Part shown: positions 1 through 62,060 of the stretch, piece by piece
How positions within the stretch are numbered: the first letter of the stretch is position 1
How the letters are laid out: each line of letters begins with the position of its first letter
Assembly (NCBI GenBank): GCA_030427505.1
Contig: JAUICH010000030.1
Span: 1 to 62,060 of the forward strand
Reading direction: 5' to 3'
Source of the DNA: Verrucomicrobiia bacterium
GTDB lineage: Bacteria > Verrucomicrobiota > Verrucomicrobiia > Verrucomicrobiales > DEV007
Length of the DNA stretch: 62,060 nucleotides
Notes under the pieces: generated by a model
What the model was told of the DNA's origin: nothing
The model's input: the letters and a program-made list of their open reading frames with translations, nothing else
The model's database searches: none
Program-made: the position numbers and the translations under genes

Positions 1-2
1 TC

Positions 3-3000
3 CGCAGCGCGGGCACGGGAGGCATCAACATCGTGGCTGGTTGGGACGGCTCCACGGGCCTCACCAACGGTATCGATACCCTGACCCTCGCCGACGCGGA
101 CACCTCTGATCCCTCGGGCATCTTCGACATTAGCGCGATCCTGGCCACGATGAATGATGGGGATGTGGACAACGACGCCGCCGGCCGGGATGGCGGTTCC
201 GTGACCATTGGGCAGAACGCTTCATCCGTCTATGCGGTGAGTGTCGGCAGCCGCTATGGCGATACGAATCTGGCCGCCCATGACCTCACGATGAAGGGCA
301 GTAACAGCAACTCCGGTGGCTCGGGGGAACGGTATTCCCAGCTGGGCTTCCGGGATACGGGCTATGAATATGAGCTGGCTCTCGCCAACGCCGCCAATGA
401 AGAAAAGAACGAATGGTGGGGGAATGCCGCCGGGAACGTCCGCGGCAAAGACTACATCACGGATCTGGGCGGCACCCGGCTGGACGACGGCGAATTTGAC
501 GGCGCGGGCAGCGGCGCCACGGGGGACATCAATGTCGAACTCAGCGGACGGCTGGAAATGCGCACCAGCGATGACAACCGCGGCTACGTGCAGATCGGCC
601 ACGGGGGCTCGGTCCGGCAGGGGATGGAAAACCACGATACCAGTTCCCGCCCCACCTTGACGACGCGAGACGGCATCACCCTGGATGCCGGGGATACCAA
701 CCGTCAGTTCTTCGGCACCACTTGGCGGACCAATACGGAAACCAATCCCTTTGAAGGCGCGGATTTCATCGTGGACGGCGACATCAACATTCATGTCGGT
801 GAATACATCTTCATGAACGCGGATGACGATGCGATTAATGACACGACGGATTTCGCCGGCGGAGACGGCAGCACGGGCATGTATGCCCAAATCGGCCACG
901 GTGGTGACGAAAACGTGGGCAGTTACCATGGGAATATTTCCGTAATCGCGGAAGGCACCCGGGGAAGCACGGGCGTTGGCATTGAAATGCGGAGCGGCAA
1001 CGGGCACTCGCGCTTTGCTCAGATTGGCCACGGGTCCAACTCCGAAGGTAACCGCCGCACCATTCTCGACCAGCGTACCGACGGTAACATCACGGTTCGC
1101 GCGGAAACGGGAGCCGTGCGGATGATTGGCTACAGTCTGCTTCCGGACGTGGACGAAAACACGGCTCTATCAGCCAGTTCGGGTTTGGATTCCGAACATC
1201 AGTACAGCCCGGTGCAGATCGGCCACGGTGGCGCCTATGCCAGCCAGGCCACCACACATGCCACCAATCCCGCCGTGTCCGGAGTATCGCCGATTCTCCC
1301 GGACAACTCGGCCTTTGGAAACATCTATGTGTTTGCCGGTGGAGTCTTTAACGATCCGGAAGTTGGCGAAGTCGGCATCCAAGCCGAAGCCGGAAATCAG
1401 CAGGCATCTTACGCACAGATCGGTCACGGCGGCTACAACCTGCGGGCCAATTCCAGTGGGGCGAGCACGGGCTTCAGCGGGAACATTGACGTCATTGCTG
1501 ACAAGGGCTCGATCTACTTTGCCGGCGGTGAGGAAAAACGTTCTCAGCGCGACTGGGGCTATGGGTTCAACCACGCGATGATCGGTCACGGCGGCTACAA
1601 CGTGGATGGCGACTACGAAGGATACATCAATGTTAGCGCGGGACAGGGCACGGGCGCTACGTCGGGAGACATCACCTTCCTTTCCGGCCGCATGCAGTAC
1701 AGCCCGGCGCAGATCGGTCATGGTGGAGCCAATTCCAACGGCAACGTTTCGGGAGACGGCACGTCGCAGATTGACGTCCTGGCCAGCGGAGACATCACCT
1801 TCACCTCCCGGCCTTCCGGACCGACGGATGCCTACAATCTTTCGACCGACTACCAAAACGACTGGAACAACAATGCCACGCGAACCAGTGGCAACCGCAC
1901 GCAGAACAACCTGCGCAATAAGTACTGGGAGACCAATGTCCGTTACGCGAAGATCGGCCACGGCGGTTACAACAGCGACATGACCGTGACGAATAACGAC
2001 ATCAACGTCACGGCCCAAAACGGCAGCATCGGATTCACGGCGGGAGACAACAACCGGGACTTTATCCAGATCGGCCATGGCGGCTGGGAAGACGGGAGCG
2101 ACAATAACACCAGCGGTAATATCCTGGTTAGCGCGGAGAATGGGGACGTCATTTTTGACGCCTCCAGTGGTGGATTCCTTTCCTATGAGCGTTCGTCCGT
2201 GGGCGCCGAGGTTATCCAAGAAGCCAGGGGCTTGGAAGCTTTCGCCCAGATTGGGAACGGCGGTTACGAATACGACGGCGATCACACTGGCTCGATCACG
2301 ATCGATGCGGGTGGAGACCTCCTCATGTTCGGGCCCCAGAGCGGCGGGAATGTCGCCCAGGTCATGGACTTCGCGGGATTCACCGTTCGCGGCAGCACGC
2401 TGACCGCTTTCCAGGAAGCCACCAGCCGTCAACGGACCTATCAGGCGAGCAATACCAACATCGATCCTGGGACGATCGTTATTGATGTTACGGGTACCAA
2501 CGTGGTCGATTCCGACAATGGGGATGGCACCGGTAAGCTGATGCGCGGTTCCAATCAGGTCGGTACCGTGGACTATGCCACTGGCCTGCTTACGTTTACC
2601 GACACCGCGGAAACCAATGACGGCCTGATCCGGATCAATTTCGACTACAAGTTCAACGGCGGAACGAGCGTCAATGACGAACGCGCCCTGGAACTGGAAG
2701 CCGCTCTCCGGCCTGAGGATGCCAACCTGGCGCACGGAGGCGTCATTGCGGGGTCGGTTTCCGTGGTGATCGACGGAGACAACAGCGCGGGTCACCGCGC
2801 CGTGTATCACGACCTGCGTGGAGATGGGGTGCTGCGCGATTCCGCCGGTCAGTCCGTCGGGTCCATCAGCTACAATACGGGCCGGATCCGGTTTAACGAT
2901 ACGCTCAATGACTTTGCCACTCCGGACGAGGTGACGGTGAACTACAGCTACTCCGACGGGAACGCGGAGCGGGCTTATGTGCAGATTGGGAATGGTGGCT

Positions 3001-6000
3001 ACGGCGCGGCGGTGGGAGGCTACAGTTCCGCGGGCTCCAGCGGAAAGATCGATATCGACGCGGGCGGAGACGTGCGCGTGCACGGCGGCATTCACGAACG
3101 CAACTACGCTCAGATCGGCCACGGTGGTCTGGGTAACCAGAGCCAGCACGGCCAGGACCCCACCGTTGGCGATGGCGGCCTGATCGACATCAATGCCGGT
3201 GGCGTCGTGGAGATGCTCGCCGGACGTGGCTTCAGTTACTACGACAACGAAGGCTACGCTCAACTCGGCCATGGCGGCCGGGATTCGGATGGCCGGCACC
3301 AGGGCAACATCAATATCGTGGCCGGTTCGGGCGAAGCCGCCAGCATTCCAGGCATGGACGGCGGGGGTGCTTCCGCCCAGGGCTTGATCTTCACCGCGGG
3401 CGTGGGACGGGAAGCCTACGCACAGCTCGGTCATGGCGGATACGGCTCCCGGTCGCATTCGGCTAACGGCAGCGGAGGAGAAACCGGACTGGTTGGCGAC
3501 ATCAATATTGATGTGGATGGCGATGTCCGCTTTACCGCGGGAACACTGCTGTCCAACTTCCGCGACTACGATGACGGCCGGGTCTATACCCAACTGGGCC
3601 ACGGCGGCTACGACGCGGACACCGCCAACGGTAGTGGCGCCAATGGCCGGGTAGCGGGGCACACTGGTTCCATTGACGTTCTCAGCGAAAGCGGGGGCAT
3701 TTATTTCAGCGCTGGCGATCACGAAGCGAGCGGCTTGGGCGAGGGTTACGGCATTCTGCACTATGCCCTGCTGGGTCATGGCGGGTATGGCACGAATGGC
3801 TCGCATTCGGGCGACATTACCGTCACTGCCGCCACGGACATCGTTTTCCTGGGGGGTGAGCGCACGCACGATGACTCCACCGACAAGCGGAACTTCGCGA
3901 TGCTGGGCCATGGGGGCGATTCCGACGCGGGGAATTTTGGCTCTCTGAACCCCAATGGGTTCGACACGCATACCGTCACGGCCGGGAATGACATTGTCTT
4001 CACCGCGGGTGAAGGCCGCCGTAGCTGGGTCATGCTGGGCAACGGCGGGTATGGTTCGCGCGGCGATTCCGTGGCGAACCTGAACGTTAACGCGGGTGGT
4101 GACGTTCTCTTCACCGCCGGCATCGGGGTGGATGCCGGCTACCAGATCAATGGCGAGATGTCCAAGGAGATCGACATCGGAACCTTTGAGCTTGGCTGGG
4201 CGCCGCTGCGCTATCGCGGCGTGAACGCGGACTCCCTCATCATCGCGATCGATGGAGCGGCTGATGGAACGGGTGACTTTATCGACGATGGCAGCGGAAA
4301 CATCATCGACCCAGATAACATCCTCGGCCTGGGCGTTGACGCTCAGATCGGCCGCATTAACTACAACACCGGGCATGTGCGGCTGGATGTCGTCATCGAC
4401 GGCGACACGGGCAATGACGTCATCACCAAATACACCACTGGCAGCGGCAGCAGCCTGAGCAACCGGACCGAAGGCGCCGGCGTCAATGGAGCCTTGGACT
4501 TGGTGGCGGACTCCGGGCCCGCGCTTAGCATTACCGGAATAGCCTCCGCGTTTAACAATACCCGGGGCGGGATCAACAACATCGAAGAAACGGTCGATAC
4601 CCTGAACGAAAACATTGGGATCCAGCCCGGCAGCTTCACGATGACGCTTCCTGACGGAACGGTCATTACCGATGTGGATGGCGGTAGCGGTACCGGATTA
4701 CTGATCCGGGACGCAAATCCGGGGGACATCGTCGGCCAGATTGACTATGTCAACGGCGCCTACGGGTTGACGGAGATCATCAACCCCGCTGGCAAGACGG
4801 GTGTCACGGTGGACTACGCGGTGGATCATGCGATCGGTTCCGATCTCTCCTTTGCCCAGTTGGGGAATGGCGGTTATGAGGCGGACAACCCGAATGATAA
4901 TGCCGACACGGTGGGGGAAACGGGTAACATCCATGTGAAGCTGGATGGCGACCTGAAGTTCCACGCCGGGGACGGGAACTATAGCTATGTTCAGCTCGGA
5001 CACGGCGGTCCCGACAACAAGGGGGCGCACAGCGGTAGCATTACCGTCGAAGGCCTGACCGGCACCAACAGTGGTGGCGTGGTGGAGTTCCTGGGCGGCA
5101 CCGCCAGCAAGGATACCACTGACGCCCGCGCCTACGCCCACCTGGGTCATGGCGGCTACGACGCGGACGGCAACCACTTCGGCGACATTACCATCCGGTC
5201 CGGAATGGATGCCATGGGCAACGGCATCAATTTCCGGGGCGGTCTGTTGCAGGACAACTACGTGCAGTTGGGCCATGGCGGCCGCGACTCCCGTACCGGA
5301 ACGGCCGATGAAGCATACGGCCTGCATGGAGACATTATTATCGACACGGTGGGTGATATTAACTTTGTGGCCGGAACGATTGGCGGGCCGGATACGAGCA
5401 CTCAGGACGGCCGCATCTATGCGCAGCTCGGTCATGGCGGTTATAACGCGGACACGAAAAGTGACGGCACGAACCTGGACGTGAACGCCGTGGACTACGC
5501 GGGGCCGGTGGGTCACAACGGCGAGATTTCCGTCACCACGTCAGAGGGAGACATCAACTTCATCGGTGGCGATACCGCCGCCGGCAGCGAAGGCAATGGC
5601 ACCGGGAAAATTCATTACGCGCAACTCGGTCACGGCGGTTACGGCGCGCAGGGCGATCACCATGGAGACATCTCCGTCGAAGCGACTCTGGGGAAAATCA
5701 ATTTCCATGGCGGCACGACTTCGGACAACAACAATTACAAATACAACTATGCCCAGCTGGGCCATGGCGGCGCGAACGCCCGGGGTCAAATGGGCCGGCT
5801 GGGTGAAGCCATCAGCGTGATGGCGGGTGGCGACATTACCTTTGAAAGCGGAGACGGAAACAATGCCCGCCGCAGCTACGCCCAGCTCGGTAATGGCGGC
5901 TTTGACGCGGATTATCCGAACCCGGGCGATCCGGGTTACGCGGACAATGACAATGCGCTGGCGGTTCTCCCGACAGCCGCGGAACGCGTGGGCAACTGGG

Positions 6001-9000
6001 CGGACATCACCGTGGAAAGCCTGGACGGAAACATCACGTTTACGGCCGGTGACAGCATCGAGTCCTACATTCAGATCGGCAATGGCGGCAACTACAACGA
6101 TGGCGATCACGGCGGTGACATCACCGTTTATGCGGACCGCGATGGCAGCAACCTGGGCAGCGGCAGCGGGAACATCAGTTTCGACACTTCGAACGGATCT
6201 TCCGGCACACGTTTCGCGCAGATCGGTCATGGGGGTATCTATGCTTCCGGAGGACACACGGGTGATATCGATGTGGATGCCGGGGCGGCCATTACCTTCC
6301 GCGGTGGAGCCGGCGGGAGCTATGCACAGATCGGACACGGTGGCCGGAACAGTCACCGGATGGGCCGGGGTGGGAACTCGACCTCCGGTTACTCCTACAC
6401 CAACAACAACGACCGCTACTATCCCGGCACCCATACGGGTAGCATTACGGTGCACTCGGGTTCCGACCTGACCTTTGCCGCGGGCACGACTTCCGGTGAC
6501 CAGGCCTACGCGCAGATCGGTCACGGCGGGGTGCGGAACGCGGCCATGGAAAACGAAGGCCACACCGGCGCCATCGAGGTGATCAGTGGTGGCGCGATCT
6601 CATTCACCGCGGGCGACCGCAACCAGTCCTACGTGCAAATCGGGCACGGAGGCTATGAAGCCTTCGGTAACCACGGCATTGTGCTGGCGGAACAGAATGT
6701 CACGGGAGACACGGTGCTGAGTACCGCGGCCATGGCTGGAGACGGCACGGAAGCGTTCCTGGGCAGCGCCTTTACCGTGGGCAAGATCGTTCCGGGTTCG
6801 GTGACCATCACGGTTAATTCCGGCACGCCGGTGGTCTACACGGACGACGGTAGCGGGAACATTGTTGACGGTGGTTCCACCAGGGTGGGCCGGATCGAGT
6901 ATTCCACGGGCCGGGTCTTCTTCGAAACCGCGATCGACGCGGCTGGTGACGGTACCACGGCGGACTACGGCTTGTTTGAAGTGGTGGACGACACCAGCAG
7001 CACCATCCTGGTGGAAGCGGTGGATGACATCACGTTCTCGGCGGGGACGAATCCGACACGGGGCGATCAGGCCTACGCCCAGATTGGCCACGGCGGCGCG
7101 ACCGCGAACTTCAGCAATACCCGCCTGCTCATTCCGCAATTGGCGGCCCAGCCTGACATTACCACTACCACGGCTTACCACCTGAATACGCCTAACACGA
7201 CACCCGTGGGAACGGGGGGCGACGTGACGGTCCGCACCACGGGTACGGATGCCAACATCAACTTCACGACTGGCGCGGACAGCGACACCTATGCGCAGAT
7301 CGGTAATGGGGGCCGGGCCAACCGCGGCAAGCATTCCGGGAATGTGACGGTGGACGCCACGGGAGACGTGACCTTCCTGCGGAACAATCCGCTGGCCACC
7401 ATCACGGACCAGGCCTACTCGGCGGTTACGGGTAGCGATGTGAACCTGGGTTCCAATGTGGACGTGGCCGCGGGTACCTTGACCATTACGGTGGACCTGG
7501 ATGGCTCGAATGGCGGTCCTTACCATTTCTATGACAACGGCGAGGGTGGACTTGTGGACGTGGACGGAAACATCGCGGCCGCTGGAACCCAGGTGGCGAC
7601 CATCGACTATGACGACCGCCGGCTGACTTGGGATGGGGCTTACGATATCAACCCCGGTGGGGATGAGGTGACCGCCACCTACAGCTACACCAACGCCCTC
7701 CGGGCCTATGCCCAGATCGGGAATGGCGGCCAGGATTCGGAAGCCGAAAACGGCCGTCTGAACATCATCGCTCACACGGGCGACATCGACGTTTCAGCTG
7801 GCGGCGATGTCCGGTTCCACGCGGGCAATCACTACCAGTCCTATGCGCAGATCGGGAATGGCGGTTACGACACGGACGGGAAGAGCAGCGGGGAGATCAA
7901 GGTGGAATCCGGCGGCATCATTGAGTTTCTGGCGGGAGAAGGTTCCACCACCAACTCGGATGGGTCCTATGCCCAGATCGGCCACGGTGGCCTGGGGTCC
8001 AGTGGCGCCCACAGTGGCGGCATCGAAGTGACGGCCGGTGACGGTACGGCGGGTAGCCACAATGGCGGCCTCTATTTCCAGGCGGGCGACACCAATGGCG
8101 CCTATGTGCAGCTGGGCCACGGGGGCACGAATGCCAAAGCGGGCGGCAACCAGTCTCTTACGGACGCGGACTATGGGGCGCCCGCCGGATTCAGCGGAGA
8201 CATCACCGTGCACAGTGTGGGTTCCATTACCTTCCTGGGTGGCACCACCAAGAACCTGGAAGGCAATACGGATGGCAACCTGTATTCCCAGTTGGGCCAC
8301 GGCGGTTATCAGACCGATACGACAGAAAGCGGAACGCTGGAAGATCCTAACACGGTAACCGATATCGCGGGCCACAGCGGAAACATCAGCGTGACCAGCA
8401 CGACGGGAGACATCCTCTTCTCCGGCGGCAGTCTGGCCAACGGCAGCCTGGGGGATGGCCGCGGCCGTTTCCACTCGACCCAGCTGGGTCACGGCGGTTA
8501 CTCAGCCTATGGCAACCACCACGGTAACATTTCCGTGGAAGCCACGTTGGGAGAGATCGCGTTCCGAGCGGGATCCTCCACCGACAATTCCAACGAAAAG
8601 ATCAACTTCGCGCAACTGGGACATGGCGGCTATGGGGCCCGGGGCGATCACGGCTTGACGGGTGAAATGATCAGCGTCCTCGCGGGGGGCGACATCAGTT
8701 TCTACAGCGGGGACGGAAATAATGCCCGCCGCAGCTATGCGCAACTGGGTCATGGTGGTTACGACTCGGATAATCCGAACCCAGCCGCGCCTTACTACCA
8801 TCCTGACCCGGGCAATACGGACTACGGTCCGACCGCCGCGGAACGGGTGGGGAACATTGCCGACATCATGGTGACTAGCACGGACGGAAGCATTCTCTTC
8901 CAGGCGGGCGCTTCCATCGACTCCTATATCCACCTCGGCCACGGCGGCATCAACACGGATGGCGACCATGTTGGGAACATTACAGTGAAAGCGGATGAAG

Positions 9001-12000
9001 ATGGCAGCAATAGCGCCGGCGGCGGAGGGAACATCACCTTCGACGCCTCCGAGAACGCCAACAGCACGCACTACGCCCAACTGGGCCACGGGGGTTACCA
9101 GACTTCTGGAGACCGGACGGGATTTATTGACGTGGATGCCGGCGGGGCCATCACCTTCACGGGTTCCCGGAACAATTACGCGATGATTGGGCACGGCGGC
9201 CGGAACGATCACCGGGTGAACAATGACAATTCGGACGGGGGCTCGACCGATCCCGTGAAAGAGAATGCCAATGACCGGTATTACCCGGGCGTCTTCTCGG
9301 GCGACATTTCCGTGGATGCCGGAGACGACATCTTCTTTACTTACAATGCCAGCACCGGCAGTAGCACCGGTTCGCTGCAAATCGGGCACGGTGGATTCCG
9401 AACCTCCGCCACGGCGGACATGGGTCACAACGGCTCCATCACCGTCATCAGTGGTGGCGAGATCTACTTCGAGTCCGGGACGCGGGGGCAGACGAGTTCA
9501 CAGATCGGTCACGGCGGTTACGAGTCCTACGGCAATCACTACGGAGATATCTTTGTCCAGGCCACGGACGGCGTTTCGATGATCGCCTCCACGACCACCG
9601 CGTCGGCGGATCAGTCCTACACAATGATCGGTCACGGTGGTTACGACGCGGACTTCAACGCGTCCCGAGCCACCACCATTGAGGGCGCCTGGGGAGATCC
9701 GAATCCCTCCCCGCCGGCGCAGAACGCCCCGACGGGCTTGATCGAACAAAGTGGCACCTGGTTCCACTTGAATACGCCCATCACGAATCCCGGTGGGAAC
9801 TCTGGAGCCATCACGGTGTTGTCCGGGGTGAATGAAGCGGGAGATATTCTAAACGGAGATGCCTCCGTTACCATCACGGCTGGTTTCGAAGACGACACCT
9901 ATGCGCAGATCGGTCATGGTGGCCGGGCGACGAATGGCGATCACAACGGCGACATCATCGTTCGCGCCACGGAGGATGTGAACGTCACCGGCGGCCAGGA
10001 CGTCGAGGACGAAAACTATGCCCAGATCGGGCACGGCGGCCTATACACTGACACTAACTCAGGCTCCGGCTACAGCGGTAAGATCTGGGTGGAAGCGGGC
10101 GTGGATGGCGACGGTGGCGCGGTCAATGTCACCGCCGGAACAGGCGAAGAAAACTATGCCATCATCGGCCACGGGGGACGTGGCGCGGATGGCGACCACA
10201 ACGGAGACATCACCGTTCACGCGGACAGCGGTATCTCGGTACTGGGTGGTTCGGGGAATGTCACCTTCGCCCAGATTGGCCACGGGGGCCGGGAAGCGAC
10301 TGGGGCCTTCTCCGGTCTCATTACGGTGGTTACCGACAACGGTCCGCTTACTCTCCGCGACGGCTCGGATAACAACTCCTACTCCATGATCGGCCATGGC
10401 TCGCATGAGGGCACCAGCACGGGGACACGGCAGGGCGCGATCTACATTGAAGTAAACGGCGAAACCTCCCTGGAGGATACCGGCGGCCCGGGCTTCCGCA
10501 TTGGCCACCGCACGACGACGGGTGGGGGCATCACGAATACCGAGCTGGTTTTCTTGAGCGAGACGCTGGACTTCGATGCCAGTTCCGCGGCCACTGGATT
10601 TGACTTCAGTGGTGGCGGAGACGCCACCGTGCTGGCTACTCAACTGGAAAACAACCTGGGGGTGGGGAACGTGACCTTTGGCGCTCTGGGCGGCAACACG
10701 CTGAACTTCCAGGAAGCCATCGACTACACCAGTTCCTACGACTTCAGCATTTTGTCGGAAGGCGACGTGCAGGTGAATACGGGCATTCGCAACCGGGGTG
10801 ACGGCAATCTATATGTCATCGGCGGTTGGGATAAGGATACCGGCCTGGCGGATCTGGACTTTACTTCGATGCCTCCGCTGAGCCTGCCGCTCTTTGACGC
10901 GGAGGTGCTCCGCGCGGATGCCACCCAGGCCGGCTTTGGCGTGAGTGGGGGTTCCGTCATCGTGGGTGGCACGGGCGCCACGGACGCTGGCTGGTTTGCC
11001 TCCGGCGAAGGCCTGACCTTTGCCGCGGGTGACTCGGTGCAGGTCCTGGGCGGCGGCACCACGGGCGCCTACGGACAGATTGGCTATCGCACCATCAACG
11101 CCAGCGACGATGCCCTGGGCGACATCGAGGTGGTGGCGAAAGACGGCGGTGTCCTGGTCCAGGGCGGCACGGACACGGATACCTACGCGCAGATCGGTCA
11201 CGGTGGAGATTACTCCACCGATGGCGACCTGACGGGAGACATCCTGGTGGATTCCATCGGGGATGTGGTGCTTCAGGGCGGGGACGACAACCGCACCTCC
11301 GCGCGCGTCGGTCACGGCTCGGTCTATAACGAACTGGACATCGCCGAGGGGGACATCACCATCGACGTTAGTGGCGGTTCCCTGCTCCTGACCGGAGGCA
11401 CGGACCAGAACATCTCCTATGCCCAGGTGGGCAATGGCGGCCAGGACAGTGGTCTGGGAGACAAGACGGGAGACATTACCGTCTACGTTTCCCAGGATGT
11501 GACTCTGACCGGCGGCACGGCGGACAACACCTTTGCCCAGGTCGGGCACGGTGGTTTGAGCGCGGACAACGTCACGCTGGGCACCCCGGAAGATACCGAT
11601 CCCGGTACCGTGCTACTGGACGTGACCATGATCATGGCCGGAAACGATGTGAACCTGAATGGATCCACGACCTCCGGAGCGGACAGAGCCTATGCCCAGA
11701 TCGGGAACGGCGGTCTGAATGCCAATGCGCAATCCAGCGGGAACCTGATCGTGATGGCTGCGAATGACGTGAACCTGAACGGCGGTATCGGCACGGGAGA
11801 CTACGCGCAGATCGGCAATGGCGGCGCGGGCAGCTCTGGCGACATGGAGGGCGCGACCTTTGTGGATGCCGGGAATGATGTGAACCTGAATAGAGGCTCC
11901 GGTACCAATGCCTATGCCAAAATCGGCTTGGGCGATCACATGATCAATACTGGCATTGGCGGCACCGGGACGCGCAGCGGGGACATTCAGGTATCCACTG

Positions 12001-13226
12001 GCGCGGACCTGAATTCCACGGGGGGCATGGTGGGCCATGCCGATCCCCTGGTGGGTGGTCCGAGCAGCACGGAAGGAAACACCTTTATCGTCATCAGTCC
12101 GGTGGATCCGGCGGATGGCGTGCTGGGAACCGGTACCATCACCACGGACGCGGCCACGGTATTCAGCAGCGGCGAGTCCGGCGAACTGCGGATCTACATC
12201 CCGGCGCGGGCACAGAATCTGATGGCGGTGGGAACCCAGCTGAACGGCACCCTCTTTGTCGGCTCGGCCGCCACGGGAGATCCCCAACGGGCCGACGAGT
12301 TCTTTGCCTCGGAATCCGAGCACAGCAACCTGTCCGATTCGGTGGACTTGGCCGATCTTTATACGGGACTCACGGATAGCACTTCCCAAGAACGCTACCT
12401 GGAGAACAAGACGGTCATCCAAGTGACCGAAGACACCGCCAACTACTCGACCACGCTGGGCAATTACAGCCTCTACCTGGACGAAAGCGATGGCGGTTCC
12501 TCCGGCGGTAGCGGCTCAGGTTCAGGCTCTGGAACTGGTACGGATACCGGTTCTGGCACGGGCAGCGGATCTGGATCGGGCTCCGATTCCGGAGACACCG
12601 ATACCGGCGGTACTGGTGGCGACGAAGGTATTGGCGGCACCGGAGTCACGGATACCGGAACCGGCACGGAGACTGAAGGTATGGGCGGCGCCGGCGGCTT
12701 GGCCGGCGAGAATCCGGACCTCGTCACGCTTCCTGACGGCAGCGATGCGGAGGTGCTGGTGGACGGCCTGCTCCTCGTTCAGGATGGTGTGGTGGGCTTT
12801 GCCCCAGGAACCGTCTCGGACACCTTTGTGCCGATTGGCGGTGTGATTTCGGAAGAATTTCTGGACGATTACCTGGGTTCCGAACAGACCGACGATCTCG
12901 GTGACAGCCTCGGCAATGCGACGGTCACTGGCTGGGGCGAACCGGGCGTGTTTGCCTTCGTGTTCAGCTACAGTGCCACGGGCGATCAACCCACTTCGGC
13001 TTCCACCTACAACAGCTTCCTGATCTTTGGCGGGGTTGGCGGGCCGCCCGTGGCGATCGGGATCGACAACGGGGACGAGATCAAGTCGATGATCGAATCT
13101 CAACTGTCGGCTCTCGGTCTGACCGAGGTAGATCTGCTGGAACTGATTGAAGGAGACGGAAATGGCGAAGGAGATGGAGACGGCGCCGAGGGGGATGGCG
13201 ATGGCGAAGAAGCGATTGACGAATAA
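3..13226 (+). CDS. Giant beta-repeat surface/secreted protein (5' end outside window)
   Basis: The frame is open from the first bases, so the true start and signal region lie upstream; the GTG at 33 is only the first in-window start. By reading, about 60 copies of a motif (Y/F)-(A/V)-Q-(I/L)-G-(H/N)-G-G occur from about residue 185 to 3960 (counted from 33), usually followed by a strand pattern like G-D-I-x-V-x-A-G-G-x-I-x-F-x-A-G. Six copies of a different 60-70 residue module interrupt them. A Gly/Ser/Thr/Asp linker covers about 4150-4230, then a roughly 165-residue end domain and an acidic Gly/Asp/Glu tail. Such proteins usually form parallel beta-helices and are often exported by two-partner secretion. 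No autotransporter barrel, LPXTG or clear sorting motif is seen at the C-terminus. No exporter gene is in the window. Adhesin or surface-fibre function is inference; the coding call is very strong. Confidence 0.93.
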   Translation, partial: RSAGTGGINIVAGWDGSTGLTNGIDTLTLADADTSDPSGIFDISAILATMNDGDVDNDAAGRDGGSVTIGQNASSVYAVSVGSRYGDTNLAAHDLTMKGSNSNSGGSGERYSQLGFRDTGYEYELALANAANEEKNEWWGNAAGNVRGKDYITDLGGTRLDDGEFDGAGSGATGDINVELSGRLEMRTSDDNRGYVQIGHGGSVRQGMENHDTSSRPTLTTRDGITLDAGDTNRQFFGTTWRTNTETNPFEGADFIVDGDINIHVGEYIFMNADDDAINDTTDFAGGDGSTGMYAQIGHGGDENVGSYHGNISVIAEGTRGSTGVGIEMRSGNGHSRFAQIGHGSNSEGNRRTILDQRTDGNITVRAETGAVRMIGYSLLPDVDENTALSASSGLDSEHQYSPVQIGHGGAYASQATTHATNPAVSGVSPILPDNSAFGNIYVFAGGVFNDPEVGEVGIQAEAGNQQASYAQIGHGGYNLRANSSGASTGFSGNIDVIADKGSIYFAGGEEKRSQRDWGYGFNHAMIGHGGYNVDGDYEGYINVSAGQGTGATSGDITFLSGRMQYSPAQIGHGGANSNGNVSGDGTSQIDVLASGDITFTSRPSGPTDAYNLSTDYQNDWNNNATRTSGNRTQNNLRNKYWETNVRYAKIGHGGYNSDMTVTNNDINVTAQNGSIGFTAGDNNRDFIQIGHGGWEDGSDNNTSGNILVSAENGDVIFDASSGGFLSYERSSVGAEVIQEARGLEAFAQIGNGGYEYDGDHTGSITIDAGGDLLMFGPQSGGNVAQVMDFAGFTVRGSTLTAFQEATSRQRTYQASNTNIDPGTIVIDVTGTNVVDSDNGDGTGKLMRGSNQVGTVDYATGLLTFTDTAETNDGLIRINFDYKFNGGTSVNDERALELEAALRPEDANLAHGGVIAGSVSVVIDGDNSAGHRAVYHDLRGDGVLRDSAGQSVGSISYNTGRIRFNDTLNDFATPDEVTVNYSYSDGNAERAYVQIGNGGYGAAVGGYSSAGSSGKIDIDAGGDVRVHGGIHERNYAQIGHGGLGNQSQHGQDPTVGDGGLIDINAGGVVEMLAGRGFSYYDNEGYAQLGHGGRDSDGRHQGNINIVAGSGEAASIPGMDGGGASAQGLIFTAGVGREAYAQLGHGGYGSRSHSANGSGGETGLVGDINIDVDGDVRFTAGTLLSNFRDYDDGRVYTQLGHGGYDADTANGSGANGRVAGHTGSIDVLSESGGIYFSAGDHEASGLGEGYGILHYALLGHGGYGTNGSHSGDITVTAATDIVFLGGERTHDDSTDKRNFAMLGHGGDSDAGNFGSLNPNGFDTHTVTAGNDIVFTAGEGRRSWVMLGNGGYGSRGDSVANLNVNAGGDVLFTAGIGVDAGYQINGEMSKEIDIGTFELGWAPLRYRGVNADSLIIAIDGAADGTGDFIDDGSGNIIDPDNILGLGVDAQIGRINYNTGHVRLDVVIDGDTGNDVITKYTTGSGSSLSNRTEGAGVNGALDLVADSGPALSITGIASAFNNTRGGINNIEETVDTLNENIGIQPGSFTMTLPDGTVITDVDGGSGTGLLIRDANPGDIVGQIDYVNGAYGLTEIINPAGKTGVTVDYAVDHAIGSDLSFAQLGNGGYEADNPNDNADTVGETGNIHVKLDGDLKFHAGDGNYSYVQLGHGGPDNKGAHSGSITVEGLTGTNSGGVVEFLGGTASKDTTDARAYAHLGHGGYDADGNHFGDITIRSGMDAMGNGINFRGGLLQDNYVQLGHGGRDSRTGTADEAYGLHGDIIIDTVGDINFVAGTIGGPDTSTQDGRIYAQLGHGGYNADTKSDGTNLDVNAVDYAGPVGHNGEISVTTSEGDINFIGGDTAAGSEGNGTGKIHYAQLGHGGYGAQGDHHGDISVEATLGKINFHGGTTSDNNNYKYNYAQLGHGGANARGQMGRLGEAISVMAGGDITFESGDGNNARRSYAQLGNGGFDADYPNPGDPGYADNDNALAVLPTAAERVGNWADITVESLDGNITFTAGDSIESYIQIGNGGNYNDGDHGGDITVYADRDGSNLGSGSGNISFDTSNGSSGTRFAQIGHGGIYASGGHTGDIDVDAGAAITFRGGAGGSYAQIGHGGRNSHRMGRGGNSTSGYSYTNNNDRYYPGTHTGSITVHSGSDLTFAAGTTSGDQAYAQIGHGGVRNAAMENEGHTGAIEVISGGAISFTAGDRNQSYVQIGHGGYEAFGNHGIVLAEQNVTGDTVLSTAAMAGDGTEAFLGSAFTVGKIVPGSVTITVNSGTPVVYTDDGSGNIVDGGSTRVGRIEYSTGRVFFETAIDAAGDGTTADYGLFEVVDDTSSTILVEAVDDITFSAGTNPTRGDQAYAQIGHGGATANFSNTRLLIPQLAAQPDITTTTAYHLNTPNTTPVGTGGDVTVRTTGTDANINFTTGADSDTYAQIGNGGRANRGKHSGNVTVDATGDVTFLRNNPLATITDQAYSAVTGSDVNLGSNVDVAAGTLTITVDLDGSNGGPYHFYDNGEGGLVDVDGNIAAAGTQVATIDYDDRRLTWDGAYDINPGGDEVTATYSYTNALRAYAQIGNGGQDSEAENGRLNIIAHTGDIDVSAGGDVRFHAGNHYQSYAQIGNGGYDTDGKSSGEIKVESGGIIEFLAGEGSTTNSDGSYAQIGHGGLGSSGAHSGGIEVTAGDGTAGSHNGGLYFQAGDTNGAYVQLGHGGTNAKAGGNQSLTDADYGAPAGFSGDITVHSVGSITFLGGTTKNLEGNTDGNLYSQLGHGGYQTDTTESGTLEDPNTVTDIAGHSGNISVTSTTGDILFSGGSLANGSLGDGRGRFHSTQLGHGGYSAYGNHHGNISVEATLGEIAFRAGSSTDNSNEKINFAQLGHGGYGARGDHGLTGEMISVLAGGDISFYSGDGNNARRSYAQLGHGGYDSDNPNPAAPYYHPDPGNTDYGPTAAERVGNIADIMVTSTDGSILFQAGASIDSYIHLGHGGINTDGDHVGNITVKADEDGSNSAGGGGNITFDASENANSTHYAQLGHGGYQTSGDRTGFIDVDAGGAITFTGSRNNYAMIGHGGRNDHRVNNDNSDGGSTDPVKENANDRYYPGVFSGDISVDAGDDIFFTYNASTGSSTGSLQIGHGGFRTSATADMGHNGSITVISGGEIYFESGTRGQTSSQIGHGGYESYGNHYGDIFVQATDGVSMIASTTTASADQSYTMIGHGGYDADFNASRATTIEGAWGDPNPSPPAQNAPTGLIEQSGTWFHLNTPITNPGGNSGAITVLSGVNEAGDILNGDASVTITAGFEDDTYAQIGHGGRATNGDHNGDIIVRATEDVNVTGGQDVEDENYAQIGHGGLYTDTNSGSGYSGKIWVEAGVDGDGGAVNVTAGTGEENYAIIGHGGRGADGDHNGDITVHADSGISVLGGSGNVTFAQIGHGGREATGAFSGLITVVTDNGPLTLRDGSDNNSYSMIGHGSHEGTSTGTRQGAIYIEVNGETSLEDTGGPGFRIGHRTTTGGGITNTELVFLSETLDFDASSAATGFDFSGGGDATVLATQLENNLGVGNVTFGALGGNTLNFQEAIDYTSSYDFSILSEGDVQVNTGIRNRGDGNLYVIGGWDKDTGLADLDFTSMPPLSLPLFDAEVLRADATQAGFGVSGGSVIVGGTGATDAGWFASGEGLTFAAGDSVQVLGGGTTGAYGQIGYRTINASDDALGDIEVVAKDGGVLVQGGTDTDTYAQIGHGGDYSTDGDLTGDILVDSIGDVVLQGGDDNRTSARVGHGSVYNELDIAEGDITIDVSGGSLLLTGGTDQNISYAQVGNGGQDSGLGDKTGDITVYVSQDVTLTGGTADNTFAQVGHGGLSADNVTLGTPEDTDPGTVLLDVTMIMAGNDVNLNGSTTSGADRAYAQIGNGGLNANAQSSGNLIVMAANDVNLNGGIGTGDYAQIGNGGAGSSGDMEGATFVDAGNDVNLNRGSGTNAYAKIGLGDHMINTGIGGTGTRSGDIQVSTGADLNSTGGMVGHADPLVGGPSSTEGNTFIVISPVDPADGVLGTGTITTDAATVFSSGESGELRIYIPARAQNLMAVGTQLNGTLFVGSAATGDPQRADEFFASESEHSNLSDSVDLADLYTGLTDSTSQERYLENKTVIQVTEDTANYSTTLGNYSLYLDESDGGSSGGSGSGSGSGTGTDTGSGTGSGSGSGSDSGDTDTGGTGGDEGIGGTGVTDTGTGTETEGMGGAGGLAGENPDLVTLPDGSDAEVLVDGLLLVQDGVVGFAPGTVSDTFVPIGGVISEEFLDDYLGSEQTDDLGDSLGNATVTGWGEPGVFAFVFSYSATGDQPTSASTYNSFLIFGGVGGPPVAIGIDNGDEIKSMIESQLSALGLTEVDLLELIEGDGNGEGDGDGAEGDGDGEEAIDE
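3103..9560 (+). repeat. Third-order repeat inside the giant gene (copies A, B, C)
   Basis: Blocks starting near 3103, 4975 and 7836 carry elementary repeats in the same order with matching insertions. Copies B and C share features such as a GDGNNARRSYAQLG segment (near 5851 and 8709), a TAAERVGN segment and an NDRYYPG segment. The DNA of B and C near 5851 and 8709 is still clearly similar. The B to C spacing is about 2.86 kb. Copy A is shorter and more diverged. Confidence 0.75.
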
Positions 13227-13721
13227 AGCTAAGCCATGTAAGTTGTTTACGGTTTCTTTGCGAACAAAACTCCGCAATTGCCTGCCAATTCTGTAAGTTA
13301 GTAAGGATGTTTGAATTTGAAGACTCTGCAGTAACCGCTGCTCCGGTGGCGGTTCCTCCTGTGGTAACAGGGTTTGAGAACACCGCGAACCTTCCCGGCG
13401 TTCTTGTCTACCCTGCTTCCGGCGTGTCTGGAGCGAACGTGGTCGCGGTGAGCCCACGGTTAGTAGCTCCGGGCCTTGTTGTGGGGACAAACGGGAGCGG
13501 AAGATGAGAGCAGGGGAGTGATCCGTCCACTTTAGTGGTTGGGTTAGCGATACACCACCAGTTCTCAAGCCCAGGGCACGCCGGCGTCTCCAGCGCCGGC
13601 GTGCTGCTATATAGGGGAGGAACGTTTTTAGCTTCTTGCGGCGTGGGAGAGTGCGTCTCTATTGTTCCCACCCGCCCGCGGCCCGCGCTTTCCTGACTTT
13701 CACACCCATATTTCCCGTTCC
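13227..13721. other. Intergenic region with one strong palindrome
   Basis: No convincing gene is present. A short frame at 13307-13507 is Val/Ala/Pro-rich, lacks a recognisable domain and has no good ribosome site. The main structure is a perfect 11-bp inverted repeat with a 7-base loop at 13576-13604 (arms GCACGCCGGCG). No T-run follows it, so it resembles a REP-type palindrome more than an intrinsic terminator. Confidence 0.5.
13576..13604. repeat. Perfect GC-rich stem-loop (REP-like)
   Basis: Arms at 13576-13586 and 13594-13604 are exact reverse complements around a 7-base loop. It lies between the end of the giant gene and the first SDR gene. It could stall transcription of the upstream gene, but the bases after it are not T-rich. 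Confidence 0.6.
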
Positions 13722-14453
13722 ATGGATCAGACACCTTCTCTAAAAGACAAAAATGTTCTCGTCATCGGAGGCGGCAGCGGGATCGGGCTGGGCATCGCGA
13801 AAGGGTTCGCGGCGGAGGGCTGCCAGGTGGTCATCGCCGGGCGGACGCTGGCGAAGCTGGAGGCCGCCGTGGAGGGCACCGCCATCAAGACCCACCCCTG
13901 CGACGCGGCGAACCGCTCCCAGGTGGCGGCGCTGCACGGGTGGTTCCTGAAAGAGATCGGTACCCTGGACATTCTGGTCTATTGCGCGGGCATCAACGTA
14001 CCGAAGCGGAATTTCGCGGATGTCCATCCGGACGACTTCGACAACGTGATGAAGGTCAACACCACGGGCGCCTTCAATGTTCTCCACACGGCCCTTCCGG
14101 ACATGCGGAAACGGGGGGATGGCCTGATTTTCAACGTCGTTTCTCTGGCGGGCATCCAGAACGTCCAACTCGCCGGCGTGCCCTACGCCGCCAGCAAGAT
14201 GGCCCAGACTACGCTCGGTACCTTCGCCAACCTGGAAGCTCTCCCTGATGGTGTGCGCGTTACCAATGTTTACCCCGGCGAAACGAACACCCCTCTCCTC
14301 GACGACCGCCCCGTCCCGCCCCCCGCCGAAAAGCGCGCCCAAATGGTCACCCCGGAAGACGTGGCCCTCATGGTGGTGAGCATCGCCAAACTGCCGAAGC
14401 ATACCTACGTGCCGGAGATTGTAATTACGCCGACGTATATGCCACGGTTTTGA
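13722..14453 (+). CDS. SDR family NAD(P)-dependent oxidoreductase
   Basis: A 243-residue short-chain dehydrogenase. The Rossmann glycine motif G-G-G-S-G-I-G is near residues 16-22, an N-A-G-type element appears as C-A-G-I-N, and the catalytic Ser followed by Y-A-A-S-K is present (VVSLAG, then PYAASK). The ATG at 13722 is preferred because it starts about 15 residues before the first beta strand; a longer reading from 13662 adds a Pro/Arg-rich stretch with no SDR character. The gene runs toward the AraC regulator and ends 37 bp before it. The substrate cannot be read from sequence; the protein should be cytosolic. Confidence 0.9.
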   Translation: MDQTPSLKDKNVLVIGGGSGIGLGIAKGFAAEGCQVVIAGRTLAKLEAAVEGTAIKTHPCDAANRSQVAALHGWFLKEIGTLDILVYCAGINVPKRNFADVHPDDFDNVMKVNTTGAFNVLHTALPDMRKRGDGLIFNVVSLAGIQNVQLAGVPYAASKMAQTTLGTFANLEALPDGVRVTNVYPGETNTPLLDDRPVPPPAEKRAQMVTPEDVALMVVSIAKLPKHTYVPEIVITPTYMPRF

Positions 14454-14490
14454 GGGGTCGGCGGAGACGGCTTGGTCGATTTGCGAATCT

Positions 14491-15426
14491 TCAGAAAGCC
14501 AGGACTCCTTCAGTCTGGTGGAGGATGGCGCGCATTTCTTCGGCGGCTCGGGCTGGGGGAGCGCCGAAGTAGCGTTTGAATTCACGGTTGAACTGGGAGG
14601 GGCTTTCGTAGCCGACGCGGAGGGCGGCGGCGCTGGCGGTTTCGCCTTCGTGGACCATGAACATGCGGGCTTTGTGGAGGCGGACGGATTTCAGGTATTG
14701 GAGGGGCGGGCTGGAAGTGACGGCTTTGAAGTGGTTGTGAAAAGTGGAGACGCTCATGCCGGCTTCGCGGGCCAGCGAGCTCACGTCCAGGGCCTGGGCG
14801 TAGTCGGTGTGGATGCGGCGGAGGACACGCGATACCTGGCCCAGGGTGCTCTGGGGATTGGCCAGGGCGCGGAGGGCGTGGCCCTGGTCTCCGGTTAGGA
14901 CGCGGTAGGTGATTTCGCGGACGATCTGGGGGCCGAGAATACGCGCTTCCTCCGGAGAGGCGCGCAGGCTTTCCAGCAACCTCACCGCCGCTTCCGCCAG
15001 TGGCGCGTTCAGGGGGCTGGAAGCGACTCCCCGGGCGGGGACGGGAGCCGTGGTGGGGCCGGTGTCTATTTCGAGCAGCAGCTTCGAGACTTCGGTAGGG
15101 GAGACGCTGACGGATACGGCCAGGAGGGGTTCGTCCGGGGTGCCGAAGGTCTCGCACTCGAAGGGCAGGGGAATGGTGAGGACCAGATAGTTGGCGGCAT
15201 CGTAAGTAAAGACCTGGTCCTCCAAGTAGCCACACTTCCGGCCTTGGGCCACGATCACGATACTGGGCTCGTACGCGATGGGGGAGCGGGGAATATGGGC
15301 GGCGGAACGCATGAAATGAACGTCTGGAAGCGAAGAGCCGATAAAACCCTGCCGGCCACCCGCCAGACCGGAAAGGAGCTGTGTCATGCGCTTGAGGGAG
15401 GGTTCCAGGTCCGGTGGTTGGTTCAT
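14491..15426 (-). CDS. AraC family transcriptional regulator
   Basis: A 311-residue protein with an AraC-type N-terminal domain (about residues 20-175; the IVIVAQGRK and YDAANYLVLTIPLPFE region matches the AraC_N family) and a C-terminal double helix-turn-helix (about 215-305, including LAREAGMSVSTFHNHFK and ALRVGYESPSQFNREFKRYFG). This architecture is typical of regulators such as E. coli YqhC that sit beside oxidoreductase genes. It is divergent from the SDR gene at 15625 and convergent with the one at 13722, so control of one or both is likely. The inducer is unknown. Confidence 0.93.
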   Translation of the reverse strand: MNQPPDLEPSLKRMTQLLSGLAGGRQGFIGSSLPDVHFMRSAAHIPRSPIAYEPSIVIVAQGRKCGYLEDQVFTYDAANYLVLTIPLPFECETFGTPDEPLLAVSVSVSPTEVSKLLLEIDTGPTTAPVPARGVASSPLNAPLAEAAVRLLESLRASPEEARILGPQIVREITYRVLTGDQGHALRALANPQSTLGQVSRVLRRIHTDYAQALDVSSLAREAGMSVSTFHNHFKAVTSSPPLQYLKSVRLHKARMFMVHEGETASAAALRVGYESPSQFNREFKRYFGAPPARAAEEMRAILHQTEGVLAF

Positions 15427-15624
15427 AGTGAGGTAACCAAATTAGGCAATAAAACGAGTCAAAATTACAGCACTACTACGACCATTTGTAGAATCAGGCA
15501 ATCCATTGCGAGAATCAGGCCTATCGTGAAACCGGGAGATGAGGGAGTATCAAACCATCAGCTGAAGGACCGGCCGGGTCCGCTGGCTCAATGCAATGAC
15601 CAACCATTAAGAGAGACTTCCATC
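15427..15624. promoter_or_regulatory. Divergent araC-type/SDR control region with spaced direct repeats
   Basis: This 198-bp gap separates two divergent starts. The 10-mer AGAATCAGGC occurs at 15490-15499 and again at 15511-15520, exactly 21 bp apart (two helical turns). A related ATTAGGCAAT occurs at 15441-15450 and ATCAGGCAAT at 15493-15502. Same-face direct repeats about 21 bp apart are the usual geometry of AraC-family operators. No confident -35/-10 pair was assigned. Confidence 0.55.
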
Positions 15625-16389
15625 ATGAACGTGAACAACAAGATCGCACTCATCACGGGCGGCAGCCGGGGGCTGGGCCGAAACACGGCACTGGCACTGG
15701 CTAAGAACGGCGCGGACCTCGTTCTCACTTATCGCCAGGGTAAGGAAGATGGAGAAGCCGTAGTGTCAGAAGTAGAGAAACTGGGGCGCAAAGCCGCCTT
15801 GCTGCAACTGGACGTAGCGGACCTGGGCCAGTTCGAGTCCTTCACCGCTGCGCTGGGCAAAACGCTTGAAGACCATTGGCAGAGGAAGGACTTCGATTTC
15901 CTGATCAATAACGCAGGCATCAACAGCCCGGCGCCTTTTGCGGAGATGACGGAGGAGAACTTCGACCGCCTGTTCCTGGTCCATTTCAAGGGGGTTTACT
16001 TTCTTACGCAAAAGCTGCTTCCCAAAATTGCGGACGGGGGTGGGATTGTGTGCATCTCCACGGGATTGGCGCGCTTCGCGATTCCAGGATACTCGGCTTA
16101 CGCGTCGATGAAGGGAGCGACTGAAGTCTTTGTCCGATACCTGGCGAAGGAGTTGGGATCGCGAGGCATCCGGGCCAATGCCGTGGCGCCGGGAGCCATT
16201 GAGACCGACTTTACCCGGGAAGCCCTGGAAAACCACGCGGGGATGCGGGAGTTCATCGCTTCCCAGACAGCGCTTGGTCGCGTGGGAGTGCCGGACGACA
16301 TAGGTGGCGTGGTCGCTTTTCTCTGCTCGGAAGAAGGCCGGTGGGTGAATGCCCAGCGTCTGGAAGCGTCCGGAGGGATGTTTTTGTAA
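15625..16389 (+). CDS. SDR family NAD(P)-dependent oxidoreductase (FabG-like)
   Basis: A 254-residue short-chain dehydrogenase. It shows G-G-S-R-G-L-G (residues about 12-18), N-N-A-G-I, a catalytic Ser (CISTG), Y-A-S-M-K, and the C-terminal V-A-P-G-A-I-E-T-D pattern of classical SDRs. The ATG at 15625 starts directly before the first strand and has a GAGAG sequence about 10 bases upstream; the frame extends upstream to 15244 but that part overlaps the control region and araC-type gene. Its divergent position relative to the AraC regulator suggests it is the regulated gene. The substrate is unknown. Confidence 0.92.
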   Translation: MNVNNKIALITGGSRGLGRNTALALAKNGADLVLTYRQGKEDGEAVVSEVEKLGRKAALLQLDVADLGQFESFTAALGKTLEDHWQRKDFDFLINNAGINSPAPFAEMTEENFDRLFLVHFKGVYFLTQKLLPKIADGGGIVCISTGLARFAIPGYSAYASMKGATEVFVRYLAKELGSRGIRANAVAPGAIETDFTREALENHAGMREFIASQTALGRVGVPDDIGGVVAFLCSEEGRWVNAQRLEASGGMFL

Positions 16390-16578
16390 GAGGTGATCCG
16401 GCTGGCCGGGAGCCTGGAATGGAGGGCTCCCGGTTCCTTACTGGCCTTGGATAGGATAAAAGGCTATCGCGGAGTTGATGAGTTAGGATGGAAGGTAGAT
16501 TCGTGATCTCCATCTGAGAAAACGATACCAACTAGATGTCTAATATACAAGTTATTCAGACTGGCGATTGGTGCTATG

Positions 16579-16772
16579 CTAGTGCACTGACCGCCTTAAA
16601 ATGATGAGCGCTTGGTCTGAATAAAGGGCCGTTGCCAAACGGACGCGGTACGGTCTTTTTGGCCGGTGCCTTCGTTGCTCGTCAGTTGGTTATGGTTCAC
16701 ATAGCCGCCTTCCTCGCGCCTTGGCCCCGGCCAAAAATCCTCGCCAATCATCCGTCACTTTAGCTCTGCCTA
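16579..16772 (+). repeat. MITE copy, related to 25289-25491
   Basis: It begins with CTAGTGCACTGACCGCCTTA and the stretch to about 16760 aligns along its length with the reverse complement of 25289-25491 (shared words include ATGATGAGCGCTTGGTCTGA and AAAAATCCTCGCCAATCA). The right terminal inverted repeat is degenerate. It has no coding capacity, so it is a non-autonomous element or its remnant. Confidence 0.75.
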
Positions 16773-17291
16773 ATGTGGTGATTGCGAAACATCTAGACGA
16801 AATCAATTAAGTCATAGAGCCGGGAATTTTTATAATCGCGGTCTTCTTTTCCAATCTCCGCGTTGCTCGATCAGTCGTTGAGATTGCTCAACTCCCTCTT
16901 CGCGCCTTGAATCTGAAAAAGAATCCTTCGCAAACACTACACTAGGGACTCGAGGTAAACACACTTTGGGAGTAAAAAGCTTATTGGTGATCAACGAGTT
17001 AGGACGAACGTTCCGTTCATTTTTTTGCTGACAAAAGCCGCTTTGAGGTCCATCTTTCCTCAAACCCTGCCAGGCGGCTGAGCGAGACTATTGTTTCCTC
17101 AAGCGAAACGACTTCATGGGAGTGCAGTGCTGAAAAGCCTGTGTTAACGTGGGTCGCTCGGAGACCATCAGTATCGGTCTTACCAGTCGTCGGGTGGGGT
17201 TCGCTTTTTTTGGCTGGGAACACTCCGGAAATCCCGCCATTCTCCGGTCGCAGGCGGGCATCACGCCCTCTGCTCCTAGTTGACCGGTGTC
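16773..17291. other. Long intergenic region with a diverged repeat relic
   Basis: No gene recognised. About 16838-16935 keeps the word order of the preceding MITE (GGTCTTCTTTT, then CGTTGCTCG, then TTCGCGCCTTG, then AATCCTT), so it looks like an older relative. The rest, including the leader before the haem protein gene, shows no clear structure. Confidence 0.45.
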
Positions 17292-20200
17292 ATGACCCCC
17301 TTGAGCGCCCTCCTCAGAAGCGTTTTCGCTTTAGCCGCTGTTTCATTGGTTTGGGTGGCCCTTCCTGTTCGTGGGCAATTGGATGATTGGCCCGCTCCCC
17401 TGTCTCCGGAAGATGCGCTGGCGTCCATGAAAGTGCGGCCCGGACTGGAGATCGAGCTGGTAGCCGCGGAACCCCTGGTGATGGACCCCGTCGCTTTCGA
17501 CTGGGACGCTTCCGGCCGGCTTTGGGTCGTGGAGATGCGGGATTACCCTAACGGGCTCACCTGGAACCAGCCGGATGATCCCATGAATGTGCCGGGTGGG
17601 GCCGTGAAGGTACTGTCCGACTCCGATGGCGACGGCCGATATGATGAAGCGACAACGTTTCTGGATGGCCTCCCCTATCCCACGGGCATCAAGGTGTGGA
17701 AGAAAGGCGTTCTCGTCACTGCGGCGCCGGAGATTTTCTATGCCGAGGACACCGATGGCGATGGCGTGGCGGATGTTCGCGAGACTTGGTTCGAGGGGTT
17801 TTCGCGTTCGAATCAGCAGCACCGGGTGAATGGCCTGGCCTGGGGCTTGGACAACTGGCTGCACGTTGCCAATGGCGATGGCGGCGGCGTGATCGCCACG
17901 CCGCACGGACGCGACGAGGTGGACATTCGGGGTAACGATCTGCGGATAAATCCCGTGACCAAAGAGGTGGCGCTTCTCTCCGGAAAAACCCAAAACGGGC
18001 GATATCGCGATGACTGGGGGAACTGGTTTGGGTGCAACAACAGCAATCCGCTCTGGCACTACCCGCTGCGCTACGAATGGCTGGAGCAGAACAAGGCCGT
18101 GGCTCCGCCACGCGCCTATGTGGATGTGCCTGAAGAACCCGGAGCCGCGCCGGTCTATCCCCGGAGCGAGACCTTGGCACGGTTTAATGATTACGATCGC
18201 GCGAATCGTTTTACCTCGGTCTGTGGACCCACGATCTATCGGGACATCGCGCTGGGGGCTGAGTTTGAGGGGAACGCTATTGTTTGTGAACCGGTCCACA
18301 ACCTGGTGAGCCGGCAGGTCCTGACTCCCAATGGTGCTACCTTCACTTCGACCCGTGCGCCGGATGAGCAGGAGAACGAGTTTCTGGCTTCCACGGACAA
18401 CTGGTGCCGCCCGGTTTCCGTCCGCACGGGTCCGGATGGCGCGCTGTGGATGGCGGACATGTATCGGCTAGTTATTGAGCACCCGGAGTGGATCCCGCTG
18501 GAGTGGCAGACCAAGCTGGACCTTCGCGCGGGGAGCGATCGTGGCCGGATTTACCGCATTTATCCAGCCGGCAAACAGCCGGGTCCCGTTCCAGCTTTCG
18601 ATCCATCCAGCGGCGCAGCGCTGGTGGCCCTGCTCGAGAGCCCGAATGGAACGATCCGGGATTTCGCGCACCAGAGCCTGCTCTGGGGTGGAGATAGGGA
18701 CCGAAAAGAAGAAGAAGCCACCTTGGCGGCTCTGCGGCAGATGGTGAGGGTAGGAGACCGGCCCACGGCGCGGATGCACGCTCTGAGTGTCCTGGCTGGA
18801 CTGGGAAGATTGGACATCGACTCCCTGGTTGTTGCCCTGAGCGATACCCACTCCGGCGTGGTGAGAAACGCGCTTTGCTTTGCAAAAGACAGGGTTTCCG
18901 CCCGCCAATTGGCCGCTCTGGTGAAGCCACACCTGGGCGACGCCTTTGTCGCGAAAGAGCTGGCGGGTGTCCTTGGGGAGATGAAGGAAGAGGCGGGAGA
19001 AGATGAGAACGCGCCCCTACTTCTGGCCGCCTTGTTGCTGCGCTACCGGGACGAACCGTATGTGACGGCAACGGCGCTCAGTTCGGTGAACCGGGACAAT
19101 CTTGGCGCTCTCTTGAGGCGATTGAGCCTGGCTTATACGGATGAGAGGGGTTTTCGAGAAGAACTAAGCCAAATGGTTCCTGATGTGGAAGCGCCACCGG
19201 TGGTGTTGATGGAAAAGTTGGCGGCCATGACCATGGAGTTTCATGAAGACTCCGCGCGGGGGCGGCTGGTGGAAACCCTGGTTTCCGCCATGGACCGGGA
19301 GGCAGACCGCGGAGGCGGTGGTTCTGATGGGGTGGCTAGGCCCTGGCAGATAGCGGTATTGAACGGTTTGCTTAGCGGGGGAGCCGGGCTGGATGATGTT
19401 TCATCGAGCCCGGCACAGCGGAACAAACTGAACCTCCTGGTTTCGAGAGCCCGAGGGGCCTTGGTTGGAGAGATTCTTCCAGAAGAGCAGCGGGTGGATG
19501 CGATTCGTCTCCTGAGTTGTCGTGCGGTATTCAATGGGAAGGAAGACTTGGAGCTCCTGATTGGCTGGCTTTCTCCGCGATATTCCCCCGGCGTACGCGA
19601 GGCTGTTTTGAAAGCCTTGCGCCGGGCCGCGCACCCGGACACAGCGGCCAACTTGATCGCGAGATGGGACTCTCTGGGCCCCGCCTCTCGTGCTGGTGCG
19701 CTGGCTTTAATGGTAAGCCGTAGAGAATGGACATTGTCTCTTTTGGGGGCCCTGGAGGCGAGAGAGATTCCTCCGACCCTGATCGATGCGGCCACGCGTC
19801 AGCGGCTGACGGGTTCCGGTGACGAAACGATTCGTTCCCGCGGGCAGGCGATCTTTGCCGCCGCCATCAGTGCGTCCCGCCAAGAGGTACTGGACCGTTA
19901 CGAGGCGGCGTTGGAATTGCCGGGAGATCCCAAGGAGGGAAAAGAGGTCTTTGGCGGGTTGTGTGTGGCCTGTCACCGCCTTGAGGGAGTGGGCAATGCG
20001 ATCGGGCCAGACCTGACCGCACTGACGGATCGTTCCCCCGAGTCTCTACTTGTAGCCGTTCTGGATCCGAACCGGGCGGTGGAAGACAAGTTCATGACCT
20101 ACCAGATTGAAGCGAAAGACGGCAGTCAGATCTACGGCCTGATTGGCGACGAGAGTGCCAATAGCCTCACCTTGCGTGGGGCCGACGGAAGCGAACAGCA

Positions 20201-20768
20201 GATGCTTCGCTCCAACATAGTTTCCATGACCGCCTCCGGCCTTTCGCTGATGCCGGAGGGCTTGGAGGGCGCACTCTCCCCGCAGCAGACCGCGGATCTC
20301 ATCGCTTACCTGGGAAGTTTGAGCCCGGTCGAGACGCCGGTGCCCGTAGTTTCCGCGCGCGTGCGGCCCCGGGAGGGTGGAGCCTTCGAGCTCCGGGCCT
20401 CCAAGTGCCGTGTTTCCGGAACCCATCTTGTTTTCGACAAAACCGTGGACGCCTTGACTGGATGGGATTCAGAGGATGGCCGTGCCGAATGGACCGCCGT
20501 TCTGGACCGTCCCGGCGACTACACGGTGGAATGGGAGTATGCAGCTCCGGTAGAGTCCGCGGGAGTTCCCTGGCAACTCCTGGTAAACGGAAAGAAAGTT
20601 CTTTCCGGCGCCATTGAAAGTACCGGTGGGCGGGACACTTTTCGAACGACCGGGATCGGCCCGGTTTCCCTGGCCGGAGGGGACAACAAGGTGGTGCTGA
20701 AATCCGGTGACGGCGCGAAAGGCCCGTTCCTGGACCTTCGCATGATCCGGTTTGTGCCGGGCCGGTGA
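17292..20768 (+). CDS. PVC-type haem-binding CxxCH dehydrogenase-like protein
   Basis: A protein of about 1,158 residues from the ATG at 17292 (a TTG four codons earlier is possible). Signal peptide about residues 1-28. An N-terminal six-bladed propeller of the PVC membrane-bound dehydrogenase type follows, with DSDGDGRYDEATTF and EDTDGDGVADVRETW calcium-loop-like segments. A HEAT-like helical middle (about 440-860) leads to a cytochrome c part with C-V-A-C-H near 891-895 and a downstream S-L-M-P-E axial-Met candidate. The last roughly 130 residues look like a small beta-sandwich. Proteins of this family are exported and common in Planctomycetes and Verrucomicrobia, often beside polysaccharide genes. 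Exact redox substrate unknown. It stands alone here. Confidence 0.9.
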   Translation: MTPLSALLRSVFALAAVSLVWVALPVRGQLDDWPAPLSPEDALASMKVRPGLEIELVAAEPLVMDPVAFDWDASGRLWVVEMRDYPNGLTWNQPDDPMNVPGGAVKVLSDSDGDGRYDEATTFLDGLPYPTGIKVWKKGVLVTAAPEIFYAEDTDGDGVADVRETWFEGFSRSNQQHRVNGLAWGLDNWLHVANGDGGGVIATPHGRDEVDIRGNDLRINPVTKEVALLSGKTQNGRYRDDWGNWFGCNNSNPLWHYPLRYEWLEQNKAVAPPRAYVDVPEEPGAAPVYPRSETLARFNDYDRANRFTSVCGPTIYRDIALGAEFEGNAIVCEPVHNLVSRQVLTPNGATFTSTRAPDEQENEFLASTDNWCRPVSVRTGPDGALWMADMYRLVIEHPEWIPLEWQTKLDLRAGSDRGRIYRIYPAGKQPGPVPAFDPSSGAALVALLESPNGTIRDFAHQSLLWGGDRDRKEEEATLAALRQMVRVGDRPTARMHALSVLAGLGRLDIDSLVVALSDTHSGVVRNALCFAKDRVSARQLAALVKPHLGDAFVAKELAGVLGEMKEEAGEDENAPLLLAALLLRYRDEPYVTATALSSVNRDNLGALLRRLSLAYTDERGFREELSQMVPDVEAPPVVLMEKLAAMTMEFHEDSARGRLVETLVSAMDREADRGGGGSDGVARPWQIAVLNGLLSGGAGLDDVSSSPAQRNKLNLLVSRARGALVGEILPEEQRVDAIRLLSCRAVFNGKEDLELLIGWLSPRYSPGVREAVLKALRRAAHPDTAANLIARWDSLGPASRAGALALMVSRREWTLSLLGALEAREIPPTLIDAATRQRLTGSGDETIRSRGQAIFAAAISASRQEVLDRYEAALELPGDPKEGKEVFGGLCVACHRLEGVGNAIGPDLTALTDRSPESLLVAVLDPNRAVEDKFMTYQIEAKDGSQIYGLIGDESANSLTLRGADGSEQQMLRSNIVSMTASGLSLMPEGLEGALSPQQTADLIAYLGSLSPVETPVPVVSARVRPREGGAFELRASKCRVSGTHLVFDKTVDALTGWDSEDGRAEWTAVLDRPGDYTVEWEYAAPVESAGVPWQLLVNGKKVLSGAIESTGGRDTFRTTGIGPVSLAGGDNKVVLKSGDGAKGPFLDLRMIRFVPGR

Positions 20769-20825
20769 GAGGGGCGTGAGTTTGAAAGCGTTTCTTTCCG
20801 CACCCATCCTCGGGACAGGGCCCGG

Positions 20826-22409
20826 TTACTTTGCCGCGTTGCGCCGCAGGTTGGCCACGGAGTAGGCGGGGTCGTCCGGCAGGATTTCCACCTCCACCAT
20901 GGCGCCGGCTTTGTCCAGCATCCGGCGGCAGTCCGCGGAAAGGTGGCGAAGCCGCAGGTTTTTTCCCGCCTGGCGATAGCGTTCAGCGAGAGAATTGATG
21001 GCTTCCAGACCGGACATGTCGCAGACCCGGGCTTCGCCAAAGTCGATGACGATGTTCGGGACGTCAGACTTGGCTTGAAAGTGGTCCGAGAAGTCCCGCA
21101 CGGAACCAAAGTAAAGCAGGCCCTGGAGCGAATAGATCTTCTCCTCCGGGGTTTCCTTTTCCACGCGGACGAAGACGTGTTTCGAACTCTCCCAGGCAAA
21201 GACCAGGGCGGAAAGGATGATGCCGATGAAGACCGCGGTGGCCAGATCGTGCCACACCACGGTGACGAGCGTGACGGCCACGATCACGAGGACTTCCGAT
21301 AAGGGGACCTTGCCCAAAGTCTTGAGCGACGACCACTCGAAGGTGCCGATGACCACCATGAACATGACGCCGACGAGAGCGGCGATGGGAATCTTCTCGA
21401 TGACGATGCCGCCGGCCATGATGAAGAAGGCGAGGGCCAGCGCGGCGGTGATTCCCGAGGTTCGGCCACGGCCACCGGATTTCAGGTTGATCAGCGATTG
21501 GCCGATCATGGCGCAGCCGCCCATGCCGCCGAAGAGGCCGGAGAGAAGATTGGCGCCGCCCTGGGCGAAGCACTCCCGATTTCCCTGGCCGCGGGTCTCG
21601 GTAATTTCATCGATGAGCTGGAGCGTCATCAGCGACTCGATGATGCCCACCATGGCGATGATGAAGGCGGTCTTCAGGATAAAGGTCCAATCCGTGGCCC
21701 AGGCGATACCGGTGGGCAGGGAAGGGAGGGGAAAAGAACCCGACAAGCGGCCCTCCGGATTTCCGGCGGACTGCGCGAGCACGTCCGAGACCGTGGCGGT
21801 ATTCTCGAAAAAGAAGAAAGAGATCAGCCCCACGGTCGCAATCGCCATCAGGGAGGATGGCACCGCCTTGGTCAGACGGGGGAAGAACTGGATGATGAGC
21901 ATGGTCAGCGCCACCAGGCCGACCATGACGGCCAGCGGCTGGGGCTGGAGCAGTTTACCGGTTCCGGGGTCCAGGAAAGAGGGAAACTGTGCCATCAGGA
22001 TGACGATCGCCAGGCCGTTGACAAAGCCGATCATTACCGGGTGCGGCACCAGCCGGATGAAACGCCCCAGTTTCAGGACGCCAAAGAGCATTTGAATGAC
22101 CCCCGCCAGCATGATGACGGCGAAGAGGTACTGGAGGCCCAGGCCTTCGCCTAGCTGGTCCCCGTGCTGGACGGCTTTCCCCGCCACGACGGAAATAGCG
22201 CCGGTTGCGCCGGAGATCATACCCGGACGGCCGCCAAAGGCCGAGGTGATGAAGCCCATGAACACCGCTGCCCAAAGACCCACCAGGGGGTCCACCCCGG
22301 CAGCGAAGGAAAAGGCGATGGCTTCAGGTACCAGAGCCAGGGCCACGGTCAGCCCTGAAAGAATATCGTCTTTGAAGTTACCGTTTTTCTTGCGGAACAG
22401 GTCAAACAT
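20826..22409 (-). CDS. SulP family inorganic anion transporter with STAS domain
   Basis: A 527-residue inner-membrane protein. The N-terminal roughly 400 residues hold many hydrophobic helices with SulP signatures (LVPEAIAFSFAAGVDPLVGL, GMISGATGAISVVAG, NLLSGLFGGMGGCAMIGQS). A STAS domain follows at about 425-520, including IVIDFGEARVCDMSGLEAI. Members move sulfate, bicarbonate or dicarboxylates, often with H+ or Na+. No carbonic anhydrase or sulfate gene is adjacent, so the substrate is open. It is convergent with the PVC haem gene, 57 bp away. Confidence 0.95.
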   Translation of the reverse strand: MFDLFRKKNGNFKDDILSGLTVALALVPEAIAFSFAAGVDPLVGLWAAVFMGFITSAFGGRPGMISGATGAISVVAGKAVQHGDQLGEGLGLQYLFAVIMLAGVIQMLFGVLKLGRFIRLVPHPVMIGFVNGLAIVILMAQFPSFLDPGTGKLLQPQPLAVMVGLVALTMLIIQFFPRLTKAVPSSLMAIATVGLISFFFFENTATVSDVLAQSAGNPEGRLSGSFPLPSLPTGIAWATDWTFILKTAFIIAMVGIIESLMTLQLIDEITETRGQGNRECFAQGGANLLSGLFGGMGGCAMIGQSLINLKSGGRGRTSGITAALALAFFIMAGGIVIEKIPIAALVGVMFMVVIGTFEWSSLKTLGKVPLSEVLVIVAVTLVTVVWHDLATAVFIGIILSALVFAWESSKHVFVRVEKETPEEKIYSLQGLLYFGSVRDFSDHFQAKSDVPNIVIDFGEARVCDMSGLEAINSLAERYRQAGKNLRLRHLSADCRRMLDKAGAMVEVEILPDDPAYSVANLRRNAAK

Positions 22410-22821
22410 GGTGAGTCGGCGAGAAAGGCGGCGTGCCTCGGGGGCGGACCGCGACCGGCTCTCTGCAATCGTGTGGGAGAATAGGTGACTAGGTTGGCTG
22501 AAAGGCTGCCGGCTATCTCTTCGTGGGAGACACCCGGCGGCCAGGCGCGACCATATTCAGGCCCGGTAAAGAAATGGCCCGGTCATCCATGGATGACTGA
22601 GTCCCGCGTGTCCGTGTTTGGACCACGGTCAGGTTTGCTTCTTCACCCGCCCAGCGGCGCGCGAGCGCCTTCTTTCGCCTCAATTCGCGGAACTGCAACC
22701 GGGAACTTCTCCAGACTCGAACCAAAACCGGCTGTCAAACGGAGCGCTCAGGCGCCGGGATACTCTCTCCGCCACACGGTTTGCGGGAGGGCGCGTGGCG
22801 CCTTGCTCCGCGGAAGGCGGG
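22410..22821. other. Intergenic region, no gene seen
   Basis: Short open frames on both strands (for example 22485-22883) are Arg/Pro-rich and show no family motif. It separates the SulP gene start from the end of the response regulator gene, so it should hold the SulP promoter. No clear box or hairpin was recognised. Confidence 0.4.
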
Positions 22822-23250
22822 CTATTGCGGCGGAAACTCCACCAGCTTCCAGTACGCCTCAATCATCTCCAACAGGTCTGTAAAATCGCGGCCGGCGTGG
22901 GACTTCACAATGTAGCCGGAGACGTTCAGGTCGTAGGCGTTTGCCCGGTCCCGTTCGTCGCAGGACGTGGTCAGGACAAAGACGACCATCTTTTTCAGGT
23001 TGGGATCGGCGCGAAGTTCGGTCAGGAACTCAAAACCGTTCATCCGGGGCATGTTCAGGTCCAATAGAATGAGCACCGGATACGGCACCTTCTTTTCATG
23101 CTCGCCACGCAACATCGCAAGGCCTTCCAGGCCGTGGTGCGCACGGTAGATTTCGTTGGCGATCCGGGCTTTCTTCAGGGAGCGCCTGACGAGTTCGGCT
23201 TCGACGTCGTCGTCGTCAATGAGTAGAAGCGAGATGGGTTCGGCTGCCAT
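22822..23250 (-). CDS. Single-domain response regulator (Rcp1/CheY-like)
   Basis: A 142-residue receiver-only protein. It has the acidic D-D-D-D cluster near residues 11-14, the phospho-acceptor Asp in LLDLNMPRMNG, the Thr of LTTS and the Lys of IVKS. There is no output domain. The start at 23250 lies inside the 3' end of the kinase gene, giving a 35-bp overlap and implying coupled translation; a longer reading from 23358 lies wholly in the kinase and is rejected. Receivers of this type (cyanobacterial Rcp1) pair with sensor kinases, so the adjacent kinase is the likely phosphodonor. Confidence 0.92.
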   Translation of the reverse strand: MAAEPISLLLIDDDDVEAELVRRSLKKARIANEIYRAHHGLEGLAMLRGEHEKKVPYPVLILLDLNMPRMNGFEFLTELRADPNLKKMVVFVLTTSCDERDRANAYDLNVSGYIVKSHAGRDFTDLLEMIEAYWKLVEFPPQ

Positions 23251-24400
23251 TGGTGGAGTGATTTCCCGAATTGGGGTTGACCGGTGGAGTCGCGGGTAGA
23301 GAAATGATGAATTCGGCGCCCTGGCCTTCTTTGGAAACGATAGAGATGGATCCGCCAATGCGCTCGACCAGTTTGGCCACGATGGCCAGTCCCATTCCGG
23401 AGCCTTCCACTTCGTCTTTGGACTTCAGCGTTTGAAACATGCCGAAAATCTTTTCGTGAAACTCCGGCGAAATTCCCTGTCCGTCGTCCTTCACGGAGTA
23501 TTCCACATTCTTACCTTTCGCTCTGCCCGTTACCTGGATCGTGCCCGATTCGCCCCCGTGGTGTTTGCAGGCATTGGAAATCAGGTTTCTCAGAATCTGT
23601 TCCAGCGGCACTCGCCACGTCGTGACTTCCGGCAAGCCGGGTGACACCTCGATCTTGAAACAGGAATGCTGATCCAGGATGTCCGAGGCGATATTTTCGG
23701 CCATTTCCGCGACATTGACCGGTTCCGGGTCATTGAGATCCCGCGCGGCTCGGGAGTAGGTGAGTAAATCGGTTAGCAGAGTGTCGAGCCGGCCCACGCG
23801 CTGCTTTAGTTGAGACAGGTGCTTCTTGCTTTCCTCTGGCAGCAAGTCTTCGCAGTCTTCTTCCACCCAGGAGGCCAAGTGCCGGATCGACCTCAGAGGC
23901 GCCCGCAGGTCGTGGCTGGCCACGTAGGCAAATTGATCGAGGTCTTCATTGCTCCGCTCCAGTTCCCAGCGGGCATGCTGTTGTTCGGTCAGGGCGGATT
24001 CCAGTTTCTGGTTCACCGTTACCAGTCCCGGAATATTCAGGGCCCTGGGCATGTGGAAAATAATGGCAATGGCCGTCGCCCAGGAGACCGCCGCGGTGAT
24101 GCCTTTGACCAGACCAGAGAAGCGGTACCAAGGGTGCCAGAAAATAGTGGCTTCAATCAAGTGAACTAAGCCGCAGGCCAGAATGAACGCAGCGAACAGC
24201 CAGACCAGCCGGACAAACAGGATCTCGCGGTGTTTTCTCCACGCAAAGAGCAAGAGCGTGAATGGAATGGCCGTGTAGGCCGCGAAGATCATGGAGTCGG
24301 AAATGATGTGCAGCCACCCGTGGCCCGCCGTCCAGTCGCCACAATGCCAACGGTCGGGGAAACCATCCGTATCGAAGAGGTGCTTGAAGAACTCAATCAT
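23216..24400 (-). CDS. Sensor histidine kinase with ethylene-receptor-like membrane domain
   Basis: 394 residues. Residues about 30-125 form three hydrophobic helices with the pattern of plant ETR1 and cyanobacterial ethylene sensors: I-S-D (D35), A-Y-T-A-I-P (Y42, P46), F-I-L-A-C-G-L-V-H-L-I (C76 and H80, matching the copper-binding Cys65/His69 pair of ETR1), and T-A-A-V-S-W-A-T-A. A short coiled linker follows, then HisKA with SHDLRAPLR (H163), N box NLISNACKH (N276), and ATP-lid boxes DDGQGI (305-310) and EGSGMGLAI (332-340). The kinase looks intact. It overlaps the response regulator gene. An IS element ends only 30 bp upstream of the ATG. Ligand binding is inferred from the motif. Confidence 0.92.
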   Translation of the reverse strand: MIEFFKHLFDTDGFPDRWHCGDWTAGHGWLHIISDSMIFAAYTAIPFTLLLFAWRKHREILFVRLVWLFAAFILACGLVHLIEATIFWHPWYRFSGLVKGITAAVSWATAIAIIFHMPRALNIPGLVTVNQKLESALTEQQHARWELERSNEDLDQFAYVASHDLRAPLRSIRHLASWVEEDCEDLLPEESKKHLSQLKQRVGRLDTLLTDLLTYSRAARDLNDPEPVNVAEMAENIASDILDQHSCFKIEVSPGLPEVTTWRVPLEQILRNLISNACKHHGGESGTIQVTGRAKGKNVEYSVKDDGQGISPEFHEKIFGMFQTLKSKDEVEGSGMGLAIVAKLVERIGGSISIVSKEGQGAEFIISLPATPPVNPNSGNHSTNGSRTHLASTH

Positions 24401-24430
24401 GGTTCGGTTCGGAAAGGATGAGGCCGGCCA

Positions 24431-25232
24431 CTAGGCAGAGTGGACAAATTCAGATTTGATCCAATCGACGATGGCAGAGAGGGTTACGAAGCCCATGTAG
24501 GTTTCAGCGAGTTTGTCGTAGCGAGTGGCCACGCGCCGGTAGGATTTGATCCGGCAAAAGAAATTCTCCACCACCGAACGCTGTTTACCCAATTGCTTGT
24601 CATATTCGATGGGATGCTTGCGGCTTTTCATTGGCGGGATATTTGCTTTGCCGCCGTCAGCTTCGATCTGCTGGCGAAGCGCGTTGCTGTCGTAAGCCTT
24701 GTCGGCCAGCACGGTGGCTCCATCGAGATCGCCAAGGGTTTGGCGCGCGCTTTTGCTATCGTGTTCGTTGCCTGGAACCAATAGCAGCGCCACTGCTTTT
24801 CCCGTTTTGTTGACCACGGCGCTTACCTTGGTGTTGCGGCCTCCTTTGGTTTTCCCAAGTTTCTGATCTTCAGCGCTTTCCGCCGAACGAGCCGCGTCTT
24901 GATGACACTTCACGTGACTGGTGTCCAGGATGCGCAGCTTCTCGGTTTCGGGAAATTCATCGACCAGTTGCATCAGAATCTGGTCCCACAACCCGTTTGC
25001 ACACCATCTACGGTAGCATCTCCAGACGCTGTTCCACTTTCCAAAGCGGCGGGGCATCTGATTCCACATCGAACCGGTGCATAGAATCCACCAGATTCCG
25101 TTAAGAGTCGCGCGCGAATTCAACATCTTGCGGCCCTTAGCACTTAAGTTAGCCGCCTTCCAGTGATCAGATCAATTTTTTTAGCCGTTGAAAAACCGGC
25201 TCCGGCATCTGATCTGCTCGATGGACATCCAT
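24431..25232 (-). pseudogene. IS5-family transposase, probable frameshift near its 5' end
   Basis: The main frame (25126 down to 24431) gives 231 residues with DDE-type elements: D-T-S-H-V-K, then G-K-T-K-G-G-R-N-T-K, L-A-D-K-A-Y-D and V-V-E-N-F-F-C-R-I-K. An ATG at 25232 opens MDVHRADQMPEPVFQRLKKL, the usual N-terminus of this family, but stops near 25167; the main frame then resumes with a DHWKAANLSAKGRK segment. A one-base change near 25170, just after a run of seven A residues, would restore one protein. Either the gene is broken or it uses recoding. The stop codon lies in the left terminal repeat. Confidence 0.75.
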
Positions 25233-25292
25233 CCTTTACTATTTCGTAAAACTTAACATTCTCAACCACTTATATTTGTCCACACTGCCTAG
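24431..25292 (-). mobile_element. IS5-like insertion sequence
   Basis: An 862-bp element with terminal inverted repeats CTAGGCAGAGTGGACAAATT (left, from 24431) and its near match CTAGGCAGTGTGGACAAATA (right, read inward from 25292). CTAG or its central TA is present at both outer ends, which fits a TA/CTAG target. It carries one transposase frame. Its right end shares its CTAG with the MITE that follows. Confidence 0.85.
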
Positions 25293-25491
25293 TGCAGTGA
25301 CCGCCTTAAGATGATGGGTGATTGGCGAGGATTTTTGGCTGGGGGCAAGGCGCGATGAAGGAGGCTATGCGAATCATAACTGACTGAAGAGCCACGAAGA
25401 CCCCAGCCAAAAAAGACCGGTTCCCGCCCTGCCGCCAGCGGCTCTTTGTTCAGACCAAGCGCTCATCATTTTAAGGCGGTCACTGCACTAG
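25289..25491. repeat. MITE 1 with CTAG-ended inverted repeats
   Basis: About 200 bp bounded by CTAGTGCAGTGACCGCCTTA on the left and its reverse complement on the right; the inverted match extends to about 28 bp. It has no coding frame. A second, inverted copy lies at 16579-16772. Its left CTAG is shared with the IS5-like element and its right CTAG with MITE 2. Confidence 0.85.
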
Positions 25492-25705
25492 GGTGTGTGG
25501 ACAAATTGGCGGACGGCCCTGCACGAGACCATTTTTCGGCTGGCAAGGCGCGCCGAACGCCGTTGGGTGGTCCCAATAGAGTAAGGCGGAACGCAGCCAG
25601 GCGGAAAATGGGCCGCGTCTATTGAAAATTCGCCGCTTGCGGCGCTCATTTGATCACCTTTCTGCATCCATACCGGGCGGTTCGGGAATTTGTCCATACA
25701 CCCTA
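25488..25705. repeat. MITE 2 with ends like the IS5-like element
   Basis: About 218 bp, with left end CTAGGGTGTGTGGACAAATT and right end (inward) TTAGGGTGTATGGACAAATT. These ends match the terminal repeats of the neighbouring IS (shared core TGGACAAATT), so its transposase could mobilise this element in trans. No coding frame. Confidence 0.75.
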
Positions 25706-25885
25706 ATTCAATCCCCCTTTTCTCACTTTCTTCTCTGGCTTGTTTATCGCCGGAAACAGGTTTCTTTTCGTAATTTCGCTCTAAGAATTCAAAACAGGCT
25801 CTATACCGGCGTTTCTGTCCCTCTGATCTCTGCGACCTCTGTTCACAAAAACGCGTGACCTCTTGACCCGTCCCCGATTACTCCC

Positions 25886-25917
25886 CATTTTTGCGTCCTT
25901 TTGCGCCTTATTGCGGC
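25886..25917. repeat. Short word repeat upstream of ribH
   Basis: The 20-mer TTTTTGCGTCCTTTTGCGCC followed by TTATTGCGGC lies 37 bp before ribH. An almost identical word lies at about 26839-26870 upstream of nusB. Just before it, 25821-25846 holds a degenerate CTCTGTGACCTCTGT-type word. The rest of 25706-25953 is featureless. Confidence 0.6.
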
Positions 25918-25953
25918 TATTTTCCCATCGATTCTTCTCCTCGTCCCTGAACC

Positions 25954-26445
25954 ATGGAAACGTCCCCCGTCCCCGACCGCCCTTACTCCGACAACACGGA
26001 GTGCTTCGTCGCCATCGTCGCCAGCAAGTACAACGCCCGCTATACCGACGCCATGGTGAAGTCCGCTCAGCAGGAACTGGAAGCCATCCTGACCCGCGTG
26101 GAGATCGAAACTGTCCGCGTGCCCGGCGCTTACGAAATTCCTCTGGTGGTGGAAGAATTCTGCCGCGAGTTCCGTCCCAAGCCCGACGCTGTCATCGCCC
26201 TGGGCGTCATCCTGCGCGGCAAGACCGCCCACGCCGACCTCATTGGCGAAAGCGTGACCCGCTGCCTGCACGACAGTTCCAAGGCCCACCTCATCCCCGT
26301 CGTCCACGAAGTTCTCCTCCTCGACAATGAAGAACAGGCCGAAGAACGCTGCCTCGGCGACCGCATCAACCGCGGCATCGAAGCCGCCCGCTCCGCCGTC
26401 GATATGATCCGCATCATGCGCGCCCTGCGGGGGCATGACGAGTGA
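25954..26445 (+). CDS. ribH: 6,7-dimethyl-8-ribityllumazine synthase
   Basis: 163 residues, normal for the family. Makes 6,7-dimethyl-8-ribityllumazine, the penultimate riboflavin precursor, from a pyrimidinedione amine and dihydroxybutanone phosphate; cytosolic, typically an icosahedral or pentameric assembly. Conserved segments are ASKYNARYTDAM (substrate loop), VRVPGAYEIP and ALGVILRGKTAHADLI, with the catalytic His in the last. Start at 25954 has no strong Shine-Dalgarno. It heads a ribH-nusB-ftsY series. No FMN riboswitch was recognised upstream. Confidence 0.96.
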   Translation: METSPVPDRPYSDNTECFVAIVASKYNARYTDAMVKSAQQELEAILTRVEIETVRVPGAYEIPLVVEEFCREFRPKPDAVIALGVILRGKTAHADLIGESVTRCLHDSSKAHLIPVVHEVLLLDNEEQAEERCLGDRINRGIEAARSAVDMIRIMRALRGHDE

Positions 26446-26492
26446 TCGACTGCGCTAGATACGTCATACAGATCGGACACCACTCTTTTTGA

Positions 26493-26799
26493 CCTCAGAG
26501 AACACTGAGGTCACAGAGAGATGAGCGGGACGGATGCGCTGGGGTTACTCGGTTTGCTTAACCGCTGATTACACGGATAGACACAGATATTTGTTCTGAA
26601 CCGGACGGTCTAAACCCAGAGGATACCTTGTTCAGATCAGGACCGGTTTTCCTTCCTCCTCTGACGGTCCCAATTTCCTTAATTCGTCCGCCAAACCAAA
26701 TCTTATCTGCGCCCATCTGAGTCATCTGCGGTTTTCTAGTCGTTCGGCTCCAGCGCGACCGCCTCGCTCATCTCTCTGTGACCTCAGTGTCCTCTGTGG
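26493..26799. repeat. Nested inverted-repeat element, copy 1 (ribH-nusB gap)
   Basis: Outer arms are at 26493-26529 and 26767-26799 (core CTCTCTGTGACCTCAGTGT and complement). Inner arms are at 26559-26593 and 26698-26735 (core AACCGC(T/A)GAT..ACACGGAT..ACACAGATA). The gene-free region 26446-26975 holds little else apart from the short word at 26839-26870. A second copy with the same architecture lies on the other side of nusB. Confidence 0.75.
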
Positions 26800-26975
26800 T
26801 TTTCCCACCTCCGCGGTCCCGAAACCCACAGATTCCCAGTTTTTGCGTCCTTTTGCGCCTTTTTGCGGCCAATCTCTCCGCCCCCAGATTTTTCGACCTT
26901 TTCTCTGGAAACCGGGCCGCTTCGGCTGCATTCGTTGCATTCCCCATTTTGCCCTGTATTCCGACCTCATCACCC

Positions 26976-27422
26976 ATGTCAGACGCCCCTAAGAAACCTC
27001 CTGGACGCCGCCGCGAAGGCCGGGAGGCCGCCCTGCAATTTTTGTTCAGCCACGATCTCAACCGCGAGGCCGCCGCCGCGTTTGAGGAAGGCTCGCCCTT
27101 TTGGCAACTCCGCACCGCCAAGGCTCCCGTGCGCGCCTTCGCCATCGAACTCCTCGCCGGCATCGTGGCCCACCTGGCCGAGTTGGACACCGCCATCGAG
27201 GCCGCGGCGGAGAACTACTCCATCAGCCGCATCACCACCATCGACCGCAACATCCTCCGCCTCGCCGCCTACGAACTCCTTTACCGCGACGACATCCCCA
27301 ATGCCGTCACCTTTAACGAAGCCGTGGAAATCGCCAAGCGCTTCGGCACCGAAGACTCCCCCCGCTTCATCAACGGCGTCCTCGACCGCATCCTCCGCGA
27401 ACGCACCACCAGCCAGGCGTGA
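26976..27422 (+). CDS. nusB: Transcription antitermination factor NusB
   Basis: 148 residues. NusB binds boxA RNA with NusE and supports antitermination of rRNA operons. The N-terminal basic stretch is followed by the family signature REAALQFLFSHDLN. C-terminal helices include ITTIDRNILRLAAYELLYRDDIPNAVTFNEAVEIAKRFGTEDSPRFINGVLDRI, quoted here only as recognisable in the region about residues 85-145. The ATG at 26976 is chosen because the upstream 66 codons of the open frame are read from the intergenic repeat words. It lies between two nested inverted repeats. Confidence 0.95.
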   Translation: MSDAPKKPPGRRREGREAALQFLFSHDLNREAAAAFEEGSPFWQLRTAKAPVRAFAIELLAGIVAHLAELDTAIEAAAENYSISRITTIDRNILRLAAYELLYRDDIPNAVTFNEAVEIAKRFGTEDSPRFINGVLDRILRERTTSQA

Positions 27423-27480
27423 ACGGCTTCACCAATTCCCAAATCCGCGCTCTCTGCTGAAGCTCACGCTGGAAGAATGA

Positions 27481-27846
27481 CCACAGAGGACTCAGAGGTC
27501 ACAGAGAAGAGAACTGGGACCGAAACCTTTTTGACCACAATCGAAGCGAAGCAGAAACTGCCGAGCGCCGTTTTTCGTTAACCACAGATGACACGGATGG
27601 ACACAGATAGATTTGGGTCAAAAGACACCTTCTAATACATCAGGCACAATTTCCTTAGAGACCGCATAGAATTTCAACAAGAGTTCAGCAACTCCGGTTC
27701 ACCAGTTCCAGACCTTCCTAAAGTCGCCACCATCAAAAACCATCAGTGCCCATCTGAGTCATCTGCGGTTAGTAAACCAGTCGCCCGAACCACCCCAAAT
27801 CTCCCGCCCACTCATCCTCTCTGTGCACTCAGTGTCCTCTGTGGTT
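27481..27846. repeat. Nested inverted-repeat element, copy 2 (nusB-ftsY gap)
   Basis: Outer arms are 27481-27511 (CCACAGAGGACTCAGAGGTC...) and 27811-27846. Inner arms are 27579-27613 (TAACCACAGATGACACGGAT...) and 27745-27773. The arm order and arm sequences match copy 1, while the sequence between inner arms is unrelated. It fills most of 27423-27882. Confidence 0.75.
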
Positions 27847-27882
27847 CATCCATTAGTCCGCCCTTAGCACCTCAGTTAGCCC

Positions 27883-28725
27883 ATGCGTCTCTTCAAAAAG
27901 ATCCTCCAGCATTTCACCAAGCCGGACATTGACTGGGATGACCTTGAGGAAACCCTCATCTCCGGGGACCTGGGCATTCAGCTCACCACCCGCATCGTCG
28001 ATACCCTCCAGGACAGGGGCGGCAAGCTGAAGGGCGAAGACATCGTGGCCGTCTGCCGGGAAGAGATCGGCACCATCCTGGGCGACGACGCCCCGCCGCT
28101 GACGCCGAACCCCGCCTCGCCCCGCGTCATCCTGGTGGCCGGCGTGAACGGCACCGGGAAGACCACCTCCACCGCCAAGCTGGCTTACTTCCTCAAGCAG
28201 CAGGGCCACTCCGTCCTGCTCGCCGCCGCCGACACCTTTCGCGCCGCCGCCATCGAGCAGCTCCAGGTCTGGGCCACCCGCCTGAACGTCCCCATCCACA
28301 CCGGCCCCTACCAGTCCGACCCCTCCGCCGTCTGCTTCGAAGCCCACCAGGCAGCCATCCGCGACGGCATCGACTTCGTCCTCTGCGACACCGCCGGCCG
28401 GCTCCACACCCGGCACAACCTCATGGAGGAACTCAAGAAAGTCCGCCGCACCCTTTCCAAACAGGACGACACCGCCCCCCACGAACGCCTCCTCGTCGTC
28501 GATGCCACCACCGGCTCCAACGCCCTCGCCCAGGCCAAGGAATTCCACAAAGCCCTCGACCTCACCGGCCTCATCGTCACGAAGCTCGACGGCAGCGGCA
28601 AAGGCGGCGTCGCCGTCGCCATCAAGAACGAACTCGGCATCCCCACCCGCTTCATCGGCACCGGCGAAGGCATGGAAGACTTCCAGCCCTTCGAACGGAA
28701 AGAGTTCCTGGAGAAGCTGGTGTAA
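27883..28725 (+). CDS. ftsY: Signal recognition particle receptor FtsY
   Basis: 280 residues, an NG-domain-only form lacking the long acidic A domain of E. coli FtsY. Docks SRP-ribosome complexes at the membrane and hydrolyses GTP together with Ffh. G1 is GVNGTGKTT (about 87-95), then DTFRAAA, DTAGR, and TKLDGSGKGG. The N-terminal amphipathic basic helix (MRLFKKILQHF) probably gives membrane contact. It follows ribH and nusB in the same direction, 460 bp after nusB across the second nested repeat. Confidence 0.96.
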   Translation: MRLFKKILQHFTKPDIDWDDLEETLISGDLGIQLTTRIVDTLQDRGGKLKGEDIVAVCREEIGTILGDDAPPLTPNPASPRVILVAGVNGTGKTTSTAKLAYFLKQQGHSVLLAAADTFRAAAIEQLQVWATRLNVPIHTGPYQSDPSAVCFEAHQAAIRDGIDFVLCDTAGRLHTRHNLMEELKKVRRTLSKQDDTAPHERLLVVDATTGSNALAQAKEFHKALDLTGLIVTKLDGSGKGGVAVAIKNELGIPTRFIGTGEGMEDFQPFERKEFLEKLV

Positions 28726-28763
28726 GTGGCAGCCACACGCTAGGTTTGGGGGTCCTAACCATC

Positions 28764-30125
28764 ATGAACCCCGCCCCCTCCCGCCGCACTTTCCTCCGCA
28801 AGAGCGCTTCCACCGCAGTCTTAGCTGCCACGGCAGGCTCCGCTCCGTTTCGATCTTTTCTGGCCACTTCCTCTCCCTCCACCCCGGAAGCCTCTATCCA
28901 AACCATCCACGCCGAACTCTGGCGGCGTTTCGTGGACGAGCACGGTGTCCTGATCGATTTCACGGACCTGAGCGGCGCCGTCGAACTGCCCACGCCGGAG
29001 GAATGCCGGGCGGGGAAACCGAATGCGCTGGGGTGGTGGGCGCCGAATGAGAATGGGGCCATGTTCAATGGCTTCTACCTGGACGGCCTGATCCTCCGGG
29101 CGCTGGCGACGGGGGAGGCGGAGGACCGGGCGAAGGCGCGGCGGTTGGTGGAGGGACTGCTGCGGCTGGCCTCGTGCAGCGAGGTACCCGGCTTCATCGG
29201 CCGGGGCTTCGGCACGGATGGGAAGACCACCTGGCCCATGGGATCGAACGACCAGACCATCCCCTGGTTCTACGGCCTGTGGCGCTATCTCCAGAGCGGC
29301 TTGGCGGACCAGGAAGAACCGGCGTTGCGGAAGCGCATCGTCGAAAAATTTACGGAAGTGGCGAATGTGTTAGTGGAAACCGGCTGGCGGATGCCGGCGG
29401 AACCGCCTTTTCACTTTCGCGGTTCCTTTGCCCAGTTCTCCTGGGAAGGCGCTCCGCGCCTGCTCTTTGTGTGCAAAGCCATGCACCAACTGACCGGGGA
29501 TGCTGCTTGGGACGCGCGTTACCGCGCCGCCCTGGACGAATCCCAGGACCCCGCGAACGCGGACAGCAGCCCCACCCGTCTCCAGATCTGCGAGCGCGGC
29601 ATGCACTTCGAAGCCAAGCCGGATGGCAAGATCCACCGCGCCACCTGGACCGGTGCCTCCTCCGCCATTTCTCTGCGAGGCCTGTGGGAGATGGAAGACG
29701 ACCCGGACCTCCGCGCCGCCTACGCCCGCGGCCTGAACGCCACCGCCCGCGAAGCCGCCAAAGGTATGACACAACGCCACGACTTTGACCCGGACGCGGA
29801 CCTCTACTACGAGCCGGACTGGAAACAGATCAACGCCCTCTGGAAACCCCAGCAGACCGAGCAGGACGCCGTGGACCTGGCGCACCTCCAGATCAAGGAG
29901 ATCAACCGCCTCTCCCCCGCCCGCCGCGCCGAACTCGGCACGGCCCGCGAACCCATCTTCGCCGCCTGGGTCACCACCCTCAGCCCGGACGCCGGCTTAG
30001 TGAAAGAGTATGAGGCCGAGATCCTCGCCACCATCGCGCATTTCAAAGCGGACAAGATGTACTTCGTCTCCTTCTTCCCTCTGGAAAATGCCTGGTGGCG
30101 GGTGCAAACGGTGAAGGAATCCTGA
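28764..30125 (+). CDS. Tat-exported protein, probable alpha/alpha-toroid fold
   Basis: 453 residues from the ATG at 28764 (six codons inside the longer frame). A twin-arginine signal S-R-R-T-F-L-R-K sits at residues 6-13, followed by an Ala-rich hydrophobic stretch, so export of a folded protein is expected. The remaining helical sequence is rich in Trp and acidic residues (GWWAPNENGAMFNGFYLDGL, GSNDQTIPWFYGLW), which resembles the (alpha/alpha)6 proteins of secreted carbohydrate-active enzymes. I cannot name a family. It starts 38 bp after ftsY but probably serves a different pathway. Confidence 0.8.
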   Translation: MNPAPSRRTFLRKSASTAVLAATAGSAPFRSFLATSSPSTPEASIQTIHAELWRRFVDEHGVLIDFTDLSGAVELPTPEECRAGKPNALGWWAPNENGAMFNGFYLDGLILRALATGEAEDRAKARRLVEGLLRLASCSEVPGFIGRGFGTDGKTTWPMGSNDQTIPWFYGLWRYLQSGLADQEEPALRKRIVEKFTEVANVLVETGWRMPAEPPFHFRGSFAQFSWEGAPRLLFVCKAMHQLTGDAAWDARYRAALDESQDPANADSSPTRLQICERGMHFEAKPDGKIHRATWTGASSAISLRGLWEMEDDPDLRAAYARGLNATAREAAKGMTQRHDFDPDADLYYEPDWKQINALWKPQQTEQDAVDLAHLQIKEINRLSPARRAELGTAREPIFAAWVTTLSPDAGLVKEYEAEILATIAHFKADKMYFVSFFPLENAWWRVQTVKES

Positions 30126-30147
30126 CAAAGCTACCAAAGAACTCACC

Positions 30148-30231
30148 GCGCCCTGGAAGGGCGCCCGCACAAAGCGAAGGCCTTGAGGCCTGGTACCCTA
30201 ACAGATTACCCATTGCGCCCTGGAAGGGCGC
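30148..30231. repeat. Pair of identical short palindromes
   Basis: GCGCCCTGGAAGGGCGC occurs at 30148-30164 and 30215-30231. Each has 7-bp arms and a 3-base loop. Between them is a smaller AAGGCCTTGAGGCCT palindrome. They are the only structure in 30126-30401 and look like REP-type intergenic palindromes. Confidence 0.6.
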
Positions 30232-30401
30232 TCGCGGGCGTGGACCGGTCTAACCGCGCCCAGATCTCCTCCCAACATTCGCGAGCGAGCTCCCAGCCCG
30301 CAACCGCGTCTGCCGCCTGATACCAAGGCTGAAACCCTTCTTTTTGCGCTGGCGCCTTTCCCCCACTTCCCGCTACCCTGACTACGTTCCATCCCGGCGT
30401 C

Positions 30402-30713
30402 ATGAAAGGCCTCTGGCAAAAAGACATTCCCGAACTTCAGGGACTTGATCGCAAGGAACGCCGGGAACTCTTGAAACGCGCCTGGCAAGCCTCCCGTTGG
30501 CTCCGCCTCAATTTGCGCATCTTCCAAAGCGCGTTGATCGGTCTCTCCTTTCCAGCGTCGATCTTCCTCACGGAATTCGTCGTGGGTGAACGGACGCTTT
30601 TGGGCAGCCTTCCGCTGTATGTGGTGATGGTGACGATTATCAGCTTCGTTAACACTCGATATATCTACAATCCGGAACTCGCGAGGACGCTGGCCAGGCT
30701 GCCAAGAGAGTAG
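30402..30713 (+). CDS. Small two-helix membrane protein, unknown function
   Basis: 103 residues. A basic, charged N-terminus (residues 1-38) is followed by hydrophobic helices at about 41-60 and 66-84 and a short basic tail. No family recognised. Codon use fits the neighbours. The ATG at 30402 has no strong Shine-Dalgarno. It stands alone between two repeat-bearing gaps; the coding call rests on length and amphipathic organisation. Confidence 0.6.
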   Translation: MKGLWQKDIPELQGLDRKERRELLKRAWQASRWLRLNLRIFQSALIGLSFPASIFLTEFVVGERTLLGSLPLYVVMVTIISFVNTRYIYNPELARTLARLPRE

Positions 30714-30859
30714 CGACTCCGTTCCGATTGACACGATTGACACGCCGGACACGGAAATTCTCCAAAACAGTTGGCCTTTCACCTCCTTCCGTCTTGCCGG
30801 CCGCCAGGACTCTTTGCTAAAACGTCAGGGTTCCAACCTAACCGCCACAACGACACCTC

Positions 30860-31198
30860 ATGCCCGGAAAATACGAACTCAAGAAGGCCAAAGACGGCCA
30901 GTTCCACTTCAGCCTGGTCGCCACCAACGGCCAGATCATTCTCGCCAGCGAGATGTACAAGACCAAGCGCAGCGCCCTGAACGGCATTGCCTCCGTCCAG
31001 AAAAACTCCGCCACCGACAAGCGCTACGACCGGCGGGAGAGCAAGAACGGCAAACCCTACTTCGTCCTGAAAGCCGGCAACCACCAGATCATCGGCCAGA
31101 GCGAAATGTACGAAACCGCCAAGGCCATGGAGAACGGCATCAAGAGCGTTCAGAAAAACGGTCCCACTACCAAGGTAAACGACATCAGCGGAGCCTGA
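30860..31198 (+). CDS. YegP/DUF1508 family protein
   Basis: 112 residues with two tandem DUF1508 units: GKYELKKAKDGQFHFSLVA..NGQIILASEMYKTK, and a second one with KNGKPYFVLKAGNHQIIGQSEMYETAKAM. Each unit ends in a basic KNGI-type helix (SVQKN repeated). Members are small cytosolic alpha/beta proteins with a duplicated fold and no established biochemical role. It is preceded by a 146-bp gap and is probably monocistronic. Confidence 0.92.
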   Translation: MPGKYELKKAKDGQFHFSLVATNGQIILASEMYKTKRSALNGIASVQKNSATDKRYDRRESKNGKPYFVLKAGNHQIIGQSEMYETAKAMENGIKSVQKNGPTTKVNDISGA

Positions 31199-31423
31199 GC
31201 ATAGCTCCAGTCCGCCATATCTTGTCCGGTCTACTGAACCCGCGTAGCCCCCTCGCGTTTACTCCTCTGGAGCGCCTGCGTGCTACGTGGAGGGCCGTTT
31301 CGCTTCGCCCTGTTTTCCCCGGCGAGTACCTTTTCCCGGCCCGGGGTTGCATCCTCTGTTCGGCCTCGACTTGGGCCGGGCGTCCCGCTATCGTTTCCAC
31401 GACTGGCACTAACTCATGCCTTT

Positions 31424-32107
31424 ATGAAAACTCTGCCCCTCGCCCTCGTTCTTTTCGCCGCCGGGTTAGGTCCCTTTTTTACGGCTTCCACCGCCCAAGC
31501 CCAGGTAGCCGTTTACCGGCTGGACTTCGAAAAAGAAGGCACCAGCATCAACTACAGCTTCTACAATGAAGGCTACGTCATCGCCGAAGCGGCGGGCGGC
31601 CCGGCGGACTGGGTGCTCACCTTCCAGGAAGGCGCCCAGCGCTACTATACTATCGTGGAAGATTTCGGGAGCCTCTTCTACCCGAACAAGGGCCGCGAAT
31701 TCAAAGCCGTCCTCTCCGCCGCCGCGTCGACCGGCACGCCGCAGACGACTTTTCTCCTTATTGGCAATCCCAGCAAGGACGTTTCCTCCGGCAATGTCCG
31801 CGTGAAAGTCGCCGCCGAGCTGCGGGGCTATTCCCTTTCCGCCGACGACGAAAGCAGCGTCCCCTTCGACGACCGCGAGGGCAACGTCGGCTACGCCGGC
31901 ATCACCAAGGTCTCCGCTCATTTCCAGGAACAGCGCACCGGCGACGCCAACGGCGCCAACCTGACCGTGGAAGAAACTCTCACCGATCTTCTCGCCTACC
32001 TGGAACGCCGCGGGTATGTGGAATTCGTCGTGGAAGATCCGGCGGCGGACGACACGGCGGATAATACGGACAACACCACCACGCAGGGCCAGACGCAGGC
32101 GAACTGA
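31424..32107 (+). CDS. Secreted protein of unknown function
   Basis: 227 residues from the ATG at 31424. Signal peptide about 1-26 (A-Q-A-Q cleavage region). The mature part is a beta-rich domain (VYRLDFEKEGTSINYSFYNEGY, VKVAAELRGYSLSADDES) and ends in a Thr/Asp/Asn-rich tail. I recognise no family. The longer frame from 31280 lacks a signal peptide and was rejected. Probably periplasmic or outer-surface. Confidence 0.75.
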   Translation: MKTLPLALVLFAAGLGPFFTASTAQAQVAVYRLDFEKEGTSINYSFYNEGYVIAEAAGGPADWVLTFQEGAQRYYTIVEDFGSLFYPNKGREFKAVLSAAASTGTPQTTFLLIGNPSKDVSSGNVRVKVAAELRGYSLSADDESSVPFDDREGNVGYAGITKVSAHFQEQRTGDANGANLTVEETLTDLLAYLERRGYVEFVVEDPAADDTADNTDNTTTQGQTQAN

Positions 32108-32224
32108 GGCGGGAACTGGCCAGCGTCCCGGTTCGGCCGCTGCTCTTCAAAGAGGGTAACCCAGCGGTGTGCCGCGCGAAAACCGATGGCAGCGAATGAC
32201 GCGCCGCCATCTCTACGATTGCCC

Positions 32225-32290
32225 GGTTCCAAAGTTCCTCGCCCGGAGGTCGAGGACCACCTTCAGAACCGGCCCCTAAAACTAAGGCGA
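32225..32290. repeat. Partial copy of a dispersed intergenic repeat
   Basis: Contains GGAGGTCGAGGACCACCTTC, the complement of the start of the repeat found at 34342 and 42365. Only the first part is retained. Confidence 0.5.
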
Positions 32291-32333
32291 AGAGTTAGTC
32301 CGAACCAGACTAATCGCCTGACACGGCCTCCAC

Positions 32334-32504
32334 TCAATACGCCAACTGGCGGATCACTTGATCCTGCTGCTGCTGCAAGTCGGCGGGAGAGACGTTGTTC
32401 ACCGGCCCGATGCCTTCCGCCTTCTCACTATCCGGAGAGACGGCGCAACCCGTCGAGATCAGCATCGTGGCGGCAAACAGGGCGAGGGCGAATCTGAATT
32501 TCAT
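32334..32504 (-). CDS. Small predicted lipoprotein
   Basis: 56 residues, start ATG at 32504. Signal peptide with lipobox L-I-S-T-G-C (Cys20), then a short Ser/Gln-rich mature segment (PADLQQQQDQVIRQLAY). It is the end of a longer frame that overlaps the sulfatase on the same strand; only this part has the features of a real gene. It lies 101 bp downstream of the sulfatase stop. Function unknown. Confidence 0.7.
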   Translation of the reverse strand: MKFRFALALFAATMLISTGCAVSPDSEKAEGIGPVNNVSPADLQQQQDQVIRQLAY

Positions 32505-32605
32505 GCGCCCATGGGTAGCATAACGCGCTGAAAACGAAAACCCTTTTTGCGCCAACCTTTCAGGGAAAACACGCCCTCTCCCGCGATGTCGCCCACTCCG
32601 GCAGG

Positions 32606-34273
32606 CTACTCCGGCGTCTTGAGAAACCGCTCGGGAAACTCCGCCGCCGGGGAGCCGTCTTCGCGGCGGTGAAGGAACTTCGTGCCCCGGTCCTCCAGCA
32701 GCGGCAGGTCCATGCCCGTGGTTTCCTCCAGGATCTCGAAGAGCCGCCGGTTCATCTCCTCCACGGTGTCCGCGAAAGCCGGATCGGCGATCAGGTTCTG
32801 GGTTTCGCCCGGGTCCTCCCGCAGGTCGTAAAGTTCGTCCGTGTCCCAGATGCCGTGGTAGCGGATGTACTTGTAGCGGCCGCCGCGCAGGGCGTGCATG
32901 GTGGGCGTCTGGGGGTAGTTCCGTTCCCAGTAGTATTCGTAGAGCAGGTAGTCGCGCCACTCCGCCTCCTCCCCTTTCGCGAAGGCCAGAAAACTCCGCC
33001 CGTCCATGCCCTCCGGCGCCGTGACACCGGCGGCCTCCAGAAGGGTGGGCGCGATGTCGATATTCGCCACCACTTCGTTCACCACCGTCCCGGCCGGAAA
33101 CGCTGCCGGCCAGCGCGCCAGCATGGGAATCCGGATGGAGTCTTCGTAGGCGCAGCGCTTGTCGATCAGGCCGTGCTCGCCGAAGAGGAAGCCATTGTCC
33201 CCCAGGAACAGGATCAGCGTGTTGTCCAACTGCCCCTGGTCTTCCAGTTCCTTCATCAGCAGGCCCAGACTTTCGTCCACCGCCAGCAGGGTCTCGCAGT
33301 AGCGGCGGTAGTAGGTGGCCAGGTCCAGGTTTGTGTAATAGGCAAACTCCACCCCGTGGCGGCTGTTCCGCTGGTTTTGCACCCACATGGGCACGCCCCG
33401 GAATTTTTCGGGCGCGGTCTTCCAGTCTTCCCGCTGGAGAAAAGGCTGGTCCTCATAGCAAAAGGCATGGCGGTTGGCCGGGATGAAGTCCGCGTGCACG
33501 GCCTTGTGCGAGAGGTAGAGAAGGAAGGGCTTCTCCCCTTCCCGGCCCTCCAGCCAGTTCAGGGCGTAGTCTGTCAGCTCATCCGTGATGTAGCCCTTTT
33601 GCGGGACGCGTTTCCCATTGATGTTGAAGCCCTCCTTCGACACCTGGGGCACGTAGCGGCCCTTCACTTTTCCATCCGCTGGATCCGTGAAATACTCCCC
33701 CTGGCCCTTGAAACTGAGCCAGTAGTCAAATCCCGGTTGCGGATCATCGATGTCCCCGCCCATGTGCCACTTCCCGATGAAGGCGGTCTCGTAGCCCACC
33801 TCCTGCAGATACTTCGGGAAATAGGTGATCCCCTCCCGCACGGGGTGGTAGTTGTCCACCACGCGGTGGTTGTGCGCGTAGAGACCGGTCAGGATGGACG
33901 CCCGGCTGGGCGAACAGAGCGAGGTGGTGACGAAGGCATTCCGGAAGTGCACCCCCTCCCGCGCCAATCGGTCCATATTCGGCGTTTTCAAAAAGGGATG
34001 GCCCAGGAACCCCAGCGCATCCCAGCGCTGATCGTCCGTCAGCACCACCAGGATGTTCGGCCGGGAGGCGGAAGATTCTGAGTTTTTCTCCGCCGCATCC
34101 GCCGGTTTGGTTCCTCCAAGATTCAGCCAAGCCAAACACCCCGCGACCACCATTCCCGCGGCGCGGGCGGTGGCTGAACGAAAACCGGGAACACAAACAC
34201 GAAACAATAACGACAATGACAGAGGGCGGGCGGGAGTCTTCACCCGCCCAATGGACCAAAGGGCACCCGCCAC
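32606..34273 (-). CDS. Formylglycine-dependent sulfatase (S1 family)
   Basis: Up to 555 residues. N-terminal catalytic features: PNILVVLTDDQRWDALG with the metal-binding Asp pair, and C-S-P-S-R-A-S with the formylglycine Cys at 120 and Arg in place. Then GKWHMGG, the histidine-rich HKAVHADF segment and LILFLGDNGFLFGEHGL. The start is uncertain: ATG 34273, GTG 34243 and ATG 34153 are all in frame; an export signal lies around residues 17-60. The family cleaves sulfate esters from polysaccharides in the periplasm or outside the cell. The subfamily was not assigned. No maturase gene (FGE or anSME) is visible in the window. Confidence 0.93.
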   Translation of the reverse strand: MAGALWSIGRVKTPARPLSLSLLFRVCVPGFRSATARAAGMVVAGCLAWLNLGGTKPADAAEKNSESSASRPNILVVLTDDQRWDALGFLGHPFLKTPNMDRLAREGVHFRNAFVTTSLCSPSRASILTGLYAHNHRVVDNYHPVREGITYFPKYLQEVGYETAFIGKWHMGGDIDDPQPGFDYWLSFKGQGEYFTDPADGKVKGRYVPQVSKEGFNINGKRVPQKGYITDELTDYALNWLEGREGEKPFLLYLSHKAVHADFIPANRHAFCYEDQPFLQREDWKTAPEKFRGVPMWVQNQRNSRHGVEFAYYTNLDLATYYRRYCETLLAVDESLGLLMKELEDQGQLDNTLILFLGDNGFLFGEHGLIDKRCAYEDSIRIPMLARWPAAFPAGTVVNEVVANIDIAPTLLEAAGVTAPEGMDGRSFLAFAKGEEAEWRDYLLYEYYWERNYPQTPTMHALRGGRYKYIRYHGIWDTDELYDLREDPGETQNLIADPAFADTVEEMNRRLFEILEETTGMDLPLLEDRGTKFLHRREDGSPAAEFPERFLKTPE

Positions 34274-34341
34274 GTCAATGGCGTGAATGGCTTAGTCCTG
34301 TCTACCCGCCAGCAAGTTTGCCAAACAAGACACGAGGCGAC

Positions 34342-34500
34342 AGGTGGTCCTCGACCTCCGGGGTCCGAGCCGGATTGGCAAAGAAACTCGCGAACCGGGC
34401 CAGCGATCTATTGCGGCGATTTGATGTCCAAGCAGGGGCGAAAAGTCCCTCCTACTGCTTTCGAGAACGCGCTCGGAGATCGCGTTCCACCTTTTTTGGG
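34342..34500 (+). repeat. Dispersed intergenic repeat, copy upstream of the sulfatase
   Basis: Begins GGTGGTCCTCGACCTCCGGG and includes GCCGGATTGGCAAAGAAACTCGCG and TTTCGAGAACGCGCTCGGAG-type words in the same order as the reverse complement of 42150-42365. It accounts for much of 34274-34556. Confidence 0.65.
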
Positions 34501-34556
34501 GCGGCCGCTAAAGGGATAATCCGCATTGAGGAGATACCCAGAGCAAAAACCAGCCC

Positions 34557-34913
34557 TCAGACCGTGGCGTCCATGGAGCGCAGGCGGCGGCTCATCTCCT
34601 TCATGAGATCCAGGGCAAAGGTGGGGTGCTGCTGCACCAGGAAGGTGAACCGTTTCTTGTCCACCACGGCCAGCTTGGCCGAGCCCTTCACTACCGCCGA
34701 GGCGCTGGCCGGCTTGGAATCGATCAGCGACATTTCGCCAAACAAACCTCCGGCTTCCACGGTTTCGACGGGTTTCCCGTGAACCAGGATTTCCACGGCG
34801 CCGTCCAGCACGACATACAGGAGATCCGAACTGTCACTCTCTTCGATCACCTTGGCGCCGTCTTCGAGCACCAGGGGATCGTCTTCGTTTTTAAAGAGGT
34901 TGGCAAAATTCAT
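34557..34913 (-). CDS. Cyclic nucleotide-binding domain protein
   Basis: 118 residues, a lone cyclic-nucleotide-binding beta-roll. Seen are LLYVVLDGAVEILVHGKPVETVEAGG, then the phosphate-binding-cassette-like F-G-E-M-S-L-I-D-S-K-P-A-S-A-S-A, which has Ala where cAMP-binding proteins usually have Arg-Thr/Ser, so nucleotide binding is doubtful. Start ATG 34913 has AGGGA about 6 bases upstream. No DNA-binding or effector domain is attached. Cytosolic; partner unknown. Confidence 0.85.
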   Translation of the reverse strand: MNFANLFKNEDDPLVLEDGAKVIEESDSSDLLYVVLDGAVEILVHGKPVETVEAGGLFGEMSLIDSKPASASAVVKGSAKLAVVDKKRFTFLVQQHPTFALDLMKEMSRRLRSMDATV

Positions 34914-34968
34914 CGAGGTCCCTTTTCTAAGGGAGTAAGCCGAAAATGGCAATCTTAATACCAGGGGC

Positions 34969-36168
34969 TCAGAACCCCTTGTTCCAGAGGATGTGCGTCC
35001 CGGACTTGCCCGGCACCACGATGTCTTTCCACCCGTCGCCATCCATGTCCGCGACGCGGATCTGGAGACCGATGCCAGGACCCTTACCCGGTTCGCCCTT
35101 CGAGATGACGCGCTGGGTAAATTCCAGCGTCTCCTTGTTCAGGTCGTAGTAGACCACCATCACGGGATCCTCCGCGCCTGGGTCTTTTCCGGAGTGGGCG
35201 TAGTAGCGTTTGCCGGTGATGAGTTCCGGCTCGCCGTCATTGTCGATGTCTTCCCACGCCAGGGCGTGCGCCTGGGAGAAGCGGCGCTCGATCTCGTAGG
35301 TGCGCCAGGTGGTGGAGCCGTCGGACTGCGGTTCCTGCTGCTTTTCCCACTGGATGCCGTAGCTGTGGCCGTCCGCCCAGATGATGTCGTTCTTCCCGTC
35401 GCCATCCACGTCGGTAATGATCATGGGGCAGCTACCGTGGGGAAACTGAAAGTCGTCGTGGTATTTCCAGGGCCCGGAGTAAGGCCCCTCCGCCGGCCGT
35501 TCGTACCAGCCGTTCTTAAAGATGATGTCCTCCAGGCCGTCGCCATTGATGTCGCCGAAGCCCATGCCGTGCCCGTTGCCGCTTTCGGCCACGGTGTGGC
35601 CCTTCATCGTGGGCGCGTCGCCTTCGCCCTTGGCAAAGGACCAGATGACCATTGGGTTGTCGTCCTTCCAACTGTCTTCCAGGTACTCGGGCGTGCCGTC
35701 ACCATCCAGGTCGTGCATGAAGGTCATTTCATTGTTTCCCGTACCGGTGTCCATCAGCAGGTGGGCTTTCCAACCGTCCTCGGCGCCGTAGCCGTCCGGG
35801 CCGGGGTTTTCAAACCAGTTCACCTCCGTGGTCATGAAACCGCCGGACACCACGTCCAACAGACCGTCGCCGTTCACATCATACAGGTGCTCGCCATTGG
35901 TCTGCATGTAGTCCGCGCCAAAGGGCTCGATGCGGCGCACTTTCTGGGGCAGAAAATCCGGCGCGGCATACCAGTATTCGCCCGCCGAGACATCCAGCTT
36001 ACCATCGTTGTTAATATCACCCACGGCGCAGCCTTCGTTATTGTCCACGCGCAGTTGCTGGATTTCCCACTTCAGGGACGGCGGCGCCTTCGGCTTCTTC
36101 TGCTGGGCATACACCAGCCCGGCGACGCCAAGCAGGAGAACGGTTGTCAGGGGGACGAGCTTTTTCAT
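34969..36168 (-). CDS. Secreted FG-GAP/VCBS repeat protein
   Basis: 399 residues from ATG 36168. Signal peptide 1-21 (VYAQ). Repeated calcium-loop-like motifs D-I-N-N-D-G-K-L-D-V, D-V-N-G-D-G-L-L-D-V, D-L-D-G-D-G-T-P-E, D-I-N-G-D-G-L-E-D, D-V-D-G-D-G-K-N-D and D-M-D-G-D-G-W-K-D indicate a seven-bladed integrin-like propeller. It is the third gene of an apparent SGNH hydrolase / PVC haem protein / FG-GAP operon, with 47 bp to the haem gene. Likely extracellular or periplasmic; ligand unknown. Confidence 0.9.
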   Translation of the reverse strand: MKKLVPLTTVLLLGVAGLVYAQQKKPKAPPSLKWEIQQLRVDNNEGCAVGDINNDGKLDVSAGEYWYAAPDFLPQKVRRIEPFGADYMQTNGEHLYDVNGDGLLDVVSGGFMTTEVNWFENPGPDGYGAEDGWKAHLLMDTGTGNNEMTFMHDLDGDGTPEYLEDSWKDDNPMVIWSFAKGEGDAPTMKGHTVAESGNGHGMGFGDINGDGLEDIIFKNGWYERPAEGPYSGPWKYHDDFQFPHGSCPMIITDVDGDGKNDIIWADGHSYGIQWEKQQEPQSDGSTTWRTYEIERRFSQAHALAWEDIDNDGEPELITGKRYYAHSGKDPGAEDPVMVVYYDLNKETLEFTQRVISKGEPGKGPGIGLQIRVADMDGDGWKDIVVPGKSGTHILWNKGF

Positions 36169-36215
36169 AGGAGAACTTTCTGGAGAATGAAATCGTGAGA
36201 ATCTTGGGATACGTG

Positions 36216-39200
36216 TCAGGAATCTTCCTTCGGCCATTCCAGGTGAGGCAGGACTCGGGCCTGGGCGGGGGAGCCCTTGACGTCTAAGAGTTCGACACGC
36301 ACGGAGTCCCATTGTTCACCCAGAACCCCGGCCACGGTGAAGCGATGCACGCCCTCAGGTAGTTCCACTGTGACGGTGGCGGAGGTTTCGCCCTCCGGCA
36401 GCTTGATCTCTTCGCGGTCCAGGAAAAGGCTCAGGCCTGCCTTGCCTTCCACCTTCAGGGCAATCTCTCCCGCTTTCTCCGCTTCCACGTAGAAGCGGGC
36501 CACGCCCCAGCGGTCATGCTTCCGGCCCACCACTTCCGGCATGTCGCTGGTGGGCAGGCTGCCGTCCACCCGGGAGTAGGCGTTGAACCACTCGTAGCCT
36601 TTGAAGTCTTCGGCAAAGATGACCGTGCCCAGGTGGCCCACCGCGTCGCGGGTGCGGTCGTGCGGTTGCAGCAGCGCCCAGTGGCGCACGTAGCGGTTCG
36701 GCGCGGTCTTGAAGTCGCCTTCCTTGCCCAGCTCGGAAAGGAAGCGGACCAGGTCCACAAACTGATCTTCCCGCAACGACGCCGTCAGGCCCGGGGGCAT
36801 CAGCGAAATGGGGCTCACCTGGTTGGAGGCGATCTCAGACTTCGGAATGCGCTGTTCCTGACCGGCGGCGTCGCGGATGACGAGTTCGTTCGCGTCTTCC
36901 CGCGCGATGGCGCCCGCGATGGCCTGGCCGGATTTCGTGGTAACCAGGGTGGTGTGATAGCCTTCCTTGATCTTCTTGCTCGGTTCGAGCAACGACTCGA
37001 TCAGGTAATCCACCGGAGCGCTGGAGCCGATGCTGACCAGGTCAGGGCCGATCATGCCCCCCACTCCGCCGATGGCGTGGCAGACCGAACACTGGAGCTG
37101 GAACTGCCGGTAGATGCCTTCCCCCCGGTGCGGATCGCCATGCTCGGCCACGCGCTGCATCATGGCTTCCATCTCCTCCGGAGTCAGTTGAGTTTTCATG
37201 GGCTTGAGGTCCGCCGCCTTCTGGATGGCCGCGATCAGGCCCTGCGGGTTTGTCGCCGCGCTGCCTGCTTTCTGCACGCCCAGCAGGGCGATCTCCTGCG
37301 GCAGCTTTCCGCTTTCCAAAGCGGCGGCCAGAGCCTTCGGCCCCTGTTTTGTGGAAAGGAAGGCATCGTAAATGCCCACGGGGTCTTTTCCGTCTGGCGA
37401 ATCCGCCAGTACCGCCACGGCCAGCTGCGCGCCGTTTTGAGGATTCATCATCGTCCGCCCGATCACCCCCAGGGAGCGCTGACGATAGTTCAGGTTCGTG
37501 TCCTTCGCCGTTTGCTCAAAGAGTTGAGCCGTGGGCTGGCCGCCCAGGGCGCGCAGCCCTTCCATGGCGGCGCGGGCGCGGGCTTCGTCTTTGTCCGCCT
37601 GCAGGAAGGCGTCCCGAAGCGCCGGGCGGGCGGCTTCCACTTTCCAGAGCCCAGCCAAGTGAGCGGCGGTTTCGAACTCGGTTCCCGAAGCGCTGGTCAA
37701 AATCCCGGAGATGGGGGCCAAGTCCCCCGCCGGTTTCAGCTTCCGCAGTTTTTCCGCATCGACGAAAGCCTGCAACATGGCGGTCCGGACTTCGGCGGAC
37801 ACCTCCGGCTTCTGCGCGGCGGCGAAGAGACGGCTTAGTTGATTGGGATTTCCCACCTTCGCCAGGAAGTCCGCCACCTGGGCTTCGGCCTGGCCGGTGT
37901 AGTCCCCGGCTTCCAGATAGTCCAGCACCTGGTTCACCGCCACCGGACGGTTCAAGGCACGGGCGGCGAAGAGCAGCTTCGCGGGATTGTTAAAGGGATC
38001 GCCCGTCTCCGCGCCGCCAATCCAGCGGTCCTCGTGCTCGCGAACAATCGACCAGAGGGCGAAGTCCAGGAACTCGTCGAGTTCCTCGCCCCGGTCCAGC
38101 ACGCTCAGCGCCAGGGAGACCGTGTCCGCGTCCGGCAACTGCGCCAGCACGGAAATCGCCCACAGGCGCACTTGCGGGTGTTCGTCCTCCAGCGCCTTCG
38201 CGGCCAAGCCATGCGCATCCTTCACTTCCGCCGCGCGGTAGTAGAGCGCCCGCAGCGCGGCGGCCCGCGCCCGGTAGTCGTCCGCCGTCAGCAGTTCGCG
38301 CAGCCAGTCTTCCCGCAGGACGTTCACGTTTTGCGCCGTCCACAGGGCCTCCAGCAGGTGGTGGGTGTAGCCTTCGTCGCTCTTGTCCAGCGCGGCGACC
38401 CACTTTTCCAGCGCGGGCATGACAGCCTCTTTCCCCCGGCCCCGCAGTTCTTCGCGGGAAAAATTCCGCGTCCAGTCTTCCGGCGCTTTCAGGTAGTCCA
38501 ACAGCGCCGGGATGGGCGCTCCCGCGATGTCAGGCCGTTCCACCAGGTCCCGGCCTTCAAAGGTCACCCGCCAGATGCGGCCATGCAGGTGGTCGCGGCG
38601 CGGGTCGCGGAAGTCCACCTCGCCGTGTTGAATGATGGGATTGTACCAGTCCGCGATGTAGATGGCGCCCTCCGGCCCCATCCGCACGTCGATCGGACGG
38701 AAGGCCCGGTGGGTGGAGGCCACCACGTCTTCCTGCTGCACGGAAATGTAACCGCTGCCGGACGGCGAAACCTTGAAGCGGTTCACCCGGTCGCCCCGGA
38801 AATCCGGAGCGATCAACATACCCAGCCATTCCTCCGGCACATGGCGGCCGCTCACGATCTCCAGGCCGCAGTGCTTCGGCTGGCCGGGGTTCAAGCCGTG
38901 CAAGACGCGTGTCGCGCCGGGCGAAGTCAGATACACCGCGCGGGGAAAGAGGTAATTGATCCCCTCAAAGCCCGCGCCGTCCGTGGCAAAGCTCTGCCCC
39001 CAGCGGTCAAAGGCGTGTCCCCAGGGATTGATCAGCCCTTTCGCGAACACGTCCAGGCGCTGCGTCTCTGGGCGGAAATGCCAGATGCCGCCACCCATTA
39101 GCCGGCGCACGCCATAGGGCGTTTCGATGTGGCTGTGGATGTAGATGGACTGGTTGAACCACATCATGCCCTCCGGCCCGCGGCGGAAGGTGTGGACCAG

Positions 39201-39746
39201 GTGGTGGGTGTCCTCCGTGCCGAAGCCGGACAGCACCACGCGCCGCCGGTCGGCCTTGCCATCACCGTCGGTGTCTTCCAGGAAAAGCATCTCCGTGGAG
39301 TTCGCCACATAGACGCCGCCGTCCCCCGGCAGCACGCCGGTGGGGATGTGCAGATTCTCGGCGAAGGTGGTCACCTTGTCCGCCACGCCGTCTTGATCGG
39401 TGTCTTCCAGGATGTAGATGCTGTCCGCCTCTTCCTGGCCTGGTTCTATGTGCGGATAAATGGCGCTGCCCACCAGCCAGAGCCGCCCCTGGGAATCCCA
39501 GTTCATCTGGACAGGCTTGGAGATCATGGGATCCGACGCGAACAGCTCGATCTTCGCGCCTTCCGGCAGGTGAAAGCTTTCCAACTGAGCGGACACGGCA
39601 GTGTCCGGAATGTCCGTCAGGCCGTTCTGAGCCCGCGCCGCCTGAGGCGTCCAGAGAACCGGTGCCACCGCCATGGCCATGGCCATGGCCATGGCCAAAC
39701 CGTTCCGCGCCACCTTTTTGCTTACCTTCGTCGTCATGAAATTCAT
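36216..39746 (-). CDS. PVC-type haem-binding CxxCH dehydrogenase-like protein
   Basis: 1,176 residues. Signal peptide 1-39 contains an (M-A)n run encoded by CCATGG repeats. An N-terminal propeller domain of the PVC dehydrogenase type has ILEDTDQDGVADKVTTF and LEDTDGDGKADRRRVVL segments. HEAT-like repeats span about 420-850. The haem site C-S-V-C-H is at 886-890, with a conserved L-M-P-P-G downstream. A final beta-rich domain follows. It is the middle gene of an operon with an SGNH hydrolase upstream (27 bp) and a FG-GAP protein downstream. A second protein of the same type is at 17292. Probably an exported redox enzyme acting on a sugar; substrate not determinable. Confidence 0.92.
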   Translation of the reverse strand: MNFMTTKVSKKVARNGLAMAMAMAMAVAPVLWTPQAARAQNGLTDIPDTAVSAQLESFHLPEGAKIELFASDPMISKPVQMNWDSQGRLWLVGSAIYPHIEPGQEEADSIYILEDTDQDGVADKVTTFAENLHIPTGVLPGDGGVYVANSTEMLFLEDTDGDGKADRRRVVLSGFGTEDTHHLVHTFRRGPEGMMWFNQSIYIHSHIETPYGVRRLMGGGIWHFRPETQRLDVFAKGLINPWGHAFDRWGQSFATDGAGFEGINYLFPRAVYLTSPGATRVLHGLNPGQPKHCGLEIVSGRHVPEEWLGMLIAPDFRGDRVNRFKVSPSGSGYISVQQEDVVASTHRAFRPIDVRMGPEGAIYIADWYNPIIQHGEVDFRDPRRDHLHGRIWRVTFEGRDLVERPDIAGAPIPALLDYLKAPEDWTRNFSREELRGRGKEAVMPALEKWVAALDKSDEGYTHHLLEALWTAQNVNVLREDWLRELLTADDYRARAAALRALYYRAAEVKDAHGLAAKALEDEHPQVRLWAISVLAQLPDADTVSLALSVLDRGEELDEFLDFALWSIVREHEDRWIGGAETGDPFNNPAKLLFAARALNRPVAVNQVLDYLEAGDYTGQAEAQVADFLAKVGNPNQLSRLFAAAQKPEVSAEVRTAMLQAFVDAEKLRKLKPAGDLAPISGILTSASGTEFETAAHLAGLWKVEAARPALRDAFLQADKDEARARAAMEGLRALGGQPTAQLFEQTAKDTNLNYRQRSLGVIGRTMMNPQNGAQLAVAVLADSPDGKDPVGIYDAFLSTKQGPKALAAALESGKLPQEIALLGVQKAGSAATNPQGLIAAIQKAADLKPMKTQLTPEEMEAMMQRVAEHGDPHRGEGIYRQFQLQCSVCHAIGGVGGMIGPDLVSIGSSAPVDYLIESLLEPSKKIKEGYHTTLVTTKSGQAIAGAIAREDANELVIRDAAGQEQRIPKSEIASNQVSPISLMPPGLTASLREDQFVDLVRFLSELGKEGDFKTAPNRYVRHWALLQPHDRTRDAVGHLGTVIFAEDFKGYEWFNAYSRVDGSLPTSDMPEVVGRKHDRWGVARFYVEAEKAGEIALKVEGKAGLSLFLDREEIKLPEGETSATVTVELPEGVHRFTVAGVLGEQWDSVRVELLDVKGSPAQARVLPHLEWPKEDS
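39671..39702. repeat. Hexanucleotide CCATGG tandem repeat in a signal peptide
   Basis: Five consecutive CCATGG units plus CC. In the haem protein on the minus strand they encode Met-Ala pairs in the signal peptide core. Gain or loss of one unit would add or remove two residues without changing frame. Confidence 0.85.
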
Positions 39747-39773
39747 CGTTCCCTATGAAAAGTGGTTCGCCGC

Positions 39774-40799
39774 TCAGGGTTGCGTGTTCCGCCCCAGCAC
39801 GGCGGCCTTCAGGTCCTCGATCCGTTTTTCCTCCTGGCGAATGAGGGGATCGAACATCGGAATCTCCTTCGCGTTCTGTCCCTGCTCGTGTTTCCGGAAG
39901 AGGAAGAGATAGGTCTCATTCACCGGACGCCAGCGGTGAAAGAAGAGGCGGTTCTTTTCGTAAATCGCCTTGTTCAGCGTCTGGAGAGATTCCGGGTCGT
40001 CCTTCAGCTTCGGCATCTCCAGGCCCAGGCCCGCCACGATCTCCTGGGAAACGCGCTCGTAACCTTTGTCTCCGTAGTGAACGCCATTGCCGGTCAGGGG
40101 CTCTTTCGTGGGGCCTTCCTGGACGCCGCCCATGCGGGTGAACAAATCCACAAACCGGGCCCCCTGCTCTTGGGCGAGTTCTCCCGTGGCCTGGCTGACG
40201 GCGGCCAGCTTCCGGTTGTTCTCCGTCTGGTCCGGCAGCGGCGCGCCCAGGTTCTCCAGCGGCGGCGGACTGACCAGCACGATTTCCCGCAGGTTCTCCC
40301 CCGCCGCGGCCTTTACCCGGCCAATGAGGTCGCCATAGGACTGGATGAACGTGTCCTTCGCGGAAGTGACGTTTTCCACCTTCTCCCGCGTCCAGTCCGC
40401 GCCCTCACCCATCGCCGCCACGGTGCCGTAGCAGAGAACAACGACGTTCGGCTTCAATTCGCTGACGAGTTTATCGAGCCGCTCGCGGCCTTCCTTCGGT
40501 TCGCCAAAGTAGGACCGGGCATCGCCAAACGGTGTGTCCCCGCTCCAGCCCAGGTTGCGGAACTTCACATTGGCCGCGTCGCCACCGGCGGACAGGAGCA
40601 GCGCGGTCTCGATGTGGCCGAATTCCTGGGCGCGTTCGATAAAGGTCGAGCCGATCAGGACCACCACGTCGTTGTCTTGAAGCTTAAACGGCGCTGGTGA
40701 TTTTCCGTCCTGCGCTGACGCGGCTCGCGGTGCCAGCAGCGCGGCCGCCGCCAGGAAAAAAGTGAATGCGAATGAACAAAGTTGAGATAGGCGAACCAT
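39774..40799 (-). CDS. SGNH/GDSL-type hydrolase
   Basis: 341 residues. Signal peptide 1-29 (A-S-A-Q). Block I is VVLIGSTFIERA in place of the canonical GDS, a variant common in PVC-associated SGNH proteins. A Gly block lies in NLGWSGDTPFGD, and a block III-like VVVLCYGTVAAMGEG replaces the usual GxND. Block V is NGVHYGDKGY with the catalytic His. The first gene of the operon with the PVC haem protein and FG-GAP protein. Probably an exported esterase on acylated carbohydrate; the altered block I and III leave catalysis unproven. Confidence 0.85.
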   Translation of the reverse strand: MVRLSQLCSFAFTFFLAAAALLAPRAASAQDGKSPAPFKLQDNDVVVLIGSTFIERAQEFGHIETALLLSAGGDAANVKFRNLGWSGDTPFGDARSYFGEPKEGRERLDKLVSELKPNVVVLCYGTVAAMGEGADWTREKVENVTSAKDTFIQSYGDLIGRVKAAAGENLREIVLVSPPPLENLGAPLPDQTENNRKLAAVSQATGELAQEQGARFVDLFTRMGGVQEGPTKEPLTGNGVHYGDKGYERVSQEIVAGLGLEMPKLKDDPESLQTLNKAIYEKNRLFFHRWRPVNETYLFLFRKHEQGQNAKEIPMFDPLIRQEEKRIEDLKAAVLGRNTQP

Positions 40800-41337
40800 G
40801 GCGGGGAAGGCTTTTCAGGAGGGAAGGCCGCGGCAACCGGCCCTTCGTTAGTGGGGGCAAACGCCAATATACCGCCTACGGGGTCAGGACAAGTGCCTTT
40901 TCCCTGGCGCATGAACGCCGCGAGACCTGAATACCGCCCCCTTTTCCGAAACACCGGTTCAACCCACCGGGGGCAAGCTCCCCTCTTCCTCCCTCTCTCC
41001 CCACAACAAATCCGAGGGCCGAAGGTCCGCCGCATACCAGCCTAGGCCGCAAGGCCTAGGTATTGCCGTCCCCCCCTTGTGATTCGAGGGCTGAAAGCCC
41101 GGCGCATCAGGTGGGGGGCGCTCGCACAATCTCCATGAGGCGGGCTTTCAGCCCTCGAAATTTAGAAAGATCCGAATACCTGGGACTGCGTCCCAGGCTG
41201 GTATGCGCCGGGCCGTTGGCCCTCTTCGGGGAAAGGGGAAGAATGCCCAAAGCGGCAATCCCGGCCATCACGCCTGGTCATCGTGGAACGCCTCACGCCA
41301 ATGGTGACCGGACTTGGACTCTTCCGCCGGCCTGCTT
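40800..41337. other. Intergenic region rich in palindromes
   Basis: No gene. Three stem-loops occur: CCTAGGCCGCAAGGCCTAGG at 41041-41060; a perfect 19-bp inverted repeat with arms 41083-41101 and 41141-41159 (TTCGAGGGCTGAAAGCCCG); and CCTGGGACTGCGTCCCAGG at 41179-41197. The word CCACCGGGGGCAAG appears at about 40966 and 41342. No T-runs follow, so REP-like elements are preferred over terminators. Confidence 0.6.
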
Positions 41338-42015
41338 TCACCCCACCGGGGGCAAGGCCCCTTCTTCCCGCACCCGGAACCACCCAGTCAGGCTGAGGCG
41401 TTCGCGGAGGGCGGGCTGCACGCCGTGCCAGAACTCTCCGCTCAGGAACACCACCAGGGTGCCGAGCCGGGGGTAAATCTCTTTAAACGGTCCCTTCACC
41501 CCGGCCTCCGAATCGGTGAACAGGCGCAACTGGCCCCCGTCTTCTTTGCGCCAATGCTCGTTCAGATACAGGCTGGCGGTGACGACGCGGCTGGCGCAGT
41601 CCCGGTGCCGGTCCAGGTGTGGCTGGTAATAGCCGCCCGGCGGATACATCGCCAAGTGCCCTTCAAAACTGAACAAACCCAGAAACAGACGCCGGTTCAG
41701 GGCCGTTTGCAGGGCCTCCAGTTTATCGAAATAAACCCGCTGCGCCGCGGTCAAGCGCTCCTGGTCCAACCACCGCACATGATCCGAGCGCACGCTTTCC
41801 ACCACGCGAGTCTCGGTTCCACGGCCCACGCCCGCCTGACGGAACTCTCCTTCCCGCCAGAGCCCCCTGGCTTCCCGCCCCAGAGCCCGCGCTTCCTTTC
41901 CCGTAAGAAACCGGGGTACGGCACACCAACCCCGCCCGGCAAGATTGGCGGTAATGAGGTCAATGGGGTCCGGAGCGGCAATCCCGGATACGCCAGCCGG
42001 CGCGGTCGTGCTCAT
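41338..42015 (-). CDS. 2OG-Fe(II) oxygenase family protein
   Basis: 225 residues. Double-stranded beta-helix dioxygenase of the prolyl-4-hydroxylase type: YYQPHLDRHRD supplies the H-x-D iron ligands, FWHGVQPALRERLSLTGWFR supplies the distal His and the 2-oxoglutarate-binding Arg. LAMYPPGGYYQPH and LYLNEHW are characteristic. The N-terminal roughly 60 residues are helical. Substrate unknown, possibly a protein side chain. Cytosolic. A dispersed repeat separates it from the fic gene. Confidence 0.9.
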   Translation of the reverse strand: MSTTAPAGVSGIAAPDPIDLITANLAGRGWCAVPRFLTGKEARALGREARGLWREGEFRQAGVGRGTETRVVESVRSDHVRWLDQERLTAAQRVYFDKLEALQTALNRRLFLGLFSFEGHLAMYPPGGYYQPHLDRHRDCASRVVTASLYLNEHWRKEDGGQLRLFTDSEAGVKGPFKEIYPRLGTLVVFLSGEFWHGVQPALRERLSLTGWFRVREEGALPPVG

Positions 42016-42149
42016 TCAGGGCCCGCGAAAGAGGAGCCCAATGGTTAACGAAGAGGAGATCCGCGATTTTTGGCGAAGTGCAATGCAATTTGTTGGCCGA
42101 AAACCATTCCGCATTCGCGCGACGAATCTCCAAGAGAATCCACAACTGG

Positions 42150-42365
42150 TTCAAAGGCCGACCGCGATCTCCGAGCGCGTTCGCGAAAGCAGATCTGGGC
42201 TGCTCCATCGCCCGGCTTGGACTTGAACCCTATGTTGTGGTCGAGAGCTTGTGTCGCTTTCAAAGGTGCGCCGGTATTTCGCAAAAGCACCCGCCGTTTT
42301 GACACGCCTACCCGGCTCGCGATTTCCTTTGCCAGTCCGGCGCGGACTCCGGAGGTCGAGGACCA
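42150..42365 (-). repeat. Dispersed intergenic repeat, second long copy
   Basis: Read on the minus strand it starts ATGGTCCTCGACCTCCGGAG and contains CGGACTGGCAAAGGAAATCGCG and TTTCGCGAACGCGCTCGGAG-type words, in the order seen at 34342-34500. It occupies most of the 366-bp gap 42016-42381. Confidence 0.65.
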
Positions 42366-42381
42366 TCTATCGGTAAATCCG

Positions 42382-43158
42382 CTATCCCGTCGCCACCGCC
42401 TCTTCCAAGGCGGTGAGCAAAGCCTCGAGCATGAACTCCACAAACGGAGTTCCCTCCCCTGCCTGGTCGGCCTTGGCCAAGGCTTGATAATAGGCCTCCT
42501 GCCGGTCCCGGACAATTGTCTCAACCGGCAGGTAGGCCAAGAGCGGTTGCCAATTGCTCAGGATCAGGGTCTGCCAGAGCCTTCCAATCCGGCCATTGCC
42601 ATCCGCGAACGGATGGATGAACTCCAACTCATAGTGGAAAAGACTACTCGACACTAAAGGATGTTCCTTTGTCCGGTTCAGCCAGCTTAACAAATCATCC
42701 ATCAGATAAGGCACCCGTTCCGCCTGGGGCGCCATATGCACCAATTTGTCTCCGTGAAAGATCCCGACACCTTTCCCGCGAAAGCAGCCAGCTTCATCCA
42801 CCAATCCGGCCATCAGAAATCGATGAGCGGCCAGCAGATCATCCCGCGCCCCGGGGTTCCAGCCTTCCATGGCTTCGTAAGCGGAAAACGCGTTGCGGAC
42901 TTCCTGAATTTCCCGCGGCTGCCCAAACACCTGCTTGCCATCCAGAACGGCGCTGACCTGCTCCACGGAAAGGGTGCTATTCTCAATCTCTAGCGAGGCT
43001 TGAATCGAACGAATACGATTCATGCGCCGAAGTTGGGGCGTCAGCCTGCTTTCCGCCAACGCTGTAAACCTCCCCACCTTCTCGCTAATTTCCGCCACGA
43101 GCCGCACGATCACAGATGTCGGGGCATAGGGTGGCCGGTAGGATTCTGGCTCGCTCAT
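42382..43158 (-). CDS. Fic family protein
   Basis: 258 residues from ATG 43158 (ATG 43182 is also in frame). The Fic core motif H-P-F-A-D-G-N-G-R is at 182-190, complete, including catalytic His182. An inhibitory-helix motif S-x-x-x-E-N (S55 to N60) lies N-terminal, so this is a class II, self-inhibited enzyme. Fic proteins usually transfer AMP to a hydroxyl side chain. No antitoxin gene is adjacent, as expected for an internal inhibitory helix. Target unknown. Confidence 0.93.
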   Translation of the reverse strand: MSEPESYRPPYAPTSVIVRLVAEISEKVGRFTALAESRLTPQLRRMNRIRSIQASLEIENSTLSVEQVSAVLDGKQVFGQPREIQEVRNAFSAYEAMEGWNPGARDDLLAAHRFLMAGLVDEAGCFRGKGVGIFHGDKLVHMAPQAERVPYLMDDLLSWLNRTKEHPLVSSSLFHYELEFIHPFADGNGRIGRLWQTLILSNWQPLLAYLPVETIVRDRQEAYYQALAKADQAGEGTPFVEFMLEALLTALEEAVATG

Positions 43159-43227
43159 CTTGCTTCGTTTTCTCTGCCTCAATCTGGTTTGACAGTGTGG
43201 CGCTTTCCATCCGCTTTCACCAGCCTT

Positions 43228-43440
43228 TCACCGCCTCAGGATCCACATCACCAGCGACAGCAGCAGGCTCAGCAGAATCATCGTGGTGACCGGGAAGTAA
43301 AACTTCATGTTTGGCCGGTCGATCACGATGTCTCCGGGCAGCCGTCCCAGGCCGGGCCAGGGACCTAACTTTCCCAAGAGCGGCCACAAGACGCCCAGCG
43401 CGACCAGGATGAGCCCGGCAATGATCAGTGGCTTGAACAT
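43228..43440 (-). CDS. DUF2905 family small membrane protein
   Basis: 70 residues with two hydrophobic helices (about 5-25 and 50-68) separated by PGLGRLPGDIVIDRPNMKFYFP, which is the signature of DUF2905. Function unknown; inner membrane. It is in the same direction as fic, 69 bp upstream, so they may share a transcript. Confidence 0.92.
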   Translation of the reverse strand: MFKPLIIAGLILVALGVLWPLLGKLGPWPGLGRLPGDIVIDRPNMKFYFPVTTMILLSLLLSLVMWILRR

Positions 43441-43634
43441 GTGGGTGTAGAGTCAGGATACTCCACGCCTTCGACCCATTCTCAAAGGTCTTTTCACAAA
43501 CCGGCCAGGTTTCGGGAGCGGGAAAGTTTCGCGAAAAGCCTCTTCGGAACCGGACCGGCTTCCCGGTCTGAAACAGAAAACGCAACCCGTTGAGGATTCC
43601 CAGCTTTGCATTTTCGATGACGTGCGCGAGAGAC

Positions 43635-43823
43635 TAAGCAGTATGGAAAAAATGGGGACGGAACGGCGCGAGACCACCGATTGCCTGGCGAAGCACCGCG
43701 AACGGGGACGAAGCGAGACGGAAAAGGGTCCGCGCCACCACGCGGTCTCCACCAGGTGGCGCAATCTTTTCTTCGCCCCCTTCCGGATCCGGTTCGTTTT
43801 CTAATTTGTCCACTCTGCCCAGA
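43635..43823. repeat. Degenerate MITE with IS5-like ends upstream of the phosphatase
   Basis: The right end, read inward, is CTGGGCAGAGTGGACAAATT, 18 of 20 bases identical to the left end of the IS at 24431. The left end is CTAAGCAGTATGGAAAAAAT, a weaker match. It has no coding capacity. Its right end abuts the phosphatase start. The rest of 43441-43634 shows nothing clear. Confidence 0.5.
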
Positions 43824-43826
43824 CTC

Positions 43827-45545
43827 ATGACGATTGTGTGCCATTTCTCCAGGATCTGCTGCCTGGCGGTTGCTGCTTTGCTTCTTTCTGCCTGCGGGAA
43901 ACCGAAGAAGCCGGATCAAGCCCAGAAGCCAGAAGACGACCCGGAGGTCCCCAAGATCACCCATGGCGTAGCCAGCGGCGATGTTTCTCTGAGCAGCGCC
44001 ATCATCTGGAGCCGGGCCGACCGGCCCGCCCACATGATCGTGGAATGGAAGACCCATGGTCAGGAAGCGGAGCCCTGGCGGGTGGATGGCCCAGACGTGC
44101 TGGAGACCGACGACTTCACCGGCAAGCTGCTCTTGACCGATCTGCCGCCCGGCACGCCCATCCGCTACTCGGTCCGTTTTCAGAGTCTGGAAAATCTCAG
44201 CAAGATCAGCCAACCGGAAGAGGGACGCTTCACTACCGCCCCCTTCGAAAGCCGGGCGGTGCGCTTTGCCTGGTCCGGTGATACCGCGGGTCAGGGCTGG
44301 GGCATTAACCCTGAGTGGGGCGGCATGAAGATGTACGAGACCATGCGCCAGGCGAACCCGGACTTCTTCATCCACAGCGGCGACGTCATCTACGCGGACA
44401 ACCCCATCACGGAGGAAGTCAAACTGGACGAAGGCGGCAAGTGGAAGAATCTCGTCACCCCGGAAAAGAGCAAAGTGGCCGAGACGCTGGACGAGTTCCG
44501 CGGGAACTACAAATACAACCTGCTGGACCACAACCTGCGCCGCTTCCAGGCGGAGGTGCCCCTCCTGGTGCAGTGGGACGATCACGAAACCACCAACAAT
44601 TGGTACCCGGACGAGCAACTGTCGGACGACAAGCGCTATACCGTGAAGAGCTCCGCCCTCCTGGCCGCCCGGGCAAAGCGAGCCTTCTTCGAATACATGC
44701 CCATCCGTTCCGATCCAACAGACCCCGGCCGCATTTACCGGAAGATTCCCTACGGTCCGGACCTGGACATCTTCCTGATCGACAAGCGCAGCTACCGCGC
44801 GCCGAACAACCCCAACCGCCAGGCGGAAGCCAGTAGCGAAACCGCCTACCTGGGCGAAAGCCAGCTCTCCTGGCTGGAGTACGAACTCATCCAGTCCAGC
44901 GCCACCTGGAAGATCATCGCCAGCGACATGCCCATCGGCCTGATGGTGCGCGATGGCGAAGAGGACTTTGAGAACATCGCCAACGGAGACGGCCCGCCCC
45001 TGGGCCGGGAGTTGGAGCTGGCGCAATTGCTCAGCAAGCTGAAGGAAAACCACGTCTCCAACGTGGTCTGGCTGACAGCGGACGTGCACTACGCCGCCGC
45101 CCACCACTACAGCCCGGAGCGCGCCCAGTTTAAAGACTTCCTGCCCTTCTGGGAATTCGTCAGCGGCCCCATCAACGCCGGCACCTTCGGACCGAACGAA
45201 CTGGATAACACCTTCGGCCCTGAAGTGAAGTTCCTCGGCATCCCCAAGGACATGAAGCCAAATCGCCCTCCTTCGGCCGGGTATCAGTTCTTCGGCCTTG
45301 TGGAATTGGACGCCAAATCCAAGGACCTGACGGTCAAACAGTGCAACGTCGCCGGTGAATGGATTTATCAAGTCACCGTACCCGCTGCCCTTCCTGAGGA
45401 ACCCGTCAAGCTGGACGACCTGGACCTGAACGAAGCGCCAGAACCCGCGCTCAAAGCCAACCCCATCCCGGGGATGGAGGCTCCAGATACACCTGAACAA
45501 AGTCTCGATCCGGAATCTCCACAGCCGCCAGCCTCCAAAGAGTAG
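43827..45545 (+). CDS. PhoD-like alkaline phosphatase, predicted lipoprotein
   Basis: 572 residues from ATG 43827; a TTG at 43806 would add seven residues read from the MITE end. Lipoprotein signal with L-S-A-C (Cys23). N-terminal Fibronectin-like PhoD_N domain (THGVASGDVSLSSAIIWSRAD), then the metallophosphatase core: WSGDTAG, HSGDVIYAD, QWDDHETTNNW and LTADVHYAAAHHYSP hold the metal ligands. PhoD enzymes hydrolyse phosphate mono- and diesters with Ca and Fe. The C-terminal 50 residues are Pro/Glu-rich and disordered. Its location beside a MITE suggests altered control. Confidence 0.92.
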   Translation: MTIVCHFSRICCLAVAALLLSACGKPKKPDQAQKPEDDPEVPKITHGVASGDVSLSSAIIWSRADRPAHMIVEWKTHGQEAEPWRVDGPDVLETDDFTGKLLLTDLPPGTPIRYSVRFQSLENLSKISQPEEGRFTTAPFESRAVRFAWSGDTAGQGWGINPEWGGMKMYETMRQANPDFFIHSGDVIYADNPITEEVKLDEGGKWKNLVTPEKSKVAETLDEFRGNYKYNLLDHNLRRFQAEVPLLVQWDDHETTNNWYPDEQLSDDKRYTVKSSALLAARAKRAFFEYMPIRSDPTDPGRIYRKIPYGPDLDIFLIDKRSYRAPNNPNRQAEASSETAYLGESQLSWLEYELIQSSATWKIIASDMPIGLMVRDGEEDFENIANGDGPPLGRELELAQLLSKLKENHVSNVVWLTADVHYAAAHHYSPERAQFKDFLPFWEFVSGPINAGTFGPNELDNTFGPEVKFLGIPKDMKPNRPPSAGYQFFGLVELDAKSKDLTVKQCNVAGEWIYQVTVPAALPEEPVKLDDLDLNEAPEPALKANPIPGMEAPDTPEQSLDPESPQPPASKE

Positions 45546-45783
45546 AAACCTCTGTCTCTTTATAACGGAGAGGACAAAGGATCATTCACAGCCAGCTCGT
45601 ATACTCCGCCGAATCCGGAGCCTCCCTGGCCCAATTGTATATATAGAAAAACGGACGCCTCGCGAGTTGCGAGAGAGGTGTTCGCTCCCCGCCTCTCGCC
45701 AGCGCGTCCGCCGCAGAGTTTACTAAACAAGATAACTAAAGAATTAGCGCTCGCCGCGCTTTCGCCGCAATCGCGGGGCGCGG
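45546..45783. other. Intergenic region, no gene seen
   Basis: Contains short GC-rich repeats around 45670-45785, including CTCGCGAGTTGCGAGAG and an AT-rich TTTACTAAACAAGATAACTA word. No recognised gene or terminator. Confidence 0.4.
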
Positions 45784-45990
45784 CTACACGGGTAATCGCC
45801 TCAACATGGTATCCTCCGTCGCCGCGCTCCCCTGCGCGATCTGGAAATACATTCGCCTCGCTTCCGGATTTTCCTGGATCATCTGCTCCAGTTCGAACTC
45901 TTCCTGCATGCTCAGTTCGTTTTTGAGGTCTCGGCTGAGCAATTCAAACAACCGTCCTTTGTTTTTGGCATCGTATTCGGGTGTCTTCAT
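45784..45990 (-). CDS. Small FecR/anti-sigma-like N-terminal domain protein
   Basis: 68 residues from ATG 45990. The pattern L-F-E-L-L-S-R-D-L-K-N-E-L-S then E-F-E-L-E-Q-M-I-Q-E-N-P-E-A-R-R-M-Y resembles the cytosolic helical head of FecR-type anti-sigma factors common in Verrucomicrobia. There is no transmembrane segment or FecR domain after it, and no sigma-factor gene beside it. It could be a truncated gene or a stand-alone helix protein. Confidence 0.6.
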   Translation of the reverse strand: MKTPEYDAKNKGRLFELLSRDLKNELSMQEEFELEQMIQENPEARRMYFQIAQGSAATEDTMLRRLPV

Positions 45991-46363
45991 AATGATATCA
46001 ATCCCAGATTTGGGTGAACAAGCCCCGTGGCCTATCATAGAGCAGGAAGATTGCCAGAGGCTCTGAGTTTCGCTTACTAGATTTAACCATGGTAGCGGGT
46101 CGGGGTACACGGCCACAATGGAGGATTATGAGCTTGTCGCTCACCATCACCCCTGTAGTATCGCAGATACCCCCGGGGGGCTGTCAAGTCTCGATCCATC
46201 CCGTTCCCGGAAACCGCTGCCGCCCTTTTCCGCAAACCACGGGAGAAGCGGAAATTTTCTGTCCTGAAATACTAAGCCAGTATCTGGTGACGGGAAAAAT
46301 GAGCCGGTTGCGCGGTTTTTCGACTCGTCTGGTTCCCGCCTTGCTACTAGCAGGTCCCACCCT
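45991..46363. other. Intergenic region, no gene seen
   Basis: Divergent gap between the FecR-like gene and the esterase gene. Short frames here have no domain character. Promoters for both genes are expected, but I could not assign boxes. Confidence 0.4.
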
Positions 46364-47353
46364 ATGGTCCCTATCTCCCCGCCCATGCCCGTTTTGGAAC
46401 ACCCCTTTTCATTCGACCCCACCTATGGCTACCAGTTCGAAGAGCTTCTCCAGATAGATTCGCCGACACCTCCGGAGGATTTCACCGACTACTGGCGCGG
46501 CCGCTACGAGCATGTCCGGTCTCTGGCCGCCAACCCGAAGCTGACACCTCTAGAACAACCAGCGCCCCCAGCCTGGAATGCTTTCGAACTGGAGTTCGCC
46601 ACCACCAACGACATCCGTATTCGTGGCTGGGCGCTGGTTCCCAAAGATGGCGCGCCAAAACGCGGCCTCATTTTCGGCCACGGCTACGGAGAAGTCGGCG
46701 GCCCGGTGACGAATCTCCCGTTCTTCTCGGATGCGGTGCTCTTTTTTCCCTGCCTGCGCGGCTTGGGCCGCAGTGCCCACCCCAGCCTGCCAAATACGCC
46801 GGACAAGCACGTCATCCACGGCATCGAAGACCGGAACCACTACGTCCATGGCGGCTGCACGGAGGACGTATGGATGGCGGTTTCCGCCATGATCGAGGCC
46901 TTTCCTTCCGTGGAGGGCCATATCGGCTACCTGGGCATCAGCTTTGGCGGCGGCATCGGGATGTTGTCCTCTGCCTGGGAGGAGCGCATCGGCCGGGTGC
47001 ATGTGAACGTCCCCAGCTTCGGCAACCACCCGCTACGCCTCACCATGAAAAGCCACGGCAGCGGCGAGGCGGTACGGCGCTATGTTTCCCGCCACTCCAG
47101 CCAGGATGTGCTGGGGGTCCTGCAATACTTCGACGCGGCCACGGCAGCCGCCCACGTCCGGCAGCCCACCCACGTCGCGGCGGCTTTATTTGACCCTTTC
47201 GTCACACCCGCCGGACAGTTTTCTGTCTATAATGCCTTGCGCGCGCCCAAGGACTTGTTCGTTTTGGAAGCCGGGCACTTCGACTACCCGGAGAAAGAGC
47301 ACCAGGAGAAAGCCTTGCGCGCCGAATTGGAAACCTTTTTTGCCCCGCTTTGA
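46364..47353 (+). CDS. Acetyl xylan esterase-like (CE7/AXE1) hydrolase
   Basis: 329 residues. An alpha/beta hydrolase with the AXE1 features: R-G-L-G (about 132-135) in place of RGQG, nucleophile elbow G-I-S-F-G-G (Ser193), Asp277 in LFDPFVTP, and His305 in EAGHFDYP. The catalytic triad is complete. CE7 enzymes deacetylate xylo-oligosaccharides and related small esters. No signal peptide is seen, so it is probably cytosolic. ATG 46385 is an alternative start. It is 4 bp from the next hydrolase gene, so the two should be co-transcribed. Confidence 0.88.
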   Translation: MVPISPPMPVLEHPFSFDPTYGYQFEELLQIDSPTPPEDFTDYWRGRYEHVRSLAANPKLTPLEQPAPPAWNAFELEFATTNDIRIRGWALVPKDGAPKRGLIFGHGYGEVGGPVTNLPFFSDAVLFFPCLRGLGRSAHPSLPNTPDKHVIHGIEDRNHYVHGGCTEDVWMAVSAMIEAFPSVEGHIGYLGISFGGGIGMLSSAWEERIGRVHVNVPSFGNHPLRLTMKSHGSGEAVRRYVSRHSSQDVLGVLQYFDAATAAAHVRQPTHVAAALFDPFVTPAGQFSVYNALRAPKDLFVLEAGHFDYPEKEHQEKALRAELETFFAPL

Positions 47354-47357
47354 AAGC

Positions 47358-48086
47358 GTGAAGCGCCAATATCATCGCTGGTACAGTGAGCGGCTCAGCA
47401 GAGACATGGAGTTGCTCGTGTTCGGCCACGCCGGAGCGCGCGTCCTGATCTTTCCGACTCGGGACGGACGCTTCTTCGAATACGAGAACCTGCGCATCGT
47501 CGATACGCTGAAGAACAAGATCGAGGCCGGGCATCTCCAGCTCTGGTGCGTGGACAGCCTGGACCACGAGTCTCTCTACTGCTACTGGGCCCGGCCGGAA
47601 GACCGCATCCTGCGCCACATGCAGTTCGAGGAGTACATCCTGGAGGAAGTCTTTCCTCTCATGAACGAAACCAACGGCCACCCCAGCACCGTTGCGCATG
47701 GCTGTAGCCTGGGGGCCTATCACGCCGCCAACATCACCTTTCGCCACCCCCACCTCTTTACCAAGCTGGCGGCTTTCTCGGGCCGCTACGACCTGACCCT
47801 GGAGGTGGAAAGCTTCACCAATCTCTTCGAAGGGTACTACGACCAGAACATCTACTTCCACACGCCCAGCCACTTCCTTCCCAACCTCTCCTGCGAGGTC
47901 ATTCTGCAACACATCCGGGAAGTGGAGATCACCCTGGTGATTGGAGAGGAGGATCCCTTTCTCCAAAACAATCGGGAGCTGTCTTTCACCTTGCAGGAGA
48001 AAGGCGTCAACCACGCGCTCCACGTCTGGAACGAACGCGCCCACCGCGGCTACTATTGGCGGCGCATGGCCCCGCTCTACCTGTGA
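47358..48086 (+). CDS. Esterase family protein (alpha/beta hydrolase)
   Basis: 242 residues from GTG 47358, four bases after the stop of the preceding hydrolase; the open frame begins earlier but that part lies inside that gene. Seen are GHAGARVLIFPTRDGRFFEYE, nucleophile elbow H-G-C-S-L-G-A (Ser117), Asp199 in GEEDPF, and His229 in NERAHRGYYW. This matches the PHB-depolymerase/enterochelin-esterase-like cytosolic esterases. A pairing with the CE7-type enzyme suggests joint ester removal, but the substrate is not readable. Confidence 0.87.
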   Translation: MKRQYHRWYSERLSRDMELLVFGHAGARVLIFPTRDGRFFEYENLRIVDTLKNKIEAGHLQLWCVDSLDHESLYCYWARPEDRILRHMQFEEYILEEVFPLMNETNGHPSTVAHGCSLGAYHAANITFRHPHLFTKLAAFSGRYDLTLEVESFTNLFEGYYDQNIYFHTPSHFLPNLSCEVILQHIREVEITLVIGEEDPFLQNNRELSFTLQEKGVNHALHVWNERAHRGYYWRRMAPLYL

Positions 48087-48134
48087 CCAGACAAGCGCCG
48101 CCGGCGCTCTGCCCGCGAGGGGAGTCTCAGCCTT

Positions 48135-49892
48135 TCAATTTTCCAGGTGTAATGGCCGCAGGTTTTTCATACGGCCGTCTCCCTGAGGCCCCGTCTGGCC
48201 CGTGGTGGCCTGCGCGGCAGCTGGTTCCTCGGGAGAGGTGTCCAGCACCGCCGGCCGCTGACGCACCGCACCGGGAGAGCTACCTCCCTGACGCTCCGCG
48301 TTAAACCGCTGTGCGACTTCGTCGCGATGGTTCGCCCACCACTCACTGGCCCGCTCCGCGTCGAAGAAATCGCCACCCGGATAGCCTGTGTTCCGCTTGA
48401 AGGAAATCATGGCCTGTTTCACCACATCCAGATTCGAGTCCGTCTTGGCCACCCGGAGCAGGGCGTCGTTCGCTTCCAGGTTGGTGCTGCCCTCTAGTAC
48501 GTATGCGGCCCGCGCGCGGCGATCCCACAGTGTTTCCGGATTCTGGATATAGGCGATCAAAATGGTCAGCGGAATGTCACTCTCCGACGCCGCGGCGGGA
48601 GACAGCTCCTTTACCGGAAGCGGCGCCGCGCTCAGGCGGGACCCCGTGGCATAGATTTGCTGTACCCGCAGAACTTCGGAGCGGGCGGCGTTGCGCAGCG
48701 CTTCCTCTTGGGACGAATCCAGGAACCCCGTCAGCTTGTCGTAGGAAGCACGATTTGACGTACTGATGGCCTCGTCCGCCAGTTCCGTCAGTTGATATCG
48801 CTGCTCCACGGCGCTCCACGCGGCCCCCACTGGGTCGTCCATGCCTCCCGGCCCCTGCTTCGACAAGACCGCTTCTTCCAGAGTGGATATCTTCTGAAAG
48901 GCTTCCGTCACCGGCCGGTAAAAGATCATCGCCAAGGCCAGCAAGACCAAAATTTGGGAGGCGACGAACACCAGCGCCACCTTCCAGTAGGAAAAGAATA
49001 AGCCAGAAGGCTCAGACTCCAGGTAGTCCTCATAAAAGCCCATCTCCGCTTCTTCCCGTCGCGGACGCCGTTCGCGCCTAACGGGCTCGGCTTGAGGGGA
49101 AGCCTGAGCTTGTTCCTGAGCCGGCGCCGAACGCCCGGGCTCATTCACGGGAGCCTGAGACAGGGGCGGAGGTTCCTCCCGCGCTCTGGCGTCCCTTGCC
49201 GAACCTTCGTCGTTTTCGCGTCCGGAGGTGGAGAGTGGCTCATACTCCGGCCAATATCTCTCATCCAAAGGTGCATCCGGGGGCGATTGCGGACGGGACT
49301 CGTCCTCCGAGACGTCACCCAAACCACCGGACGCCGATTCGCCAAAAGCAAACTCTGGGTCCTGAAACTCTGGCCCGGCGCCGCCGGCACTCTCTTCGGA
49401 GTCAAACTCGAAACCCTTCTGCTCCGGCCCGGAAACGTCTTCGCTCTCGGGAGAAGCATATTCCGGAAAATCCCGCGGCGGCTCGCTGAACATCGGCACG
49501 TCCCGCTGCGACTCATCAGTGGCGGGCGAATCCCCCATCTCAAAGGGCGGTTCCGAGCCTTCTTCGTCGTTTACACTGAAAAGCTTCAGAAAAGGCTCGG
49601 AGCCGGAGTCGCCAGTCCGCGTGGAAATGAACGGCACCTCTTCTTCCAGTGCAGGTGGTTCGGAATGATGGGGCGGCTCCGCTTCTTTCTCGCGCTGAGG
49701 ACGCCGTTGGCGCGTATCGCCATACGTTCCGCTGCTGCTTTCGTTCAGGGCTGGGCTCTCAAACGAAGACAGAGCGGTTTCGTCGAACTCTAGGCGGATG
49801 TCGTCTTCCCCCTCCAGGGAATCCAAGTCCGGCGGTTCGCTATCATTGGCGAAGTCTTGACTGGACATCGAGGCAGATCTCGGTCGCGGCAT
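48135..49892 (-). CDS. Large acidic single-span membrane protein, unknown
   Basis: 585 residues. Residues 1-270 are low-complexity, acidic and Pro/Ser-rich, with repeated S-E-P-P motifs. A basic patch (271-281, RRERRPRRE) precedes one transmembrane helix at about 301-325. The rest is helical with YIQNPETLWDRRARAAYVLEG and a W-W-A-N-H-R-D-E-V segment that resembles HEAT or TPR helices. A basic patch just before the helix suggests a cytosolic N-terminus. The last 45 residues are disordered. Family not recognised. It is convergent with the esterase pair. Confidence 0.8.
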   Translation of the reverse strand: MPRPRSASMSSQDFANDSEPPDLDSLEGEDDIRLEFDETALSSFESPALNESSSGTYGDTRQRRPQREKEAEPPHHSEPPALEEEVPFISTRTGDSGSEPFLKLFSVNDEEGSEPPFEMGDSPATDESQRDVPMFSEPPRDFPEYASPESEDVSGPEQKGFEFDSEESAGGAGPEFQDPEFAFGESASGGLGDVSEDESRPQSPPDAPLDERYWPEYEPLSTSGRENDEGSARDARAREEPPPLSQAPVNEPGRSAPAQEQAQASPQAEPVRRERRPRREEAEMGFYEDYLESEPSGLFFSYWKVALVFVASQILVLLALAMIFYRPVTEAFQKISTLEEAVLSKQGPGGMDDPVGAAWSAVEQRYQLTELADEAISTSNRASYDKLTGFLDSSQEEALRNAARSEVLRVQQIYATGSRLSAAPLPVKELSPAAASESDIPLTILIAYIQNPETLWDRRARAAYVLEGSTNLEANDALLRVAKTDSNLDVVKQAMISFKRNTGYPGGDFFDAERASEWWANHRDEVAQRFNAERQGGSSPGAVRQRPAVLDTSPEEPAAAQATTGQTGPQGDGRMKNLRPLHLEN

Positions 49893-50051
49893 AGGGCACC
49901 CCTTCAGCGGCCCGTAAGCTGAATAGGTTAACTTAACCTAAAAATTAATACGAAGCAATCCTCGAACCTGGAGAATGAGGATTCGCCTCTGGAAGAAATG
50001 CCGCCAGATTCGCGCCAAATGCCCCACAATCAGAGCCTTAAGTGAGCCGGA

Positions 50052-50639
50052 TCAGAGAAAATAATCTGGCTCGTTGCCCGGCTTCCACTTGATGTTGCAG
50101 CCGGAGCTGGGTTGCCAGGCCGGTTCGCTGGTCTGGCCGGTAGCCAAGGTTTCGTCCACCGCCTTGCGTAAATCCTCCCCGGAAATCTCCCCTCCCCGTC
50201 CGGGACGGCTGCCGTCAAACTGGCCTGCGTAGGTCAGTTCCAGCTTTTCGTTAAACACGTAGAAATCCGGCGTGCAAGCCGCGGCATAGGCTAGCGCCAC
50301 TTCCTGCGTCGCATCATAGAGGTAAGGAAACTTCCAGCCGTGTTTCTCGGCGAACAGCACCATCTTGTCCGGGGCATCGTCCGGGTAGTTGCCCACGTCA
50401 TTGGCATTGATGGCGATGGTCTGGACTCCCTGACCTTCATATTCCGCCGCGAATTTCCCCAAGGCATCCGCCAAGTGAATAACGAACGGGCAATGATTGC
50501 AGACAAAGGCAATGACGATGGCTTTCTTTCCAGAGGACAGCTCGGCCAAAGAATGTTCGCTTCCCTGGCCGTCGGGAAGCCGGAAGTCCGGCGCCGGAGC
50601 GCCGCGTTCCAATCGGAAGGTAGAGGGTACTTCTGCCAT
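50052..50639 (-). CDS. Thioredoxin family protein (AhpC/TSA-like)
   Basis: 195 residues. Thioredoxin fold with GAPAPDFRLPDG at the N-terminus, the redox motif C-N-H-C-P-F-V, and a cis-Pro region CTPDFYVF. Proteins of this type are cytosolic thiol oxidoreductases. Start ATG 50639 has a strong GGGAGGAG Shine-Dalgarno about 5 bases upstream. It is divergent from rplI, which starts 132 bp away. Confidence 0.92.
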   Translation of the reverse strand: MAEVPSTFRLERGAPAPDFRLPDGQGSEHSLAELSSGKKAIVIAFVCNHCPFVIHLADALGKFAAEYEGQGVQTIAINANDVGNYPDDAPDKMVLFAEKHGWKFPYLYDATQEVALAYAAACTPDFYVFNEKLELTYAGQFDGSRPGRGGEISGEDLRKAVDETLATGQTSEPAWQPSSGCNIKWKPGNEPDYFL

Positions 50640-50771
50640 GACTCCTCCCGGCTTAACCCAAGCCTCCCATGGTCTCAATGGAAAATTCCCGTATTTCGAA
50701 TTCTTGACTTTCCAGAACGGTGCATTACCTAAGTTGCTTTTCCCCTCTTACGAATTTTACACTGGAAGATC

Positions 50772-51260
50772 ATGGCCACCATTGACGTCATCCTGCGCGA
50801 AAAAATCGACACCCTCGGCGCCGAAGCCGATGTCGTAACCGTACGCCGCGGCTTCGCCCGGAACTTTCTGATCCCTCAAGGCAAGGCCTACGAAGCCACT
50901 CAGGGCAACCTGCGCCACATCGAAAAGCTGAAGCAAGCCCGCGCCCAGCGTGAAGCCGAGGAAATGGTGGAAGCCGAAAAGGTCGCCCAGAAAGTCCGCA
51001 AGGCCAAGCTCACCCTGGAACTCGCCACCGGCCAAAACGGCAAAGCGTTCGGTTCCGTGACCACCACGGACATCGCCAAGGCCCTCACCGAGAAGACCGG
51101 CGTGGAGATCGACCGCCACAATTTCGACCTCGAGAAACCTATCAAGTCCACCGGTTCCTTCGACATCACCGTCAAAGTGCACCCGCTGGTCGAGGCCGTT
51201 CTCAGCCTGAAAGTGAAGGCCAAAGACGATCAAGGCGAGTCCGCCGGAGAAGAGGCCTAA
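50772..51260 (+). CDS. rplI: 50S ribosomal protein L9
   Basis: 162 residues. The N-terminal domain has DVILREKIDTLGAEADVVTVRRGFARNFLIPQGKA, a clear L9 signature at residues 5-39. A long helix (about 40-78) joins the C-terminal domain, which contains FGSVTTTDIAKAL. Binds 23S rRNA at the L1-stalk base. GGAAG lies about 5 bases before the ATG. rplI next to dnaB is a common bacterial order. Confidence 0.97.
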   Translation: MATIDVILREKIDTLGAEADVVTVRRGFARNFLIPQGKAYEATQGNLRHIEKLKQARAQREAEEMVEAEKVAQKVRKAKLTLELATGQNGKAFGSVTTTDIAKALTEKTGVEIDRHNFDLEKPIKSTGSFDITVKVHPLVEAVLSLKVKAKDDQGESAGEEA

Positions 51261-51536
51261 GCCCTCTTCCCTCGCCTGTTTTTGGGACGAAGTTCACCTT
51301 TCTTTCTTCCCTCCCGCCGGTTCTAGGCATAGCGTAGCAGATACGCGAAAGTTCCCGCTTTCGGGCGGGTGACGCCTTCAGCAACCGCTCCCGGAACGGG
51401 TGCCTCTTTGCCCGGCCCGTCCTTTACAGGGACGGTAGCCCTGTTTGGTCCCGCGGCGCGTAGCGGGATACATTCACAAAAGCCAAGACAGTCCATCGTC
51501 CTACCCTTCTAGAACCACCTACCGTCCACAGACCAA

Positions 51537-53021
51537 ATGCCGCCGAAAGTTGGGGATGCCGCCGAGCAATCGAACTCCCAAGGTCCGGCCGCGGCGCGCG
51601 ACCGGAAGCCTTCACTCAAATCGGTGCCCAAGGACGGAGGAGGTGGTTATTCACAGGATATTCACCGGTCATTACCAAACAGCCGGGACGCGGAGCGCGC
51701 CGTTCTCTCCTGCATGCTTCAGTCCCCCACCGATGTCATCGGGGAAGCCATTGAGAAATTGACGCCGGACCACTTCTACGTCCCGGCCCATGGCACCATC
51801 TATACCGTCCTGATCGAACTCTACGATCAGGGCCAGGCCATCGACCTCATCACCCTGAACAACCGGCTCATCGACCGGAAGCTCATGGAGCAAGTCGGCG
51901 GCGCCGGCGCCGTGGCGGAGCTGCTGGACATCGTGCCGACGGCCGCCCTGTTTGACTACTACGTGGGCATCCTGCGGGACAAGTTCATCCTGCGGCACGT
52001 CATCCAGACCTGCACGGAAAGCGTGACCCTGGCCTACGAAAACCAGGAAGACGTGGGCACCCTGCTGGACAGCGTGGAGACCCGCATCCTGAAAATCCGC
52101 GATGCCACGGGCAAACAGGAAGGCATTCGCGAAATGCGCCACCACGTCCTGCACGTCATCGAGTCCATCGAAGACATGTACGACAACGACCAGGGCGGCA
52201 TGACCGGCCTGTCCACCGGCTTCAAGGACTTGGACGAAAAGACCAACGGCCTGCACGGCGGAGAAATGATCGTCGTCGCCGCCCGCCCCAGTATGGGGAA
52301 AACCTCCTTCGTCATGAACCTGGTGGAGAACGTGGCGATCGACAGCGAGCACCCGAAGGCCGCCGCCGTGTTCTCCCTGGAAATGAGCGCCGAACAGCTC
52401 GTCCAGCGTCTCCTTTGTTCCCGCGCCGAGGTGGAGATGCAGAAACTGCGCGGCGGTTTCCTTTCCCAGCAGCGGGACTTCCCCCGCCTGCGCGAAGCCG
52501 CTGAAGTTCTCATCAACGCGCCCATCTACATCGACGACACCCCGGGCCTCACCATCATGGAACTGCGCGCTAAGGCCCGCCGCCTGAAAAAGAGCTACGA
52601 CATCCAGCTCATCGCCATCGACTACCTGCAGCTCCTCAAAGCGCCCAGCCATTTCAAGCAGGACAACCGCCAGCAGGAGATCGCCGAAATTTCGGGCGGC
52701 ATCAAAGCCCTGTCCAAGGAGCTGAACATCCCCATCATCGTCCTCGCCCAGCTCAACCGGAACCCCGACGCTCGCGGCGGCACCCCACGCATCAGCGACC
52801 TCCGCGAATCCGGCGCCATCGAACAGGACGCCGACGTCGTGGGCCTGCTCTTCCGTGACGAATACTACGCCGACGAAGACGACAAAGAAGAAGTCGAAGG
52901 CCGCGCCACCCTGGACATCGCCAAACAACGTAACGGCCCCACCGGCGCCGTCCCCCTCACCTTCATCAAGAAGTGGATGCGCTTCGTCGACCGGGCGCAT
53001 GACGATGATCCGTATTCTTGA
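51537..53021 (+). CDS. dnaB: Replicative DNA helicase DnaB
   Basis: 494 residues. An N-terminal basic, unordered extension (1-45) precedes the DnaB N-domain (NSRDAERAVLSCML). The RecA-like C-domain has Walker A A-R-P-S-M-G-K-T-S (249-257), Walker B LIAIDYLQLL, and the H4-type LAQLNRNPDARGGTPRISDLRESGAIEQDADV. No intein is present. The start at 51537 is the first in-frame ATG; some of the extension may be untranslated. 51261-51536 shows only small palindromes. Confidence 0.97.
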   Translation: MPPKVGDAAEQSNSQGPAAARDRKPSLKSVPKDGGGGYSQDIHRSLPNSRDAERAVLSCMLQSPTDVIGEAIEKLTPDHFYVPAHGTIYTVLIELYDQGQAIDLITLNNRLIDRKLMEQVGGAGAVAELLDIVPTAALFDYYVGILRDKFILRHVIQTCTESVTLAYENQEDVGTLLDSVETRILKIRDATGKQEGIREMRHHVLHVIESIEDMYDNDQGGMTGLSTGFKDLDEKTNGLHGGEMIVVAARPSMGKTSFVMNLVENVAIDSEHPKAAAVFSLEMSAEQLVQRLLCSRAEVEMQKLRGGFLSQQRDFPRLREAAEVLINAPIYIDDTPGLTIMELRAKARRLKKSYDIQLIAIDYLQLLKAPSHFKQDNRQQEIAEISGGIKALSKELNIPIIVLAQLNRNPDARGGTPRISDLRESGAIEQDADVVGLLFRDEYYADEDDKEEVEGRATLDIAKQRNGPTGAVPLTFIKKWMRFVDRAHDDDPYS

Positions 53022-53093
53022 CAGGAGAAAGGCTTAACTAATAAAGCCAACTACTTCCTGTAAATCCCAAATCCCAACAACACTCCCTTGAGG

Positions 53094-53370
53094 AGCGGAG
53101 CAAACGCCGTTGATGAACCGGGACAAGCACTCCGTGGCGGGCATGGTGCTGGCGTGTTCAGTAAGAAGTAGGCAAACTTTCGCTCCGAAAAAGCCTTGAG
53201 GCGACGATGACGCCGGGTGTTTCCCGCAGTGTGTGAGCGCTGGAGCATCCGTAACCATCGCGGCCCGGCAGAAATTTGAGCCGTTCATCGCCGAGAAGCT
53301 TTACCGGACTTCACTTCTCCACATAGCCTGGCACGTTCAGGGCTATTGGTTGGCTCGTGGGTTCATTCTA
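53094..53370 (-). repeat. Rhs-locus spacer repeat, copy R1 (partial)
   Basis: The right end (53343-53370) encodes the MNPRANQ-stop tail of an immunity gene on the minus strand. Leftward it matches copies R3 and R4 down to about 53094, including ACCGGGACAAGCACTCCGTG. It ends near the dnaB 3' side; 53022-53093 is unique sequence. Confidence 0.8.
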
Positions 53371-53723
53371 GGGTCAAACCTTCGAACACTGTCCACTGTG
53401 ATAAACAGGAAAGAAGTGAACCAGAAACATACCATCCAATCAAGGTCGTCATCGGACAATGCTTTCTGAACACTTCTTACTAATTCAGGATTATCATATC
53501 CATCTATATCAAAAGGCACATCCAAGGATCGTTGGCCGCCGTGATGTGGATGAATGTAAAATTCACTATCTTTAAATGACGCTTTCAGCAATGAACGAAC
53601 TAGGTTCATCACATTGTCGAACTCGCGCTCAAACTCTTCGGATTCACTATTCACTGGAGGGTTATACTCCTTGCTGTCGAACAAGCATTGAAACTCACTT
53701 TTCGTCAACTCAATCTGTTTCAT
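53343..53723 (-). CDS. Putative immunity protein 4, orphan
   Basis: 126 residues, acidic at the N-terminus with HPHHGG in the middle. The last seven residues MNPRANQ are encoded by the spacer repeat. It starts with ATG inside an ATGA overlap with the preceding remnant frame, the same coupling seen in the other toxin/immunity pairs of the locus. No family recognised; role inferred from position. Confidence 0.7.
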   Translation of the reverse strand: MKQIELTKSEFQCLFDSKEYNPPVNSESEEFEREFDNVMNLVRSLLKASFKDSEFYIHPHHGGQRSLDVPFDIDGYDNPELVRSVQKALSDDDLDWMVCFWFTSFLFITVDSVRRFDPRMNPRANQ

Positions 53724-53857
53724 AATAATCTAATATATAACTCCAATTCCGCACCTTTCTTTATATAACTCGAAAATGCATTGATGAACCTCTCTAAGCG
53801 CTTTCCCTCGCCCTGGAGAACAGTGAACGTTCCAAACAGGTGGTGTATAAAAAGGGG
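53720..53857 (-). pseudogene. C-terminal remnant of an Rhs-type toxin tip
   Basis: An open frame on the minus strand running into the IS4-family insertion gives about 44 codons, including a LQGEGKRLERFINAFSSYIK segment and ending LYIRLL. Its stop overlaps the ATG of the next gene as ATGA. The upstream part is cut off by the IS. Assignment as toxin rests on this coupling. Confidence 0.5.
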
Positions 53858-53865
53858 TCAGTCAA

Positions 53866-55419
53866 GAATGGCACGTAGTTAAGCGGCCTTTCGGTGTTGT
53901 TCGCGGTGTGGGATTTCCTGGTATTCGTGTCGCGGTGAGGTGAGATAGGCATGCGGTTTGGGCCTTCGTTTGACGGCTCTGGGTTCGCGCCGGAAGGGGC
54001 GGAGGTCGAGGCGCTTGGTGGCGCAGATTTCGATGAACTGGCGGTGGCGCCGGCGGCGTTTGAAAGGTGTGCCAGCCAGTACGCGGAAGGAGCCTTGCGA
54101 GGCGAGCACAAGATCGAGGATACCCTTGAAGCTCAGTTGCCAGGTGGGCAGGCCCGCTTCGGTGGCCGCCTCCTGCATGACGGTGCGCAGGAGGTTGAGG
54201 GCGATCATCATCATGAGCACGCTCTTTTTAGCCATTGCCGGGGTACGCACCTCAAGGAACTCCAGGCCGAGCGTGGTCTTCAGGTCGCGCAGCTTGAGCT
54301 CAATCTCCCAACGCCGGGCATAGAGTTCGGACAGCGCCAAGTCTTCGTGTTCATCGGCATCCAGCAGCGTGGTTGCCAGGACGAGATTGCGCAGTTGCCC
54401 GGTGCGGTCTTCAAAGCTCACCTTAATGAGACGCACTTCCATCGTCTCGGGCAGGGCGTCCCACTGCGCCTGGCTGAGGTCGCTGGTCTTTGGGAGCTTG
54501 TCAGGCTTGCGCCACGTGACCCGCCGGGAAAGGCGGCTGAGCTTCCGGCCCCGGCGCCAGTCGAGCTTCCGGTGCCGGGCGTGATGCAGGCGCATGAGCA
54601 CGTGGCCGCCTCGCTCTCGGACCTTCGCTATCAACTGGTAAGAACAGAAGGAGCGATCCCCCAGGAGCAGGTCGCCTTTACTCACATGATCGATCAGCCG
54701 GTGGGCCACGCGGGCCTCGTGCTCGCGGAAGTTGGAGCACTCGATGGCTTCCCAGCCGTCGTGACTGAGGTTGAGCAAGCCGGTGATGCCCATGACCGGG
54801 AAGCCGCAGCCCGGCTTCTGGGAGGAAGGCTGAGGATAGGCCTTCTGGTTGGCTTCCGTGTCCATCAGCTTGAGCGAACTGCCGTCGATGGCCTTCAACT
54901 GGAAGCCCCGCCAGAGGTCTTCTTCTCGCCGTCCGCGCCGCAGAGAGTCGAGCACGCGCCGGTGGATGTTCTTGAGGAAATCTTCGCTCACCCGGCAGCG
55001 TCCCTGACAGTAGCCGCTGGTGTCGCCCTGAGGCACGGGCAAGCCGGCTTCCTGGTACCAGCATTGCAAGAGCCCCAGGGCCTTCAGGCAGGAAGCATTG
55101 CCTTCCAGAATCTGGGCGAGCCAGGCCCAGAAGACCGGCACGTGACCGAAGCTGCGCTGGCGTTTGGTGGGATCGATGGAGGCCAAGAACTTCGCGGGCA
55201 AGACTTTGCCGAAGAGCACGGCGTAGCCGCTCAAGGAATCCCGGATCACGCTGGCCCGGAACCGAGCGGTGCAGACTTGCAGGCGGCGCTTGGCGGTGGC
55301 AATAATGGTGGACGGAAAGTTGGTTAGGACAGGTTGTTTGGTCACGCTAATGACTCGCTCCTGACCGGCTTTCCGTCAGCTTACTTTTGACCGAAATCGG
55401 CGTTAACTACGCGCCATTC
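53866..55419 (-). mobile_element. IS4-family insertion sequence with 11-bp target duplication
   Basis: A 1,554-bp element. Ends read inward are GAATGGCACGTAGTTAA and GAATGGCGCGTAGTTAA (16 of 17 identical, with weaker similarity further in). GGGTCAGTCAA lies directly outside both ends (53855-53865 and 55420-55430), an 11-bp target-site duplication, typical for IS4. It separates a toxin remnant from a REP-transposase remnant. Confidence 0.93.
53879..55345 (-). CDS. IS4-family transposase
   Basis: 488 residues, apparently intact. DDE catalytic region: LKAIDGSSL (first Asp), DLLLGDRSF (second Asp), and YARRWEIELKLRDLK (the Y-R-E-K signature with the Glu). Terminal parts are basic. Its stop codon lies at the inner edge of the left terminal repeat. 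The intact frame and perfect target duplication suggest recent insertion. Confidence 0.95.
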   Translation of the reverse strand: MTKQPVLTNFPSTIIATAKRRLQVCTARFRASVIRDSLSGYAVLFGKVLPAKFLASIDPTKRQRSFGHVPVFWAWLAQILEGNASCLKALGLLQCWYQEAGLPVPQGDTSGYCQGRCRVSEDFLKNIHRRVLDSLRRGRREEDLWRGFQLKAIDGSSLKLMDTEANQKAYPQPSSQKPGCGFPVMGITGLLNLSHDGWEAIECSNFREHEARVAHRLIDHVSKGDLLLGDRSFCSYQLIAKVRERGGHVLMRLHHARHRKLDWRRGRKLSRLSRRVTWRKPDKLPKTSDLSQAQWDALPETMEVRLIKVSFEDRTGQLRNLVLATTLLDADEHEDLALSELYARRWEIELKLRDLKTTLGLEFLEVRTPAMAKKSVLMMMIALNLLRTVMQEAATEAGLPTWQLSFKGILDLVLASQGSFRVLAGTPFKRRRRHRQFIEICATKRLDLRPFRREPRAVKRRPKPHAYLTSPRHEYQEIPHREQHRKAA

Positions 55420-55440
55420 GGGTCAGTCAAAAAATATTGA

Positions 55441-55578
55441 TTACCGGCAGACCTCCCCTAGCGTCTCCACGAGCAGCTCCCGGCCCCCGTCATCAAACAA
55501 AATGTACCGCCGGTGGTCGCCCCGCACCATCAAGTGATAACACGCGCCGGGAAACTCAATGCGCAACGCTCGTGACAT
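55441..55578 (-). pseudogene. REP-associated tyrosine transposase remnant (N-terminus only)
   Basis: ATG at 55578 opens 45 codons beginning MSRALRIEFPGACYHLMVRG, the classic N-terminus of Y1_Tnp/RAYT proteins, then a stop at 55441. The catalytic HUH pair and Tyr are missing. It sits ten bases from the target duplication of the IS4-family element. Confidence 0.75.
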
Positions 55579-55598
55579 GTCCTTTTTCTAGCCGTGAT

Positions 55599-55681
55599 GG
55601 GCGAGAAGCTTTATCGGATTTCATTTCTCCACATAGTCTGGCACGCCCGGGGCTATTGGTTGGCCCGTGGGTTCATTCTTT
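55599..55681 (-). repeat. Rhs-locus spacer repeat, copy R2 (short partial)
   Basis: About 83 bp equal to the common end of the spacer (GAGAAGCTTTA.CGGATTTCA to GGGTTCATTCT). It supplies the last codons MNPRANQ of the neighbouring immunity gene. Confidence 0.8.
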
Positions 55682-56084
55682 TTAACGTCGCTGCCGAACA
55701 GTTACTATCTCGATAGATCAGTATGATCTGGGATCCACCATCAAAATTGAGTTCAACTGAAGCGAGCTTCTCGGTATCGATAGAAAGCCGCTTCACCTCT
55801 GCTGATAACAACTGCCTGCGCCACAACTCCCGGAAGGGGGCTTCGGCAATCTCAGCATCTTCATCGATTGAATTCTCAATGTCGGCTGACAACCCTTCGC
55901 ACCAATGAGCTTGCCCAGCTCCGTCAAGGAATATGTGATGGAGTGTTTTCCGCCCCTCGATCTGCATTAGTAGAATATCTACATCGTCTGGCGCGCTTCC
56001 AGCAAAGCGCACAACCAAGAGATTCGAAATTTGGCATCCGGCAAGTTCGGAAACTGAGTATTCTGATCCAGTAAAGTCTGTCAT
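55653..56084 (-). CDS. Putative immunity protein 3
   Basis: 143 residues. Acidic, with no signal or membrane segment; two Trp-containing segments (AHWCEGL, FRELWRRQ). No family recognised. ATG lies in an ATGA overlap with the small frame upstream. The C-terminus MNPRANQ comes from the spacer repeat. Confidence 0.72.
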   Translation of the reverse strand: MTDFTGSEYSVSELAGCQISNLLVVRFAGSAPDDVDILLMQIEGRKTLHHIFLDGAGQAHWCEGLSADIENSIDEDAEIAEAPFRELWRRQLLSAEVKRLSIDTEKLASVELNFDGGSQIILIYRDSNCSAATLKRMNPRANQ

Positions 56085-56269
56085 TTTGTCAAAGGGAATT
56101 CATACCAAAGTCCGCCGACCGCCTTGCGAGCAAGTTCTGCAGCATCAACACCAGCATCCCAGATGGCTGCGGGATCAGTCCCACGTTTGCTGGCAGCTGC
56201 ACCTCGGTAAACTATCCAACATTCGCCATTTGGATGGCGAACGATATATCCATTACCTACCATAGTCAT
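56081..56269 (-). CDS. Short toxin-tip-like frame 3 (possible remnant)
   Basis: 62 residues, opening MTMVGNGYIVRHPNGECWIV and ending WYEFPLTK. AGGAGG lies about 10 bases before the ATG. Directly upstream the sequence matches the Rhs core reading LQ-x-IVTDD and then stops at about 56305, whereas the equivalent core continues in tip 2. It could be the end of a decayed toxin tip or a true small gene. The four-base overlap with the immunity gene supports a toxin/immunity pair. Confidence 0.55.
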   Translation of the reverse strand: MTMVGNGYIVRHPNGECWIVYRGAAASKRGTDPAAIWDAGVDAAELARKAVGGLWYEFPLTK

Positions 56270-56339
56270 CCACGCCTTTCCTCCTGAAGGACTCGTAACT
56301 CATCGCGCAGGGTTGTTCCGAACCATATCATCAGTCACG

Positions 56340-56758
56340 ATCCGCTGCAGGCCGCGCTGTTTCTGGGAGAATGGGAACGCTGAACAGTCTTTTTCACTTG
56401 TTAGGCCAAGGACGAAAACCTAATCTCGAAGCGACATCATCCGGGAAGTCGCACGCCTACCGAAGTTGTGGCCGAGACTCCTCCCAACCCACGCGCTTGG
56501 AGGGGCGGACGCCGTTGAACCGGGACAAGCACTCCGTGGCGGGCATGGTGCTGGCGCGTTCAGTAAGAAGTAGGCAAACTTTGGCTCCGAAAAAGCCTTG
56601 AGGTGGCGGTGACGCCGGGTGTTTCCCTCAGTGTGCAAGCGCTGGAGCATCCGTATCCATCGCGGCCCGGTAGAAATTTGAGCCGTTCATCGACGAGAAG
56701 CATTACCGGATTTCATTTCTCCGCATAGCTTGGCACGCTCAGGGCTATTGGTTGGCTC
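56340..56758 (-). repeat. Rhs-locus spacer repeat, copy R3 (near full length)
   Basis: About 420 bp, very similar to R4. It runs from the Rhs-core junction to GGCTATTGGTTGGCTC, which abuts the stop of the SUKH/ankyrin gene. Here the boundary is just after the native stop, so no MNPRANQ tail is added. Confidence 0.85.
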
Positions 56759-57481
56759 CTATAAATCAACTGCGTGTTTTGCCCCATTTTTCTTTAGGTA
56801 TCTTCTTGTCCCCCAACAATCTGGAGTCAAGACATCCAAGGGTGTTTGTCCACTCGCATCAAGTTCATTTAGATCTACACCCGATTGATGCAGGAGCGAA
56901 ACTGAATCGACACCCCCATATTTCGCTGCCAAGTGAATAGCACCTGTCAAATTAGCTTTATTACTAATAAGCCAAGACAGCACTTCTACCTGATCAAAAA
57001 TTGCAGCAACTTGAGCAGGAGTCTTGCCATTCTCATTCGGCCTTTCCAGAAACCCCGGAACCTTAGATAGTTCTTTTAGAGATTCCAAATCTCCTTCTTG
57101 AATTAATTTTGTTACATCTTCAAGCTCTTCAACTTTCTCATCTCTATTGCATAGGCTTACGACTTCCTCCCAATCCTTCCCAAGCTCCACATCCCCCACA
57201 AATACATTACCCTCTCTGGACAGTTCAATGTCTCGGCCATCTCCAGTAAAACCGACCACTAAACGTTTTCCGTTAAATCTTTTCAGCTCATCCAGACTAT
57301 ATGCAGTTTGCAGATATATTGAACTAATTGGAGATTCATAAAGCGGGTGCACAAAGCTTCCACCGTTTGAATTCAACAGAGCCGATCGATAGTCATCAGG
57401 AAAACCAAACTTCAGCCTTCCTTCAGCATACTCAATATCGCGTTCGTCAACGCGTCTTTTTCCATTTACAAAGATTTTCAT
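56759..57481 (-). CDS. SUKH-like plus ankyrin-repeat immunity protein 2
   Basis: 240 residues. The N-terminal half resembles SMI1/KNR4 (SUKH) immunity proteins: FPDDYRSALLNSNGG, and later VFVGDVELGKDWEEVVSLC. The C-terminal half has ankyrin-type helices (ENGKTPAQVAAIFDQVEVLSWLI, GAIHLAAKYGG, DASGQTPLDVL). Both types are known immunity families. The ATG overlaps the toxin stop by four bases (ATGA), so the two should be translationally coupled. It is likely to bind and block the WHH nuclease. Confidence 0.8.
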   Translation of the reverse strand: MKIFVNGKRRVDERDIEYAEGRLKFGFPDDYRSALLNSNGGSFVHPLYESPISSIYLQTAYSLDELKRFNGKRLVVGFTGDGRDIELSREGNVFVGDVELGKDWEEVVSLCNRDEKVEELEDVTKLIQEGDLESLKELSKVPGFLERPNENGKTPAQVAAIFDQVEVLSWLISNKANLTGAIHLAAKYGGVDSVSLLHQSGVDLNELDASGQTPLDVLTPDCWGTRRYLKKNGAKHAVDL

Positions 57482-58848
57482 TCTTTATTCAAATCTATTT
57501 GATGATTCTTAAAATAGGCATCCATCAGGGCGCCTGGATCATCTGGATACAAATTCGGTAAATGAACATCATTGGCACGCCTTCCTAGTGGATTGTCACT
57601 ATTCAGACTAGCACTTTGTGCTTTTTCCCATGTTTCATTTGTCCATTCTCCTAGAGGCGATATTACAAAATCGTAGACACCCGGATCAGGATTGATAAAA
57701 AAATCTGCCATATCCGTCGCGATCGCCTCGGTCATATTCCCCCCGTTCTGGTGCGCTTCGGCTGTTCTGGGCATTAACGCTGCACCTATTGCAGTCGTAA
57801 CTGCCAAGGGATTAAAATAGCCAGCTCTTCTAAGTGCATCTCCACCAGTGTGTTGAAAAGCGTCATGAACCGTCTTGGGAATTAGTTGAAGGGTTTCCCC
57901 ATCCCAGTCGTGATGCCAAACATGGGTCTCTTTGAGGCGGGCCGCTTCTTCGGGATCGAGGCTCTTCCATGCTTCCGCAATATCCTTCGCACTCTTTTCA
58001 AACTTGGTCGAAAATTCCATTCTCACCACCTCCGCTCCCCCGAAGTATACAGGGCGCCCAGCTTCGCTAAACTTAACTTCGAGACCGGGAAAGTCCTTGT
58101 CAAGCTTGCGCAATGCTTCGTCCGAAACTCCAGTTAATTCCCTCAACATCTTAGAATTCACGCTTTTTCCGGCAAATTGGAGGTTTCGAACCCTTCGAGC
58201 ACCGACTTTGAATCCGTTTTCAATAATTGCTTCAGCTACAGCTCTCGCAGTTTTCAGCTTACTCAAGCCTATTGGATCAAACTTCGACCAAGGATTCTGC
58301 ACGACATAGGCATACAAATTCGGTCCATCAACAAACCCCACCGGGTCACGGGTCATCCAGGAGCCAGTATCCAAATCCCGGTAGCGCATGCCTTCGTTGA
58401 GAGCGCCCCAGGGATCTTCGTCTTTGGTGTTGGCCCGCTGGCGGTCTTCGGTGGTGCCTTCCTCGCGGGCGCGGGTGCCGTAGGCTTCGTAGGAGGCTTT
58501 GTAGTTGAAGGCCAGCGTGTCGTCCGTTTCCGCCACCACGTCGCCGCGGCTGTTGTAGTATTTGTAGCCGGGGTCGCCGCCTCGGAGACTGTAGAGGATG
58601 CCGCCGATGCCACCGCCCCAGTCGCTGCCGCGGAAGAATTCCACCGCCGGTGATGCCGTGCCCACCGTGGCGGCGGTGTCGTACTCCTGCACGCTGAGGC
58701 CCGCGCTGAAGCTCAACCAGGTGTCCACGCCTGCCACGCCATGTGGCGCGCCGCCATTGGCGGCGGCCACCTCCGGCGCGAACACGGCGATGACGCGGCC
58801 CGCGGTGTCGTTCACCGTCTCCGTGCCGCGGCCCAGCTCATCGGTCAC
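57478..58848 (-). CDS. Orphan Rhs tip 2 with WHH (HNH/EndoVII) nuclease domain
   Basis: Reads as 456 residues from a GTG at 58848. Residues about 34-195 are the last part of the Rhs core (HGVAGVDTWLSFSAGL ... MRYRDLDTGSWMTRDP ... FDPIGL) and are nearly identical to the main Rhs gene. After the junction the tip is unique. W-H-H (311-313) followed by QLIPKTVHDAFQHTGG marks an HNH/Endonuclease VII-type DNase of the WHH class. It lacks the Rhs shell and export region, so it is a displaced tip kept with its immunity gene. Whether it is translated from the GTG is unknown. Confidence 0.85.
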   Translation of the reverse strand: MTDELGRGTETVNDTAGRVIAVFAPEVAAANGGAPHGVAGVDTWLSFSAGLSVQEYDTAATVGTASPAVEFFRGSDWGGGIGGILYSLRGGDPGYKYYNSRGDVVAETDDTLAFNYKASYEAYGTRAREEGTTEDRQRANTKDEDPWGALNEGMRYRDLDTGSWMTRDPVGFVDGPNLYAYVVQNPWSKFDPIGLSKLKTARAVAEAIIENGFKVGARRVRNLQFAGKSVNSKMLRELTGVSDEALRKLDKDFPGLEVKFSEAGRPVYFGGAEVVRMEFSTKFEKSAKDIAEAWKSLDPEEAARLKETHVWHHDWDGETLQLIPKTVHDAFQHTGGDALRRAGYFNPLAVTTAIGAALMPRTAEAHQNGGNMTEAIATDMADFFINPDPGVYDFVISPLGEWTNETWEKAQSASLNSDNPLGRRANDVHLPNLYPDDPGALMDAYFKNHQIDLNKE

Positions 58849-58864
58849 GATCCACTGCAGGCCG

Positions 58865-59279
58865 GTGCTGTTTCCGGGAGAATGGGAACGCCTGGTAGTC
58901 TATTTCGCTTGTTAGGCGAAGGACGGGAACCTACTCTCAAAGCGACATCATCCGGAAAGTCGCACGCCTACCGAAGTTGTGGCCGAGGCCTCTCCCAACA
59001 CATGCGCTTGGAGGGGCGGACGCCGTTGAACCGGGACAAGCACTCCGTGGCGGGCATGGTGCTGGCGTGTTCAGTAAGAAGTAGGCAAACTTTGGCTCCG
59101 CAAATGCCTTGAGGTGGCGGTGACGCCGGGTGTTTCCCGCAGTGTGCGAGCGCTGGAGCATCCGCAACCATCGCGGCCCGGCCAAAATATGAGCCGTTCA
59201 TCGCCGAGAAGCTTTACCGGACTTCACTTCTCCACATAGCCTGGCACGTTCAGGGCTATTGGTTGGCTCGTGGGTTCAA
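58865..59279 (-). repeat. Rhs-locus spacer repeat, copy R4 (full)
   Basis: About 415 bp, the copy with the complete word series seen elsewhere: GGGAGAATGGGAACG, GGCGAAGGACGGGAACCT, ACCGGGACAAGCACTCCGTG, GAGAAGCTTTACCGGACTTC, and GGCTATTGGTTGGCTCGTGG. It separates orphan tip 2 from the next repeat copies. Confidence 0.85.
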
Positions 59280-59622
59280 TTCAAACTTTGGCTCCGAAAA
59301 AGCCTTGAGGTGGCGGTGACGCCGGGTGTTTCCCTCAGTGTGCGAGCGCTGGAGCATCCGTAACCATTCGCGGCCCGGTCAAAAATTGAGCCGTTCATCG
59401 CCGAGAAGCTTTCCCGGATTTCACTTCTCCACATAGCCTGGCACGCTCAGGGCTATTGGTTGGCTCGTGGGTTCATTTCTCTAAATAGCCTGGCACGTTC
59501 AGGGCTATTGGTTGGCTCGTGGGTTCATTTCTGAGCCGTTCATAGTCGAGAAGCTTTACCGGATTTCACTTCTCCACATAGCCTGGCACGCCCGGGGCTA
59601 TTGGTTGGCTCGTGAGTTCATT
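59280..59622 (-). repeat. Spacer repeat, three truncated copies (R5, R6, R7)
   Basis: R5 is 59283-59478, R6 59479-59532, R7 59533-59622. All three end in the same GGCTATTGGTTGGCTCGTG(G/A)GTTCATT but begin at different internal points. R7 provides the MNSRANQ tail of immunity gene 1. No gene lies in 59280-59597. Confidence 0.85.
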
Positions 59623-60155
59623 CCTTTTCCCCTTTTGCCGGAATGAATCTGGAGAATCTCGTCAATTGAATATGTGGTAACATCAAGGTTCCGAAAATAA
59701 TGTTCTATACTTTTCGCCTCTTTTAAACCTCTTATTCCTCTAAAGGCTCTTTCAATCCCTGATCGCAGATCTATGGCTTTTAGCATCAAACCACTAGCGG
59801 CTTCCACGGACAGGCCGTAACTTTCTATAGCCACCTTAAATTCATTTAGAAACTGTATGATACGGTGAAGAAGTAACGCGTTAATCATTACTTTCCTCCG
59901 GAAACGATTAATAATTGGAAATGCAGATCTTCCAAACACTGCCGATTGAGAGCATATCATGCTAGGCATATGTGGATAAACTTTGAGAAGCGATTCAACA
60001 AAACGATCCATGCGGTCTCTGCTTTTTTCTGCGTAGTAGCGGTGAAAGTCTACCCAAGACTCTGACATCGCAGCGTCAATCCCCCTCTCAATCTGGCGGA
60101 GAAAGCAATACGCTTCGAGAATAGCAATCGCTTCAACCGAAATCTTATTACTCAT
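59598..60155 (-). CDS. Putative immunity protein 1
   Basis: 185 residues from ATG 60155, which shares a base with the Rhs stop codon (TAATG), so coupled translation is likely; an ATG at 60173 is also in frame. The protein is mostly helical and basic (ERGIDAAMSESWVDFHRYYAEKSRDRM). No family recognised. It ends GKRGKGMNSRANQ, the last seven residues being from the spacer repeat. Expected to neutralise the tip of the main Rhs protein. Confidence 0.8.
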   Translation of the reverse strand: MSNKISVEAIAILEAYCFLRQIERGIDAAMSESWVDFHRYYAEKSRDRMDRFVESLLKVYPHMPSMICSQSAVFGRSAFPIINRFRRKVMINALLLHRIIQFLNEFKVAIESYGLSVEAASGLMLKAIDLRSGIERAFRGIRGLKEAKSIEHYFRNLDVTTYSIDEILQIHSGKRGKGMNSRANQ

Positions 60156-62060
60156 TACCAAAATTTCCACCAAGGCTTCGGTTTGTAAACTGGGTTCAGG
60201 GGTTTCAGGTCCAACGGCTTGCCTCCTGTATCGAACCTAACACCTCTAGGAATTCCAGCGATTGAAGATGTTGGGAGATTGGGATGATCAAATTCCACAT
60301 AAGATCCATCGCTAAATGCTTGACCAGCATTCGGTTCGGTTTTCGGAAAGGGCGCTCGCATTGCGTCCACCCCTCCGTGTCGATTAGCATTTATTGCTTC
60401 ATCAGTCTTAATTCCATTTAAGCTACTTTCATCCGGTTTAAGCAGGTGTTTGCGATCAGTGTAATGTCGAAATCGCTCGCTTGCACCTTCCGGGGCTTCA
60501 GACTTGGTCCTCGGTCCAAAACCGGGCAATCGGCCTCCGAAAAACTTGCCAAGACCACCTTTAATCAACAATGCGGCTGTGACAAGCTTGCCTCCACCCG
60601 ATACGCCTTTCATCGTCCGGGTTGCAGGATCAAGGTTCTTACTGGTAAGCCCCCCTTGTTCAAAGTCGAAAGTGGCCTCAGTCCCGCTGATCGCTTCATG
60701 TATCTCATTGGTACCGATCAGATCTCCGACGAGACCAAAAACACCAACGTAGGCCCCCATGCCCCATCCATCCTCCTCCGCCACCTGCCTAGCCGCAACG
60801 CCGACTGTCATCCCTCTCTTAGCCGAATGTTCAAGACCTCCAATTACGTCATTAGCTGAAGGGAAAATTCCCGGCATAATTGAGAAATCGCCGACTACAG
60901 GCACCTTGGGAATTTCATTTAATACTTTCTTGAGTCCCTCTCGCGAATCCAGTCCCAAGGGATCGAACATGGTCCAAGGATTCTGCACCACATAGGCATA
61001 CAAATTCGGTCCATCCACAAACCCAGCCGGGTCGCGGGTCATCCATGAACCGGTATCCAGATCGCGGTAGCGCATGCCTTCGTTGAGAGCGCCCCAGGAG
61101 TCTTCGTCCTTGGTATTGGCCCGCTGGCGGTCTTCGGTGGTGCCTTCCTCGCGGGTGCGAGTGCCGTAGGCTTCGTAGGAGGCTTTGTAGTTGAAGGCCA
61201 GGGTGTCGTCCGTTTCCGCCACAACGTCGCCCCGGCTGTTGTAGTACTTATACCCAGGCTCGCCGCCGCGCAGGCTGTAGAGGATGCCGCCGATGCCCCC
61301 ACCCCAGTCGCTGCCGCGGATGAACTCCACCTCCGGTGAAGCCGTGCCCACTGTAGCGGCGGTATCGTACTCCTGCACGCTGAGGCCCGCGCTGAAGCTC
61401 AGCCAGGTGTCTACGCCCGCCACGCCATGCGGCGTGGCGCCAGACTCGTCCCGCAGGGTGCGGCGGGTCCTGTAGTCGTAGGCGTATTCGTAAGTGTTCG
61501 ACAGGGCGCCGCCCATGCCGTCATCCACGAAGTCCACCGCTTCCAGGAGGCGGTTCTCCTCGTCGTATTCGTAGGTATCCGTGCCATCCGCATCCGTGCG
61601 GGTGATGCGATTGCCCACCGCGTCATAGGTGAAGGAAACGGTGGCGAGGTTCGCGCCACTGCCGTCGGTCTTCACATAACCGGTCACCTGGTTCAAGCCC
61701 AGGGTGCCGCCGGTGGCCTGGCCGTCGATTTCGTAGGTGTAGATCTCGTCGTCATTCCCGTCGCCGTCGGTGTCCACGGTCTTCAGGGTGCGGTTGTGGG
61801 CATCGTCGAAGGCATATCCGGTGTCCTGGCTCAGCACGCCACCCTCCAGGATCTGTTCCTGGGTCAGGCGATTCACGGCGTCGTAGCTGTTGATGACGGA
61901 TCGCGTGGGCCAGCCGGACATGGTTTCGTCGATCCGCGCCACGTTGCCCACCGCGTCGTAGGCGTAGGCATACTCATAGAAGATGTCTTCCACCTGCTGC
62001 GTGCCGTCCTGATAACCGGTGGCCAGGGTGGTCTTGCCCGCCGCGTCGTAGCTTTTCACC
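60155..62060 (-). CDS. Rhs-repeat polymorphic toxin (N-terminus outside window)
   Basis: The C-terminal 635 residues of an Rhs protein; the frame is open at the window end. Rhs/YD repeats are clear (YDAVGNVARIDE, SYDAVNRLTQE, YDAVGNRITRTDADGTDTYEYDEENRLLEAV). The core ends in LYAYVVQNPWTMFDPLGL at about residue 370 (counted from 62059). A unique tip of 264 residues follows, with a hydrophobic Gly-rich stretch and then HYTDRKHLL (532-540), a beginning typical of ADP-ribosyltransferase-like Rhs toxins of the HYD1/TreTu sort. That family call is tentative. Immunity gene 1 follows with a one-base overlap. Confidence 0.9.
   Translation of the reverse strand, partial: VKSYDAAGKTTLATGYQDGTQQVEDIFYEYAYAYDAVGNVARIDETMSGWPTRSVINSYDAVNRLTQEQILEGGVLSQDTGYAFDDAHNRTLKTVDTDGDGNDDEIYTYEIDGQATGGTLGLNQVTGYVKTDGSGANLATVSFTYDAVGNRITRTDADGTDTYEYDEENRLLEAVDFVDDGMGGALSNTYEYAYDYRTRRTLRDESGATPHGVAGVDTWLSFSAGLSVQEYDTAATVGTASPEVEFIRGSDWGGGIGGILYSLRGGEPGYKYYNSRGDVVAETDDTLAFNYKASYEAYGTRTREEGTTEDRQRANTKDEDSWGALNEGMRYRDLDTGSWMTRDPAGFVDGPNLYAYVVQNPWTMFDPLGLDSREGLKKVLNEIPKVPVVGDFSIMPGIFPSANDVIGGLEHSAKRGMTVGVAARQVAEEDGWGMGAYVGVFGLVGDLIGTNEIHEAISGTEATFDFEQGGLTSKNLDPATRTMKGVSGGGKLVTAALLIKGGLGKFFGGRLPGFGPRTKSEAPEGASERFRHYTDRKHLLKPDESSLNGIKTDEAINANRHGGVDAMRAPFPKTEPNAGQAFSDGSYVEFDHPNLPTSSIAGIPRGVRFDTGGKPLDLKPLNPVYKPKPWWKFW

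Follow-up and report, generated by a model that had tools for sequence, protein, structure and literature searches.

A giant, very probably two-partner-secreted protein of a verrucomicrobial bacterium is built on a GHGG repeat without a description in the family libraries searched

The open reading frame (ORF) at the start of the stretch of DNA analysed here (62,060 nucleotides, the window) very probably encodes an exoprotein of two-partner (type Vb) secretion whose repeat is undescribed, as judged from the TPS domains on its paralogs and the six ShlB/FhaC-type transporter genes of the same genome. Contig C48, one of the 56 contigs of a 6.4-Mb genome, begins with base 1 of the window. The ORF lies on the plus strand and extends over 4407 codons without a stop from base 3 to the stop codon ending at base 13,226; it is open at the 5′ end, where the start of the contig cuts it, and the N-terminus of the protein falls off the contig. 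The explanation that we favour as a whole, with a probability of about 0.7, is that the protein is a type Vb exoprotein that forms a β-helix fibre with a His/Asn ladder and functions in attachment. The secretion type and the fold are already known, and it is the repeat that has no description in the family libraries used.

The GHGG repeat in this ORF is real. Fifty-nine copies of [ILVM]G[HN]G, 55 of which have the double glycine ([ILVM]G[HN]GG), are distributed over residues ~195–3941 (bases 585–11,826, plus strand), and the narrower patterns Q[ILVM]G[HN]GG and Q[IL]G[HN]GG occur 45 and 43 times, respectively. When the protein sequence was shuffled 1000 times, strict motifs numbered 0.01 on average and never more than one. 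The sequence-only reading had put the number of copies at about 60, a figure that holds for the loosest pattern but not for the strict one, and it had given the motif a span of more than 3,700 residues, with which the residues covered agree. Its description of the spacing as extremely regular has to be relaxed: the median gap between motifs is 49 residues, and the units are lengthened by loops and inserted domains. The 55 motifs are encoded by 51 different 15-base sequences, which indicates that conservation acts on the amino acids and not on the DNA. Glycine accounts for 824 of the 4407 residues, cysteine is absent, and the calculated pI is 4.2.

The dN/dS value against the sister ORF on contig C41 was 0.16 (686 codons within the first 700 residues). 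In three more stretches dN was far below dS, but dS exceeded 1.4 and these comparisons are rough. Purifying selection acts between the two paralogs. An artefact of assembly or frame was rejected on the basis of the single 4407-codon frame, the paralogs on other contigs, the occurrence of the repeat in many genomes, and this dN/dS value. Long antisense frames, such as that at 1170–4376 on the minus strand, were taken as by-products of composition.

One repeat block used as the query gave 135 matches in the genome of the host itself. Twelve related long ORFs were found, of 8266, 7388, 6324, 5771, 4419, 4407 (the ORF of the window), 3969, 2859, 2384, 2214, 2162, and 1477 amino acids. At least six motifs are present in 11 of the 12, and the 2859-residue ORF has one; the eleven ORFs other than that of the window carry 1 to 128 copies, and two of them likewise lack a head where a contig begins or ends. 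Counted from one stop to the next, the 12 ORFs comprise 51,640 codons (~155 kb), or 2.4% of the genome.

The secretion domain of two-partner systems (TPS domain, PF05860) was detected on all six intact paralog N-termini that were scanned, with E values of 2.1e-26 to 1.7e-32, and the genome as a whole gave 14 matches, 13 over the cut-off and one below it. Signal-like stretches are visible in the intact paralogs. Of nine such paralogs, six have the NPNG motif of TPS domains, two have NQNG instead, and one has NPSG; the sequenced part of the ORF of the window does not contain NPNG. Six ShlB/FhaC-type transporter genes of the genome exceeded the Pfam cut-off, and the two that were scanned, which adjoin the TPS genes on contigs C7 and C47, both contain POTRA_2. 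Two-partner secretion, proposed from the window's letters, is supported by the PF05860 domains of the intact paralogs and by TpsB genes, which occur in the same genome and also next to some of the relatives. The accompanying suggestion of a TpsB/FhaC-like transporter gene upstream stands for the genome and for some relatives; at this locus, no TpsB gene is present on contig C48, and the upstream side of the ORF lies off the contig. In the host genome the TPS places outnumber the TpsB genes by 13 to 6, a difference from known TpsA exoproteins that suggests sharing of transporters among the exoproteins.

The missing N-terminus can be narrowed down from the contig edges. Headless ORFs are present at the edges of three contigs (the ORF of the window, C41:3-18974, and C55), and TPS heads end at the edges of three others (C4, C54, and C45), those of C54 and C45 both containing NPNG. 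The ends of C4 and C55 share 127 identical bases and were therefore read as one gene, which leaves the heads on C54 and C45 for the ORF of the window and its C41 sister. By elimination, these two heads belong to these two ORFs, in either pairing. No exact overlap was found between either head and C48 or C41, and the missing N-terminal middle of the gene was on no further contig among the 16 matches in the assembly. The TPS domain of the ORF itself is thus attributed to it from its paralogs.

Relatives in other species exhibit the same arrangement. PF05860 was detected ahead of the repeat in three of five loci scanned (L119, L125, and L134), and the two without it (L127 and L141) are both N-terminally cut; five of five further relatives that were scanned (L085, L093, L117, L122, and L130) also have the domain. 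Among the 58 related loci obtained from the best 80 of 164 stretches, a TpsB homologue was found in six, and the five of these that were scanned were all ShlB. No TpsB homologue was found in the other 52 of the 58 loci from these best 80 of 164 stretches, which means little because many of the loci are cut.

TpsA proteins are described in the portion of PMC5422565 available to us as proteins of ~100–650 kDa with imperfect repeats, three-stranded β-helix coils, and NPNG in the TPS domain. The proteins studied here resemble the TpsA exoproteins (FHA, HMW1, HxuA, and EtpA) in the PF05860 domain of the paralogs, the ShlB/FhaC genes, the imperfect repeats, the predicted β-helix, and the large size. 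They differ from the known TpsA proteins in the GHGG/GNGG unit of at least 37 residues, for which no repeat family in Pfam or NCBIfam was over threshold, and in their upper size, the largest paralog (8266 residues) reaching ~804 kDa including its leader compared with the 100–650 kDa given in that portion of PMC5422565. The same portion describes the CdiA proteins as likewise very long TPS exoproteins, and the ORF could on that ground be taken for a stick of contact-dependent inhibition with a C-terminal toxin. We consider this highly improbable: VENN is absent from all 11 ORFs (0 in 11), the last 608 residues of the ORF match no Pfam domain to E 0.1, and the C-terminal regions of the longest paralogs resemble one another. 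In the ORF of the window, this end of the protein (bases 12,492–13,223, plus strand) is composed of a Gly/Ser-rich linker, a C-terminal region like that of the longest paralogs, and an acidic tail.

To describe the repeat unit, 76 ORFs from the host and related genomes were cut at each motif. The statistics cover units of 30–75 residues; a single related ORF that had fewer than four motifs and the host's own ORFs with fewer than six were excluded, and the resulting 2525 units were reduced to 2463 distinct ones by merging identical units. The commonest unit length was 37 residues (383 of the 2525 units), followed by 38 (197). The consensus of the 37-residue form is roughly YAQ(I/L)GHGGrsADGDHSGDITVtaaGDITFtGGsgdRA; the pattern used for cutting fixes positions 5, 7, and 8 and restricts position 4, and the other positions are informative. 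By eye, the extra length of longer units lies mainly in loops that follow GHGG and in loops that precede the next Y. The bare form of the repeat is found in L119, a relative in a gammaproteobacterial metagenome-assembled genome (MAG), which has 27 motifs, the first 22 of them in an uninterrupted run whose 21 gaps comprise one of 43 and 20 of 36–38 residues.

The array in the ORF of the window is interrupted by six copies of a separate domain of ~100 residues, all on the plus strand. Two β-rich copies follow one another at residues 789–888 and 887–987 (bases 2367–2963), and the others occupy residues 1378–1482 (bases 4134–4448), 1505–1611 (4515–4835), 2232–2328 (6696–6986), and 2461–2566 (7383–7700). 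The last of these was subjected to structure prediction with its surroundings folded; the predicted model of the inserted domain had a pLDDT of 82.4 and a pTM of 0.75. No solved structure matched the model at E ≤ 0.001, the best matches being phage baseplate and head parts with Z up to 5.6; the domain profile matched PDB sequences at E 0.084 or worse only, and Pfam searches with 45 members of the domain gave matches in one member each (best E 0.00079). Self-comparison of the ORF revealed a long super-repeat with copies at residues ~1601–2260 (bases 4803–6782, plus strand) and ~2555–3215 (bases 7665–9647, plus strand), offset by 953–955 residues and 45–61% identical. The C41 sister aligns with residues 1–4232 of the ORF with 56% identity over 4472 columns.

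A repeat block at residues 1655–1965 (bases 4965–5897, plus strand) was modelled using AlphaFold2 together with 60 aligned blocks, and gave a predicted β-helix with a pLDDT of 91.1 and a pTM of 0.92. The model has three main strands per unit, which are formed by YVQL/YAHL, the ITV stretch, and the next hydrophobic stretch of the unit; short bridges lie close to GHGG and to GxHxG. Solved structures that matched the block were solenoids with Z of 6–9: the autotransporter passengers Hbp (Z 8.8, 151 residues, 3.9 Å, 9% identity) and EspC (Z 8.3, 144 residues, 3.2 Å, 14% identity), a PL6 lyase (Z 8.2, 179 residues, 3.4 Å), and HxuA (Z 6.6, 161 residues, 5.0 Å); the left-handed solenoid of LpxD scored Z 8.4 but with an rmsd of 12.8 Å. 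All of these scores, the highest being 8.8, lie close to the background level stated for the comparison tool. Foldseek returned no solved structure for the repeat block at E ≤ 0.001 (best 0.011), and no viral structure matched at E ≤ 0.001. From the lengths of the matched stretches, we infer one unit, and hence one motif, per coil, so that the motifs would stack in register, and the predicted model suggests that the repeat probably stacks into a long rigid fibre. The β-helix anticipated from the sequence is therefore upheld by prediction, through the AlphaFold2 model and the solenoid matches.

Hbp and EspC are secreted, as the protein studied here would be, and are the top-ranked right-handed β-helix matches; the identities are low, however, and no protease or autotransporter family was found on the ORF in Pfam to E 1. 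The first Foldseek match was the Ca2+-dependent β-helical antifreeze protein 3p4g, also a regular solenoid, but the E value was 0.011 with a probability of 0.09, and no Ca-binding repeat family was found on the ORF in Pfam to E 1. The presence of PL6 alginate lyases among the matches (Z 8.2), which have a side-chain ladder according to the accessible part of PMC6879350, would fit a secreted β-helix enzyme of many repeats, for instance a polysaccharide lyase. Such an enzyme is very unlikely, given that none of the lyase families PL1, PL3, PL6, and PL9 was found in Pfam (the ORF to E 1 and 60 blocks to E 0.1) and that the identity to PL6 lyases is 9–12%.

We examined which residues are tolerated at the H/N position of the motif. 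The 2463 distinct units have H in 2031 (82%), N in 266 (11%), Q in 50, L in 39, S in 20, F in 12, M in 12, and A in 12, with few others; charged residues amount to 0.2% (D/E 2, K/R 4) and to 0% among the 374 distinct 37-residue units. In those 374 units, the positions of the second and third strands that are taken as inward from substitution pattern and strand alternation (19, 21, 27, and 29) are charged in 0–1%, and the outward ones (20, 22, 28, and 30) in 15–23%. Strand alternation would put the H/N position on the side of A2 and I/L4, and in its substitutions it behaves like the inward set of the other strands. The exchange of His for Asn, Gln, and hydrophobic residues but scarcely for Asp or Glu fits a buried stacking position, and in this respect the H/N position is closer to a buried structural ladder than to an exposed site for metal or glycan. 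An inward direction does not follow from charge avoidance by itself, since Y1 and Q3, which strand alternation places outward, carry a charge in just 0.7% and 3.1% of the 2463 distinct units. Neighbouring units both have N in 87 cases against 26 expected. A ladder would favour such clustering, which common descent of adjacent units could also produce.

The sequence-only reading had suggested that the motif may present a repeated His/Asn-Gly-Gly turn on one face of a β-helix, which could bind metal or glycan; the motif His would then be exposed in a row down the fibre and hold metal ions or glycans there. The conservation of His in 82% of the units, the column into which one motif per coil would bring it, and the conservation of the uncharged Tyr1 and Gln3 of the motif strand are compatible with such a face. 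An exposed histidine ladder is also known from the leucine-rich repeat protein Crov588, in which, according to the part of PMC9525666 at our disposal, His patches held 8 of 14 polyoxotungstate sites. Crov588 is like the present repeat in its column of one His per repeat and unlike it in that the repeat is leucine-rich and the ladder is exposed on the concave surface (same part of PMC9525666). Against an exposed face, the residues that replace His are Asn, Gln, Leu, Ser, Phe, Met, and Ala, with Asp or Glu in just 2 of 2463 units and Lys or Arg in four, a pattern with which burial fits better, and no joint conservation is seen between the motif His and the other common His of the unit, at position 15. 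The association between the two was not significant over all usable units (p = 0.08) and ran in the opposite direction in the 37-residue units, where the second His is present in 33 of 49 N units and 115 of 263 H units (p = 0.003); a metal pair formed by the two histidines was rejected on these grounds. We regard the metal- or glycan-binding face as unlikely.

A closer parallel to the proposed internal ladder is offered by BcelPL6, whose asparagine ladder is a polar residue stacked coil on coil at the inner side of a turn and is thought to aid folding and stability; that paper, of 2019, calls the 10 steps of BcelPL6 the longest ladder reported (both from the part of PMC6879350 seen). One stacked polar residue per coil would be common to both, the ladder proposed here being deduced from the substitution pattern. 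They differ in that His is preferred over Asn in the present repeat (82% to 11%) and in length: compared with the 10 steps of BcelPL6 (same part of PMC6879350), six ORFs of this genome carry 42–128 motifs each, with inserts between them.

The low charge of Y1 and Q3 has two readings, either coverage by the loop after GHGG or an interface. In the latter case, the uncharged Tyr-x-Gln face would pack helix on helix in a lateral assembly, giving cables or a cell sheath. The 0.7% and 3.1% of charged residues at Y1 and Q3, compared with 15–23% at the outward positions of the other strands, and the many paralogs in one genome speak for lateral assembly; the long loop after GHGG could, however, simply cover the face. 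On balance, lateral assembly is possible but doubtful, though somewhat more credible than the metal- or glycan-binding face.

Distribution was surveyed in named genome records and in the host's own lineage. The 58 loci from the best 80 of 164 confirmed stretches belong in 49 cases to Verrucomicrobiota by record label, many of them Verrucomicrobiales/Akkermansiaceae MAGs, so that the search for the motif across this phylum called for from the sequence did find it there. The other nine of these 58 loci (best 80 of 164 stretches) are labelled Gammaproteobacteria (1), Alphaproteobacteria (3, all from one MAG), Roseibium (1), Armatimonadetes (1), Theseobacter (1), Planctomycetaceae (1), and Anaerolineae (1). 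The Anaerolineae contig resembles these alphaproteobacterial contigs at both ends and is probably misbinned. With a broader profile (A2), built from 60 of the 311 matching blocks listed, the host's family had the repeat in 40 of its 74 genomes (30 of the 41 of good quality). In the order, where at most six candidates were scored per genome, 44 of 386 genomes had it, 40 of them from the host's family. The narrow profile (A1) found it in the phylum in the host genome only (1 of 387, at most seven candidates scored per genome). Because so few candidates were scored per genome in these two surveys, absences in the phylum and order surveys are soft. The repeat is sporadic outside the host's family. 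Plasmid and phage records gave no match to E 1e-5.

Searches of the full ORF against Pfam and NCBIfam gave no family over the cut-off, the curated haemagglutinin repeat models included; each hit obtained with the 60 repeat blocks came from a single member, at E 0.0028 or worse in Pfam and 0.024 or worse in NCBIfam. The repeat had no match among PDB sequences to E 1. No earlier account of the GHGG repeat was found in the literature searched, although one could exist because most subscription journals lay outside the scope of the search. The impression that no characterised protein has this motif accordingly persists, no family description having been found in Pfam, NCBIfam, PDB sequences, or this literature. 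Giant genes have been described from the related PVC phyla, those of Omnitrophota, Elusimicrobia, and Menyafoubacter likewise encoding very large extracellular proteins (PMC12057145, in part); they are described with transmembrane helices and carbohydrate-active or toxin-like domains, and hemagglutinin goes unmentioned in the part of PMC12057145 available.

On the favoured reading, the ORF would be the C-terminal part, 4407 residues long, of a giant exoprotein of type Vb from this verrucomicrobial bacterium, the signal peptide and the TPS domain being encoded by the missing part of the gene and directing the protein to an FhaC/ShlB-type pore. Outside the cell, the protein would fold into a long acidic parallel β-helix, in which each unit of at least 37 residues makes one coil of three main strands: YAQ(I/L)G-HGG, then (D/N)ITV, then (D)IxF. 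The A, the I/L, and probably the H/N of YAQ(I/L)GHGG would point inwards. Stacking of the H/N side chains would give rise, where the first strand ends, to an internal ladder of His and Asn that fixes the register over 50 to more than 100 coils. The repeat itself would be structural, and the variable loops and inserted domains would make the specific contacts by which a long rigid fibre of the surface or matrix attaches to cells, particles, or polymers. Attachment or a matrix function is a common role of long TpsA proteins, e.g., FHA and HMW1. EtpA is also described as a long TpsA protein with an attachment role. By analogy, the role of the present protein is probably adhesion or matrix formation.

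More speculatively, the column of His and Asn, with 50 to more than 100 rungs, could be the longest side-chain ladder known and, beside the outer column of uncharged Tyr-x-Gln, could be a working device, which we consider improbable at present. If true, the fibre would stiffen or loosen with pH through protonation of His, or the flat uncharged face would zip helices into cables; the uncharged Tyr-x-Gln face could instead lie along crystalline polysaccharide. About a dozen such fibres, encoded by ~2.4% of the DNA, would then be the main outer surface of the bacterium. Irrespective of such a device, the repeat forms most of these proteins, whose probable route of secretion is one already well known. 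L119 offers, in its run of 22 motifs, an array ready for tests of solenoid stabilisation by side-chain ladders, and with a model of the 37-residue unit many giant genes that now have no annotation would receive one.

The giant exoprotein ORF contains six copies of an inserted domain, located at 2367–2963, 4134–4448, 4515–4835, 6696–6986, and 7383–7700 of the window. The domain is β-rich, comprises approximately 100 residues, and has the core VGxIxYxTG. A profile of this domain gave 77 matches in the gene set. The matches to Pfam were weak and involved one member each, with a best E value of 0.00079 (1 of the 45 members). Comparison with solved structures revealed no clear relative, the best Z score being 5.6 for phage baseplate and head parts.

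Two gene heads with a two-partner secretion (TPS) domain run off contig ends in the same genome (C54:3–863 and C45:1–531, both on the minus strand). By elimination, these heads were assigned to the giant ORF and to its sister on C41. The stretch joining the heads to these two ORFs was not found in the assembly of this genome. In regards to other genomes, the TPS gene of L128, a contig in an Anaerolineae MAG, is very similar to those of the alphaproteobacterial MAG PL24a_bin.80 (L125, L136, and L138), and the contig was therefore probably misbinned.

Elsewhere in the window, two large proteins (17280–20768, plus strand; 36216–39746, minus strand) carry DUF7133 together with weaker HEAT and cytochrome c-like stretches. 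The minus strand also encodes a histidine kinase whose N-terminal domain resembles that of ethylene receptors (23216–24400; ETR1_N, E = 2.8e-31), an IS4/5-type transposase (24431–25126), a sulfatase with a C-terminus of the N-sulphoglucosamine sulphohydrolase type (32606–34273), and an RHS-repeat ORF extending to the window end (60155–62059; PF05593, E = 1.3e-07).

At 12492–13223, the giant ORF ends in a Gly/Ser-rich linker followed by a C-terminal region with an acidic tail. This region is similar to that of the longest paralogs, and the tail is strongly acidic in the C7 paralog. The C-terminal region of the giant ORF and its paralogs, including the acidic tail, is possibly a sorting or anchoring signal.
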